Shown here: piece after piece, positions 1 to 64,000 of the stretch
Position numbering within the stretch: position 1 is the stretch's first letter
Layout of the letters: each line of letters opens with the position of its first letter
Assembly: GCA_905250025.1 (NCBI GenBank)
Contig: CAJNOJ010000034.1
Location: 186,001 to 250,000, forward strand
Direction of reading: 5' to 3'
DNA from: Adineta ricciae
Lineage: Eukaryota > Rotifera > Eurotatoria > Adinetida > Adinetidae
DNA: 64,000 bases
The notes under the pieces: model-generated
Told to the model about the DNA's origin: nothing
Databases searched by the model: none
Seen by the model: the letters and a program-made list of their open reading frames with translations, nothing else
Made by a program: the position numbers and the translations under genes

Positions 1-353
1 TGCAACTTGTTTAATGAGAAGTTCACGTAATTTCAAAACCATTGTTGAAGCATCTGAAGTAAATACGCTCAAGATGTATATAACTATAAATACTCGATGG
101 TTGATGACATGGCTTGTCGAATGAGTCACAAGTGATCTCAAATGAAGTATCGCACAATTGGTCTAAATACTACTCAATCATATTCTTTTGAATTTCACTA
201 CTCATAGATATCATATATTGTAAAGTAAGTCATTTGGATCTCTTCTATTTAAAAGTTTCTTGAGATCTTGAAATATAATGCATGAGACAAATAACGACAA
301 AGAAATGTTTAACTACGTAGTATATAGTTTAATGCTGTTTCTCTAATTGTGTT
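1..353 (-). other. Left edge; possible terminal piece of a minus-strand exon at 1-48
   Basis: On the minus strand the first ~48 bases can be read as an open frame (ASTMVLKLRELLIKQVA) preceded by a possible splice acceptor ending ACTTCAG. It would continue off the window, so neither the gene nor its product can be judged. Bases ~50-353 are AT-rich, and I see no gene, RNA or repeat in them. Confidence 0.25.
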
Positions 354-1417
354 TTATTGAATAGTGTTAAGCATAGTTTGTCTTCGTGCAGCAGTCACTG
401 TCTGGATTGTTGATATACCTACGTTTTTGGACAAGCCTCTAATTAGCGTTTGGCGAAAAAGACGTGATGTTAATGTGGACAAGTAGAACGATTTGACATT
501 AATTAGATAATATAAATTATTGGACAGAGAAAAAGTGAAATAAAAGATCGCCCATTGGTCGGCAGTTTTATTGTCATTTCTAGTAACAATCCAGTAGAGA
601 TATATGCTAATCCATTGTAAAATAAGGAAACTTGTAACGCATACTTGAGTAACCACTGTGCTGATAAATTGATGGCGAGATCGACTGATAGTAGCTGAAG
701 TATTAGCTACTGTCTTCAAAAATGAAATTACAACTTCGAGGAAAAATAATCAAAATCGACGATACTTACTACTCTTTGACGACTGTGTCGAATATTTCGA
801 TATGTTAACCAAACGAAGACGCACATGATTATTGGCGCCATGAAACCATGAAGAATAGTATACAAAGTACCATTCGATAATGTATCTGTAACCACGCATC
901 CAGAATTTGGTACATAATCATAGAACATGGGGGAATAAAGTGACATGACGCCACTGATCAGGATTGTAAGTACCACTAAATATGGCACCATTTTTAATCG
1001 CCGTATGCGGCGTATTGGCGATGTTAAACTACATGTACAACTAAAACGGTCTATAAGCGATGTAACTAGTAAGTTCATTGATAATTGAGGCAAAAATACA
1101 ACTAAAAACAACTTAATTTTGCATTCGGTGCGGCTAGTTATGTTGGACAAGTTACTGCTATCCTTAACAATATAGGTCATTAAAAGATTGGTGTACAGAT
1201 TGATTACATCCACGACTGAACCGCATAATGAATAGATGCAGAATGTATTCGATCGAAGTTTACGTTGGAGAAATGTGAAAGTATTTCCAAGAAAGCCAAT
1301 TGTACCAAGAATCACAAAAATTAATGGAAGAGTGCCAGTAAAACGTTCGTTAATGAGATTGAGTGTCACGATGATGGTACTAGAAGCAACAACCGATGTA
1401 TCATTGCTTGATGACAT
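354..1417 (-). CDS. Rhodopsin-like seven-transmembrane receptor, two exons, ligand unknown
   Basis: Predicted plasma-membrane G-protein-coupled receptor of 335 residues. The exons are 1417-770 and 713-354, split by a 56-bp GT-AG intron that keeps the frame. The N-terminus carries NDT and is followed by TM1 with a GN motif (GFLGNTF). TM2-TM3 follow with a cysteine (ECKI), and the end of TM3 reads SLIDRFSCT, where most class A receptors have a DRY-like motif. TM4-TM5 contain another cysteine (SGCVV) able to pair with the TM3 one. Exon 2 supplies TM6-TM7, a basic region and a short tail. TM7 has no clear NPxxY; the nearest stretch is NLYYLINV. The start ATG at 1417 is the first in frame. It diverges from the SRF gene across ~1.2 kb. 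I infer a lineage-expanded peptide- or chemo-receptor-like GPCR; the ligand cannot be inferred. Confidence 0.75.
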
Positions 1418-2600
1418 ATTTTAGAAATGAACCCTTCTTCAGTAAAGTTCTCCGAGAAGAATGGTTCCTGAAATCTGCGCGAGGATGAAATCAGTATTGC
1501 ATATATGTAAAATATCTAATTTGAACAATTGTCAAGAACTAACGATACAATTCAATGCTATTTATTCAATAGGGATGATTATGTAGTAATTTGCATACCT
1601 TTCAGATGACTGGATTTAAATTGCAGTTCTTCCAGTAAAGGAGTAAAATATATCTCCGGCGTAAGTCATATGTCTTTGTTTGTTTTCATTCATATTAGAA
1701 TATTAACAGAATATAATCGTGTCTAATTTGATTTCTTCTCTTGATCAGACTTTGTACCGGCACCGCACCGGAATACAGAATTTTGGCAGAAAATCGAAAT
1801 GAAATGTTCATTTACACTCTATTCGCAAAATAATCATAGTTTGCTTTTTCAAACAATGCGCTACAAAGTGTTCAACTTCTGGATTACTCGAATCACATCA
1901 GAGAAGGATCATTTTTTTAATACAAATATTAGTGCATTGAGCAGAGTAATTACAAATCAAAATCATATCCACAAAACCCACCTGATCACATTGCATACAT
2001 GATCTATCTACCTATCTTTTATTCTTCACATGAGTGACAAAGAAAAGTATAAAAAACTTAATTTTGCACAGTAATGTACATAGATTTAAAAAAATCAGTG
2101 AAGAGATGACGATCATGATGAAAAGTCTATTTTCACAGTTTATCGTAGGAATCAAACTCACAACGAGCAATCCAACTGTTGAATCCGATGGAGAAAGCTT
2201 TTTTTTTCACTTTAGCTTAAAAAAGACGTGCAGAATGGTGGTTTTTGTGTTGGTAGGCCGGAAACCTAGATTTGTCGATCTCGGATAGTCCGTAGTAAAC
2301 ACAACTCGAAATGACGAGAGTAGTTGTGGGTATGGTAGTGATCGATCGTCAACATCACCACTTAAGATGAAAAATCCATGAGTTCCATGTTAACTACAAT
2401 TTCTGCTACAGATGTCATTGCTCCACGAAGAATCGTGTCTCTGGCTATCGCTGACTTGTTTCCACCAATCCACGGTCGGATATCAAATATCTTTGCTTTG
2501 ATATTTGTATATATATGATTCATTATGCCAAAAACTTGTGTATTCGTCAGATTTTCTCTTTCTCACTAAAATTAACATAGGACTACAAAATCAAACAGTA
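1418..2600. other. Divergent intergenic region between the receptor and SRF genes
   Basis: About 1.2 kb that must hold the promoters of two genes reading away from each other. Short open frames at 1799-2002 and 2034-2288 have no recognisable motif, so I treat them as chance. I looked for a strict CArG box (CC, six A/T, GG), as expected for SRF autoregulation, and found none by eye. Confidence 0.5.
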
Positions 2601-3502
2601 ATGTCATCATCGTCGTCGTTTTACTCTGAACAAGCAAACAGTCAGATGGAACCGAAATCTTTTCAGACAATATCATCAACTGATGATAACGAAGAGTTTA
2701 TTGACGATGATGACGATGATGATAGTGAATCAATGGACAATCCAATGAAACAAAAGAAAACAAAGAAAACTCTGGGTCGGGTGAAAATCAAAATGGCCTA
2801 TATCGATGATAAAGTTCGACGATATACAACATTTTCGAAACGGAAAACGGGTATTATGAAAAAAGCTTACGAATTAGCAACATTAACTGGTACTGAAGTA
2901 ATGCTTCTTGTAGCTTCCGAAACAGGTATGACCAATTGAAAGAGTTTTGTTCACTTTTAACGAAATGTCTTCAGGTCATGTTTATACATATGCAACTCCG
3001 AAACTGCAGCCGATGATCACAAGTGAATCTGGAAAGGCATTGATTCAGACGTGTTTAGAAAAAGACGAAACGATTGTTGAAAGTTGTTCGACGACTGATG
3101 ATCGACCTGTCGAGGAGAGACAACGGAAAAAACGGACAAGTGGAAGTATGCAAGGTATATTTCGTTGTTATATAGTGCTTATACATCTCTCTACTTCAAT
3201 TAGATAATATCCCATCAGAGATCCATCCAATCAAACGTGCGAAGTCAAAATTATCCGAAGAGATCAAATCAGTCAATGAAACGATCACACCTCTTTCAAC
3301 ACCGGCCGCAGTCACTGTTCCATTATCTTGCTTTTTTCATCTAGACCCTTCGCAACAATCGATGCCAACTTCAACTGATTTAAACTCTTCTTTAAAAACA
3401 ACAGCGATGAATGTTGTCCTAGCCCCATCACCCAGTACTTCTCAAACTTCACCTTCCTCTAACGTCCCACTTGTGTTAACCTTCGGTAATTTTTCATCTT
3501 AA
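2601..3502 (+). CDS. SRF: Serum response factor, MADS-box transcription factor
   Basis: Nuclear transcription factor of 267 residues, expected to bind CArG boxes as a dimer and to drive immediate-early, cytoskeletal and muscle genes with MRTF or TCF cofactors. The exons are 2601-2925, 2975-3154 and 3204-3502, with introns of 49 bp. The N-terminus is Ser-rich, then has an acidic run (seven Asp). The MADS box begins at GRVKIKMAYIDDKVRRYTTF and continues FSKRKTGIMKKAYELATLTG, followed by the SAM extension (VYTYATPKLQPMITSESGKA). These are near-identical to animal SRF and separate it from MEF2. The rest is a short Ser/Thr/Pro-rich tail, much shorter than the vertebrate activation domain. The start is ATG 2601, because the upstream in-frame stretch is not SRF-like. 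Intron 1 falls within the conserved SETGHVY motif. Confidence 0.95.
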
Positions 3503-3566
3503 CGAGATATATACTTAGTATTGCTTTTTGTTTTTTAATTGTATATAAAGAAGATAAAATAACGTA

Positions 3567-4118
3567 CAGTAAAACCTCTATTACTGAACACCCACCGATC
3601 CCCCGAGAGAATTTTGCTCGTTTTGAACGTCTCCTAACTTATCCCTTCGCGATTCTACCTACGAACGCTTTTCTCCGGTCCCAACTATAGATGTGTGTCA
3701 GTGACGCCATCTATGTCATTGTCCACAATGTCCATCTGATTGGCTTGTCGTTCAATTGGTATAAAGAGAGAAAGAGGGAGAGAATGAATTGTTTGTACAG
3801 ATGGATGTGTTAAGTCTGTAAGTTGTGTGATTTATTCACATGTCTTCTCGCCGAGATCTCTTTTTGGAAGGAAAAGTGAATAAAACCTGCATCTGCATAG
3901 TAAATCTCGAATCTTTCGAAATGATGAACCATTTTCTTCAATTATGAATGCTTGTACATTATTAATCTGAATAAATGCCAGTAGAATGAAGAAAAAAATC
4001 ACAACAAGCTAATTTACTTGTGAAGTTTTTTCATTAATCCTCGTCTAACTGGTCACCTCGCCTATTTTAAACGATTTGAGACAGTCCCGATTATGTTCAC
4101 ATTAGAGAGGTTTTACTG
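3567..4118. mobile_element. Non-autonomous pogo/Tc1-like MITE with TA target duplication
   Basis: A 552-bp element with ~24-bp terminal inverted repeats. The left end reads CAGTAAAACCTCTATTACTG and the right end, read inward on the other strand, CAGTAAAACCTCTCTAATGT. Each end abuts a TA dinucleotide (3565-3566 and 4119-4120), as in the Tc1/mariner/pogo superfamily. There is no transposase frame inside. It lies between SRF and PDZ-GEF. Confidence 0.75.
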
Positions 4119-4502
4119 TATATGATAATGATGATAATTATTGGCGAGAATAAAATGAACTTCGTTGTTTTGAACTGATATTCAATAAGTATGCAATTAC
4201 TGCGAGAAATTTGTTTCTCGTGTTCGAATGAACAACCAATGTGTTTTTGTTTCGTATTATCAAATACGAAATCATAATGAAATGTCGACAAGCCTAATCT
4301 TGCTCGATGTTTTCTTGTCAGCACAATCGACTGAGATTCGTTGGTATCAATTATTTCGATGTATTTTGCCAAGCAATTGATAGTTGTTGATTATACAGAC
4401 ACAATCTTTTCCTACTTCTAGATATGATATTTAGTTCTTGACCTTCATTCCATTCAAACAAACCAAGAATATGACATCCCGACAACTATAGTACCCGAAG
4501 AA
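4119..4502. other. Upstream region of the PDZ-GEF gene
   Basis: About 380 bases between the MITE and the first coding exon of PDZ-GEF. It should hold the promoter and 5' untranslated region. The minus-strand frame at 4097-4372 overlaps the MITE end and resembles no family, so I do not call it. Confidence 0.4.
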
Positions 4503-7500
4503 ATGATGTATGCAAATAAGAAACTCTCGTCACCAATGTATGGTGCTGATTTAGCATTTCGACAGAGTGTTGTCAAGATTCCATCGGATCGAACTGTTCA
4601 GGTTTGTCTGCTTATTTCTATTTCGACTTGTCACCAGCATGAATTCGATATTTTAGAGAGTATCTTCTTACTCTTTTTCTTTTAAATTGAACCAATAGAT
4701 TGAAATTCTATTCATCCGTACACTCCTATTCGGCACCTGAGGACATATAGACAAGTAGAATGTAAATATTTAAAGAAAAGAGAATGAATTTCCGTTTGTC
4801 ATTTTTTTTCATTGTTCAGTTAGAGAATTTGGACGATTTTTGTCATGAGAATGTCATTTCAGTATAAGGAAGAAGGACAAAAACAACTGCTCATTCATCA
4901 TAGCCCCTGCAAATCTATAACTAGCTGTTTTCTTTTATTCTACTCTTATGATTGACAACACCACCATCCGAGATGATTACCAACTTTCATTGAGTATAGA
5001 GAACTATATGGTTAATCATCGAACTTGGGACATATACACACACACACATATATATATATACATACGCACACGCACACACATTGAAGAAAGAGAGTAAGGA
5101 AAGAAAAGAAAAGAGAAGTGGGGGTGAAATCAAGTTGCCCGAATGAGTACACATACACATATACATACACATATATACATTGACATACACTTTCATCCGT
5201 TGTCCATACAACTACGTTGAAAGGTACAGATTCTCTTTTCTCCTTTCTTTCTCCTCTACTTCACTTTTTCCTTTATCATAGAGGTCAGTTGTTCTTCTTG
5301 TCCGGCTTCACGAGTTCAATTTAAAAAGAAAAGACCACACTTTTTTTTACAGGCAGTCATTTTCACTTTTCTCTCATTTTTCTTTCTTTTCTTCGAAGGT
5401 GTCAAATAGGAAGTGAATATTCGTACCTTTTTTTTCTTCTCTTCTTTTTTATAGGATTTAACGATTATTAACACTTATCTCAAACATTTGGAAGCTTTAT
5501 CAACACTTCGAGAATCACATATTCGTAATTTGTGCAAAACAATTCGTTATGAAATTCATGATACACATCACGTTCTATTCAGGTTTGTCTTTTTTTCAAT
5601 AACTATTCTCTCTACAATATTTATATTGATCCTTTTTCTTTATATCGAATGACAACATTCTTTTAAGTTTGTTATGTCTACTCGTTGATAGTGACACTAC
5701 ATAGATCCGTAGATACATACACACATACATCTATTCATCATCATTGTATGTTTGCATAGTTCGTATTCCTTTCTTGGCTGACGATCACGGTCAATCATCT
5801 ACGTCTCTAGTACCAATGAGAGATATTCCAGTTGATAGACATTCACATTGAGCCGTTACATCAGAACGATGAGAATCATTTCTACGGAATAGATCAAGAT
5901 AGTTTCAGATTAGTCTTGTGAGATGTGCGAATATATTCTCGAAGAGTGCATGTGCAACTCTCTAATTTGACTTTTAGTCGTGGTGATTTGAATACTTGTT
6001 GGTATATACTATTATCCGGCTCCGTTTTTATCGAGTCAACGATGTATCTACCACGAGCCAGGTAACATAGTTTTGTTTGATGGTAGAATAATCTATTTGA
6101 ATTGGTAGTTTCGGTAAACGAACTCCGGCGAATCCCTATCGACTAAATGAATGCGTTATCCTCGAACCATCGGAACTACTTGTTGTAAGTGATTGATTCT
6201 TTGTAAGTTTTAATCTTCTCGTCTTTATTAGATTGATTATCCATCCGTGGAAACAAAAGAATCACTAATGAGAATTGAACATCAAGAACAAGATCAATCT
6301 ATTATTGATGACGAAGATCAACTTCAAACAATGACACTAAATCGAAAGAAAAGTTCACGTATTCGACAAGTAATCAAATCATTTCACTTTACTCGAACAT
6401 ATACGTATATCTTCTCTTTTTTTCTCATTTCAAGCGTTCTATAACAGTCACCAATTCGAATGATATTCATTCGTCAATGATACGTAGTTCACATTCGCGT
6501 GCAAGTGATACATCAAGTGCATATTCAGGCTCGGATATCATGCAATCATCGACAAATGGTGATGACTGTCTAATGATAAATAATGAAACTGATGACGAAT
6601 CAGAAGGATCATCCGAAGTAAGAAGATAAGAATTTGTTTTGCGTTCATTAGAGTTAAGCGTCTTCTTCTCCAGCATTCATTTCCAATCCATGATCACATA
6701 CGAGAAGTATTGACAAAAGAAGCCAATGAACGAACTGACGACGATATCGAAGCAATCTTAGAATTTCTGCATCACTTTCCAGTAAGTTATCTTTGGCTCA
6801 ATTATATCGATTTCGATTTTCTTCTTCAGGCATTTGCTGATTTGACTCTACACGTTCGTCGCGAATTATGTAAAGTACTTGTTTACGCTCAAGTTGAAAA
6901 AGCACAAACGGTAGTGATGAATGACGGCGAACGATACGATTCCTGGTCAGTTATCATCAATGGAATCATTGATGATGAAACGGTTACAGGCGAACCAATA
7001 CGAACATTAACTGTTGGACAAAGTTTTGGATGTGGTCCTACATTGGATCAATATTGTCATAAAGGTATCATGAAAACGCGTGTTGATGATTGTCAATTTG
7101 TTGTCGTGGCACAAAATGATTATTATGCAATATTGAATCAAGTAGGAGTTGATGAACTTTCTCTGATCGAATCATTTACCGATCACGGCTTTAGGGTGAA
7201 AAAGATGTTCGAAAAATTGAAGAGAACGGTAAAATTGTGATGATGAAAGAAAAACGTATTGACGATGATGAACATCGAATGCCTCGAGAAATTGTCATCA
7301 AGGTAAAGGAAAGTTTGTGTGAGTAATGAAAATGAACTTTTATTGTAGGCAACCGTTGAAAAATTACTTGATTTACTCGCTGACGAACGTCAATTACTTG
7401 ATGATCCGACTTTTGTTGAAGATTTTCTTCTTACTTATCGAACATTTCTCCACGATCCAACGATCGTATTGAATAAATTACTTGAATGTTTCCAGAAAAG

Positions 7501-10500
7501 CACTAATTTAACAATCTGTGAACATGTCTCACGCGTTATTCTATCATGGGTTAACAACCATTACAATGATTTCGAATCGAACACACAATTAAATGAATTT
7601 CTCGAAAAATTCGATGACGAACTCCAACATCACGACGGCGAAGTAAAAAATATCGATATCTATTACAAATATTCGATAATTTTTCTTCAGGGTATGCGAT
7701 CATGGAAATATCTACTCAATTTAGCTTGTTTTACACGAGCGAGTGTACGAATCATAACACTAACGCGTTCGACGCGTGACGATGTATTGAATTTTAATAT
7801 ACTTGGCGGTAGCGACACAGTAACACATAACGGAATCTTCGTATCGAAGGTTGAATGTCATTCGAAAGCGTATGAAGCCGGTTTACGTCGAGGTGATCAG
7901 GTACGTGAATGAAAGAAAGAGAAACATTATGTCATTGGTAAGATGTACACTACTTCTCTTAGATTCTCAATGTCAATGGTCAATCCTTTGATTATTTAAC
8001 TCACGCTCGAGCGCTGGAAATTCTTCGTGGTTCAACCCATTTGTCATTGACAGTTAAGAACAATCTGATGGGTAAGAATTTACACGACAATGATTTATTC
8101 TATTAGCAAAAATCGCACGGAAAGAAAATACATAGCAAAAACGTTCTAATTTTAGGTTTCAATGAAATCATCAATCCAGAAAAATCACCCGTTCGGAAGA
8201 AACGTCATGACATTTCATTATATGAACAAGAAATTCGAAATAAACTAAACGGTTCATCACCAATACGTTCCCATTCCACAACAACATCACCTATTCTACC
8301 AATGAGTCCAACTGAAACTTATCGTCATCAGGCGCGATCACCGTTGACAACAATCGTTACTCCCACGAAAAATATACCAAGCAATGCCGACAAATCTAAG
8401 CCTCGTCCACTAACAAAACGTATGGGCTTGAAACGTGCTGTTATGCAAAAATTGAAAATTACAAAAAATAATAGGTAATCAGGCTTTGATTGCTAATCTT
8501 GATGAGGAATGTTGAGAAATTTTCCATCGATGATACCATGTATACAATCCACAAGACGAATTTATCGTCAGCATGATCCAAACCAGGATTGAATTGATAT
8601 CGAAATGTGTTCCGAAGAAACCTAAACGAAACAAACATCGATTTTATCGTTTGCATACATAGCTAAGCGTAGTGTCGAGAATGTCGAACGACATCATCGA
8701 TCAAAAAATTTCTCTCTTCTCATGCTCACCACTGTACATGACGATTAACAACAAATTGACAAATGTCCAGATGATATACTGTTCCCAGTATCGAGCAATA
8801 CACAGAAATTGTCCCATGACGCTCAATCCATTTGTAAGAGCATCGAGTACGTGCGGCACGGGCGTTTGTTCAAATAAGTATTTCGATGTTAACAATTTCG
8901 AAAACATCGGAATTTCATAATAGAACAGAAGTATGAAAGCACCACTTAATAGAATAATGAGTAACCAGCCAGAGAATTTCAATGATTTGACACGGGCTGT
9001 CGATTCTGTGTCTAATTCTTTAGACCAGATATGGATGCCAACAAATTGCATAGGTAGAAAAAAGAATACGAACAATTGAGCGTCGCCGGCATAACCATTG
9101 GCAAATGCAAACGTTCCATAGAAAATCGCGCCTAAGATACCCCAGAAATAGGACGACATCTTACCGCGAATAACAAGAACGACATTTAGAACATTTGTTA
9201 TAGCAGATATGCCCGTAAAGGAGAGCAAGACACGCCTCCATAACGGTGTGCCTTGATTGTACTCGTTGATCCATTTGAATAGAGACTGTTTTCGATCACG
9301 AAAAATGATTGAATTGAAGTCCTTGAAAAACGGAAGGAGAAAAGTAAAATTTAATTAAGTCGATCGTAGGTGCTCTTTACCAGAAAGGAGAAAACAACAT
9401 TGAATGTTGCATAGAGAATAAGAATAAGTATTTGCCATGTGTGAAATGATTTCAGATCCGGGATGATAGATTGAAAAACGAGTTTTAGTTGTTGAATATA
9501 ACATTGAGCAAACGATTTAATATTGGATGACGAATTTCGATGACTCTCAAGACTTTCGTCTTCACTGTCTTCGGATGTACTGGTCGTCGTTGGAAGAGGA
9601 ACATGCAAAGGTTCGATTGCACTTGCATCGGTTAGTTCTAAAGTAATTGTACTCATCTCCGTCGGTGTCGACGGTATAATAAACTTGAATAGTTGAGAAT
9701 ATTAAATACCATCGAACATAGGATGCGAAAAGCAGCCAGCTACGGTCGAAATTATATCTAAATAAAAAAAAACAAACGTATGCAATTTCTTTTCTACCAG
9801 ATTGTTGTTCTAGTCTGCTTTTTTTTGCATTCTGACAGAGCTTGGTAGGGAATAGACGAGACTGTCACGTGCCGAAGAAAGGAAAAATATTGGCTGGAAT
9901 GTAGAAAAAAGAAAACTATGTAAACACCAAAGAAAATCATATGGCTGTTGACGGTGATTCATCGTTGTAGACACACAAATAAACTGTGCGTTCGCAAAGA
10001 CGACTTTGAGTCGAAAATATCTGCGCGAGTGCGAATTTTATACCGCAAAGTCATTTGATGACTACTTGTTTTGAGTGAAATCGAAAACGACAAAGTTTCC
10101 GATTGATCACACAGATAAAGTTTTAATGATACAATTAACCGTTATCGAGGCTAACGGGTTTGAATAACGTTACATGTTTATCGTTATATAATTGGAAAAA
10201 GGAAATGTAGTCTTATCTAATCAACCATAATCAACATTGATTTGATATTTTTCACGTTTCATTTCTAGCGAGTTTGACGTCAACGGAACGGATAATGTAC
10301 TGGATTCCAGTGTTTCGTCATTGTCGAACTCAAATAAAAGCCTTAACCGAAGTTCAAGTAATCCGGACTTATCATCGTCGTCGATTAGTAACAAATCAAT
10401 TACATCATCGACATCAACATTCAGTGGAACAATCAATGATGAAGATAATCTTACATTTGTTGTCAAAGTCTATCGTAGTGATCAATCTTTTAAATACTTT

Positions 10501-13500
10501 CCTGTACTTAAAGTATGAGTTCATCGTTTATGTTCATAAATTTCATTCTGAGCAATAATTTTTCTTTGTCAGAGTACAACAGCCAAACAACTTGTCATGT
10601 TGGCAATCACGGAATTCAGTATTGTTGATCAAAGCAGGTAACATATACTTTGACAAAGCACGATGGTTTCCTACTTTGGCTACTTTCCCTTTCTCTCGTA
10701 ACTGCCAGCCGAACTTCATTTTGCTTTGTTATAGCTATGCACCCTCTTCTGTAGAATTTGATCGACTGCGGTAAGAAACCACGCTCAGGGGATGGAAATG
10801 ATTGATCCGCATCTAATCTAATTCCTTAGTTTACAAACACTTATTGCAAGTGTTGAAACACGTTATCGAAGTTGAAGATTTTTGAGTAACGATCAGATTC
10901 TTATCCAGTTAATTTTCTTCTAGGTATTATTCACTATGTGAAGTCTCCGTCGAGAACAATGTGATCAAACAAAAACGTTTACCTGACAATATCGACAACC
11001 TTCCCGAACGTCTTCCAATCAATGCTCGTTATTATCTAAAAAACAACCATTTAACCGAAACACTTGTTCCAGATCATCTATCGAATGAATTAATACGCGA
11101 AGCCCGTATTCATTTTTTACAATTGGATTCATTGGAAATCTGTGCTCAGTTGACACTACGAGATTTTGCAATCTTCAAATCCATTTTACCCACTGAATAT
11201 ATTGATCATGTTTTCAAGTTGAAATCCGCGTATGGTATACCACATCTCGAGAAATTTCTTCGGCTACCCAATCAGGAGATGTACTGGACGATTACGGAGA
11301 TTATACGTGAAACGAATCTTATTCAAAGATCGAAAATCGTGAAACATTTCATCAAAATTGCAAGTAAGATGAGTATTGCAGGACAGTCTATCCATTTGAA
11401 ATGATATGTCTTCTTAGAATGTTGTAAAGACATGAAAAATTTCAATTCAATGTTTGCAATTATCAGTGGACTCGATCATAAAACTGTACAACGATTGCAA
11501 GCAACCTGGGAACGTGTACCGGAGAAGTACAAGAAATTATTTGAAGTAAAATAGCTTTCGTCGTTCGTATTGCTCTCCACAACTATCTGTTTCAATTTTA
11601 GGAACTCAAATCTTTACTTGATATATCTCGTAATATGTCGGTTTATCGAAATCTATTGAAGAATGAATTCGTCGTACCGCCGATTGTCAGTTGTTGTTTT
11701 TTCTACTATAACTTCCTCTATCTCGTGATATCATGTTTATAGATCCCCATGTTTCCAGTGTGTATGAAGGATTTGACTTTCATCCATTTAGGAAATCAAA
11801 CTCAGGATAATGATCTGGTATGATTCAGATCGGTGTTCATTCTTATTCGGAGGTAATTGTGACTTTTAGATTAATTTTGAAAAGCTCCGTATGATCGCAA
11901 AAGAAATTCGATATATCGTTAATATGTCTTCATCACCTTATGTAAGTAGATGGGCATTAATATCCAAGAGATGTGTGAATTTGATTTTCACTTGTAGGAT
12001 ATTTCGAACATGTTCGATTCTCCGACGTCGCATTCTCAAATTTTTGCCGGTTTTGGACATCAATCATCAACGGATTCGTACGGAACGATAAGAAGACACC
12101 AGACTGGCATGCGCCTATCTGTTGCTGCTAATGCTAAACGGATCTACGATGAAGTAAAAAGCATACCGTTCGTTTTCTAAACTCTAAATTCTTGTTTTTC
12201 AGGCATTAATGGTGAAAAAAGTGAAAACATACTTGAATAATGCCGAAATCATTGAAGATGAGGATCGTTTACTTGAATTAGCGAACCAATGTGAACCTGG
12301 TAAGTAATCAAATCATTTCAGTACTTTACGAAGAAAAGCCAGATTTTTCTCAACTTCTTAGTCCGAGTTTTTTCCTTCTGGAAAATATACTTGTGAGCCA
12401 TACTAGCTATTCATCTCTTAGTTTCTTTTTGCATTCTAATTTTTCAATTTCTTTGAGCGTACAAACCAAAAATGACTTAAAGTCGGTGAGACAGACCTTT
12501 CATCAGCATCGAGATGAGCATGGTTTGGTACCCATATACATATATTCTCTTTCATACGCATGGTTCTACATATTTATTTCATTCGAGAAGGATATTTATC
12601 AACAGCGATAAGAAGACTATCGTTAGTTGGATATGATATTCAGTTGAATATTGCATTACCACGCGCACGAATTCACTCAACATCAACAACCATTGTCGCT
12701 TCGACAAATGTCCTTCTCCAAAATGATGTTCGTTCGAAAAAGAAAAGGAAAAAAGTTCTAAACTCTTGATTTCGAAGCATCGGTTCGTTTTGTTTACTGC
12801 TGCTGCTATTGCTGCCTTTTGCTCTTGATTGATGATGATTATCTTCCCTATTGATTCATTAGTTTAGTACATGATCGTGCATTTTCGTCTTTGATTTAGT
12901 AAGTACACTTAAACGCCGTCCATCACCATCAACTTCCAGTTTATCTTCAAATTCATCTTGTGATCGTCGTGGCGGATCAGTTCAATTGACCAAATTCGGT
13001 ACGTAACTCACAATCTCTCCACGCGGAATAACCTTTCTTCTCTTTAGAAAGTTATTCAGGTAGTAAGCAGTAACTTAGATATTGTTGTATTGTCTTATAA
13101 TTTGACGTTTTCGTTTTTGATCGCGTGAAGATTATGAAATTCTCTACTGTTTTCTTCGTCTAGGTACACAATCTCCCGATGCAGTGAATAAATTACTTCG
13201 ATTATCAGATAGCAATCATCAAATAAAATCTCGAGCTCCACAAAAGACGACGCCCATACTTCGAAGCGCATCACCCTTGATAAATAATTCCGTGACCCTA
13301 ACTGGATTAACATCGACTAGCGAATTAACGCAACGCCGTTATCATCAAGTGGCGAAAATGCGCGATGCGAATAAACTAACAAGCGAAAGTTCTAGTCTGA
13401 ACTTGAAACCAGCATCATCGGTCTTGTATATTCGATCACATATCAGTAAGTTTTCTTTCATCGGTGAACGCAACAAACAAGTATCGATTTAGAAATAGAC

Positions 13501-14013
13501 AATCCAGTCAATAATGAATTATTGAAAAACGGCCATTCAGATGATAATATTCTGAAATCAAGTGAGACATGTATGTAAAAATAACTCATCGCTTAGGATC
13601 GATAGTTCAACTAACTATACATTGTAGCTATGCTTGGTCACTGTAGTGAGAAATCAACAACTAACCTAGTTGGTGATGGATATTTAGTGATGACGAATCG
13701 AAATCGAATTGTATTGCCACAAATGAATTCCGGTACACATTCGAAAACCTGCGTTTTCATTTCTATGAAGTCTAAATGATATTCTTTCATTTGATTTTAG
13801 AAATAAACTCTGCTGTTATTGTTGATGAGGATGTCCATGGATCGGTACTTACACGCACTTGGTTGCAACGTTCCAAATCTCACACTGAAGTAACTCTTGA
13901 TCAAGGTTAGTTCGACATTTTCTTAACGCTATCAATTGTGAACACATTGTCTTGTGTCTTTCAAAGAATCATCTATCGATTATGACGATCAAGAACAAGT
14001 AACAGCCGTTTAA
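4503..14013 (+). CDS. RAPGEF2/6: PDZ-GEF: Rap guanine nucleotide exchange factor (RAPGEF2/6 type)
   Basis: Membrane-associated exchange factor for Rap1/Rap2, acting in junctions, adhesion and neuronal signalling; 1414 residues from 28 exons. Domain order: first cNMP-like domain ([20 protein letters not shown]; exons 5455-6184); Ser-rich linker; second cNMP-like domain ([35 protein letters not shown]; 6674-7141); REM domain ([16 protein letters not shown]; 7349-7642); PDZ domain ([28 protein letters not shown]; 7691-8071); Ras-association domain (10269-11000, with [20 protein letters not shown]); catalytic CDC25 domain ([34 protein letters not shown]; ~11050-12299). The C-terminus QEQVTAV is a PDZ-binding tail like that of human RAPGEF2. 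Boundaries of the large gap: exon 13 ends 8474 and exon 14 begins 10269, in phase. That 1794-bp intron hosts the antisense PnuC gene. The other large introns are intron 1 (4602-5454) and intron 22 (12300-12899). No frame breaks were seen. Confidence 0.95.
5031..5180. repeat. CA/TA microsatellite in PDZ-GEF intron 1
   Basis: Runs of CA, TA and CATA units occupy 5031-5080, with a second shorter patch around 5150-5180. They lie in the first intron of PDZ-GEF, which also contains long T/C-rich tracts before the acceptor at 5454. They explain the spurious low-complexity minus-strand frame here. Confidence 0.85.
8701..9656 (-). CDS. pnuC: PnuC-like nicotinamide riboside/vitamin transporter, nested in a PDZ-GEF intron
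   Basis: Predicted membrane transporter of the bacterial PnuC family (facilitated uptake of nicotinamide riboside and related vitamins); 298 residues. Exons 9656-9381 and 9321-8701, joined in phase across a 59-bp GT-AG intron. The first ~60 residues are hydrophilic and Ser/Glu-rich, absent from bacterial PnuC. Then come about seven to eight hydrophobic segments. Family-like stretches are [37 protein letters not shown] and [20 protein letters not shown] followed by [15 protein letters not shown]; the LDALT...W..vNl pattern is typical of PnuC. The whole gene sits antisense inside the 8475-10268 intron of PDZ-GEF. PnuC is a prokaryotic family and not a standard animal gene, so I infer horizontal acquisition with later intron gain. 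Substrate is not proven. Confidence 0.82.
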
Positions 14014-14787
14014 ATCACTAAGTTCGAATGTTAGAAACATTGGTCCGGTGTTCTTTTTTTTTATTTTTCTTGTTATTAACAGTAAAATGTACTCGTCTAG
14101 CAAGCACCTATTCATTCACAAATGTAGATTCTGTGTGTATGTTTTGCATCATTCTCTGTTTGATTTCATGTATCGTTCTTTGTTTTTTATATTTTCCTAC
14201 TGATTCGATTTCGTGCTACTCAATAGTTTGTTTATACTAATGATCTGATGTGAGTGTCGTGTTTTTTGAGAAGCGTAGTGATTTCATATAGTAGAATCTG
14301 GATGACTGGATGTGTATCACTATCATAGTTGATCAACGATTGTCAGATGAATCGTGAAAAACTTCCTTTCAGGTTGAGTGTGTCTTCAAAGAACAAAGAA
14401 AAAAGATTTCACTGTGTTATTTAGCGAGTTTAACCTCTATATGTATATGTGAAATCGACATATATCATTGTTAAGTTATCTTATTTGTTGTTTGTGAATT
14501 TCTTATTCTTTTTTGTGTTCTACTCTCTTCTTTTTCGCTTGTTTCATCATTTCTTTTTCTATGCAGCGCAGTGTTTCGAATATGTTTTTATATATTTGTT
14601 AACTTAGTTTTGTTGTTATTGAAAATCTTCTGATAATACGAAATCGTATGGCAAATAAAACAACAAGAAACCATGCAGAATAATCTATTTCACTGGATAG
14701 AGATGAGAACAGGCATCACCTGTTTTTCCTCACAAATGTATATAAGACAATTGTTGGTCTTTTCGTGGTATATCAGTCTAAGCAAAT
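14014..14787. other. PDZ-GEF 3' region and NPC2 promoter
   Basis: T-rich sequence, probably the 3' untranslated region of PDZ-GEF. A candidate polyadenylation signal AATAAA lies at 14654-14659, followed by the presumed NPC2 upstream region. Short frames here (14028-14240, 14673-14906) look like chance, and the second only overlaps the NPC2 start in another frame. Confidence 0.5.
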
Positions 14788-15297
14788 ATGTTCACCTGGT
14801 TTGTTATGAGTCTCTTATTTTATTCAGTAAATTTTGTTCGGAGCGCCACTCCATACAAAGATTGTGGATCTGCACTGGCTACTGTTCAAGCCTTCGAAGT
14901 CACTGATTGTGCGGCAGCTCCATGCAAGTTCATCAAAGGTCATACATATGCGATGAACTTAACATTTCAAGCAAAGGAAGCATCAAAATCTGCAACAGTT
15001 ACCTTACACGGTATGAGAATTGTTTCGTTAGTGATGGAGTCTATATTTTTACGAATGTTTTTTAAAGGTATCATCGGTGGTATTCCGGTTCCATTTCCAA
15101 TTCCGGACAGTAATGCTTGCAATCTTGGTGTCAAATGTCCAGTTGCTCAATCCGATGTGAACGTGGGATCTTTTTCAGTTCCAGTATTACAATCCTATCC
15201 ATCACTTTCACTCTACGTCAAAATAGAGGTCATTGCTGATGATCAAAAGCAAGATTACGTATGTTTGCAATTTCCTGCAACAATTGTCGCGGGTTAA
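14788..15297 (+). CDS. NPC2: NPC2-like secreted sterol/lipid-binding protein (ML domain)
   Basis: Small lysosomal or secreted lipid-carrier protein that binds cholesterol or other lipids; 150 residues. The exons are 14788-15010 and 15068-15297. A signal peptide (MFTWFVMSLLFYSVNFVRS) precedes YKDCGSA, the typical start of mature NPC2. The cysteine pattern fits the ML fold: KDCGS, VTDCAAAPC, NACNLGVKCP and a C-terminal VCLQFP. The motif GGIPVPFPIPD matches the conserved HG(I/V)..GVPVPFPIP loop at the sterol pocket. The 57-bp intron is a multiple of three and has no stop, so an unspliced message would still translate with 19 extra residues. Conserved NPC2 spacing shows those residues should be removed. 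It converges with the CTLD gene downstream. Confidence 0.92.
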   Translation: MFTWFVMSLLFYSVNFVRSATPYKDCGSALATVQAFEVTDCAAAPCKFIKGHTYAMNLTFQAKEASKSATVTLHGMRIVSLVMESIFLRMFFKGIIGGIPVPFPIPDSNACNLGVKCPVAQSDVNVGSFSVPVLQSYPSLSLYVKIEVIADDQKQDYVCLQFPATIVAG

Positions 15298-15609
15298 ATA
15301 TATCCGTCCTAGGATTTATTATAAAAAACAGAATAGTTCGATACCAAAACAGTTCGAATGTTTTCTTGATCCTAGTTGTCTTTCTTATGCAAAATTAAAA
15401 AACTTGATGTGAATAAATCAGGAATACGTTTGCTCTTTGCGTATCTTTCTGTCCAAAACTGAAACGGGAGTGCAAAAGCCATGTGACAGCTGTGTCTTTT
15501 CACATACTTTATATATAAATGGACTAATGTAATCAAAAAAGAAAGTTCGCATTTCTCTCGATGGCAAAACTTGATTTTGTTTTATTTAACACACACAAAA
15601 TACGTTTGT
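15298..15609. other. Convergent 3' intergenic region
   Basis: About 310 bases between the stop codons of NPC2 (plus) and the first CTLD/PAN-like gene (minus). It contains AATAAA at 15412-15417, a plausible poly(A) signal for NPC2. Nothing else is recognised. Confidence 0.5.
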
Positions 15610-16236
15610 TTACATATAAAGAGTACAAATACCGTTACTATAGGAAATTCCCATACATGCATTATTCAACGAGCATGAGCCACTGCATGCTGCTATAGTT
15701 CTTGAAGAAAATATATCCAAGACGCCAGCATACACACTTTGTGTGCGGTATCGAAATTGTTGCATATCCTCACGTTGCACACCATTTAAACATTTCTGTA
15801 TCACATTTTGGTGAATTGGTCGAGTGCATACTGTGTAAGCATTGAGAATAGGTGCAGCTGTTGTTACTGCTGGACACAAAAATGGTATAAGGCAGAGAAT
15901 ATTTCCAAGTAAGTTCGTCAGAGCACCAAGCAAATTATCAAGTTCATTTGTTCCGGCAACTAGTCCAGTGCGTGAACCTGATGAATACCAAAAATTGCCA
16001 ACACAACTATCTGCTATAAATGTTGTATTGAGGAGTGATAAATCACTTGCTAATGATCCCGTTCCATTGGTGAAGTTCACAAGAGTCATACCATGACTTA
16101 AACAAAATTGACTAGCAGCATTTGCTGTTCGTATTCCATCACAGTCAACGTAGAATTTGATCGGCGGAGAACAATCCGATTCTACGAATTGAAAGCGACC
16201 GACAAAAAGACAAAGAAAGAATATGAACAAGAACAT
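15610..16236 (-). CDS. Secreted protein with C-type-lectin-like and PAN/apple-like domains, copy 1
   Basis: Single-exon gene for a 208-residue secreted protein. The signal peptide is MFLFIFFLCLFVGRFQFVES. Residues ~21-100 look like a short C-type lectin-like fold: FYVDCDG, FCLSHGMTLVNFTN, then NFWYSSGSRTGLV. This resembles the CTLD order of helix, 'A..C...GM.L' and 'FW.SG', but I see no EPN/QPD sugar-binding motif. A hydrophobic, Pro/Thr linker (LCLIPFLCPAVTTAAP) follows. The C-terminal ~65 residues (YAGVLDIFSSRTIAACSGSC, NACMGISYSNGICTLYM) resemble a PAN/apple module, in which cysteines surround 'C.gisy..g.C.ly'. The neighbouring gene upstream is a paralogue with the same layout. Role unknown; it could bind surfaces, mucus or pathogens. 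Confidence 0.7.
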   Translation of the reverse strand: MFLFIFFLCLFVGRFQFVESDCSPPIKFYVDCDGIRTANAASQFCLSHGMTLVNFTNGTGSLASDLSLLNTTFIADSCVGNFWYSSGSRTGLVAGTNELDNLLGALTNLLGNILCLIPFLCPAVTTAAPILNAYTVCTRPIHQNVIQKCLNGVQREDMQQFRYRTQSVYAGVLDIFSSRTIAACSGSCSLNNACMGISYSNGICTLYM

Positions 16237-16908
16237 TGCTTTGACCAGAATTTTATTCTGATATGATGTTCCAATTTGCTTTCGGGAATTTATACGCTGT
16301 TCTTGATTGAAAGTTTATGATACTCTATGAATGTCCTCAGTTCACGTATGAAAGTTCGAATAACAGTGCAACAGATGATTGTTTATGAAGGTAAAAATTC
16401 ATTTCCGATAGATATGTGACACATCTATTTCTGTATTGCTTGAGAGATATAACAGGAGCAGAAAAATCATACTCACATGTCAGGTTTTTCGTTACAAGTA
16501 CTTCTCTTTTTAGTAACGAGGTTTTCCAGTGCTGCAGAATACATTAACTAATCATGAATAACGTCGTACATGTCAATTCACATCGGAATCTGATGAGGAA
16601 GTGTATGACAAGAGAAAGACATATTTTCGATATTATATTGATCATACCTTGCGATGATAGGCATCAAATAAGTAACCCTTCAGTTTAAAAAAACATTACA
16701 CTCCAGATGATTGCAATTCATTGTTTCTAAAGTCTTGTAAAGTGTGTTAGGAATAACTTCGTGTTTCTTAGTTTTTGGAAATCACTAGTGCATACATGAT
16801 GTACGTAACTAGAGAACGTACCTTTGAAGTTTATTCATTGAGATTAAGAAAAGATTCATCATTACATGTACCTTCAATCGACTTTTTCTGTTTTGAATAA
16901 GAGAATCG
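16237..16908. other. Intergenic region between the two CTLD/PAN-like paralogues
   Basis: About 670 AT-rich bases separating two minus-strand paralogues. It should hold the promoter of copy 1 and the 3' end of copy 2. I see no gene, RNA or element. Confidence 0.5.
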
Positions 16909-17565
16909 TTACATGTAAAGACTACAGATGCCATTGATGTACGATATACCGATGCATTCATTCATAGATGAACATATACCACTGCATGTCATCCGACTTC
17001 GTGAGGCAAAGGTGTCTATAACTCCGCCGTACATGGGCTGTTCATTGAATTGGAATGTTTTCATGTCTGCTCGTGCTGATTGAGTCAAGCATTTTTGTAT
17101 CACTCTCTGTTGTATCGGTCGAACGCAAACAGTTATCGCTTGGGTAATGGGTGCAGGTGTTGTTGTTGTTGGACAGGGAACGAAAAGTAGACTGCACAGT
17201 AGATTACCAACAAGGTTCAGTACTCCACCGAGTAAATCACCAAGACCAGTAAGAAGACTAGTCAGAACTGCGCCGAGTGATTCAGCATTTGCCAGTATTC
17301 CTGTTTTGTTTCCGGATGAAAACCAAAACAGAGAATTGCAATTGATTGAATAGAGAGTTTGATTAAGATCGATGACTTGGCTGACAATAGTCGATGAATT
17401 GGTTAGATTTAATAAAGTCATGCCGTATTTTGCACAGAAATTTGCGGAATTCTGTAACGATCGTGTAGCACCGCAGTCCACAAAGAATTGACGAGGTGTT
17501 AGACAAGCACTTTCGACAAGTGCCACGTATGCAATAACAAAACAAGCAGATAGATACGGACGCAT
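16909..17565 (-). CDS. Secreted protein with C-type-lectin-like and PAN/apple-like domains, copy 2
   Basis: Single-exon paralogue of the gene at 15610-16236; 218 residues from the first true ATG at 17565 (the frame is open a little further upstream, but only with a GTG). Signal peptide MRPYLSACFVIAYVALVESA. The CTLD-like part (FFVDCGATRS, FCAKYGMTLLNLTN, LFWFSSGNKTGIL), hydrophobic linker (LLFVPCPTTTTPAP) and PAN-like tail (YGGVIDTFASRSRMTCSGIC, NECIGISYINGICSLYM) align block for block with copy 1. Divergence is substantial, but cysteines and the C-terminal G.C.LYM ending are kept, which suggests both are functional. Tandem duplication is the simplest origin. Function unknown. Confidence 0.7.
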   Translation of the reverse strand: MRPYLSACFVIAYVALVESACLTPRQFFVDCGATRSLQNSANFCAKYGMTLLNLTNSSTIVSQVIDLNQTLYSINCNSLFWFSSGNKTGILANAESLGAVLTSLLTGLGDLLGGVLNLVGNLLCSLLFVPCPTTTTPAPITQAITVCVRPIQQRVIQKCLTQSARADMKTFQFNEQPMYGGVIDTFASRSRMTCSGICSSMNECIGISYINGICSLYM

Positions 17566-18666
17566 ATCTCGAAATGAACTCAACACTTAAATGTCTTGTT
17601 GAGCTGTTTTTATAGTTAAAAAAAAACAGAAGTAATCGAGGGCAAAATCATCCATAACTATAGGCTTACTTTTTCTTGATAAATGCATTTTGCTAAACGG
17701 TTCTAATAGTTCAAGTCCGGTGTTTTAACTCAAAGTATACAATTATATGCAAAAGAAAAAAATTACTTGAGTTGTACTAACTCTCATGCCGATGCATGTT
17801 CATAGTTGAATTCCTCTCGTAGAAAACTTGTAGTTCGATGTTTAATTCAATTGATCTTCTCTAACATTATTATTAAAATCCAGGATATAGAATTATCTAT
17901 CTGAACGAATGTTCTTCTTACCAGCCCTCACTGATACAATGTTCTCTATCGTATTCAGCAGTCATTACTTATAGGCGTTGGGCTAATATAGAGTTATACA
18001 AGTACAATTGACTTCTGCCTATACTTCTGTTGGAGATTGATATGAGGTTAATAGGACCATCAGCGGATCAAATAGAGAATCTTATTAATCTCCACTCAAT
18101 ATTTCTGATTTTGTCATGAACTGTTGTGTTGAAAGATCATTGGACTGCAAGAAAAAATTTTCTTCTGATTCGATGTCATCTGTGTGTTTTTCCAGCAGAA
18201 GATGGAGGAGAAAAACTCGAGCACAACTGAGATCGAAGAAAGAGAAAGAAGTCCAGATTAACTTAATTCAATGAAGATAACAAGTCTTAGTGTTCATTCG
18301 ATTGAACGACCAGACAGACCAAGAATAACTTAGCGGAAGAAAAACGATCGTTTATCTGAGCACAAGAGAAGGAAAAATGTAGCAGTTTACAACAGTAATC
18401 AGTTAGCATTACTGTCATATGCAGCAGAAGGAAAAGGAAAGAAATACATCATGACAATTCTATCTGTTATGGATACATTGATTTGAAAGAATTTCAATAC
18501 TCTTTTGGAGAACAATGAAAGATTGGAATGGCTCGTCATACTCAAATTTTATTTGAATTCGAGTGTATTCCTTTCTTAATCAAATCCAAATTTTGGTTAT
18601 TCTATGGCAATTTGAAAATTTCTCTTCTTGATACTTATTTATCGTCCGATTATTATCATTTTATCC
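17566..18666. other. Intergenic region upstream of the glutamate receptor
   Basis: About 1.1 kb between the divergent starts of CTLD/PAN copy 2 (minus) and the glutamate receptor (plus). It is AT-rich. Frames at 18528-18767 and elsewhere show no family features. A further 5' untranslated exon of the receptor could lie here but cannot be recognised. Confidence 0.4.
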
Positions 18667-21600
18667 ATGTTCAAACGAATCTCTTTATTTTCTTCTTACA
18701 GTTTAAATCGTATTCTAATTGGAGCCATCAGCAGTATATGTTTACTCATCATCAGTCCACATTCTAATGTTGTCATGTGTTATTTTAATCGTCTGTCAGG
18801 TAGAGTTGAACGATCTTATTTCGATTGTATTCCTCATTTGTTTTTCCTGTTCGTAGCTGTTTCACCAACATCCGAAGCTCCCATTGTCATCGGCGCTTTC
18901 TTCTCTTTACACAATCCGCCAGTGTCACATGGTGGTGGCCGTTTACGAGAATGGTAAGTGTAGCTTGTCGGAATAATCGCAATGAGAGAAAACAAATAAA
19001 ATATTTCAGTGGAGACATTCGCGAAGATTATGGTATACATCGTGTCGAAGGAACATTTTGGATTCTTGACCAAAGTAAAGTAACATGCATCGTTTGTTTC
19101 TAATGAAAGGCAATGTTCGTTGATGATATTTTCAGTCAATGCCAATCAATCCATCCTACCGAATATAACTGTTGGTTATCAGATTCGTGATTCGTGTTGG
19201 TATGCACCTGTTGCACTAGAACAGACTATCGAATTCATCGGTAAATCCGTTTTAACGATCGGTGATCCAACTTTGAATACGAAGAATGGTCGATCACAGT
19301 TGGCAGCAATCATTGGGCCTGGCGATAGTTCGATCACCATGCAAACGCATAATATCTTACAACTATTTGAAATGCCACAGATAGGATATTCATCCACTGC
19401 ACGACAATTGAGCGACAAGGAAAAGTTCAAATATTTCATACGAGTTATTGCGTCGGATACACAGCAAGCACAAGCAATTGTTGATATTATTGAACAATTC
19501 AAATGGAATTACGTGGCTACAATCGGTACCGAAGGTGATTATGGTCGTGGTGGAGTCGAAGCTATCCGTCGTCTATTAAAAAAAGATGCATGTATTGGTG
19601 CTGATTTCACTATGGTAAACTGAAATAACCAGTGAGCGATTCATTTTCATTTCGTTTTTTTTTCTGTGAATTAGCCAATTGGTGCAAATGTGTCGGTAGC
19701 CATCCAACTAATTCAACAACTGATCATTCGAGCACCCCGAGTTCAAGTACTAATCTGCTTTTGTCTTGATCATTCCATACGTGCTATATTACAAGCGATT
19801 AGTCAGTTGAACTACACAAAACGATTCGTTATTCTTGGAAGGTAATTCTCAATAAACGTAAGGATCTTTTCTCAGCTTTGCCTTGTTCATTAGTGATGCA
19901 TGGGCCGATCGCTTGAATGTCATACCAAACAACACGGAAAATGTTGCATTAGGTGCTATTACGGTAAACGAGAGAGTTCGAGATGGTAGATCGTTTTATT
20001 CCTTATACTTTATCTATAGATCAAAGCTCGTTCATTACGTGTGCCAGGCTTTGAACAATATTTTCGTCGATTGCATGTGTATAATAATACCCGAAACGTT
20101 TGGTTCACTGAGTACTGGCAGCACAAGTTTGATTGTGGATTGACTAATTATAATAATACGATTAGTCGAAAAACTTATGCTCGTCAATGTCGTCCCGAAC
20201 AAGAAAGTCTTACTCGTGTACCTTACAATGAAGATCCCAAACTTGCCTTCGTCATCAATTCGATTCTAGCTGTGGTACATGGACTGGATAAAATGCATAA
20301 ACAAGTATGTAATACAAACAGTTCGCTGATTGTTTATATCAGATGAAAAATGGTAGATTTGTAACGGTACAAGTGGATTATGTGCTGAAATGACTCGTAT
20401 GAATACATCTCTGTTGATGCAGTTCGTAACAAGTAGTCGATTTACTGGCATAACTGGTAAGTATGAAAATGTTTGTTGAAGTAAAAAAATTCGATGTTTT
20501 CTAGGTGAAGAGGTGTTTTTCGATGAAAATGGTGATGGTCCTGGAAGGTTAGAACAGTTGGATTCATTCAAACATAATTTTAGTAGTTTAGATACGACAT
20601 ATTGAATTTGCAATACAATAGCGACGACGTTGAACATCCTCTTCACTATGTACAAATTGGAACGTGGAATACAGGAAAATTGAGTTTGAATACATCCTCC
20701 ATTCGATTCTTCGCGGATCAATATTCAATCAACCAAATCGGTATACATCAGTACTGTAGTGAAGCTTGTCCATTAGGTCATATAAAAGTTCGTTATTTAG
20801 TTCACATTTTTCCGGTATTAATATTGATTTCTTTTATCGCAGAAATTTATCGATGAAAAACACTGCTGTTGGAAATGTCATCCATGCGATAATGCGATCG
20901 TTCTCGACGAAACGACTTGCTTTACTTGTCCTGTCGGATTTGCACCGAATAGTGATCAAACAGGTAATCAATACACTTTAATTTTCCTATCGTTCATAAC
21001 TGAGAAACCTTTAGCTTGTGATCTCTTGCCAATCACAACAATTAACTTTCGTCATCCATTGTCAGTCATCATATGTTTCGCTGCTGCGGTCGGTATCTTA
21101 ATAAGCCTATTTGTTCTTTATATATTTATACGTTTCAATGCGACACCAGTCGTTAAATCCACCACACGCGAATTGAGTTATTTGATTTTAACGGGCATTT
21201 TATTCTGTCATTTGACTGCGTTTATTATTCTGCAAAAGCCATCATTTATTATCTGTGTCTTAACACGTCTGCTTCCAGGAATATCGTTTTCCATGATCTA
21301 TGGATCGCTAGTGACGAAAACCAATCGAATTGCACGACTTCTAGCACGTAGTAAAAAGAAAATCATCACAAAACGATTGAAGTTTATGGGTGCACGGCAT
21401 CAACTTGCCATCGCTTGTCTGATAATCGTTACTGAAATCATCATCGTTGGTTTGTAATCACATTTCTCTCCAAACACACAATTGCTCTTCTTTCATTCTA
21501 GCCGCAACCGTCTATCGCGATCCACCCACAGCAGAGCTCATTGAAACTGGTGGTCGTTTGCTGCTGACATGTAAAGCTTTTACCAATCGCTAGAACGTAT

Positions 21601-22875
21601 AATAGATAGTGACATTTTTGCTCTCTTAGGCAAGAATTCCATTCCGGGTATTGTTGCTCCACTTGGTTTCGACGGTGTGTTAGTATTTCTATGTACACTT
21701 TATGCTGTAAGTTTTGTCATTTCCGACCTTCCTGTCCAATTTTTCTTTTACATAGATAAAAACAAGGAATTTGCCTGAGAATTTCAATGGTGAGTTGCAC
21801 AACTATGAGTAGATTCGATGTTTTGAATTCCTATTGTTTGTTTGATCTAGAAGCGAAATTTATCGGCTTTTCTATGTATACAACTTGTGTTATATGGTTA
21901 GCATTTGCTGCTGTTTATGTAACGATTGATGTCAAAGTGTTTTCACTATGTGTTGCCACAAATGCAAGTGCATATGTTGTACTCGTGTTCTTATTTTTTC
22001 CAAAACTGTATTTAATTATCTTCAAACCTGAAAAAAACCAACGAAGGTAAACATATCTGAGTCCAGTAAAGTCATAAGAGTTTTTATTACAATTCTCGAT
22101 AAATTTTAGTGCATTTGCAACGAACACCGATATTCGCTGTCATTTTGGCTCATCAACATCAAAGGGTGACATATCATCCTATCGTTACAGTGAGAGTGCA
22201 CCTTTATTTCGTCGTTCGGTTATCAATCGTATTCGTTTCGGAAATAATCTACCTGTAAATAGTGAACTCAATAATACGGCTGGTACATCATCTACATTGC
22301 ATGTTAGTGATCTCCTCGTCAACGATCGTCGTGCATCGAGTTCTTCAGCAGCTTATGCACATCCTTGGACATATAACCGACGATTATCCGGTTCACCTCA
22401 ACCAGCTATAATCAGCAATCCTCCTCCATATCGTAAGAAATTATCTAGTCAAAACACTTTAGACGACCTACCTGACAAACTACTTAAAAGAAGTCCAGTT
22501 AAACGATCTACAGATCCCGCGGTGCATATGCAGGACGAGAATCAATTTAAGTCTACATCGAAACATTCACCAGAATGTGTGCTTGCAGCAAATTCATCGA
22601 CGAATGCTGATTTAATGACTGATACTATAGACAAAAATGAATCAGTTGCATCAATGAAAACAATGGATCTTGCAAGTGAATCATCAAGTCTCTGGACAGA
22701 GGATGATTTCGCATTGAATTCGACGACAACATCCAACTCCAAATCGGTTTGTACATGTCAACTACTATGGCAAATGGAACGCGACACAGACAGTATTGAT
22801 AAATTCAAACTCTTTTTTAAACGCGACGATCGGAATGTTGACTGGGACTATGTCCAAGGTTCAAGTGAAGTTTGA
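18667..22875 (+). CDS. GRM: Metabotropic glutamate receptor (class C GPCR)
   Basis: Plasma-membrane receptor for glutamate or a related amino acid; 1129 residues from 16 exons. Order: putative signal anchor (start uncertain; ATG 18667 chosen for a following hydrophobic stretch); Venus-flytrap domain (EAPIVIGAFFSLH to 20787); cysteine-rich domain (HCCWKCHPCDNAIV, FTCPVGFAPNSDQTAC); seven-helix domain (TPVVKSTTRELSYLILTGIL, LVTKTNRIARLLARSKKK, NSIPGIVAPLGFDG, AKFIGFSMYTTCVIWLAF, FFPKLYLIIFKPEKN); long Ser/Thr-rich tail. Residues matching the glutamate site of vertebrate mGluRs appear kept: Arg in GIHRVE, Ser in DSSITMQ, Thr in YSSTA, Asp in ASDTQQ, Tyr in EGDYGR, Asp in SDAWADR. The last exon is 22110-22875. 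The terminal ~40 codons are repeated at 30615-30737. Group I, II or III cannot be settled by eye. Confidence 0.93.
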
Positions 22876-23268
22876 CAAGGACAAAATCTGATAGTGCGAT
22901 CGAACTAGACATCTAATTCAACATCTAAGCAAACTGTATGTATCGAATAACTCAGTATTAATAAAAATTAGAATTGTGTCTATTTTTATAAGAAAAACAG
23001 AGGCTACACATGTGTCTTTGATATTCATTCCTTCTTGCGCCAAGCCAGAGACGAGTATAGATTCTTCGTAGCATTAGTACACATATTTAGAAAATATTTA
23101 GTTCAAGCTATGTTTGAAGAAAATTGAAAATATTTTGTCTGCTGAAGTACTTGAAACCTGTATGCAATAACGTTCTTGATTTCGAACCGTACGTACGTTT
23201 CTTAATACCCGAGACGATCGATTGGCATTTTTCTATTTTCATCTTCTTAAGCAAAAACAAACATTACA
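22876..23268. other. Convergent 3' region between the receptor and TGF-beta ligand A
   Basis: About 390 bases between two facing stop codons. AATAAA at 22960-22965 is a plausible poly(A) signal for the receptor. The same sequence recurs at 30738-31130 in copy B. Confidence 0.5.
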
Positions 23269-24342
23269 TCACAGACAAGCACATTGTTTCACAATAATAT
23301 CTTTAACAGGATAGATTTGTAAATCACCATTAGTTTGTCGAAGAAGAAAATTATCATCAGCATATTGTGAAGGGACGCAAGTTGGATGACGTACATGACT
23401 ATTCTTTTTACTAATCATTGCTTGTAAAAATGTATGGAGTGATCCTTGTTGAAGAGTTAAGTCTGAACATGAACCGTCACAATATGTAAATGTGTATTCT
23501 TTTGGTCGAATAATTAAATGAGCTAAACCAAGTTCTTCAAATTGAATTTGAATAGATTTTAATTTACATTTCGTTTCTTCGTGAAAAGATAGATGATTCG
23601 AACGAAATGATGATAGGATTAAATACGAATGTGATGTAGAGCACGTTTGATCAGAAAGAATGCTTTCGATAATTAGATTGGATCGTTTGATTTGTCGAAG
23701 GTAATCATAAATATTAAGAAAATAAAATTCGCGCACGGAATCATATTCTAAATTAGTATCCAGCGCGAACACTTCGCGCAAATCGTCCGATTGTTTCACG
23801 ACGATTCGCAACGGTATGGACGACTTGGATATTTGGTTCGTATTGACGTGATAAACGAGTTCGATCGACGAGAAACCGTCGATCGCATCAGACCATGAAA
23901 ATGTGGATTGAATCTTATTCGAATTTATAGATAAACAACCTGTTGGTTGTACTGTTCGAATTGGGACTGTTAACAGAGATGACGAAGTAATTGTTCGTCG
24001 GCGCCGACGAGTTCGAACTGAAAGATACAACAACAACAAAAAAGTAAGTTGTTTGGAATGATAGATGAGCAAATTTCAATACGCACTTTCTTCTAAATTC
24101 GTTAGTAATTGATGCTTTTCAACCATCGATTGTATTAATGATGAATGAGATATGTTTAATACATCAATAAAGTGTTGTCTGAGGTAGAAGTTTCGATAAG
24201 ATCGATTGGATAATAATTCGAATTGATGAAGATTTGTTGATGATAATGTCATGATCGAAGCCGAATGTGATAGAGGAAATATAAGAAGAAGAAAGAAGAT
24301 TTTCCAAGATTGAAAGTTCGTGAATAAATGATCGGCAAACAT
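23269..24342 (-). CDS. TGF-beta superfamily ligand lacking the interchain cysteine, copy A
   Basis: Secreted growth-factor precursor of 334 residues. Exons 24342-24087 and 24017-23269; intron of 69 bp. ATG 24342 gives a signal peptide (MFADHLFTNFQSWKIFFLLL...). A short prodomain-like region (FIDVLNISHSSLIQSMVEKH) precedes a polybasic run RTRRRRR at the start of exon 2, then beta-rich prodomain-like sequence. The C-terminal ~100 residues show the cystine-knot pattern: CKLKSIQIQF, ELGLAHLIIRP, YTFTYCDGSC, HPTCVPSQYADD, and final CACL. Six knot cysteines are present, but where most ligands have CC only one Cys occurs (TCVP). That missing residue normally makes the interchain disulphide, as in GDF9, BMP15 and Lefty. 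The polybasic site lies far upstream of the knot, so any furin product would be long. Subfamily unresolved. Confidence 0.85.
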
Positions 24343-27300
24343 TATTTCGTGCCTGTTGTTATCATTAATGATAAACAACTAATACTATACGATGAATATG
24401 GCCAACCGGGTTTCAATCGAATGAAGTATATATTCATTACGAAATCTGAAATACGAATTCGAAGACTAACAGTTAAATTCGATGGAATATATATGTGTAC
24501 TAGAATAAACGTAATGAAGTAATATAAACAGATGAAATCGGCAAAAATATTTGTTATCTTTTTCTCTGGAACAAAAAAAAGAAGGAAATGTTGAAATCAA
24601 ACGAATCTCCTACACGAGCATTGCCTCATATAGTCAAATCTTATCGCCGGCAAGTACGAGTCTGTTTGATGTTTGATGTGCAGCTATTTCGACAACATAG
24701 CAGAGAATGCACTTAACTTTACACTATGATTCATTACGCGAGACTTGTACAACTAACATTCTAGCAAATTCGACGCGCAGAGAGAGAAATCATCATTTAT
24801 CTTCTGAAATACGAAAAAGACGAGCAGTCACGATCGATATCGAAATCGTATTTATGTGTTTAATCTATTTCGAAGCGGTTAATCAAAGTTGAATAATCAA
24901 TGCGAAAGAGAAAAGCGAGCGCATAGCTGATAGTTATGCTTTCTGGTATGACTGCTCGTGTTAAAACTGCATATTTGCCAGTGCATTGCTGATAGTTAAT
25001 CTCTCACAGATGTGATTCGATGAAAAACGATGATAATTCAGAATTAGTCTATTTAAATATTTGAAAATGAAAACCAAATGAAGAGAAATGCATAGTGGTT
25101 CTTCTTTCATTGTTTTCGAGTAGAATTCATAATGATAAATGATATGTTATCAATACGTGTTCGGTACGTGAGAGAATAACGACGGGTTTTGATAGCTGTT
25201 TCATGCGTTGTTTTATTTAAAGCTTCTTGTGAAGAGACTGTATTAGCTGCGATTGTTCGTAGAATTCGTCAATAAATAGATATTAGTTTGCTATCTCTAG
25301 ATTCTGAAACTTCCGTTCGATATATTGGTAGGCGGATGGATGGAATTTGATCTTTATCAAGTACAAGCTGTAGTTATTATCATAATTGAAAAGAAATATA
25401 AATATATTTCATCTAATGATGTAACAATACACGAAAAAATCTGAAGAATGAGTATAAGAAGAATAACAAGTGCATAGTTAGTATCGCAATATTTCTAAAA
25501 CCATTTTTTGTTCTTTGAAGTTGAATGTATTCTAACTATCGCCATATTTATAGTTTAAACAAGGCGCATGCCTTAAAGAATTGATTTCATTGCTGAACTG
25601 GGAATAACGATATTCTCTTCATTGATACGATGGTAATCTATTTGTTTTTGAGCAATCAGACATACAATGAGTAAGTCAGTGGCAGCAACAAAATCATCGT
25701 CTGCGATCAAAACAAGGAAATTTAATTCATATAATAGACGAAAGAAGAGCAGTGTCCTCTTACTATTTTATCTTAGTTGATCTTCTCCACGACGTTTGAC
25801 TATTGGTAATTGGATCTTTTGTCGTAGTATATTACGAAAAATGAGAAGATCAAGTCGAGTATCACCGATTGGTCTCCACGTGCATTATCGCTATCGTGTT
25901 CTTTCTTTTTCATAGGCTACTCTATCGTATCCTTACATTCCGAATCAGACAGTAGATTATTAGAATTAACTTGAAACAAACCCTAATGAATTCTTTCCAC
26001 TTCTCGCATATTCTCATAGAATTCTTTGCTGTACACGTCTTTCGCATAACTACTATTCGCAAACCAACGTGCATATTCAGTCACTGCAATCACATATGAT
26101 CATCTCACTTAGATCATGCGTTTGATGAGTCCGTTGTTGACAGATCAGATTGCGATATAAACACATCATCCGATCGCCTACATTACAACTAAGGAAACAT
26201 ATGCAGAGTTCAATGAGGAAAGAATTTGTTGCGTGAGTCTTGCAACAATCTTCTGTGAAAATAGTTGCTGTTAAAGAGATGCTGGAAAGATCCATCAGTA
26301 CCGCTCATCAAAGAGCAGACGACGTGAGATATCTTGGTGTCCGATTGGAGTTTTTTCAAGATTCTATTCGGTTATACATGCGTTTCAACTAGGATCTCAC
26401 TAGTTCGAAGTAGAACTCAAAGTGCCCTACTGATTCGAATGATAACATTTTGAAAACCCTCTACCTGCCTACTTCGAAGACATGAGCGACAAAAGCTGAG
26501 AATCTTGGCAAACTCAGGCCAATTCTCTTCTTCACTATTAAGCGCGGTTTGAACATCAGCCTGGACACAGTTCGACGACCTCAATTTGATTCGAATCATG
26601 AAGTTTTTCATCGCCACTTTCACCCACCCACACCCACACCCTCACCCCCCAAAAATACATCAGAAGTAGACGAAACAGTAGAGGCGTTCATGGGAACGGC
26701 TAACCATAAGTGGCCGACCGAATAGACGGTCATTTGGAGAGTGAGACATGAGAATATCGATCTGTTTTTATAACTTTGACGTGCTTTGAATGTTTCTTCG
26801 GAGGCGCTTAATTGATGACCTACAAGAGCGAATTCGACAAATTTCTATTTCCTGAAAGTGACACCTTCATGCGAATTTCCTATATCTTCAGTTATGAAGT
26901 GATCTTTCATGATGACCGAATCTTTCACATTAGACTCATATGATTGTGAGGAAAACAAAAAAAAAAGACAATGCGCATTAGCGACTAGTCGCGAATGGTC
27001 GACCGCGATGAGCGATTAGACGTTTGTTTAAGAGCTTTATACAAAGGAAAATAAATACGAGTGATGCATTTCTGAAGATTATCAAGCGATAAATTCCGTG
27101 AATGTTTACAAATAGTGCTTGTTTTTGGTTGTCTTTTTCAATGAATGAATTAATGATACTTTGAAATGGTGAAAAACACTTAAAAAGCATTTATGTATAA
27201 AGTTTGCTTGGCTGTCGATCCGTCCAGATCCAGATCCCGCTTGTGAGCTTTATACTGAGCACTCTTTCATCCTTTCAGAAAAGGGTAAGTGAATCCAGAG

Positions 27301-29278
27301 GATGAACTTTACTTGTAGTTAAAACTCGAGCATTTACAACTATCAAACTTTCGATAAAGAATGTTTTGATCGCTGGAAATTCGATCAATTAAAAGTCAAA
27401 ACTGTGACTTGGATTATAACTATTTGGTTTTTTGCAAAATAGTTTTAACTCCAGTCGTGAAAGAAATATCGGTACACATTCATTATTTGAGGAAGATAAT
27501 GAAAATAAAATTGAATTGGAAACAACAGTTAAAATGTCAATAAGTAGCACATGCGACTAAGAAATAAAAACTTTCATTTTGTATTTCGAATTAGAAGCAT
27601 CCAAACCATCGTTAATTTTCTTTCCCATCGTGTCATATTGATAATAATGATAACGAATGCCGAGAGAGAGGATGATCACATCCTGTCCCAAAAAAGAGAA
27701 AACATTAATCTCTGAAATATCGGGAAAATATATTCGTTCTGACGAATACGAAGAAAAAAGATGGCTAGTCACTCTCTCTCTCTTTAGCGAATGTAATTGG
27801 TGAACAATTTGACAGAAAGGAAAAAAAATCTTGTGTGTCTATCTTGTTTTCGCCCCCAAAACAACGGTACCCAAGAGGTTAATGACGAGAAGCTTTTCCG
27901 ATTTATTTTTTCATTCTTCCTGTTCCTTCTATGTGTCATGTTAGACATTGTACTCATTTTGGGCGCGTATCGATCGTATTCTATTAAAATTCATTCTTTC
28001 AACTATCTAGACTCACGAATGTCTTGTATATAGATTCGTTGGAGAAGAAGATTATATATATGGTATGTTTGATATACACTATATACAATCACTATGAAAA
28101 TACTCGTTCTTATTACACTATCCTGCTTAACCAGTCGATCAGTAGGTATTCAGTTTGACCATATTCTAACGTGTAAATAGAGGAGATGATGAAAACTTTA
28201 GTATATTGTTTGTCAAATAAAATGCTGTTGATTCAATCACAATATAGGTAGTTTTTCTCTTTTTAAAGTTGAATAATCATATAAACAATAATCGATTTGT
28301 TTTATTATTTGAAATTTGCGCTGGAAAACCAAGCATAAAACATACAACGTACGCAATATTTATGTTCATCATTCATAAATTATATATCAATAGTTTCTTT
28401 CTCAACTAAAAGTTTAGAAACAGATTTTCCGGGTAAAATAGAGCCATAGAAAGAATAAATCTTGAGTGTCAAAATATACGAATGAAAAAATATATGCCAC
28501 TAAAAATCAAGGAAAATGTATACACCTATATATATATATACTCCACTTTCTCATTTCTTTTTAAGATTTAATCAATATGCAACGGCACATACAAAACAAA
28601 TAGTATATGCGTAGGTCTTTTTCATGTTGAGAAGCAACGTTGGTATCGACCAGGCACAGTTGTACTCTTCTATTAAAAGGTATTATCTGGGAAGATGATT
28701 TTCATAGATCTATAAGATAAAATAAATAAATATTGTAAAAAACAATGCCGATAATAAAACACAATTAGTTGATAAATCTCACTACTTCACGATAATTGAA
28801 GAAAATTAATTCTTTTTTCTCTGTAGTGTTTTAATCCATGAACTATTTTCGTTTTTTAGAATTCGGTTAATTTGATAAATGATGACTGTATTGATGGAAT
28901 ATTAAATCAAATTTTTCTTAACATATATGTTCTGTTTAGTTGTTTGTTTGTGTATAACTTTATCTTAAACGCACCTCATGTTGGATCTGTTACAGTCAGG
29001 TACTTAAAATACTTCCACACACCATTAATTATCTATTTGTTTTTCTATTATATCGCCTTTCTACAGTTTTTTTAACTGTATTTTGAATATACGGATTGAT
29101 ATTTGCTTGCCGGAAAGAGATGTTTTTAGCAATATATTTTCAAACACAGCACGCGGAGAAAATGAATCTCTTCTTCTTTACTTCATTTTTTATAATCAAA
29201 CATTTTATTGTTTTTTAGATTTGCAATTGTTCTCATTACTTATTCTACTTAGATATTCAACTAGAATTCGATTCGAAA
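24343..29278. other. Copy A spacer, largely non-coding
   Basis: Nearly 5 kb of AT-rich DNA between ligand A and the nuclease-like/kinase gene. It contains the dead BIR fragment (26085-26250). A 48-bp open exon-like piece at 28094-28141 (MKILVLITLSCLTSRS) is followed by a GT donor. A small frame at 27797-28033 is also open in copy B, as expected from sequence identity alone. I see no other gene, RNA or repeat array. Confidence 0.5.
26085..26250 (-). pseudogene. Dead BIR-domain fragment from an IAP gene, copy A
   Basis: Read on the minus strand, this stretch aligns with the second BIR domain of the IAP genes: SCNVGDRMMCLYRNLICQQ corresponds to the intact CNVGDRVICLYCNLICQQW. A zinc-binding Cys is replaced (LYRN for LYCN), and bases covering the histidine and last cysteine region are deleted before a remnant matching CPYVIA. 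There is no start, no BIR1/BIR3 and no RING, so it cannot make an IAP. Confidence 0.8.
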
Positions 29279-30613
29279 ATGATTGGTAAGTTTATTTTGT
29301 TAAGTTTCCAATGAAGCTACCGATTGATTAACATTCTTTCGAATAATTCGATTCCTCTCAATCGAAAGCCAAACTTAAAACATATCATATCTTTGTATTG
29401 TATAAAACAATAGAAACTTGTTTATTTAGGAAATATTTTCATGCAAAACCTTGAATAGAACAATGAAACCATACCTTTATGATTTTCTTTTCATACATAG
29501 ATCAATATGAATATGAGTCACAATTATCGGAATCGGTTCGATCACAAAAATCAGATGAATCTTTTATTCTACACATTTATTCAACAAAGATTGATTGTAC
29601 CACATTAGAAGAGTTTCTTGGCATTTCAAACATGATTCTCCATGAACCAACGGAAGATTTTCAAAATACAATTAATACATTTCTCACAGTGTCAAAATCC
29701 AGATCAGAAAATGAAGGAAGTTTAGAATTTGATAATCATTTAAAAAAGTTTAATTCACAAGTAATATTTACCGGAAATCAAAAGGGTGGTGAATTTGGAT
29801 TAGTATTTTGTGATAAACAACCAGATTTTACATGGTCAATGAATGAACAATTCCATCCATGGGCTATTATCACAATAATCGAAAAGAAAAAGAATGTTTT
29901 AACAAGAAATGAAATATCACAAATGTTAGAATATCTAAGAATGATTATTCAAATATCTCCTGAACGAAATTATGCAGTTGGATGTTTAACTAATTATAAA
30001 GAGATTGTTTTTGGTAAAACATCAATAGTAAACGATAAATTTATTTACGAAGTATTTAAATCAAAAAATATTATTAAAGAATATTGGAAATTTCTTCATT
30101 GTAATCCATCTCATTTGGGTCATGTCAAATTTTCTATTCCAAATAATTTTTATGTTAAATTATCATTGGGTAAGCAATTGTTTATTTTTTGTAATAGGCT
30201 GTACCTTTAGAGAAAATTCAATGCTTTTGCGAGAACATTTTGATGTTGAAATGAATCATTATAAAACTTGATCAATGTGTCATGAAGATGAATTGTTAGA
30301 TTTATTTTAATTTCATAGAAATCCGTAATTGGCGGAAGAATAGAATTAATTTGTATTCGGCAGTTGAACATTCATACCGTCTTTAAAACTTTTCTTTTTT
30401 CTAGGAAGAGGTGCAAATGGTATAGTTTATCAAATTGAACATGAAAATATTCAATATGCCATGAAAATTTCAAATAAAACATCAACAAAAGAATATGAAA
30501 TAGCTGAAAAAATGAACAATTACATAAATGAACATTCATTATCAGATATTAAAATAATACATATGTTTAATATTCAAGGCTTTATTTTATCAAGACCAGT
30601 TGGAAAATTAATG
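29279..30613 (+). pseudogene. Nuclease-like/kinase fusion gene, copy A, cut off at the assembly N
   Basis: 5' part of the same gene as 38225-40143. Exons: 29279-29285 (ATGATTG only), 29501-30169 and 30405-30613. The restriction-endonuclease-like domain is complete, with PDFTW, ITIIEKKKN and SQMLEYL motifs. The kinase domain begins with a glycine loop (LGRGANGIVYQ) and Lys in YAMKIS, then stops at GKLM where an unknown base is followed by receptor-tail sequence. The catalytic loop and the rest are missing here. There is no internal stop before the break, so this may be an intact gene truncated by a faulty join rather than a true pseudogene. Confidence 0.75.
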
Positions 30614-30614
30614 N
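30614..30614. other. Single ambiguous base joining two homologous segments
   Basis: An N separates kinase exon sequence (…GGAAAATTAATG) from glutamate-receptor tail sequence (ACATGTCAACTAC…). In copy B the same kinase sequence instead continues AACAAAAATG. A one-base N is typical of contig joining or gap closing, so the link between copies A and B is not supported by this sequence itself. Confidence 0.9.
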
Positions 30615-30737
30615 ACATGTCAACTACTATGGCAAATGGAACGCGACACAGACAGTATTGATAAATTCAAACTCTTTTTTAAACGCGACGATCGGAATGT
30701 TGACTGGGACTATGTCCAAGGTTCAAGTGAAGTTTAA
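30615..30737 (+). pseudogene. Second copy of the glutamate-receptor C-terminal tail
   Basis: About 40 codons identical or nearly so to the end of the receptor gene (LFFKRDDRNVDWDYVQGSSE), ending in TAA instead of TGA. The rest of the gene is absent upstream because the N intervenes. Either this is the tail of a homologous receptor allele on a joined contig, or it is a duplicated orphan tail. Confidence 0.85.
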
Positions 30738-31130
30738 CAAGGACAAAATCTGATATTACGATCAAACTAGACATCTGATTCAAGAACTAAGCAAACTGTA
30801 TGTATCGAATAACTCAGTATTAATAAAAATTAGAATTGCGTCTATTTTTATAAGAAAAACAGAAGCTACACATGTGTCTTTGATATTCATTCCTTCTTGC
30901 GCCAAGCCAGAGACGAGTATAGATACTTCGTGGCATTAGTATACATATTTATAAAATATTTAGTTTAAGATATGTTTGAATAAAATTGAAGATATTTTGT
31001 CTGCTGAAGTACATGAAACTTGTATTCAATAACGTTCTTGATTTCGAACCGTACGTACGTTTCTTAATACCCGAGACGATCGATTGGCATTTTTCTATTT
31101 TCATTTTCTCAGGCAAAAACAAACATTACA

Positions 31131-32204
31131 TCACAGACAAGCACATTGTCTCACAATAATATCTTTAACAGGATAGATTTGTAAATCACCATCAGTTTGT
31201 CGAAGAAGAAAATTATCATCAGCATATTGTGAAGGAACACAAGTTGGATGACGTACATGACTGTTCTTTTTATTAATCATGGCTTGTAAAAATGTATGGA
31301 GTGATCCTTGTTGAAGAGTTAAGTCTGAGCATGAACCGTCACAATATGTAAATGTGTATTCTTTTGGTCGAATAATTAAATAAGCTAAACCAAGTTCTTC
31401 AAATTGAATTTGAATAGATTTTAATTTACATTTCGTTTCTTCTTGAAAAGATAGATGATTCGAACGAAATGATGATAGAATTAAATACGAATGTGATGTA
31501 GAACAAGTTTGATCAGAAAGAATGCTTTCGATAATTAGATTGGATCGTTTGATTTGTCGAAGATAATCATAAATATTAAGAAAATAAAATTCGCGCATGG
31601 AATCATATTCTAAATTAGTATCCAGCGCGAACACTTCGCGCAAATCGTCCGATTGTTTCACGACGATTCGCAACGGTATGGATGACTTAGATATTTGGTT
31701 CGTATTGACGTGATAAACGAGTTCGATCGACGAGAAACCGTCGATCACATCAGACCATGAAAATGTGGATTGAATCTGATTCGAATTTATAGATAAACAA
31801 CCCGTTGGCTGTACTGTTCGAACTGGGACTGTTAACAGAGATGACGAAGTAATTGCTCGTCGACGCCGACGAGTTCGAACTGAAAGATCCAACAACAAAA
31901 AAAAACTAAGTTGTTTGGAATGATAGATGAGCAAATTTCAATACGCACTTTCTTCTAAATTCGTTAGTAATTGATGCTTTTCAACCATCGATTGTATTAA
32001 TGATGAATGAGATATGTTTAATACATCAATAAAGTGTTGTCTGAGATAGAAGTTTCGATAAGATCGATTGGATAATAATTCGAATTGATGAAAATTTGTT
32101 GATGATAATGTCATGATCGAAGCCGAATGTGATAGAGGAAATATAAGAAGAAGAAAGAAGATTTTCCAAGATTGAAAGTTCGTGAATAAATGATCGGCAA
32201 ACAT
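31131..32204 (-). CDS. TGF-beta superfamily ligand lacking the interchain cysteine, copy B
   Basis: Homologue of the ligand at 23269-24342; 334 residues, exons 32204-31949 and 31879-31131, the same 69-bp intron and phase. The signal peptide, the RTRRRRR run and all six knot cysteines (CKLKS, YCDGSC, HPTCVPS, CACL) are kept. Differences from copy A include T/A after the polybasic run, A/V in SWSD(A/V)IDG, H/Q, H/Y, S/N and a final K/R. They are scattered, mostly conservative, and leave the frame open. This suggests both copies are, or recently were, under constraint. The fourth, dimer-forming cysteine is missing here too. Confidence 0.85.
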
Positions 32205-33934
32205 TATTTCGTGCCTGTTGTTATCATTAATGATAAACAACTAATATTATACGATGAATATGGCCAGCCGGGTTTCGATCGAATGAAGTATATATTCATT
32301 ACGAAATCTGAGATACGAATTCGAAGATTAACAGTTGAATTCGATGGAATATATATGTGTACTAGAATAAACGTAATGAAGTAATATAAACAGATGAAGT
32401 CGGCAAAAATATTTGTTATCTTTTTCTCTGGAACGAAAAAAGAAGGAAATGTTGAAATCAAACGAGTCTCCTACACGAGCATTGCCTCATATAGTCAAGT
32501 CTTATCGCCGGCAAGTACGAATCTGTTTGATGTTTGATGTGCAGCTATTTCGACAACATAGCACAGAATGCACTTTACTTTACATTATGATTCATTACAC
32601 GAGGCTTGTACAACTAACATTCTAGCAAATTCGACGCAGAAAGAGAGAGAAATCATCATTTGTCTTCTGAAATACGAAAAAGACGAGTAGTCACGATCGA
32701 TATCGAAATCGTATTTATGTGTTTAATCTATTTCGAAGCGGTTAATCAAAGTTGAATAATCAATGTGCGAAAGAGAAAAGCGAGCGCATAACTGATAGTT
32801 ATGCTTTCTGGTATGACTGCTCGTGTTAAAACTGTGCATATTTGCCAGTGCATTGCTGATAATTAATCTCTCACAGATGTGATTCGATGAAAAACGGTGA
32901 TAATTCAGCATTAGTCTATTTATATATTTGAAAATGAAAACCAAATGAAGAGAAATGCGTAGTGGTTCTTCTTTCATTGTTTTCGAGTAGAATCCATAAT
33001 GATAAATTATATGTTATCAGTTCGTGTTCGGTACGTGAGAGAATAACAACAGGTTTCGATAGCTGTTTCATGCGTTGTTTTATTCAAAATTTCTTGTGAA
33101 GGGTCTGTATTAACTGCGATTGTTCGTAGAATTCATCAATAATTAGATATTAGTTTGCTATCTCTAGATTCTGAAACTTTCGTTCGGCACATTGGTAGGC
33201 GGATGAATGGAATTCGATTTTTATCAAGTACAAACTGTAGTTATTATTACGATTGAAAAGAAATATGAATATATTTCATCTAATGATGTAACAATACACG
33301 AAAAAATCCGAAGAATGAGATACTAATAATTTCATGTATAAAAATGAATGAGTCCAAGAAGAATAACAAGTGCATAGTTAGTATCGCAATATTTCTAAAA
33401 CCATTTTTTGTTCTTTGAAGTTGCATGGATTATAACTATCGTTATATTTATAGTTTAAACGAGGCGCATGCCTTAAGAATTGATTTCATTGCTAAATTGG
33501 AAATAACGACAGCAATCTACTTGTTTTTGAGCAATCAGACATACGACGAATAAGTCAGTGGCAGCAACAAAATCATCGTCTGCGATCAAAACAAGGAATT
33601 GTAATTCATATGATAGACGAAAGAAGAGCAGTGTTCTCTTACTATGTTATCTTAGTTGATCTTCTCAACGACGTTTGACTATTGGTAATTGGATCTTTTG
33701 CCGTAGTAAATTACGAGAAATGAGAAGATCGAGTCGAGTATCATCGATTGTTCTCTACGTGCATTTTCGGTATCGTATTCTTTCTTTTTGATAGGCTATT
33801 CTATCGTATTCTTATATTCCAAATCAGACAGTAGATTATTAAAATTAACTTGAAACAAACCCTAATAAATTCTTTGCTATACACGTCTTTCGCATAAGTA
33901 CAATTCGTAAACCGGCGTGCATGTTCAGTCATTG

Positions 33935-34120
33935 CAATCACATATGGACATCTCACTTAGGTCATGCGTTTGATGAGTCCACTGTTGACAGATTAGATTG
34001 CGAAATAAACACATCATCCGATCGCCAATATTACAACTATAAGGAAACCTGCTACAACCATTTGTGTACTCGAGAGACACATGTGCAGAGGTCAATGAGT
34101 AGAGAATTTGTTGGGTGAGT
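33935..34120 (-). pseudogene. Dead BIR-domain fragment, copy B
   Basis: The minus-strand reading aligns with BIR2 of the IAP genes (…STQMVVAGF… and a VNSGLIKRMT stretch matching QQWTPQTDDP). It carries several in-frame stops (TGA, TAG, TAA), for example where intact genes read DRVICLY. Longer than the copy A match at its 5' side because it retains the 'SSAQMVEAGFF' region. Nearly identical to copy C at 41973-42160. Confidence 0.82.
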
Positions 34121-36493
34121 CTTGCAACAATCTTTTGTGAAAACAGTTGCTGTTAAAGAGACGCTGGAAAGATCCATCCATAGCGCTCATCAAAGAAGAG
34201 ACGACATGACATATCTTGGTGTCCTATTCAAGTATTTTCAGGATTTTATTCGTTCATACATGCGTTTCAACTCTGATCCCACTGGTTCGAAGTAGAACTC
34301 AAAGTGCCGTACTGATTCCAATGATAACATATTGAAAAGCCTCTACCCGCCTACTTCAAAAATAGCAGTGACAAATCCTGAGAATTTTGGCAAACTCGGT
34401 CCAATTCTCTTCTTTACTATTAAGCGCGGCTTCAAACTTCAGCCCGGACACATTTCGACGACCTCTATATGATTCCAATCATCAAGTTTTTCATCACCAC
34501 CCTCACTCTCAAGATATTCTATAATTCTAGCGACTCAGAAAATAATATTTCGTCTTTCTATTTTCTTTGCGAGAGTCACAGTAATACAAAGTCGGTACTT
34601 TTTGAAGAGGAGACCATAGGGAATGGGTTTATTTCTTCCAAAAATGCATCAGAAGTAGACGAAACAGTAGAGGCGTTCATGGGAACGGCTAACCGTGAGT
34701 GGCCGACCGACTAGACGTTCATTTGGAGAGTGAGACATGAGAATATCGATCTGTTTTTATAACTTTCACGTGCTTTGAATGTTTCTTCGGAGGCGCTTAA
34801 TTGATGATCTACAAGAGCGAATTCGACAAATTTCTATTTCCTGAAAATGGCACGTTCATGCGAATTTCCTATATCTTCAGTTATGAAGTGATCTTCCATG
34901 ATGACCGAATCTTTCACATTAGACTCATGATTGTGAGGAAAACAAAAAAAAGACAATGCGCATTAGCGACTAGTCGCGAATGGTCGACCGCGAGGAGGCC
35001 GATGAGCGATTAGACGTTTGCTTAAGAGCTTTATACAAAGGAAAATAAATACGAGTAATGCATTTTTGAAGATTATCAAGCGATAAATTCCGTGAATGTT
35101 TACAAATAGTACTTGTTTTTGGTTGTCTTTTTCAATGAATGAATTAATGATACTTTGAAATGGTGAAAAGATGAAAAACACTTAAAAAGCATTTATGTAT
35201 AAAGTTCGCTTGGGTGTCGATCCGTCCAGATCCAGATCCCGCTTGTGAGCTTTATACTGAGCACTCTTTCATCCTTTCAGAAAAGGGTAAGTGAATCCAG
35301 AGGATGAGCGTTACTTGTAGTCAAAACTCGAGCACTTATAACTATCAAATTTTCGATGAAGAATGTTTTGATTGCTGGAAATTCGATCAATTAAAAGTCA
35401 AAACTGTGACTTAGATTATAACTATTTGGTTTTTTGCAAAATGGTTTTAACTCCAGTCGTGAAAGAAATATCGGTACACAGTCATTATATGAGGAAGATA
35501 ATGAAAATAAAATTGAATTGGAAACAATAGTTAAAATGTCAATAAGTAGCACATGCGACTAAGAATTAAAAACTTTCATTTTATATTTCGAATTGGAAGC
35601 ATCCAAACCATCGTTAATTTTCTTTCTCATCGTGTCATGTGCCATATTGAGAGTTTATGTAATGTGGATAATAATGATAACGAATGCTGAGAGAGAGGAT
35701 GATTACATCCTATCCCAAAAAAGAGAGAACATTAATCTCTGAAATATCGGGAAAATTCATTCGTTCTGATGAATACGAAGAAAAAGATGACTAGTCACTC
35801 TCTCTCTAGCGAATGTAATTGGTGAACAATCTGACAGAAAGGAAAAGAAATCTTGTGTTTCTATCTTGTTTTCACCCTAAAAACAACGGTACCCAAGAGG
35901 TTAATGACGAGAAGCTTTTCCGATTTATTTTTTCATTCTTCCTGTTCTTTCTATGTGTCATGTTAGACATTGTGCTCATTTTGGGCGCGTATCGATCGTA
36001 TTCTATTAATATTCACTCTTTCAACTATCTGGACTCACGAATGTCTTGTATATAGATTCGTTGGAGAAGAAGATTATATATTGTATGTTTGATATACACT
36101 ATATACAATCACTATGAAAATGCTCGTTCTTATTACACTATCCTTCTTATCCAGTCGATCAGTAAGTATTCAATTTGACCATATTCTAACGTGTAAATAG
36201 AGGAGATGAAGAAAACTTTAGTATATTGTTCGTTAAATAAAATGCTGTTGATTCAATCACAATATAGGTAGTTTTTCTCTTTCTAAAGTTGACTAATTAT
36301 ATAAACAATAATCGATTTGTTTCATTATTTGAAATTTTCTCTGGAAAACCAAGCATAAAACATACAATATATGCAATATTTATTTTCATCATTCATAAAT
36401 TATACATCGATAGTTTCTTTCTCAACTAAACATTTAGAAACAGATTTTCCAAATAAAATGGAGCCGTAGAAAGGATAAATCTTGAGTGTCAAA

Positions 36494-36652
36494 CAGACCA
36501 AAGCGATAAAACAGAGTTAATCAATAGAAACGCTAGAATTGAACGACTCTAGCGTTTCTATTGGTTAACTCTGTTTTATCGCTTTGGTCTGTTTTACCCC
36601 TTACTTATGTTATATATCTATTGTTATTTGATTGTCAATCAAGAGAAAGAAA
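36494..36652. mobile_element. Stem-loop insertion with 10-bp target duplication
   Basis: Present only in copy B. The first ~100 bases fold back on themselves: CAGACCAAAGCGATAAAACA at the left end is the reverse complement of the sequence ending ~36590. The arms are ~44 bp with one or two mismatches, around a ~10-base loop. An AT-rich tail follows. The insertion is flanked by GAGTGTCAAA at 36484-36493 and 36653-36662, a 10-bp duplication, and copy A has one GAGTGTCAAA at the empty site. Confidence 0.8.
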
Positions 36653-36785
36653 GAGTGTCAAAATATACGAACGAAGAAATAGATGTCACTAGAAATCAAG
36701 GAAAATGCATACACCTATATATATACTCCACTTTCTCATTGCTTTTTAAGATTTAACCAATATGCAATTGTACATACAAGACAAA

Positions 36786-37297
36786 CGGTGGCGGATTTGG
36801 GGGGGGGGGGGGGGGGAGGCGATAGCCCCCCAGGTTATTATGGCACGGTCGGTTCCGGCCGGTTAAGTTTGTTTTCCGGCCATTTCCTTGCCGCCGGATT
36901 CCGGCCGGAAGTTCAAACGTAGGTTCCAGTCATTTCCCGACCGTTTCCTGCAAACTACGAGCTGGAAACGGCCAGGAACTGATCGGATATTTCCTGTGCA
37001 ATTCCGGCCGGAATCCGGCGGCAAGGAACCTACCGGTACTTGCTGGAATCGGCGAAAACTGTGCCGGAATCGAGAAGAGCTGTACCGGAATCGGCTCAGA
37101 TTTCAACGGATCCAGTCGCCGGAATGATCGACCTGAGCCCCATCGCACACAACCCCCCNNNNNNNNNNGCGGGGGGGAACCGCGGAGGGGCGTCCCCGAG
37201 CGGGCCCAGGTGGAAAGGGACCCCGCGGCCGGAAAGACCGCCCTGGGCCCCCCCCCCCCCCCCCCCCCCCCCTTCAAAGATCCTAGATCCACCACTG
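36786..37297. mobile_element. hAT-like non-autonomous element with G and C runs
   Basis: Absent from copy A. The ends resemble the common CAGTGGCGGATC hAT-type terminus: left CGGTGGCGGATTTGGGGG, right (inverted) CAGTGGTGGATCTAGGATC. A run of ~20 G follows the left end and ~22 C precede the right end. A 10-N gap lies at 37159-37168. The flanks AAGACAAA and AGAACAAA could be an imperfect 8-bp duplication. The internal GC-rich 'CCGGCCGGAAT' part (36865-37133) recurs inverted at 62319-62530. Confidence 0.65.
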
Positions 37298-37854
37298 AGA
37301 ACAAACAGTAGTTACGTAAATCGTTTTCATGTTGAGAAGCAACGTTGGTATCGATCAGGTACAGTTATACTCTTCTATTAAAAGGTATTATCTGAGAAGA
37401 TGATTTTCATTGATCTACAAGATAAAATAAATATTGTGGATAACAATGCCGATAATAAAACACAATTAGTTGATATAAATTTCATTACTTCACGATAATT
37501 GAAGAAAATCAATCATCTTTTCCTCTGTATTGTTTCAATCCGTCAATTATTTTCATTTTAGAATTTGGTTAGTTTTATAAATGATTACTGTATTGATGGA
37601 ATATTGAATAAAATTTTTCTTAACATATATGTTTTGCTTAGTTTTTTTTTGTTTCCGTGTAACTTTATCTTAAAAGTACTTCATATTGGATCTGTTACAG
37701 ACATGTACTTAAAGTACCTTCGCATACCATTCGTTATCTTTTTCTTCTATTATCGTCTTTTCACAGATTTTTTTAATGTATTTTGTTTTTGAATATACAG
37801 ATTGATATTTGTTTGTCGAAGAGATATCGTTAGCAACATATTTTCAAACACAGC

Positions 37855-38101
37855 ATCCCAGCTCAACAAATTCGATGCTGGATCCGACCATCCGACAAAA
37901 TCCGATCGGATTCCTGGAAACGGAATTGCATTAGAATCCGACTGGAAAAATTTCGTCGGTTGTTGCAAATTTTTATGAGCGATCTTTCTAGCTATATTCT
38001 ATGATGACCCTTAGAAAAACTGGAAAGTTCATGTTTCGGGTCCGATGAGATCCGACATTGGATCCGATCGGATCCGAGTACGGGACTGATTGACCTGGGA
38101 T
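37855..38101. mobile_element. Short TIR repeat rich in GGATCCGATCGG units
   Basis: Inserted in copy B relative to copy A. The ends are ATCCCAGCTCAA and, inverted, ATCCCAGGTCAA. The interior has repeated 'ATCCGATCGGATCC'-like palindromes and the marker phrase ATGATGACCCTTAGAAAA. A relative of ~313 bp lies in the fourth intron of the third IAP gene (58701-59013). Confidence 0.7.
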
Positions 38102-38224
38102 GTGGAAAAAATGAATCTCTTCTTCACTTCATTTTTTATAATCAAACATTTTATTGCTTTTTAGATTTGCAATTGTTCTCATCACTTATTCTATTTTCAT
38201 ATTAAACTAGAATTCGATTCGAAA

Positions 38225-40143
38225 ATGATTGGTAAGTTTATTTATTTATTTTTTTGAAAAGAATCGAGTCACCTAGTATTTCGAAGATTGAACTGAAGTT
38301 TTCAATAACGCTACAGATTGATCAATATATTTTTTGAATAATTCGATTCCTCTCGATCGAAAGCCAAAGTTGAAACATATCATATCTTTGTATTGTATAA
38401 AACAATAGAAAGCAGTTTATTTAAGAAATATTTTCATGCAAAATCTTGAATAGAATAAGGAAACCATATCTTTATGTTTTTCTTTTCATATATAGATCAA
38501 TATGAATATGAATCCCAATTATCGGATTCGGTTCGATCACAAAATTCTGAATCCAAATCAGATAAATCTATTATTCTACACATTTATTCAACAAAGATTG
38601 ATTGTACCACATTAGAAGAATTTCTTGGCATTTCTAACATGATTATCCTTGAACCAACTGAAGATTTTCAAAATACAATTAATACATTTCTTAAAGTGTC
38701 AAAAACAAAATCAGAAAATGAAGGAAGTTTAGAATTTAATAATCATTTAAAAAAGTTTAATCCACAAGTAACATTTACGGGAAATCAAAAGGGTGGTGAA
38801 TTTGGATTAGTGTTTTGTGATAAACAACCAGATTTTACATGGTCAATGAATGAACAATTTCATTCATGGAATATTATCACAATAATCGAAAAGAAAAAGA
38901 ATGTTTTAACAAGAAATGAAATATCACAAATGTTAGAATATCTAAGAATGATTATTCAAATATCTCCTGAACGAAATTATGCAGTTGGATGTTTAACTAA
39001 TTATAAAGAGATTATTTTTGGTAAAACATCAATAGTAAATGATAAATTTATTTACGAAGTATTTAAATCCAAAAATGTTATTAAAGAATATTGGAAATTT
39101 CTTCATTGTAATCCATCTCATTTGGGTCATGTCAAATTTTCTATTCCAAATAATTTTTATGTTAAATTATCATTAGGTAAGTAATTGTTTATTTTTTGTA
39201 ATAGACTCTACCTTTAATGAAACTTCAATGCTCTTCAGAGAACATTTTGATGCTGAAATGAATCGACAAAAACCTAGTAGAATCATCATGAAGATAAATT
39301 TTGTTAGATTTATTTTAATTTCATAGAAATCCATAATTGACCGAAAAATAGAATTAAATTGTATTCGGTAGTTGAACATTCATACCGTGTTTTAAACTTA
39401 TCTTTTTTCTAGGAAGAGGTGCAAATGGTATAGTTTATCAAATTGAACATGAAAATATTCAATATGCCATGAAAATTTCAAATAAAACATCAACAAAAGA
39501 ATATGAAATAGCTGAAAAAATGAAAAATTACATAAATGAACATTCATTATCAGATATTAAAATAATACATATGTTTAATATTCAAGGCTTTATTTTATCA
39601 AGACCAGTTGGAAAATTAATGAACAAAAATGATTTATGCAAAAAGAAATATATTAATCAATTATTTAAACAATTATCTATTGGTCAGAAACTTGGATTTG
39701 TTCATCGTGATATTCGAATATATAATTTAATCTTATTTAATGATGATATTTATTTAATTGATTGGGATTCATCGACATATAATGGTTTCCAAGGTAATTA
39801 TGAAGGAACATTTACAACAGCATCCACATCTGTATTGACTGAATACGAATTAACACATGGTAAACAAGTTTCAGCTTATTATGCTGATGATTGTTTATCA
39901 ATTATTTACATGTTATTATTATCAAAATGTACAAAAGAAGAACATGCTGCATTAAAACAATATGCTTCTGTTAGTTCTGCTGGTGAATTAATCGTAGAAC
40001 GTAGCGAGATTTTATTACAACGACATCCAACTATTATCGATCATCTCAATGAAATTGAAAAACAACGCCATAATTTATTCGATATAGATGATTTACATAA
40101 TCGATGTCAACAGATAATTCAACAACATATAGACTTGATTTAA
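38225..40143 (+). CDS. Restriction-endonuclease-like domain fused to a protein-kinase domain
   Basis: Complete gene for 472 residues. Exons 38225-38231 (ATGATTG), 38496-39176 and 39413-40143, all in phase. Residues ~1-120 are polar and unassigned. Residues ~120-225 look like a PD-(D/E)xK nuclease fold: PDFTW supplies an acidic residue, ITIIEKKKN the E-x-K, and ISQMLEYL the Q...Y helix. From ~230 a eukaryotic-type kinase follows: glycine loop LGRGANGIVYQ, Lys in YAMKIS, catalytic loop FVHRDIRIYNLILF (HRD, Asn at +5) and LIDWDSS in place of DFG. All catalytic positions appear present. The layout resembles REase-kinase combinations in Crinkler-type effectors and fungal FunK1-like proteins. Native substrate and role are unknown; nuclear action or defence against mobile DNA is speculation. 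Confidence 0.8.
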
Positions 40144-40336
40144 TTCCATGATTGTTCTCTGTTCGTTTTTTTCCCATCGTATAGACGATAGATTGGTTTT
40201 ACATCATCTATCGATATTTTGTTATATGGATTTAAATAAAAACCTAAATACGATGATTATTTTGAATGTCTTCTCCACATTAATATAACAAATTCTATCA
40301 AACATCTCAAAGAACATATCTTCGAATTCTTAATCA

Positions 40337-40661
40337 CTAATATCGAGTTTTTTTTGCAATGTTTTTAATAGCTTGCAATTCTTTTGGATGTAATTCTCCA
40401 CCACCAGATACTGCTAGAAGTGCAAAATAAATCAAACAATATTGAGAACCCTTCACATATATTTTATTAGCTTGTTCACAAGTTCCTAGTGTATAAATTT
40501 TTAATTGATCAATTGCTTTTCACTAACACCTATCAATAAAAAAAAATACTCAGATAGATTATTACTAAATCATCTTCAGATAGAAGACCTTTATGATTAA
40601 AATTATCTAAGAATCACCATTGTACAATACGTTGATCTCGTTCAGATGTATTAGTATTCAT
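40337..40661 (-). pseudogene. Broken TerB-like or EF-hand-like gene fragment
   Basis: Minus strand from ATG 40661: MNTNTSERDQRIVQW, then a TGA in frame, then FLDNFNHKGLLSEDDLV, and after a probable intron a second block: YCLIYFALLAVSGGGELHPK followed by ELQAIKNIAKKTRY and a stop. The two blocks need a one-base shift near the second exon start. The pattern 'helix, then GG/DGELHP.El..I..ia' recalls TerB-like folds, but this is a weak resemblance. Stop plus frameshift make it non-functional. It lies convergent to, and just downstream of, the kinase gene. Confidence 0.5.
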
Positions 40662-41721
40662 TGTTTGTGCAGGTATTTTAATCGAAATAAAGTTTAAAGA
40701 AGTGTGCTTACACACAGTATTCCTATGATTGATATCTATTGAGAACTATATTCTATATTCGATCGATCAAATTAGCCAACTGTGATAGTTTTTGTTGGAT
40801 AAAATGAAGTGTAAATGGATTAATCATACATTGTTCTTTATATGAGAAATGTTTCATGATTATTCACTCTCTGTCCTCCTTTCTTTCTTTTCTTTTTCTG
40901 TATTCAGTAAAACCAGCGATTTAGGTCGGATTTTTTAGACGAGTACAGAAACTTTCTTGATATGCACAAAACCTCCTATGACAAATATAAAACATATTTT
41001 GAGTCAGCAAAAATTAGTAGTTACAAAAACCAGGATGTGTATGTAGAACAAAGTGTTATTCGTATGGAAGCGTCTGCGTGCGCTATTACTCTTTCAAAGA
41101 TTTCTGAACGTACTGTTCGAAGGCAGATTGTTGGTTATTGTAGTATATGTTGGTTACTGTTACAAGCAACGATTTCTATATTGTGAGTTGTCTTACTGAT
41201 TTCTTCATGAATTCAACATAGAAGTGACGGATCGATGAACGGAAATGTATTCACGTTTTTCACAACTTTGTAGAGACTTTACTTATTGTTCTGTTAGTTA
41301 TTTATCTGTTGATTTGTGAAGAAGTCAATTAGATGAAGAATAGGGGAAGTAAATTACATCATTTCCTTTTGGATATATTTTCATAATATGTCCTAGAATA
41401 TCATGCTAATTTTGTGTAGTAGTTGATTATCAAACTCTAGTCTTGGACCCGAGAAAATTTGTTATTAGTGGGTGCGTGATTATGATTACTGACCATGTTG
41501 AACAATCGAAAATGTTATTAGAAAAAATATATTCAAAATCGTCACCTACCTGTTTAATTACAATTCACAAAACGTTCGGATGGCGCAAAAGAAATTTGCA
41601 AGAAATTATTAAGACTGTATATATTAAACATAAAATTGACAAGAACAAATTATTTGTAAACTGATCTTCATAATTCCATCGTCCATAGAACTAGTGATGA
41701 TTTCATTCCAATAGTTTGATT
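40662..41721. other. Unassigned region with two open stretches
   Basis: Two plus-strand frames are open at 40962-41186 (Ser/Lys-rich, then ISERTVRRQIVGYCSICW) and 41443-41664 (MLLEKIYSKSSPTCLITIHK). They have no recognisable family or clear splice links. They could be remnants of one decayed gene. No other structure is seen. Confidence 0.3.
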
Positions 41722-42557
41722 CGTTTGACTATTGGTAATTGGATCTTTTGCCGTAGTAAATTACGAGAAATGAGAAGATCGAGTTGAGTATCATCGATTG
41801 TTCTCCACGTGCATTATCGCTATCGTATTCTTCCTTTTTGATAGGCTATTCTATCGTATTCTTATATTCCAAATCAGACAGTAGATTATTAAAATTAACT
41901 TGAAGCAAACCCTAATGAATTCTTTCCAGTTCTTGCATATTCTCATAGAATTCTTTCCTATACACGTCTTTCGCAATCACATATGGACATCTCACTTAGG
42001 TCATGCGTTTGATGAGTCCACTGTTGACAGATTAGATTGCGAAATAAACACATCATCCGATCGCCAACATTACAACTATAAGGAAACCTGCTACAACCAT
42101 TTGTGTACTCGAGAGACACATGTGCAGAGGTCAATGAGTAGAGAATTTGTTGGGTGAGTCTTGCAACAATCTTTTGTGAAAACAGTTGCTGTTAAAGAGA
42201 CGCTGGAAAGATCCATCCATAGCGCTCATCAAAGAAGAGACGACATGACATATCTTGGTGTCCTATTCAAGTATTTTCAGGATTTTATTCGTTCATACAT
42301 GCGTTTCAACTCTGATCCCACTGGTTCGAAGTAGAACTCAAAGTGCCGTACTGATTCCAATGATAACATATTGAAAAACCTTTACCCGCCTACTTCAAAA
42401 ATAGCAGTGACAAAACCTGAGATTTTGGCAAACTCGGTCCAATTCTTTTCTTCACTATTAAGCGCGGCTTCAGACTTCAGCCCCAACACATTTCGACTAC
42501 CTCTATATGATTCCAATCATCAAGTTTTTCATCACCACCTTCACCCACCCTCAAGAT
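41722..42557. repeat. Third partial copy of the BIR-fragment segment (copy C)
   Basis: Direct repeat of 33672-34507. In long stretches B and C differ at only about 1% by eye, while A differs from both by several percent. C also keeps a short piece (TTCTCATAGAATTCTTTCC) that is in A but missing in B. It begins at CGTTTGACTATTGG and loses similarity near CTCAAGATGG. Confidence 0.85.
41973..42160 (-). pseudogene. Dead BIR-domain fragment, copy C
   Basis: Same broken BIR2 fragment as 33935-34120, with the same stops. One difference visible by eye is AAC for AAT next to the GTTGTAAT segment. It sits ~2.2 kb upstream of the first intact IAP gene, on the opposite strand. Confidence 0.82.
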
Positions 42558-44322
42558 GGTTTCGCCAGATTTGTAGTGTGATTAGGCGTCTTTCTTTTCT
42601 CCGAATGAAATTTGTTTCGCAGAATGAATAAATAATTTTTACGCTTGTCAATGACATTTTATTAAAAAGCCGCCCCACTTAGTCATAAACTCTATCGAAG
42701 TTGAGTTCTACAAGAAAGGGTTATTTATCAGTTACTCATAGAATGCTATTATGCACTTTGAGGGTTGAAATGGTGTGATCAAGAATCATGCTTTGTTATA
42801 TAATTGTTAAGACGACGTAGATTGTTACTCATTTTTGACTTAGTCACAAACAATACTCATACAAAAAACTTCCTTTCTTTCAACAATTGTTTTGTATTCA
42901 ATGAAGTATTAAGGATGTGACGGAATATGAGTAATAGTTTGACAAGTATTAAATTTCTGGATTGATGTTGGTTTTTTCCCCTGATAACCAAAGTATCAAT
43001 TACCGATGTTCGAAATCGTACTTTTGGAGCATTTCCAGTACGAAGCACTACAAGAAAGTTGGTACTTCAACACGCAGTCAAGTGCTACTAGACACGTTGA
43101 GAGAGATATTATTTCTTGGTTTTTTCCCCATACATAAATATTTCTTCGTAGATCACGACGTTTATCAATATAAAAATAACCAGTGAATTGGAGGTTTTTT
43201 CCCAATGTATGGGATAGAAACCACTCCATGAGTAATTGTATATGACAGATGGTTGCTAGTAACAAATTTGGTAGAGAAAATCTCTAAAAATTCTTATGTC
43301 GCAATGCTGATAGAAGCATAACAACGTCATATGTTTTTACGTTCTTTGACGGCGAATAGAAACAACATGAAGGTTCCCCATATTTTATAACAACGAAAAT
43401 ATCATACATCATTTGAAGTATCATGATGGCCAGAAGATTCTTTTACGCAATTTTATAAAAAATTAAATTAAATGACGCTTTTTAGTCAGGAGAATGTTAA
43501 TCAACATGACGTCATCAACATAAATAAACTGATTCACAGATATTCGGTAATGATTAATTACAGTGATGCAATTAATAACGAATTTTTCAAAAGAAATAGG
43601 GATTACTACAATTGGTAGTTTCCCATTGAGAATGGTTAAAATGCCGATCAGTGAAAATTAAAATGTAGTACAGAGTGTTGTGCTTGTTTCTTAGTATGTA
43701 AGATAAGGTATCATTTGTATGTTTCGAGCACAATACTATTCACCCTGAACTCAATTAATTCATTGTTCTCTTCGATTGATTCGAAATTTTTCAGTTTCAC
43801 CTCTGTCAATCTATATAGATGTCACGTAGTGTCTTGTCGTCTGATTGGTTGAAAACATCCTCTCGCTTCCATTGGTAGTGAACAAACTTGGAAATTTCCA
43901 AGCGATGCTTTTTATATTCAATATGAGCTGACTATAAAGCAACGCATTGCCTTTGGTATTTTCCCCCTACAACGCGGAATATGCCAGATTGAATCATACG
44001 TGAGTAAGAGTGTCGAACCTTCCTCGTGCGTGCCCCCGCGTTGAGAGGAGTTCTATATTTTTAGAAGATTCTGCACTTCTGTATGTGAGTATGGAATACT
44101 TGGACGAAGGAAAGTAGTTTCGAATTTCATTTCTGTACAGTGCAATTATCCATTAAAATAAAGCCGAAGTCGAAAACACAAAAATAGACAGTTCGTTCTA
44201 ACAATGGTAGTCAGCAGAGACATCTTAGTACTTTTTATTTTCATTTAAAACAATTACTCACAATTGTGATATATTCTCTCTTCTGTCGTATTCTTTTAGA
44301 TTTATTATTTGTATATTACACA
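42558..44322. other. Intergenic region upstream of the first IAP gene
   Basis: About 1.8 kb of AT-rich sequence. It contains three scattered GGTTTTTTCCC-like tracts (around 42970, 43120 and 43195), which may be repeat remnants. The region nearest 44323 presumably holds the IAP promoter. No gene is supported; frames such as 42962-43186 are low-complexity. Confidence 0.4.
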
Positions 44323-46393
44323 ATGTCATCAGTATTTTCTACATCTCCAAAGGCAATCCATGAACTATTACATAAAAATGAAGCGATGGATACGCGAAGA
44401 AAAACTTCAACTAAGCGAAAAGAGGAAATGACGAAAGCAACCGCTGTTCAAACTCGAATAGCAGAACTTCGTAAATCAACGACGAAACATGGAGTTTATA
44501 GTGTATGTGTACTAAATAGCCATGGATTCGAATATACGGGTGAAGGAGATACAGCGAGATGTGATAGCTGCGGACTAAAGATATCAGACTGGACATTAGA
44601 TATCGACCCTAGAGCAATTCACTTCGAAAAGAGTCCTGATTGCTCATTTCTAAAGTCTCTGAAGTTAAAATCACCGGAACTAATACACCATTCAACATCA
44701 TCATCATCGTTGGCAACAACCGCTCATAATTCGTCGTCATCGAATGAATCGGAAAAGCCCTCGAAGCGAATAAAAATAGAACAAAATGAGTTAATGTCAT
44801 TAGTTAGTATGTTATACGAAACGAATCTACTTCAACAAGTACGAAGAAGGACTTTTTCTCATTGGCCAAGTCGTAGTATTCCATCTGTAGCGCAAATGAT
44901 GGAAGCTGGATTCTTCAACTGCAATGTGGGTGACAGGGTGATATGTTTGTATTGCAATCTTATCTGTCAGCAATGGACTCCTCATACTGATGATCCGAGC
45001 GAAATTCATAAAACACTTTCGCCGAAGTGTCCATATGTTAGAGCGAAATTGATACGTCCCCCGGCATCGTCAATAATTATTGTAAATGAAGGCGGAGCTA
45101 CTGCGGTCACTGGCACCAATTCATCATCAAACCAATTTGATCCATTAAGATCGAACGAAATCGTTTTCACAGCTGCTTGTAATCCTGCTTACACAGAAAT
45201 ACCAAAGCGTCATGCATCATTTGAACAGTGGCCAAAGGAGAATTTACCTTCCGTCGATGATTTGGTACGAGCCGGTTTCTTTTATACTGGTTCGAAAAGT
45301 ATCGTAACCTGCTTTTATTGCAATGGATCGCTACAGAACTGGGGTCCAAACGATAATCCTATGATCGAGCATGCAAGATGGTTTCCGCATTGCGCATATG
45401 CAAAACAACTGTGTGGTGATGATTTGTATCGTAAGATTCAGGAGTCAAAACGAGCACAGCAAGGTATGTCAGACTTGTTGTCTTCTTCAGTACAAGAAGT
45501 TTTTGAAACTGATTTCTGTTTTAGAGCGGGCGAAAGCCAATGAACTTAGAGAGAGAGCGACTGTAAGTGGAACAACAAATACAACAGGCGCTGCCACAAC
45601 AACCAATAACCGTCAATTATTAATACCTGATGAAAGTACTTTGTCAAGACTCGTGGCAGCACGACTCGATTTACCAATTTCTCAACGATTACTCGATCAA
45701 AATTTCAAATTATCTATCATCAAACGTTGTTGGGAAGATCAATTACGATTGAAACGTACGTTTTTAAACTCAGTAGAAAAGCATTTTCTTTAATACTGTT
45801 TGTTTTCTCGATTTTTAGAAGATGATTTTCAATCAGAATGTGACCTCTTCATTGCTTGCACTATTCTCCAGAAGCAAATCGAATACATCGATGGTAAAAA
45901 GGAGAATATTGTCATACCAAGCATCAAGATGAAACAGATTCGAGAAAAAAATGGTCAGTTACATTTCATTCGATCTACTTCTTTTCTTCACCTGCGATTT
46001 GAATTTCTAGAAGCACAACTTCGTGAGCCAACATCTAATCAAGCACCAGTGATCTCCAATCCAACAGATGCTGAAATGACTACATCATCACAGTCTTTAA
46101 CAAACGAATCGGTCTCCTCCCAATCTTCGATTGAATCAACTTCCAAACCAACCACACCTGGCAGTCAAGGAGAAACAAAATCCATTAAACAGATCGTTTC
46201 ATCAAGCAGCGAACACGATCAATCGAACTCTAATACTCCATCAAATCCATGTGTACTTTGCTTAACAGAAGAAAAACGATTAGCCTGCATACCCTGTGGC
46301 CATTTAGCCACGTGTGTTCCTTGTGGACATTCTTTGAGATCATGTCCAATGTGCAGACGCGAAATAGAAGCCTTTGTGAGGATCTACATTTAA
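44323..46393 (+). CDS. Inhibitor-of-apoptosis protein, three BIR domains plus RING, paralogue 1
   Basis: Cytosolic IAP/BIRC-type protein of 629 residues, expected to bind caspases or IBM-bearing proteins and act as a RING E3 ubiquitin ligase. Exons 44323-45463, 45525-45755, 45819-45953, 46011-46393. ATG 44323 is the first true ATG in frame. BIR1 is short (HGFEYTGEGDTARCDSCGLK, then IH and PDC). BIR2 is full (RTFSHWPSRSIPS, CLYCNLICQQW, EIHKTLSPKC). BIR3 is full (ASFEQWPKENLPS, CFYCNGSLQNWGPNDNP, EHARWFPHC). All Cys/His zinc ligands are present. Then comes a UBA-like helical region (LVAARLDLPISQRLLDQNFK), a Ser/Thr-rich linker, and a C-terminal RING (CVLCLTEEKRLACIPCGHLA ... CPMCRR) ending EAFVRIYI, like BIRC2/3. 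No CARD is seen. First of three tandem paralogues. Confidence 0.93.
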
Positions 46394-46812
46394 ACAAGAT
46401 ATCTATTTGTTACGTCGACAATGGTACGTATTTTTTGAAGCATAATCGATATAAAGTTATGTTCAATTGAATCAATTTTTAGTAATTTCGTTGTATTTTT
46501 TGACAGTTTTTTCAAATCTTTTAGAAGTTTTACATCGCACGGCGCATTCCTGCCTTCTCGATCAGAAACGTCAATATGTCATCGACGGATTTCGACGAGT
46601 GTGATGTGGATGTGCCATTTGTTTTATAACAAAAATAAAAAGATCTTAGAATTCAGTTAACTGTATATATGTGTTATAATAATAAATAATCTTGCAGTAA
46701 ATAATGAAGGATGAAGTAGAGATAGAATAAATAATGTTCATTACACGTCAATAGTCTCGGAAGAAATGGCTTGCATTTTCTGTTCTAGAAAAGAAAAGGC
46801 ACGCATATTTTC
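46394..46812. other. Intergenic region between IAP paralogue 1 and TRMT11
   Basis: About 420 bases. AATAAA-type signals occur near 46628 and 46681, plausible poly(A) sites for the IAP gene. The last part is the TRMT11 upstream region. Nothing else is seen. Confidence 0.45.
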
Positions 46813-48660
46813 ATGCCTCGATATCTACTTTTTTTTGCTCATGAACTGATCGATTTCCGACTGGCTGTGAGTAATGAATAACTGTATGAATGCGTCTCAA
46901 ACTCTTCCATTCTCGTAGGAATTATTCAGTTTGGCAGAAATGTTCGGTTTTCGAGAGAGTATGACAATCGAAAGAAAACCAGAGCAAGTGTGTGCATCTT
47001 GCGGATAGAAAAGAGACATAAAAAAGCAACTATTTGATTCTAGGATCCATTTATGCTATGCACATTTTCTAATGTGGATCATTTAAAATTGTACTCGTCT
47101 CGATCTGTGCTACTGAAGTGAGATTTGACGATATCGGTAGCATATATACATAGGAGATCTATTCATTTAGATCTGCTTATGAATATTGGACACACGGATC
47201 ATCAATGGTCGATGTTGTTGACAAATTGACCGTCAATTCCGATTTGGTAATTAGGAAAACAGATATTCATGAGTAGATTGATTCTTTTGGATATCTTAGC
47301 GTCCGAAACCTAATGAAACATGGCGTATACTTGTTCATGCTTTTCGAAAACAATTTGCACAACCGGAAAAAGTTCAACGAATTGAAGTAGGAGTCATAAA
47401 ACATGGATTTGTTATTTCACTCTGAAACTTGCAGGCATTCAGTGATCGATTGAATATCACAAATCGATTTTGTTTAAATAATAAAGCGGATTGTACTGTT
47501 GGTCTGTTCGAAAACTACGAAGAAGGACTACTGGAACAACCGAAAGAAGTTTTCACTGGGCGATGGGTAAATATCTTTCTATCGAATTATTCACAACGAA
47601 AATTTCCCATATACATTTGAGATATGTGATGGAGCACGTCATTTGATTGAAAAGTATGACGTGCGAAAGCGTTACTTCATTGGTAAGTTAAAAATAAGAA
47701 TGTACCAGGTTCAGTTTCGAACGTTCACCATTCGCATAGGCAATACAACCATGGATGCTACATTATCATTTGTCATGGCAAACATGGCTCAGTGCCAACC
47801 GAACCATATCGCTCTTGATCCTTTTTGTGGAACAGGTGAGTTTCGGTGAATATCCTTCTATTAAAATATAATCGAAAAACTGCATCTAGGTGGTATCCTA
47901 CTGGCTTGTGCAGAATTCGGTAGTTATGTAATTGGAAGTGAATTTGACTGGCGTGTACTAACAGCACAAGGTAGATTGTTTAGACAAAAAACAGAACGGG
48001 CGCGATCACGATGCTTTTCGAACTCTACATGTTGTAGCTAAACCAACGAAAGCCAATACGAAGCAACGTGCTCGTAACCCCGATGAAATGATGTACCGAA
48101 ACTTTTCTGATTATGGCACATTGAGTCGTTTCTTAGGTGTCGTTGGTGCGGATTTTGCCTATCCACCGTGGCGACAAGGGTTTACATTCGACGCTATCAT
48201 TTCCGATCCGCCCTATGGTATTCGTGAATCCTCTCAGCACAAAAGTCGTCGTCAAGGTGACTCGGCCGAAGGCGATGCACAGAAATATGACTTAACAAAT
48301 ATCTATGTTGATTTGTTGAACTTTGCAAATGTTTATCTTCGTATCGGTGGACGATTAGTTTTCTGGATGCCTACGCATATCATGACTTATGATGAAAGTT
48401 TATTACCAACACATTCGTGCTTTCAATTATTTTCCAACGATGAACAACAACTCAATCGAACAACTAGCCGACGGCTAATAACAATGGTGAAAACACGCGA
48501 GAGTCAAGGTGATGAGAAGGCAACAGTGAATGAAAAATTATTTAGTAACTTTCGTGATTTGTATTTTACGCCCAATACGAAAATATGGGAACAACTAACT
48601 AGCGAAAATGCTGTGATCGATTCATCTGTTATTTCGAAAAAACGAAATCATGAAGATTGA
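46813..48660 (+). CDS. TRMT11: TRMT11, tRNA guanine-10 N2-methyltransferase catalytic subunit, with apparent frameshift
   Basis: Catalytic subunit that, with TRMT112, methylates N2 of G10 in cytosolic tRNAs using SAM. Nine exons: 46813-46866, 46919-46987, 47044-47117, 47171-47246, 47300-47386, 47435-47566, 47622-47682, 47740-47835, 47890-48660. The THUMP-like N-terminus starts MPRYLLFFAHELIDFRLA. Next come GRW, KYDVRKRYFIGNTTMDATLS, the SAM motif ALDPFCGTGGILLACAEFGS, then IGSEFDW. The catalytic motif is IISDPPYGIRE, followed by LLNFANVYLRIGGRLVFWMP and TSRRLITM. The exons sum to 1420 bases, one over a multiple of three. The frame changes near 47965-47975: ...RVLTAQ ends in one frame, and VDCLDKKQNGRD continues in the next. 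No intron fits, so this is an indel or sequence error. Otherwise full length and well conserved. Confidence 0.88.
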
Positions 48661-49798
48661 TTATTACAGAAATAAAAACGTAAGTTTTGTCGCGTCAAGA
48701 AAATATTTGAAAAATGTCGCCGAAAAAAGAAAAAATGCAGCACTTTGATCTGTGAAAACACAACCGTCTGACAGCTGTCTTATCGGCGAAGAATGTTCTT
48801 GATAAATGTTATTTTTGTTTTTTCAACTGCGTTTTGTTGGAAAAAACCCAGTCTGTCTGTCTTCCTAGGATGTTTTCGATGAAATCATTATGGATGACTT
48901 GTTGTATAGGCACTTTTGTCCAACATCTAATCTTTTTATATGGTTCATTCCTTACGACCAAACAAAATCAGTTACCCAGTCAAGCATGAGAGAAAGGAAA
49001 TGAAAAACGTGCCACGTATCAGCGACGCGCATTAAAATTTGTTATGGGGAAGCTTCACAAGTATTCAGAAGCAATCTAACATGACCTTCGAATACAGGGT
49101 AAACATGTAATAAAGGAAATAACCATATTTACATGGCTTTCTCCCTTTTTGATAAGAAGAAATTGGTGGGTTTTTTTCGTCATGTCAGTATATGATAACA
49201 TATGAGAAGCTTTTCGTGATTACAATCGCGGGTCGTATAAAATCGGCTAAGACTAATAACATAGGCAAGGAAATATCCTTCTTTATAAATAGCAAAAATT
49301 ATTATTTTGGGAAATAAGTATATTCCATCGCATGTGCTTTGATCATACGTATATAACCATGAATCGATCAGCACGAAGTGATATGCCATCAAAAGCGCGT
49401 TTAAAAATTAATTTAATATTTTTCACACCGTCGGTATCAATAAAAGATCGAATATTTTTAGTTATGAATTTTTTTCTAATCCCTTGTTTCCACCATATTT
49501 GTCAGTTAAGCCATGTGCCTTTTTCTTTTCCTCACCTGGTTTTTTCCAACTTACAACCTATATAATGGAGGCAAACAAGGCTCAGTTTCATTCAATAACC
49601 ATGCACGAAGCGAAACTTATTGTCGACGAAAATGACTGACATACTGAAGTAGAAGCATCTGATAGTCATCAACTGAACCAAACAGACATAAAATAAATAG
49701 TTTGTTCACAGAATTTGAAATTGGTTGAATTATATAAACAAGATTGGAGGAAGTTACTTGAAGTTGTGTACAAAACTGTTAATAACATTAGAGTAAAT
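48661..49798. other. Intergenic region between TRMT11 and IAP paralogue 2
   Basis: About 1.1 kb, most of it inside the candidate TIR element at 48836-49550. The frame open just before ATG 49799 has no Met and is probably 5' untranslated sequence of the IAP gene. Confidence 0.4.
48836..49550. mobile_element. Candidate MITE with GTTGGAAAAAACC inverted ends
   Basis: GTTGGAAAAAACCC at 48836-48849 is mirrored by GGTTTTTTCCAAC at 49538-49550. The match is 13 bases and then weakens. No clear target duplication flanks it. AAGTTGGAAAAAACC also occurs at the right edge of the window (~63979), which suggests a repeated terminus. Confidence 0.35.
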
Positions 49799-51734
49799 AT
49801 GCTTTCAAAATATGAATTTTCCAACATTGATGAACGACAACAGAATATACTTGTTATTCCGAGTGCCAAAAACTATATTAATCATAATCCTGCTACACAA
49901 TTGAAAAGAAGAAAATTTACCCAGCAACATCTACCATTTGAAAAAGCAAGCCCATTAACTCAGACCATCTTCAACTGCCGAAAACTATCGCAAAAACAAG
50001 GCGCACACTCTAACATAGCAATGCAAGCAGCAGGATTTCGTTACACAGGTGTAGAAGACACTGCTCGCTGCGATACCTGCGGCCTGGAAGTATCTAATTG
50101 GACATTGGATATGAAACCCTTCAGTATCCATACTCAACAGAGCCCAGAATGTGCTTTTGTCCGTTCACTAGTGGTTGCCGTTTCTGTCAATACGTTCTCT
50201 AACACCACACTCTCAATAATGAACAAACTTGCAGATGATCATGAAAAACCTTCAAAGAGACAGAAACTCGAAACAGATCGAGAGTATTTACCAACGCCCG
50301 TTCTCGTTGAAGTGGATAAACTGAAACGGTTACGAAAAAGAACATTCTCACATTGGTCTCAGCGAATGGCTCCATCAAGTGTGAAAATGGCGAAAGCAGG
50401 CTTCTTTAGTTGTAATGTTGGTGATCGAGTGATATGCTTGTATTGTAACCTTATTTGTCAAAATTGGAATTCTGAGACTGACGATCCATGTGCTATACAC
50501 AAAGCATTATCACCACGATGCCCGTATGTAATTGCAATGACAAACCGCCAAGATATAGCCTCGATATTGATTCTTAATGGGCTTTCTACAAATACGAATA
50601 TCGTAGAACCGATTTGTTGCGATGAAATAGTGCACGCAACTCCATGCCACACTGAATATATGGGGATTCCTCGTCGACAAGTATCATTTGAGACATGGCC
50701 AAACGAAAATCTTCCGCTCGTCGATGAATTAGTACGAGCAGGTTTCTTCTATACAGGCTCCGATACAACCGTCACCTGTTTCTACTGCGGTGGGTCATTG
50801 CAAAACTGGAGCTCAACAGATAACCCAACGGTTGAACACGCGCGTTGGTTTCCAAACTGTGCCTATATTAAACAATTATGTGGACCAGACCTATATCGAA
50901 AGGTTCAAGAGCTAAAAAAAGCTCAAGAAGGTTAAATCTTTTATAGTGAATATTATAAAAACGTGTACTGTCATATTTATTTTTGTGCAGATGAACATAA
51001 ACCTGACGGTCAACAAGTAGGTCGAGGACTATTAAATGTAACAGATGAAAGTTTACTCTCACGACTTGTTGCTGCTCGGCTTGATTTGACAGTTTCCCAG
51101 CGGCTACTCGATGAAAACTATCGAATCTCTATAATCAAACGCTGTTGGGAAGATCAATTGAGACTTAAGCGTAAATATAAACAGATATAACTGGACTCAA
51201 TGAGACAGTTGTTTTTATTTAAGGTGATGATTTTCTTGATGATTGTGAACTTTATTTGAGCTGCGTTATTTTGGATAAGCAAATACGTATTATCGATGGT
51301 AGGAAAGAAAACATTACTATCCCGTATCAAGCAATGAAGGAACTTCGTGAAAAAGAACAGCAAAGTATATAAAACAGGTTTTGAACTAACTTCTTAATAA
51401 CTGAAATACTGCTTCAGGAACTTCTGCCCGCGTGGAAGGTGCGAGTACGTCGACACCATCAGAATCGAATGTTAATGATGCGGATGTCTCCGAATCACGA
51501 AATATGGATATGGAAAATTCTACTTCAAAAGTATCTGTATTACCTATTAAAATAGAAAAGCAGACAGAAAACTTGCAACTGTCTAATCCATGCGTTGTAT
51601 GCTCAAAAGAAGAAAAGAAATTGGCGTGCATACCTTGTGGACATTTAGTAGCGTGTTTATCTTGCGGCAACTCTCTCCGAGTATGTCCGATGTGTCGTCG
51701 GGAAATTGAGGCTTTTGTTCGTATTTATTTATAG
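49799..51734 (+). CDS. Inhibitor-of-apoptosis protein, three BIR domains plus RING, paralogue 2
   Basis: Tandem paralogue of 44323-46393; 589 residues. Exons 49799-50930, 50991-51170, 51224-51364, 51418-51734, with the same intron positions as paralogue 1. BIR1: RYTGVEDTARCDTCGLEVSN with IH and PEC. BIR2: RTFSHWSQRMAPSS, CLYCNLICQNW, AIHKALSPRC. BIR3: VSFETWPNENLPL, CFYCGGSLQNWSSTDNP, EHARWFPNC. The UBA-like region (LVAARLDLTVSQRLLDENYR) and RING (CVVCSKEEKKLACIPCGHLV ... CPMCRR, EAFVRIYL) are intact. The linker before the RING is shorter than in paralogue 1. Expected role: caspase/IBM binding and ubiquitin transfer. No stop or lost zinc ligand is visible, so it is probably functional. Confidence 0.92.
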
Positions 51735-51915
51735 TTAGTTCTGTGCCATGCTTACTGAGTGTAGTAGTCGTAGTAAAGTTTTTGATTTCTTTCTGTAAAA
51801 ATAAACATCTATCGGCAATTAGTTTCTGAGTCCAGGACAGACATCAAGATTCTGGATGAAAAATCGGACTTTTAGCTTCTTATAAATTTGCTCCTCTTGA
51901 CTGGGCAGTGGTTTT

Positions 51916-52279
51916 TAGGCATGCACCAATCCCAATTCCAAACAATCCGACTCCGATTCCGATTCTAGAATCGAATGGAATTGGTTGGAATCGGAATCGA
52001 ATTGATTCGAAACTGACATGTGATAGTTAACAACTTTCACGGACTTCAGGAGATCTGCCAGGAAACGACTTCTAAATCCTTGTTGTTGCTGAAGATTCAT
52101 CTGTCACTGAAGAAAACTGCTCGAAACCATTTTTGGTCTAGTTAAAAGTAGTAATATATTTGAATATATATCGCCTCGATTCCAGCCAATTCTAATCAAT
52201 CCCGTTCGGTTCCAATTTCGATCGATTCCAACCGATTCTAGAATCGGAATCGAACCGAATCGGGATTGTTGCATGCCTA
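51916..52279. mobile_element. 364-bp hAT-like MITE with TAGGCATGCA ends
   Basis: Inverted ends TAGGCATGCACCAATCCCAA (left) and TAGGCATGCAACAATCCCGA (right, read inward). The flanking octamers GTGGTTTT (51908-51915) and GTGGCTTT (52280-52287) match at 7 of 8 bases, as in hAT insertions. The interior is rich in 'AATCGGAATCGAA' repeats and has no transposase. Confidence 0.75.
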
Positions 52280-52287
52280 GTGGCTTT

Positions 52288-53190
52288 CTTAGATTCTGGG
52301 ATGTGGTGGATGGTTTGATGCTAATGGTGTATGCAGAATGATAGTGGCGGACGATAGTTAATGTGTAGTAAGGTGTTTTAGCGGGAAAGTAATCATAACG
52401 GTTTGGAACCGGTCGGAACTTCTGAAAATGAGCTGAGTTCAATCCGCTTGTTGGGATTTCGTTGGAAGCCTGCTCGCTGTTCCTGACAGTTCCGTTGGGA
52501 ACGGGGCGGATTGAGGCAAAAAAGAGGTGCTTTCCTGCCGGCTTCGAAGGTCGGAATGTTCGTCCTGAGAACCGGCTGCGAGATTAATGGTTTGATCCAT
52601 CTTTTGAACAGTTTTTACAAAAACTATGGAGTGACACAAAAATCTGTGAAGGACTAAGCGAGCCTGCTTCGACAAATGTTGTTTTATTTCTAAGTATGTG
52701 TAGTCGCGGGTAAAGGATCTTCATATTCATCATCATCAAACTTATTTTCCTCTCGTGTAATTCATATTGTCAGTTGTAAACTAACCTAATCTCATATGCA
52801 AATATCATCTTCAAATTCTCAATATAAAAAGCGTTTTAAAAGAATACTCCATTATATTACGTTTATTTTGAAAGAAAAATCCAGCCGAGGAGAAAGCGAG
52901 TCGACCTCGACGAGCGCTACTTGTCGATAACTATTGAATAAAGCTTTTGTGTCCAACATATTTGTTTATAACATTCAGAATGACCATGCCCATCGAACTA
53001 TTCGAAAACTTAACAAAGAATGACTCATCTAACTGAGATGAGAGGCGTTCGTGATCATATGCTTTCTCAAAACGAAAATCTAAAGAACGATGTACTGCCT
53101 ACATTCAAATTTATTGACGCTACAGAATCAATAGTATGTTCAGATTTTCACGACGAGTTATGCCAAAGGTTCGAATGTGCGAAACTGCTA
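52288..53190. other. Unassigned intergenic DNA
   Basis: About 900 bases with GC-rich patches around 52440-52580 and an open frame at 53020-53198 that runs into the element at 53199. The frame (MTHLTEMRGVRDHML...) shows no family features. I do not call a gene. Confidence 0.35.
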
Positions 53191-53198
53191 GTTGAGAG

Positions 53199-54349
53199 TA
53201 GTGGCGTAACCAGGGGTGGGCTTGCCGGGGCACCGATAATTCTTGTCCGGCTACCGAGAAAAATCAAGTAATATAACTGGTATTGAAGCGTTGGTCTTTT
53301 TCGTATATTCAATAATTCTTAAAAACAGTTTATGAATGATCTTTACAGTATATTCTAGCTAAATATGTCAGTTTTGACACATCCTCATATTTTTGTTAAT
53401 ATCATAATTCGTCAATATAATGAACATAGTCATGAGGTAGAACTTTCTAAGATGCTTGATGATATTATCAATTTCTCTAGTGAACATAAACTTGATTTCT
53501 GTTTATATACTGAATAGAAAAAAGAGCGACTGGAAAAACTTCTATGGCGATAATTAAGAGTCTGATTATATTTTATCGAGCAACGCGAAGGAACTAATGA
53601 TAGAAATAAATATAATCTATTAGTTTTTTATTTAATAATCGACTGTATTCTACTTGCGATGAATAGTCGCTTTTGCAGAACAAATATTGAAAATCTTTAT
53701 TGTATTTCATCATTATCATCTGCTAGCTCGACGTTTTGAGAAATATAAGACATGGGATTTTCATGAACAAAATTAAAAAGTGAAATTTATCTGTAAATAC
53801 TGAACCACAAGTAGCGAATCGAGGACAATCTTGTAACCCTAAAAATCCACAGAAGTGATTAATTTGTACCTTGAAATATTTTTAGGACAACATGCATTTC
53901 TAATTATTATATTATTTCTTATTAAAGCTATGACAGTTCTCATATGTTCACTACAAACGAACGAACTTTCAGGAGAATTAAGTTAATTCCAAGTGTTTTG
54001 GATAGTAGCATGCAGGACAGGAGGCTTAAAGCCACTGATTTATCAGTATTTGCGCCCGAAAAAGATGTTGATGTTAATTAGGAAAAAGGATTATTGATAA
54101 TTTTTCTATATAACATAGAAACAGTTGAATAATGCAGAAAGAGCTACTGTTGAGTTTTTCTCTTTCTTGTTTTTGCTAGCCCTAATTTGAAAGAATAGTA
54201 AAATATATTGTTTTGACTCTACCCTAATCGCAGGGGAACAAAGAGTGGAAGATTTAAGTGAACCATAGAAAATATTTTTACTATTGTTAGAGTTTCTCAA
54301 ATGTGTAGGACGACGTCCGGGTACCCATATTTTTCTGGTTACGCCACTA
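53199..54349. mobile_element. 1151-bp hAT-like element with TAGTGGCGTAACCAG ends
   Basis: The left end TAGTGGCGTAACCAG is matched exactly by the inverted right end. The flanking octamers GTTGAGAG (53191-53198) and ATTGAGAG (54350-54357) agree at 7 of 8, fitting the 8-bp hAT duplication. The interior is AT-rich with no transposase frame, so it is non-autonomous. Confidence 0.78.
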
Positions 54350-54357
54350 ATTGAGAG

Positions 54358-55094
54358 TGAGCTATCAATGAACGATCAGTTATTTTCCTTTTAGATGAAA
54401 TTATGCGAAAATAATATAACTGGAGTTCAAAGAATCCATCGAGACCACATCTGTCATAATATCATTACGTTGGATATTCAGAGCTGAACGTCCCGATACT
54501 CAGGAGGATAACCAAACTGTATCTTTTGAGATGTGAGGAATTTGAGTGAATTCGGTCGGCTTATCTCGTTATCAGAAATCAAAACTACATACTTCTGAAC
54601 CACCTTGATGGTCTAGGTATGAGGAAAAGCCCGATCCGTAGGCATACCACAACATGAGGGTGTGGGAAAAGGTTGGTAAGTCGACAAAAGCCTTTTAGAG
54701 TTTTAACTCCAACAAGTGATGCCTCGACGAGGACTTCGTATGCTCATCAATTCTAACTCAGCAACTTAGACGTAAAGTACCGAATTACATTCTCTTCTAG
54801 ATTCTGATAGCTCCTGCTATCACTGATACCATTAAGTATTTCCATCAGACTCATGGTCTTGAACATGAATTTCTTCAAAGGCCATTCGTCGATATCCATT
54901 TCGTTACCCGCTGGGTATCGACCAAGTTCCTCCGGATTCTGGATATACTGTTGTCGATTTTTAAACGGACACCCGGGATAATGATATTATGACATCACTC
55001 ATCGAGACCGGTACTAAAGTCTTTCAGAATGGTAAGAGAGCGAATCCTTGCTACCCTCATGTATTTTGAAAGTAAAGACGAAAGCTTCCTATCC
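54358..55094. other. Unassigned intergenic DNA
   Basis: About 740 bases of ordinary composition with no open frame of note, RNA or TIR that I can support. It may belong to a larger decayed element ending in the fold-back at 55095. Confidence 0.35.
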
Positions 55095-55690
55095 TGTAGT
55101 CTCCACGTAGGATACATTCGAGCAGGGTTCGACATTTGCTCGATCGGATTCGTTTTAGCGTCGGTTCCCATCAAACCAACACTGATTCCAAGTACAACTT
55201 GATGAGCTCTTTCGGTTCCAAAAATAAAATTTCCAAAAAAGCTCTTTCTTCACCCTCAAAACCTAAAAGAACCTGAACAAAAAAAACACCCAAAAAAACC
55301 GAAACTAGCGAAAAACCGGGGCGGATTCGTTTTACAACCATCAACCGCGATTTTAACACTGGTTCCAGACCAAGCTCGACGAGCTCTATCCGTTTCAACA
55401 ATAAAAGATTTTCACCCCACCGTCACCCATTCCCACACCCTCGCGATCAGTGGTTGTAAAACGAATCCGCCCCGGTTTTTCTCTAGTGTCGATTTCTTTT
55501 TGGGTGTTTTTTTGTTCAGATTTTTTTAGGTTTTGAGGGTGAAGAAAGAGCTTTTTGGAGCCAATAGAGCTCATCAAGTTGTGCTTGGAACCAGTGTTGG
55601 TTTGATTGGAATCTACGTTGAAACGAATCCGATCGAGCAAATGTAGAATCTTGCCCGAAGGTATCGTACGTGTAGCCTCCCACGTAAACA
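55095..55690. repeat. Long fold-back repeat (~590 bp) with ~240-bp arms
   Basis: The left arm (about 55095-55342) and right arm (about 55452-55690) are inverted copies at roughly 80-85% identity. Landmarks: ACATTTGCTCGATCGGATTC in the left arm against its complement near 55640, and CCGGGGCGGATTCGTTTTAC against GTAAAACGAATCCGCCCCGG in the right. A ~110-base spacer separates them. A transcript across it would form a long hairpin. Confidence 0.8.
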
Positions 55691-57046
55691 AATGATTCAC
55701 TACAGCAAACCGTGCGTTTGTTATTTTTTCCCTTTGATCAACCGAATATTACCTAGCCGATCGTTTTTTAATAGACCACATTCATTTTCTATCATAATTT
55801 ATCACATACATATATTATTTCTCGTGTCGACAATGTTATTCTTTCTCCTTGGATATGGTTGGAATTTTCCAAGTATCTTTGTGACGATGCGAGAAAGGTT
55901 TTTTTCACGACGGTTAATCTGTAAGAAGGTACGTCATCGAAACACACTGCGAATGTGCATAACTGTTACCGGTATGAATCAATCTTCTCGATGGATGAAG
56001 AAATCTGACAAATACTAAAAAATATTGCGCAATACTCTTATCAATTGTATAAGAACACCCAAAAAGAATGAAAAGCATCCATATCTACAACTAAACAGTC
56101 AGGCCTCTTGCGTTTTGTTCCTTCTGAGGCATATGCGACAATTTATCAGGAAATCTCCAAACGAAATACAAATTCCGCATTTACCACTTTCCCCGTATGT
56201 AAACGATAAAACGGAAAATCGACAAAAGGAGTTTGAAGGTGTGGGTAAATCTGGGCAGTAGGATATTACATGAATCTTTTTACTAACATACTCCTAGAAA
56301 AACCTATGCAGTTTTTCAAATCTGCAAGATTATCGAAATCCCATTGGCCAAATTCCTATTGTTGATTTTCTGCTAAACCATATAAACTACCAGTCATCTG
56401 CCCTATTGTAATAAAAATGCATCGCAGTTACGACGCGCAATGTATTTTCTGATGCGGCAGCGTACGATCTGTGAGTGTATCAAAATATAATTTCCACATA
56501 CAATGATCGAAATCCAAAGCATGGTGTACCAGTAAACTAGTCAAATAGTTCGTCTTACATATCAATGTGATCAATAATCCTATATTATTCTATCTTTCAG
56601 AGAACGTATGTAGAAATTCGTTTTGTCCTTGAACCTGTTTACCTTTGAATAAGATTATTTTGTGCGCTGGCATCCATTCAGTACCCTGCATTTTAATACT
56701 TCCCCACAACTATGAGTCGCAAGCATCTAATACAGCGGCCGTTACGCATACGTTTCATGGCAGAACAGCGGTGTAGTGCACATCGAAGACTGGCAATGAA
56801 ACCAGCACGTGGTATCGACGGACGAAAATTTGGGTATGAGTTTAGAAAGTATTGATAGGTACACACACAACGTGTGACCGCGGTTTGGTTCATTTTTCTT
56901 TTCACATAAACATGATACACGTCGAATTGAATTTCACACATATATGAATAGCATCGTTTTTAGATACCAATACTTTACTATCTTCTGTATCTATAGTGAC
57001 CGACATAACCACTGATCAACTCAAAACTGGATCCATTGATACAACT
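55691..57046. other. Intergenic region upstream of IAP paralogue 3
   Basis: About 1.35 kb. Open frames at 55692-56018 and 56025-56261 lie in different frames and show no domain. A short plus-strand basic frame near 56712-56850 (MSRKHLIQRPLRIRFMAEQR...) is not recognised either. The final part is likely promoter and 5' leader of the IAP gene. Confidence 0.4.
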
Positions 57047-60000
57047 ATGAAACAGTCTTTTGATACACAATTTATGCCAAAAAAGAGTTTGAACCGTCGT
57101 TTAATGTCGAGTATTGCAAACAAACTTACAAAATCACAAGTTTTGACAAATCTAATACAAAACAAGCAAAATGTATACTCAAACATAGAAATGCAAGCAG
57201 CTGGATTTTCTTACACAGGTTTAGAAGACACCGCTCGTTGCCAAGCTTGCGGACTAGAAGTGTCCGAATGGACAGCGGATACGAACCCATTTACTATTCA
57301 TAAGCAACGAAGTCCAGCATGTACTTATGTTCGGTCGATGATGCCTGACAAGTCGATCATAACTCCAGTGACGATCATGTCAACAACAGACGGTGACTAC
57401 AATCCAGCAAAACGGCAAAAGAAAGATCTTACCGACGAAATTTGTGAGAGTACTGTACTGACAGAAATAACTCTGTTATCAGAGACACGACGAAGATCGT
57501 TTTCTCACTGGCCTTTACCCATGTGTCCTTCGAGTGCACAAATGGTTGAAGCGGGCTTCTTTTGTTGTAATTTTGGTGATCGAGTGATATGCTTGTATTG
57601 CAATCTGATCTGTCAACAGTGGACTCCTCAAACGGATGACCCGAGTGAGATTCATAAAAAACTCTCACCAAAGTGTCCGTATGTGATTGCAATGACAAAA
57701 CATCGGCAAACAGTATTGTCACCTACTGTCACTAAACATTTTCCAAGTGTGAATGGCGTAGACCCGTTTCAATGCGTCGAAATGACACGCACAGCTGCAT
57801 GCCATACTGCTTATATAGAAATTCCACGTCGACAGGCATCGTTTGAGACATGGCCAAACGAAAATCTTCCGCCCGTCGATGAATTAGTACGAGCAGGCTT
57901 CTTCTATACAGGCTCTAAGACAGTCGTCACTTGTTTTTACTGCAATGGATCATTACAAAACTGGGGTCCGAACGATAATCCAACGATTGAACATGCGCGT
58001 TGGTTTCCAAATTGTGCCTATGCTAAGCAGCTTTGTGGCGTTGAGTTGTACAAAAAGATTCAAGAATCGAAAAAAGCTCAACAAGGTTTGATCTCGCTTG
58101 ACACATAAGAGTAGTGGATTGTGTATTCTGTAATTTAGAGAGAGCAAAAGCAAACGATACTACTAAACAAGACAGAAATGCGAACAGTACTGTGGGCAGA
58201 GGACAACTGATTATACCTGATGAAATCACTCTATCACAACTGGTGGCTGCGCGACTCGATCTGCCCGTTTCTCGCAGGTTACTCAGCCAAAATTTTAAAG
58301 TAATCTTACTCAAGCGTGTTTGGAAAGATCATCTGTGTTTGAGATGTAAGATAGTAGTCGTTGTGAGCGGGCGCCTGTTGACTTTTCTGTTGAATCTATT
58401 TGATTCTAGGTGATAGTCTCGATAATCCTATCGCTCTATGGATGTACTGTACAATTTTGCAGCGACAGATCGAAGTTACTTGTGGAAATAAAGACAGTAT
58501 AATTGTTCCTCGAGTGGCCATGCAAACACTTCTCGAAAAAGAATTAGCAGGTATTGGCATTTTAATTAACACACGTAACGCTCATGCTGCGGATTCACTG
58601 GCCCTTTTCTGAAGGAATTAGAAAAGTAGTAGATAAAAACTCGCAGTTAGATCGCAATCGAATTGTCTTCGAATTGAACTCACGTTTATGCACACTCTTC
58701 AGGTCAACGAATCCGATGCTGGACTCGATCGGATCCGACCGGATTCCTGGAAATGGAATTGCATTGGAATCTGACTGGAAAAATTCAGTCGCCTATTGCA
58801 AATTTTATGAGTGATCTTTTAGGTATACTTTATGATGACCCTTAGAAAATCCGTGTTTCGGATCCGCCGAAATCCAACATGGAATCTGAGACCATCGGAA
58901 TCCGATGCGATTCTGTCATCAGGATTTCAGCGGATTCGTCGAATTCCTGTAGGATCCGATAAAATTCTATATTGAATCCGATCGGATCCGAGTATGGGAT
59001 TGATTAACCTGGGCCTTTCTTTTTTATCCTTTTCTACTTCATTCATGTCAAATTATTTTCAATTCATTTGCCCAAATGTGATAGCGAAACGAACACTGCT
59101 TGTAAACATTTATTCATTGACTCTCTTTCAACTATTCAATATAGAAAAGTCAATTCACTTTATGTAAGATATCTTGGACACGGATTCGCACACAAGTGTA
59201 TTACAACTTTGATCTCATTCGTTCCAGGTGGATCTCGCTGAGCTCTATCGATTCCAATCTTTATAAAAATTTCATCCACCCGCATCCACACCCTCAGAAT
59301 GGAGTAAATGCTATGCTTTTTGCATTTCAAAAGAAACTATATTCTTCTACATACATTCTGGTAGTTGTCAGGCACGTTGAACTTCATTTAGTCGTTGTAT
59401 AAGAGGCATACAAAGTTGCGCTGACTATATGATATTAAGCTGACAAAAAATTTTTCTATCACCAGTACAGAAAAAGCGATTACAAGAATCCTACTAAATG
59501 CAATGCAGGTTAACATAGCGAATCTTTGCATATTTTAGCCCATAATGTGACACTTGAGGCCTCAGCAAGTTATAATGACCCTCTCCGAATCAACAATTCA
59601 TGTGCAATTATTAAAATCGCTGATAAGTTCACCCGCTATCTGCAACTCAAGCACAATCAAGAGTCAACAGAGCGAACAGTTGAGCCTGTACAGAGTGTTC
59701 CATGCAACCTCATCGAACTGCTCAAGAAACAAGCATACATGCACAGCGACGAATTAGACGTGAAAGAATCTCAAGAAGGTTTGTTGTCAAACTGCTCTTA
59801 TTCACCTTCCAAGTTAGCAAACTACATTCTATTATTTTTAGAGAAGGAAGAGCTCACGCAAAATGGTGGGCTACATTTTGCCAACAACGCTGAACTGATC
59901 AATACAGCAATGACTCCTAAGGAATGTTTGACAAACAGCGAACTGAGACCGGTCGTTGCTCAAGATATAGATAATCATCAGACAACGAGTGAAGCAGATA

Positions 60001-60158
60001 CCTGGGCAAATTTGTGTGTTCTCTGCTTAGAGGAGACTCGAACATTAGCATTTGTCCCTTGTGGGCATTTAAGCACGTGTGTACCATGCGGCCACTCCCT
60101 CAAGCTGTGTCCAACGTGCTGTCACAAAATTGAAGGCTATATTCGCATAAATCTCTAA
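57047..60158 (+). CDS. Inhibitor-of-apoptosis protein, three BIR domains plus RING, paralogue 3
   Basis: Third tandem IAP; 647 residues. Exons 57047-58085, 58139-58345, 58410-58550, 59539-59778, 59842-60158. BIR1: SYTGLEDTARCQACGLEVSE with IH and PAC. BIR2: RSFSHWPLPMCPSS, CLYCNLICQQWTPQTDDP, EIHKKLSPKC. BIR3: ASFETWPNENLPP, CFYCNGSLQNWGPNDNP, EHARWFPNC. The UBA-like region (LVAARLDLPVSRRLLSQNFK) and RING (CVLCLEETRTLAFVPCGHLS) follow. The RING's last pair reads CPTCCHK rather than CPMCRR, and the end is EGYIRINL rather than EAFVRIYL, so this RING has diverged. Intron 4 is ~1 kb and contains a TIR repeat. The final 63-bp intron (59779-59841) is a stop-free multiple of three. ATG 57047 is the first true ATG; an upstream exon is possible. 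Confidence 0.9.
58701..59013. mobile_element. TIR repeat inserted in intron 4 of IAP paralogue 3
   Basis: Relative of 37855-38101. It shares AGGTCAACGAATCCGATGCT at the left end, the phrase ATGATGACCCTTAGAAAA, and GATCGGATCCGAGTATGGGA followed by ACCTGGG at the right. This copy has an extra ~70 bases of 'GGATTC/CCGAT' repeats. It enlarges an intron that is only ~50 bp in paralogues 1 and 2. Confidence 0.72.
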
Positions 60159-60750
60159 TTATTGAATGGAACTTTGAACTTTGATGTCGCGATCTTGACT
60201 CTTTTTCGTTCTTATTGAGCTATCTCTTTATACTTATTCGTCAAACGTGAACAAATAATATCCAAATACTAACCCCGTCTCAAAGTTTTCACACAATTTC
60301 GGATGATCTATCAGCTCGCGTCACGACCAAAAATTATTTCTCTGACTATACGAAAAGCGCTGCCATCGTTGCAATTATAATTTCATGAACAGCGCGAGAG
60401 AAAATTTCTATGATAAGCACCTTTGAAAACAGTGACTCGTATGAGTAATAAAATGATATTGTTTTTGTCAAACACTTCCTTTTATTCATGCATATCCAGA
60501 CCCTCTTTGGTATTTTCCAGTTTACTCGATGATACAGTCGATTTCCTATGAGTAGTCGAATTTTTATCTATCCTATTTATATGTATCATCACCTTGTTAC
60601 TTCCTTTTATATGCATAATTATGTTTTCTAATTTAGACACATGTCATTACAAAAACCATATTTTCATTCTGCGACATAATATTTCGTCTTTCAGTACTAT
60701 TTTTATTAGCTCACGTATGTATTCAAATATTCGCTAGGTAGGGACAAACC
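60159..60750. other. Intergenic DNA downstream of IAP paralogue 3
   Basis: About 590 AT-rich bases. It presumably includes the IAP 3' untranslated region. I see no gene or element before the inverted repeat at 60751. Confidence 0.4.
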
Positions 60751-60894
60751 TGTAACGACAAACTGGTTGAATAGCTGACCGCTTCTCACGGTATAGATGT
60801 TTATTGACTACTCTACATGACCAGAATGTATCTCTTTCACAATAAGACACGCGCTTATATAGAGAAGAGGAACGAGAGATATGACCCGGAGATA
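60751..60894. repeat. Left arm of a distant inverted repeat pair
   Basis: About 144 bases that recur inverted at 63692-63836 with roughly 90% identity. Shared core: CTCACGGTATAGATGTTTAT, then TGACTACTCTACATGACCAG, and GATGACCCGGAGAT. The pair spans ~3.1 kb and could be the termini of a larger element into which the MITE at 60895 inserted. Confidence 0.75.
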
Positions 60895-61692
60895 CAGTGA
60901 AAACTCCGTAAGATGAACACCTACGGGACCGTACAAAAAGCGTTCATTATTGGAGGTGTTCATTATATAGAGGTTTGCAATCCATTGACAGGATACTAAT
61001 GTAGAATACACAGTGAACACGACTGGATGGTATCTATGAGTTTTTTTTGTAGTGCATTTCATCTAGTAAACGCGAAGTCCATCAAGTAGTGCTTCTTGAT
61101 AAAAGAAATCAAGTGAATTGTTTGTGAAATTAATTGTTTTTTATAGTCTCATGAACCTTGTTCAGTCCGATGGGAACATGAACGAGTTTTAAACGTAGAC
61201 GAGAGGTAAAATTTTAGTATAGTGATTGGTCATTACTAATAGAAAGATTAGGTTATCAAGCTACTGCTAATATCTTGTTGACACCTTCAGAAGCGTCAAT
61301 CTGCTTTCCCATCTTCTAACTTGTTTCTACGCTTGATTTAGTGCCTACTCTAATTAGGATCGAGAAAAAATTAATTAAAATGTCCGAAATATTCTCATCG
61401 CGTAATTTCTTTTCTGTGCAAGGTCACTTTCTATGTATAAAAAAATCGTCAACAGACTAGACAAAACATTGTTTCAAAATATTTTCAACCTCTTTTTTTC
61501 TCCTAAAAATGTATTTTACCGCAAATCTGCTCATTTCTCAGAGGTTTTCTTTGTCAAAGGGACCGAAAAAGACGTTCAGTATTCAGAGTTTGGAGGTGTT
61601 CATTATGTAGAGGTGCAATCACAGCAAAAATCAATCGGGGGGACCGAGGGACGTGTTCAAACAAGATGTGTTCATTAAGGAAAGTTTCACTG
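60895..61692. mobile_element. pogo/Tc1-like MITE, 798 bp
   Basis: The ends CAGTGAAAACTCC (left) and CAGTGAAACTTTCC (right, inverted) abut TA on both sides (60893-60894, 61693-61694). Sub-terminal motifs GAACACC...GGGACCG and GGTGTTCATTAT occur near both ends. No transposase is present. It differs in sequence from the MITE at 3567-4118 but shares the CAGT...TA signature. Confidence 0.72.
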
Positions 61693-62318
61693 TATATATA
61701 AGGAAGAAAGTTTGCCTGTTTGTTTGTTCGCTATGCATTCAGTCCCTTTAGTAGCTATCGGCGTGAAACTTTCCACAATGCTTCCTGATATCCAGAGGGA
61801 ATGTCGACATCTACTTTGCCCCGAGAACAAATGACCCAGGTGTCTGCTACAGGCAATCTATGAAACTGACCAATACGATTGCGAGATGTGAAAAATTGCA
61901 GCGGATCGGTAGCGAAGGCTGCCTGAGCGCTCAAAGACAACAATCCACGTGTTCTCTACGCCTATGATAGTTCGGTGAACGCTACAGATAATCTGCGAAA
62001 CTCACCAATAGCGTTACAGGATCTCAAAAGATTAAGATAAATGTTGAGGGTGGGTGAATTCAAAGGATATAAGGTATGAAATGACGTGAGAGTGAGAAAG
62101 AGGTCGATGAATGTATAGCTGGAGTGGAAAATGAATATCATAGAAAGAGGAAGTTTTCATAATTTCTGAGGCAGAAATTAGCTTCCGTAACTCTTTTGCA
62201 TAAAAAGATATAGCCGAAACTGCCATTTTATGCGATGCACGGCAGGAAAACAAGGAGTGGAAGCGTAGAAATTTGAATTATACTGATTTTCTATCTGTTA
62301 TAGCTCTTCAACGTCCTA
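61693..62318. other. Repeat-rich DNA
   Basis: About 620 bases. Two similar phrases (GAAACTGACCAATACGATTG near 61862, GAAACTCACCAATAGCGTTA near 61998) are ~137 bases apart, which suggests a degenerate tandem duplication. No gene is supported. Confidence 0.4.
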
Positions 62319-62530
62319 GGTCGATCATTCCGGCGACTGGATCCGTTGCAATCTGAGTCGGTTCCGGTACAGCTCTTCTCGATTCCGGCCGGAATTGCAC
62401 AGGAAATATCCGATCAGTTCCTGACCGTTTCCAGCTCGAAGTTTGCAGGAAGCGGTCAGGAAATGACTGGAACCTACGTTTGAACTTCCGATCGGAATTC
62501 GGCGGCAAGGAAATGGTCGGAAAACGAACT
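62319..62530 (-). repeat. Dispersed repeat, inverted relative of 36865-37133
   Basis: The reverse complement matches the interior of the hAT-like element in copy B, including TTCAAACGTAGGTTCCAGTC, GATCGGATATTTCCTGTGCA and GGATCCAGTCGCCGGAATGA. About 56 bases present in the other copy (a second GGCGGCAAGGAACC unit) are missing here. The G/C-run termini are absent. Confidence 0.75.
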
Positions 62531-62540
62531 TATTCTTTAC

Positions 62541-63691
62541 CGCTCTATCAGGAGAGCATGGCCAAAACTACTCTATTTATATCATCATCGTATTACGAAA
62601 AGTCAGTATAGTTTATTTTTCACTAATAAGGCTCAACATTTTTCTTCTCAAAAGACATATCTAAAGCTAACTTTTTACGAGCTTTCCAACAGATATATTT
62701 TTATTTTCGAAAGATCACACTGTGTTAAATTTCTTCGTAACGCGATGACATTTCTTCATAGTTTTTCAACGATTTTTGAGGGGTGCAAAAATTTTGGAAA
62801 AAATCAATGTTTGTAATTTTCAATCTAATCCCATGGATTGGATGCAAATTTTCATTCTGATTCTAAATATGTAATTGGTTTGATGTTTTAAACCCATTTT
62901 TACAAAGAAAATTAAGGAATACCTTTTAGCTACTAGATCCTTATAGGTTTTCTATATAATTTGTTACCGATAATTTTCAAATTGAAATCGTTAATAATAT
63001 CAGATCTAATGCTAATTCTGGACGACTATGACAAAAACTACATTATAATAATTTTATATAGTCAAATGCCTTTGAAATAGATGTAAAAAAACTCTGATTC
63101 GAAAAACAGCATCATCGCGTTACATTAGTAAAAGGCGATGTTTTTGCAGCATATGTTGTTGTTTAATTAAATCAAGCACGTCATTGCTAACCTTATGGTG
63201 TCAACTTAAGATTGTCTAATAAATGTTCCCTGTGATGTAGTGTAGATTCGCAGAAAAATACTGATCTTGTACATCACTATCAATATTTTGTCTTTTTTTC
63301 GTCATCATGTTACGAGAGGTATTTCATCAATTATTTCCAAGCAACTAGTCCAAGCGATTTGATTTTCTCAGATGACTATAGAGGGACCAGGGATATATAT
63401 GACAGTGAAGAAGAAAACTTTTTATGGTTATTAGTCTATGAGAAAAAAGTAAAAATACTCCGGCCAAAACGTCATCGCGTTACGCGCGTTCATGCGAATT
63501 TATATGCTAATGTTCGTCTCTCAAAAACTTTTACTATTTGTACGAGCCTTCATGAATTCTTATAAAATATAATAAAAATAAATTATATCACCTTTAACCA
63601 TACCATCATCGTAAATTAATCTTGTATGGTGTAACGATAATGATATCGTTCATCTCTTTCTGTTCTTTATTCTCTCACCTCTATATCATAT
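62541..63691. other. AT-rich DNA with recurring CATCGCGTTAC motifs
   Basis: About 1.15 kb. CATCGCGTTAC occurs at ~63114 and ~63472 and inverted at ~62739, with looser versions near 62588 and 63302. No coding region is supported; 63359-63565 is open but featureless. Confidence 0.4.
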
Positions 63692-63836
63692 TATCTCCGG
63701 GTCATCTCTCTCTGTCTCTCTTCTCTATATAGGCGTGTGACTTATTGTGAAGTAGACACATTCTGGTCATGTAGAGTAGTCAATAAACATCTATACCGTG
63801 AGAAGTGGTCAGCTACTCATCCAGTTTGTCATTACA
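63692..63836. repeat. Right arm of the distant inverted repeat pair
   Basis: Inverted partner of 60751-60894. The outer end reads CCAGTTTGTCATTACA, complementing TGTAACGACAAACTGG at the left arm. Beyond it the window ends in T-rich DNA and a terminus-like AAGTTGGAAAAAACC. Confidence 0.75.
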
Positions 63837-64000
63837 TATGGTATCTTGGATGATTCATGTTTATTAAGACAGAATGAAAAAAAAGGTGCGTTCGTTTCTT
63901 TTCTTGTTTTTTTTTCTTAATACAACGTGGTTGGTTTCATGATTCTTCGCGCGATAAGCAACAAAATTTGCAACGCGTAAGTTGGAAAAAACCGTCTTCG

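Follow-up and report, generated by a model that had tools for sequence, protein, structure and literature searches.

A spliced gene of the rotifer Adineta ricciae predicted to fuse a PD-(D/E)xK nuclease-like domain to a divergent protein kinase

A gene of three exons in the rotifer Adineta ricciae encodes a protein of 472 residues (55 kDa) in which a domain with the residue signature of PD-(D/E)xK nucleases directly precedes a protein kinase domain. The reading here preferred, for which our confidence is evenly balanced, is that the gene occurs once per haplotype and encodes an intracellular fusion of a PD-(D/E)xK (HsdR-N-like) nuclease and a kinase, acting as a controlled nuclease against invading or damaged DNA. 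The gene is an unusual animal gene of known architecture. Thus, the term "undescribed system" used for it in the initial annotation proved too strong for a lone gene, even though no Crinkler-type or REase-kinase protein of a rotifer is reported in the literature searched.

Results

Gene structure

The gene was located on the forward strand of the window, the stretch of 64,000 nucleotides of contig CAJNOJ010000034.1 that was analysed and to which all positions refer unless another contig is named (Table 1). Both introns show GT-AG borders, the spliced frame runs open to its stop codon, and splicing and translation confirmed the reading frame, the coordinates and the motifs proposed in the initial annotation. 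The minute first exon comprises two codons and one base, and its 16-base context recurs at 29276, at the start of a second copy of the gene. An in-frame ATG at 38474 represents an alternative start without intron 1, which would alter the first few residues only. Intron 2 is inserted at the glycine loop, that is, at the boundary between the nuclease-like domain and the kinase domain. The gene is A+T-richer than its surroundings, the G+C content of the window being 35.7%.

Table 1. Features of the nuclease-kinase gene and of its second copy in the window.
Feature	Positions	Strand	Description
Exon 1	38225..38231	+	ATG ATT G, then GTAAGT donor
Intron 1	38232..38495	+	264 bases, GT-AG; copies 89.3% identical, against 95.7% for exon 2
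Exon 2	38496..39176	+	residues 4-229, plus parts of the D3 and G230 codons; PD-(D/E)xK-like domain after residues 1-90
Intron 2	39177..39412	+	236 bases, GT-AG; copies 86.3% identical
Exon 3	39413..40143	+	protein kinase domain and stop codon
AATAAA polyadenylation-like signal	40235..40240	+	pattern match, begins 92 bases past the stop codon; use not implied
Second copy, probably other allele	29279..30613	+	exons 1 and 2; exon 3 interrupted after 209 bases by scaffold join

The kinase domain

Exon 3 can safely be assigned, from its predicted residues, to a divergent kinase with an intact predicted catalytic set. The glycine loop LGRGANGIV begins at residue 229, YAMK at 247, HRDIRIYN at 327 and DWD at 346, and the residues expected of a kinase are all present (G230-x-G232-x-x-G235, K250, H327-R-D329 with N334, and D346-W-D348), DWD standing in place of DFG. 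The Pfam family Pkinase (PF00069) matched at E=3.2e-5 with 23.9 bits, under its curated cut-off of 31.7, and weaker matches, all under their cut-offs, were obtained for RIO1, FTA2, fungal Pkinase and APH. The match to Pkinase_fungal/FunK1 (PF17667) extends from the catalytic loop onward, over residues 321-398, with E=0.0017 and 17.6 bits (cut-off 24.1). On the same part of the protein, NCBIfam returned 10 families, mostly kinases and far under their cut-offs (best E 2e-4), PADLOC the mad6 and PD-T4-6 models (best E 2e-5), and PHROGs one kinase family (0.0018). The matches listed among solved structures (the best 60 of 71 in one case and the best 60 of 100 in the other) were kinases, at E 0.0047 or worse. 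When searched against the genome, PF17667 also finds another frame of 472 residues (L015), which presumably encodes a VRK-type kinase.

The nuclease-like domain

Proteins of the PD-(D/E)xK superfamily carry an Asp and then Glu-x-Lys on consecutive core strands, together with a helix bearing Q-xxx-Y. In the translated gene, PDFTW begins at residue 114, IIEKKK at 132 and QMLEYL at 147, and these motifs provide within exon 2 the putative catalytic set P114-D115, E134-x-K136 and Q147-xxx-Y151, followed by an LTN strand. The D, E-x-K and Q-xxx-Y elements are all present in both copies of the gene, and residue propensities, serving as a rough guide, place strands before and a helix after E-x-K. Residues 1-90 did not match anything. 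A loose nuclease motif pattern, written after the sequence had been seen, matched 231 of 100,000 shuffled versions of exon 2, and for this reason an independent profile of HSDR_N_2 (PF13588), the N-terminal nuclease of type I restriction R-subunits, was built as a test.

HSDR_N_2 was the sole nuclease family compared by hhalign, and was chosen for its similar-looking TN-strand. Its domains were taken from one bacterial phylum and 15 of 19 entered the profile, those left out being L065 (the best-scoring) and L080, for both of which no sequence was obtained, and L079 and L081, set aside by hand as atypical-looking. With the two copies of exon 2, aligned and starting near residue 72, as query, a score of 24.0 was obtained over residues about 88-179, with a probability of 12% and an E of 0.0024 that holds for a single comparison. 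No shuffled query reached this score (0/200; mean 11.7, sd 2.4, maximum 21.7), the reversed query scored 10.3, and three other parts of the protein 7.5-11.1. Neither did any of 171 open-frame segments of the same genome, with scores up to 21.5, a set that includes the gene's own frames, two of its top rows (19.6 each) being truncated pieces of the second copy. When members of HSDR_N_2 were left out one at a time, all 15 scored 41.6-188, and the query is thus weaker than any true member of the family.

The profile-profile comparison, called for in the initial annotation as a check on the fold, gave evidence on both sides. The alignment matches E-x-K and the helix Gln to the same elements of the family, and the TN-strand to its TNG strand, at a score above those of all shuffled and same-genome controls. 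On the contrary, D115 falls outside the Asp column of HSDR_N_2, and the score remains below those of the 15 true members. As judged from sequence, the REase fold of the exon 2 domain is likely, being moderately supported and not proven. The broader proposal, in which an apparently active kinase follows a nuclease-like domain, is sustained, with the Pkinase match making a better case for the predicted kinase than the hhalign score makes for the putative nuclease.

Curated collections returned little for the nuclease part. No nuclease family of Pfam exceeded its cut-off, HSDR_N_2 being absent at E up to 10, and the traces seen were those of DUF6826 (PF20713; 17.5 bits against a cut-off of 26.6) and T4_y05I_C (14.9 against 27). 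The weak DUF6826 match spans PD...ExK...QxxxY, with E=0.005 for exon 2 alone. This family is named nowhere in the literature searched, gave one match below cut-off and none above it among 398 genomes of one bacterial phylum, and in the whole rotifer genome was traced, below cut-off, to this exon only. NCBIfam, PADLOC and PHROGs contained no family matching the nuclease part, and its only match among solved structures was an unrelated alpha/beta hydrolase (E=0.67). Single-protein scans, which reach close relatives only, confirmed no relative in viral contigs with any of three queries and, for the nuclease part, none in prokaryote contigs; at the same reach, with fungi, protists and other rotifers outside the scope, the nuclease part had no match in phages or plasmids. 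A PF13588 trace on contig C18 (23.7 bits, below cut-off) was set aside, its frame containing 3 stops beside a GSGKS motif.

Second copy and assembly

The whole-protein search of the genome gave 5 rows, which correspond to this locus, to the second copy and to an exon 3 on contig C26 (127008-127745), and showed no paralogue elsewhere. Two further rows of the nuclease-part search (E=4.9 and 9.3) were taken as chance. A single N (30614) terminates the partial copy, whose exon 3 is in agreement with the one on C26, where another single N lies ~100 bases upstream of exon 3 and the sequence beyond that N is like the one left of 22842. In addition, 22750-30617 and 30612-39625 repeat one sequence order, the TGF-beta gene included. 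From these comparisons, the partial copy probably represents the second allele, interrupted by the scaffold join and with its exon 3 continuing on C26; a decayed paralogue is the less likely reading, given the cut at the join and the agreement of exon 3 with C26.

Sequences around the junctions were then compared by columns. Among the 325 columns at the right-hand junction, 311 are identical in all three sequences, 10 are shared by C26 and the partial copy only, none by C26 and the full copy only, and in 4 C26 is unlike both, so that C26 matches the partial copy at 10/10 discriminating positions. At the left-hand junction 1/93 columns is informative, and it favours the unit of the partial copy, whereas a full haplotype swap predicts the other unit. 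There is thus support for the right half of a haplotype swap but none for the left half, considering the ten concordant positions on one side and the single contrary one on the other. The simplest reading appears to be that the scaffolder wrongly joined homologous haplotypes at single-N joins. The description of the Adineta ricciae assembly reports the use of Platanus/Redundans, 35.6% G+C, and homologues assembled separately (PMC5916493).

Some further features of this region were observed. The window seems to carry both alleles of a segment of 8-9 kb in tandem, with joins at 30614 and on C26 (L010:2341). Positions 39413-40544 are 99-100% identical to C26 (L010:876-2340), with flanks at 92-94%, and look like a gene-conversion tract. 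Two stretches, 36493-37300 and 37855-38296, have no matched block in the other copy, short or weak matches being possible, and are possibly mobile insertions. Near the former there are a 50-base foldback (36488-36597), G runs and an N gap (37159-37168).

Selection on the coding sequence

The two copies are 86-89% identical in their introns and 95.7-99.5% in their exons, with one 4-residue length difference near the N-terminus. Over 222 codons of exon 2 there are 13 synonymous and 16 nonsynonymous differences (dS 0.107, dN 0.030, dN/dS 0.28; Fisher p=0.0013), which shows that exon 2 is under purifying selection. In exon 3 the copies are nearly identical (1 difference in 209 bases), and the evidence of selection is therefore confined to exon 2 and does not extend to the kinase.

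Chromosomal setting

Besides the gene's own exons, 20 of the 33 open frames that reach 120 residues in the window were scanned against Pfam; 14 of these yielded a family (E up to 0.01) and the other 6 none. The families around the gene are RasGEF, an NMN transporter, ML, class C GPCR, TGF-beta, BIR, RING and a trace of a methylase. None of the 20 scanned frames is a known defence gene by Pfam match, and neither a tRNA nor an Rfam match at gathering score was found in the 64-kb window. IAP-like frames, each containing three BIR stretches, occur at 44188-45540, 49697-50932 and 56948-58105, and frames with RING domains follow IAP-like frames at 45794-46390 and 59514-60155. The frame at 8704-9354, on the reverse strand, encodes a PnuC-type nicotinamide mononucleotide transporter (PF04973, 93 bits), possibly acquired horizontally; PnuC is a mainly bacterial family. 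The methylase trace, at 47962-48657, is a weak Eco57I match (22.7 bits against 25.3), for which neither an NCBIfam family nor a solved structure was found at E up to 0.01, and the DPPYGIRE motif of this frame suggests what we take to be an ordinary TRMT11-type tRNA methyltransferase.

Discussion

Association of a REase domain with a protein kinase has a precedent in Crinkler-RHS proteins, and the initial annotation was apt in naming it. The pair is found in about one sixth of their C-termini (Zhang et al. 2016, as reported in PMC5289972), as in proteins of the type of Phytophthora infestans CRN8, and regulation of the nuclease is the role proposed for the kinase; kinase-controlled nucleases of restriction type are described as weapons of microbes (PMC5289972). 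The rotifer protein is like these in that a single chain joins a putative REase-superfamily domain to a protein kinase, a likeness of architecture, and it may also act on nucleic acid, as Crinkler-RHS proteins are thought to do. Unlike them, it has no recognisable Crinkler (LFLAK, ubiquitin-like) header and its host is an animal. Crinkler-RHS proteins bear at their N-terminus either this header (PF20147) or an alternative one. With the PF20147 model, the only one used for this header, no match was found in the protein, and none of 4 candidates in the genome exceeded the cut-off. Because this header is absent, the gene was not filed as a Crinkler-RHS member and was compared by architecture only. 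The available part of PMC8647823 reports no Crinklers in rotifers, and the literature searched does not mention FunK1 together with Crinkler. Regarding HSDR_N_2, the E-x-K, the helix Gln and the TN-strand are in common; on the contrary, no helicase partner is found within the 472 residues of the rotifer protein, and the match is far below family membership.

Several other explanations were weighed against a controlled nuclease. The strongest of them, which we nonetheless consider unlikely, is that the protein is mainly a signalling or DNA-damage kinase whose REase-like domain does not cut DNA but, as a DNA-binding or scaffold module, recruits the kinase to it. It draws on the kinase being the better supported domain and on the Asp column left unaligned in the HSDR_N_2 match, and is opposed by the presence in both copies of D, E-x-K and Q-xxx-Y. 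A self-toxic nuclease serving cell suicide or selfish maintenance, and held in check by its own kinase, seems improbable. Crinkler proteins are indeed reported to mediate or suppress cell death (PMC5289972), and at 4-18 kb on the downstream side there are three IAP-like BIR genes, but their proximity is probably coincidental. Nothing recognisable as an antitoxin was seen in the scanned frames, and the genome shows no multiplication of the gene.

Delivery of the protein into another organism as a secreted effector is very improbable, even though its two-domain layout is common to one Crinkler class (PMC5289972). Apart from the missing header, a simple hydropathy count found no 19-residue segment with a mean above 1.22. 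Injection of effectors is, moreover, not known from rotifers. The suggestion that the gene is a host-adapted effector was thus not upheld, considering that (i) a Crinkler header is lacking, (ii) there is no strongly hydrophobic segment, and (iii) the gene occupies one locus among animal-type genes. The product may be a nuclear defence protein, the other possibility named in the initial annotation. Least probable of all is that the gene does not belong to the rotifer and results from contamination or faulty assembly, as its A+T-richness, the single-N join and the duplicated segments of the scaffold might suggest. Contamination is unlikely because mostly animal-type genes share its contig, flanking it on both sides; in addition, the gene has spliceosomal introns and two diverged copies under selection, and the assembly fault seems limited to which haplotype joins which.

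Returning to the preferred reading, the gene would encode a domesticated, probably non-secreted nuclease-kinase directed against foreign nucleic acid. Its nuclease domain would cut or bind nucleic acid, and its kinase would switch the nuclease, probably by autophosphorylation. Targets might be invading DNA (transposons, viruses or environmental DNA), or the protein may have a role in the DNA-damage response. A cytoplasmic or nuclear location would be consistent with the hydropathy count, and the gene might have an ancient horizontal origin. Bdelloid rotifers are credited with many horizontally acquired genes and, in PMC8885841, with a bacterial-type DNA methylation mark. Since two catalytic centres are predicted in one small protein, its function is directly testable.

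A more specific proposal, which is tentative and rather unlikely as a whole, is that this is an animal's domesticated nuclease-kinase of Crinkler-RHS type, by which kinase-switched policing of foreign or damaged DNA would provide a restriction-like genome defence in an asexual, desiccation-tolerant and DNA-acquiring rotifer. If this were true, a header-less module of microbial conflict, kept by selection, would have been turned into an animal tool for genome protection or the handling of DNA damage.
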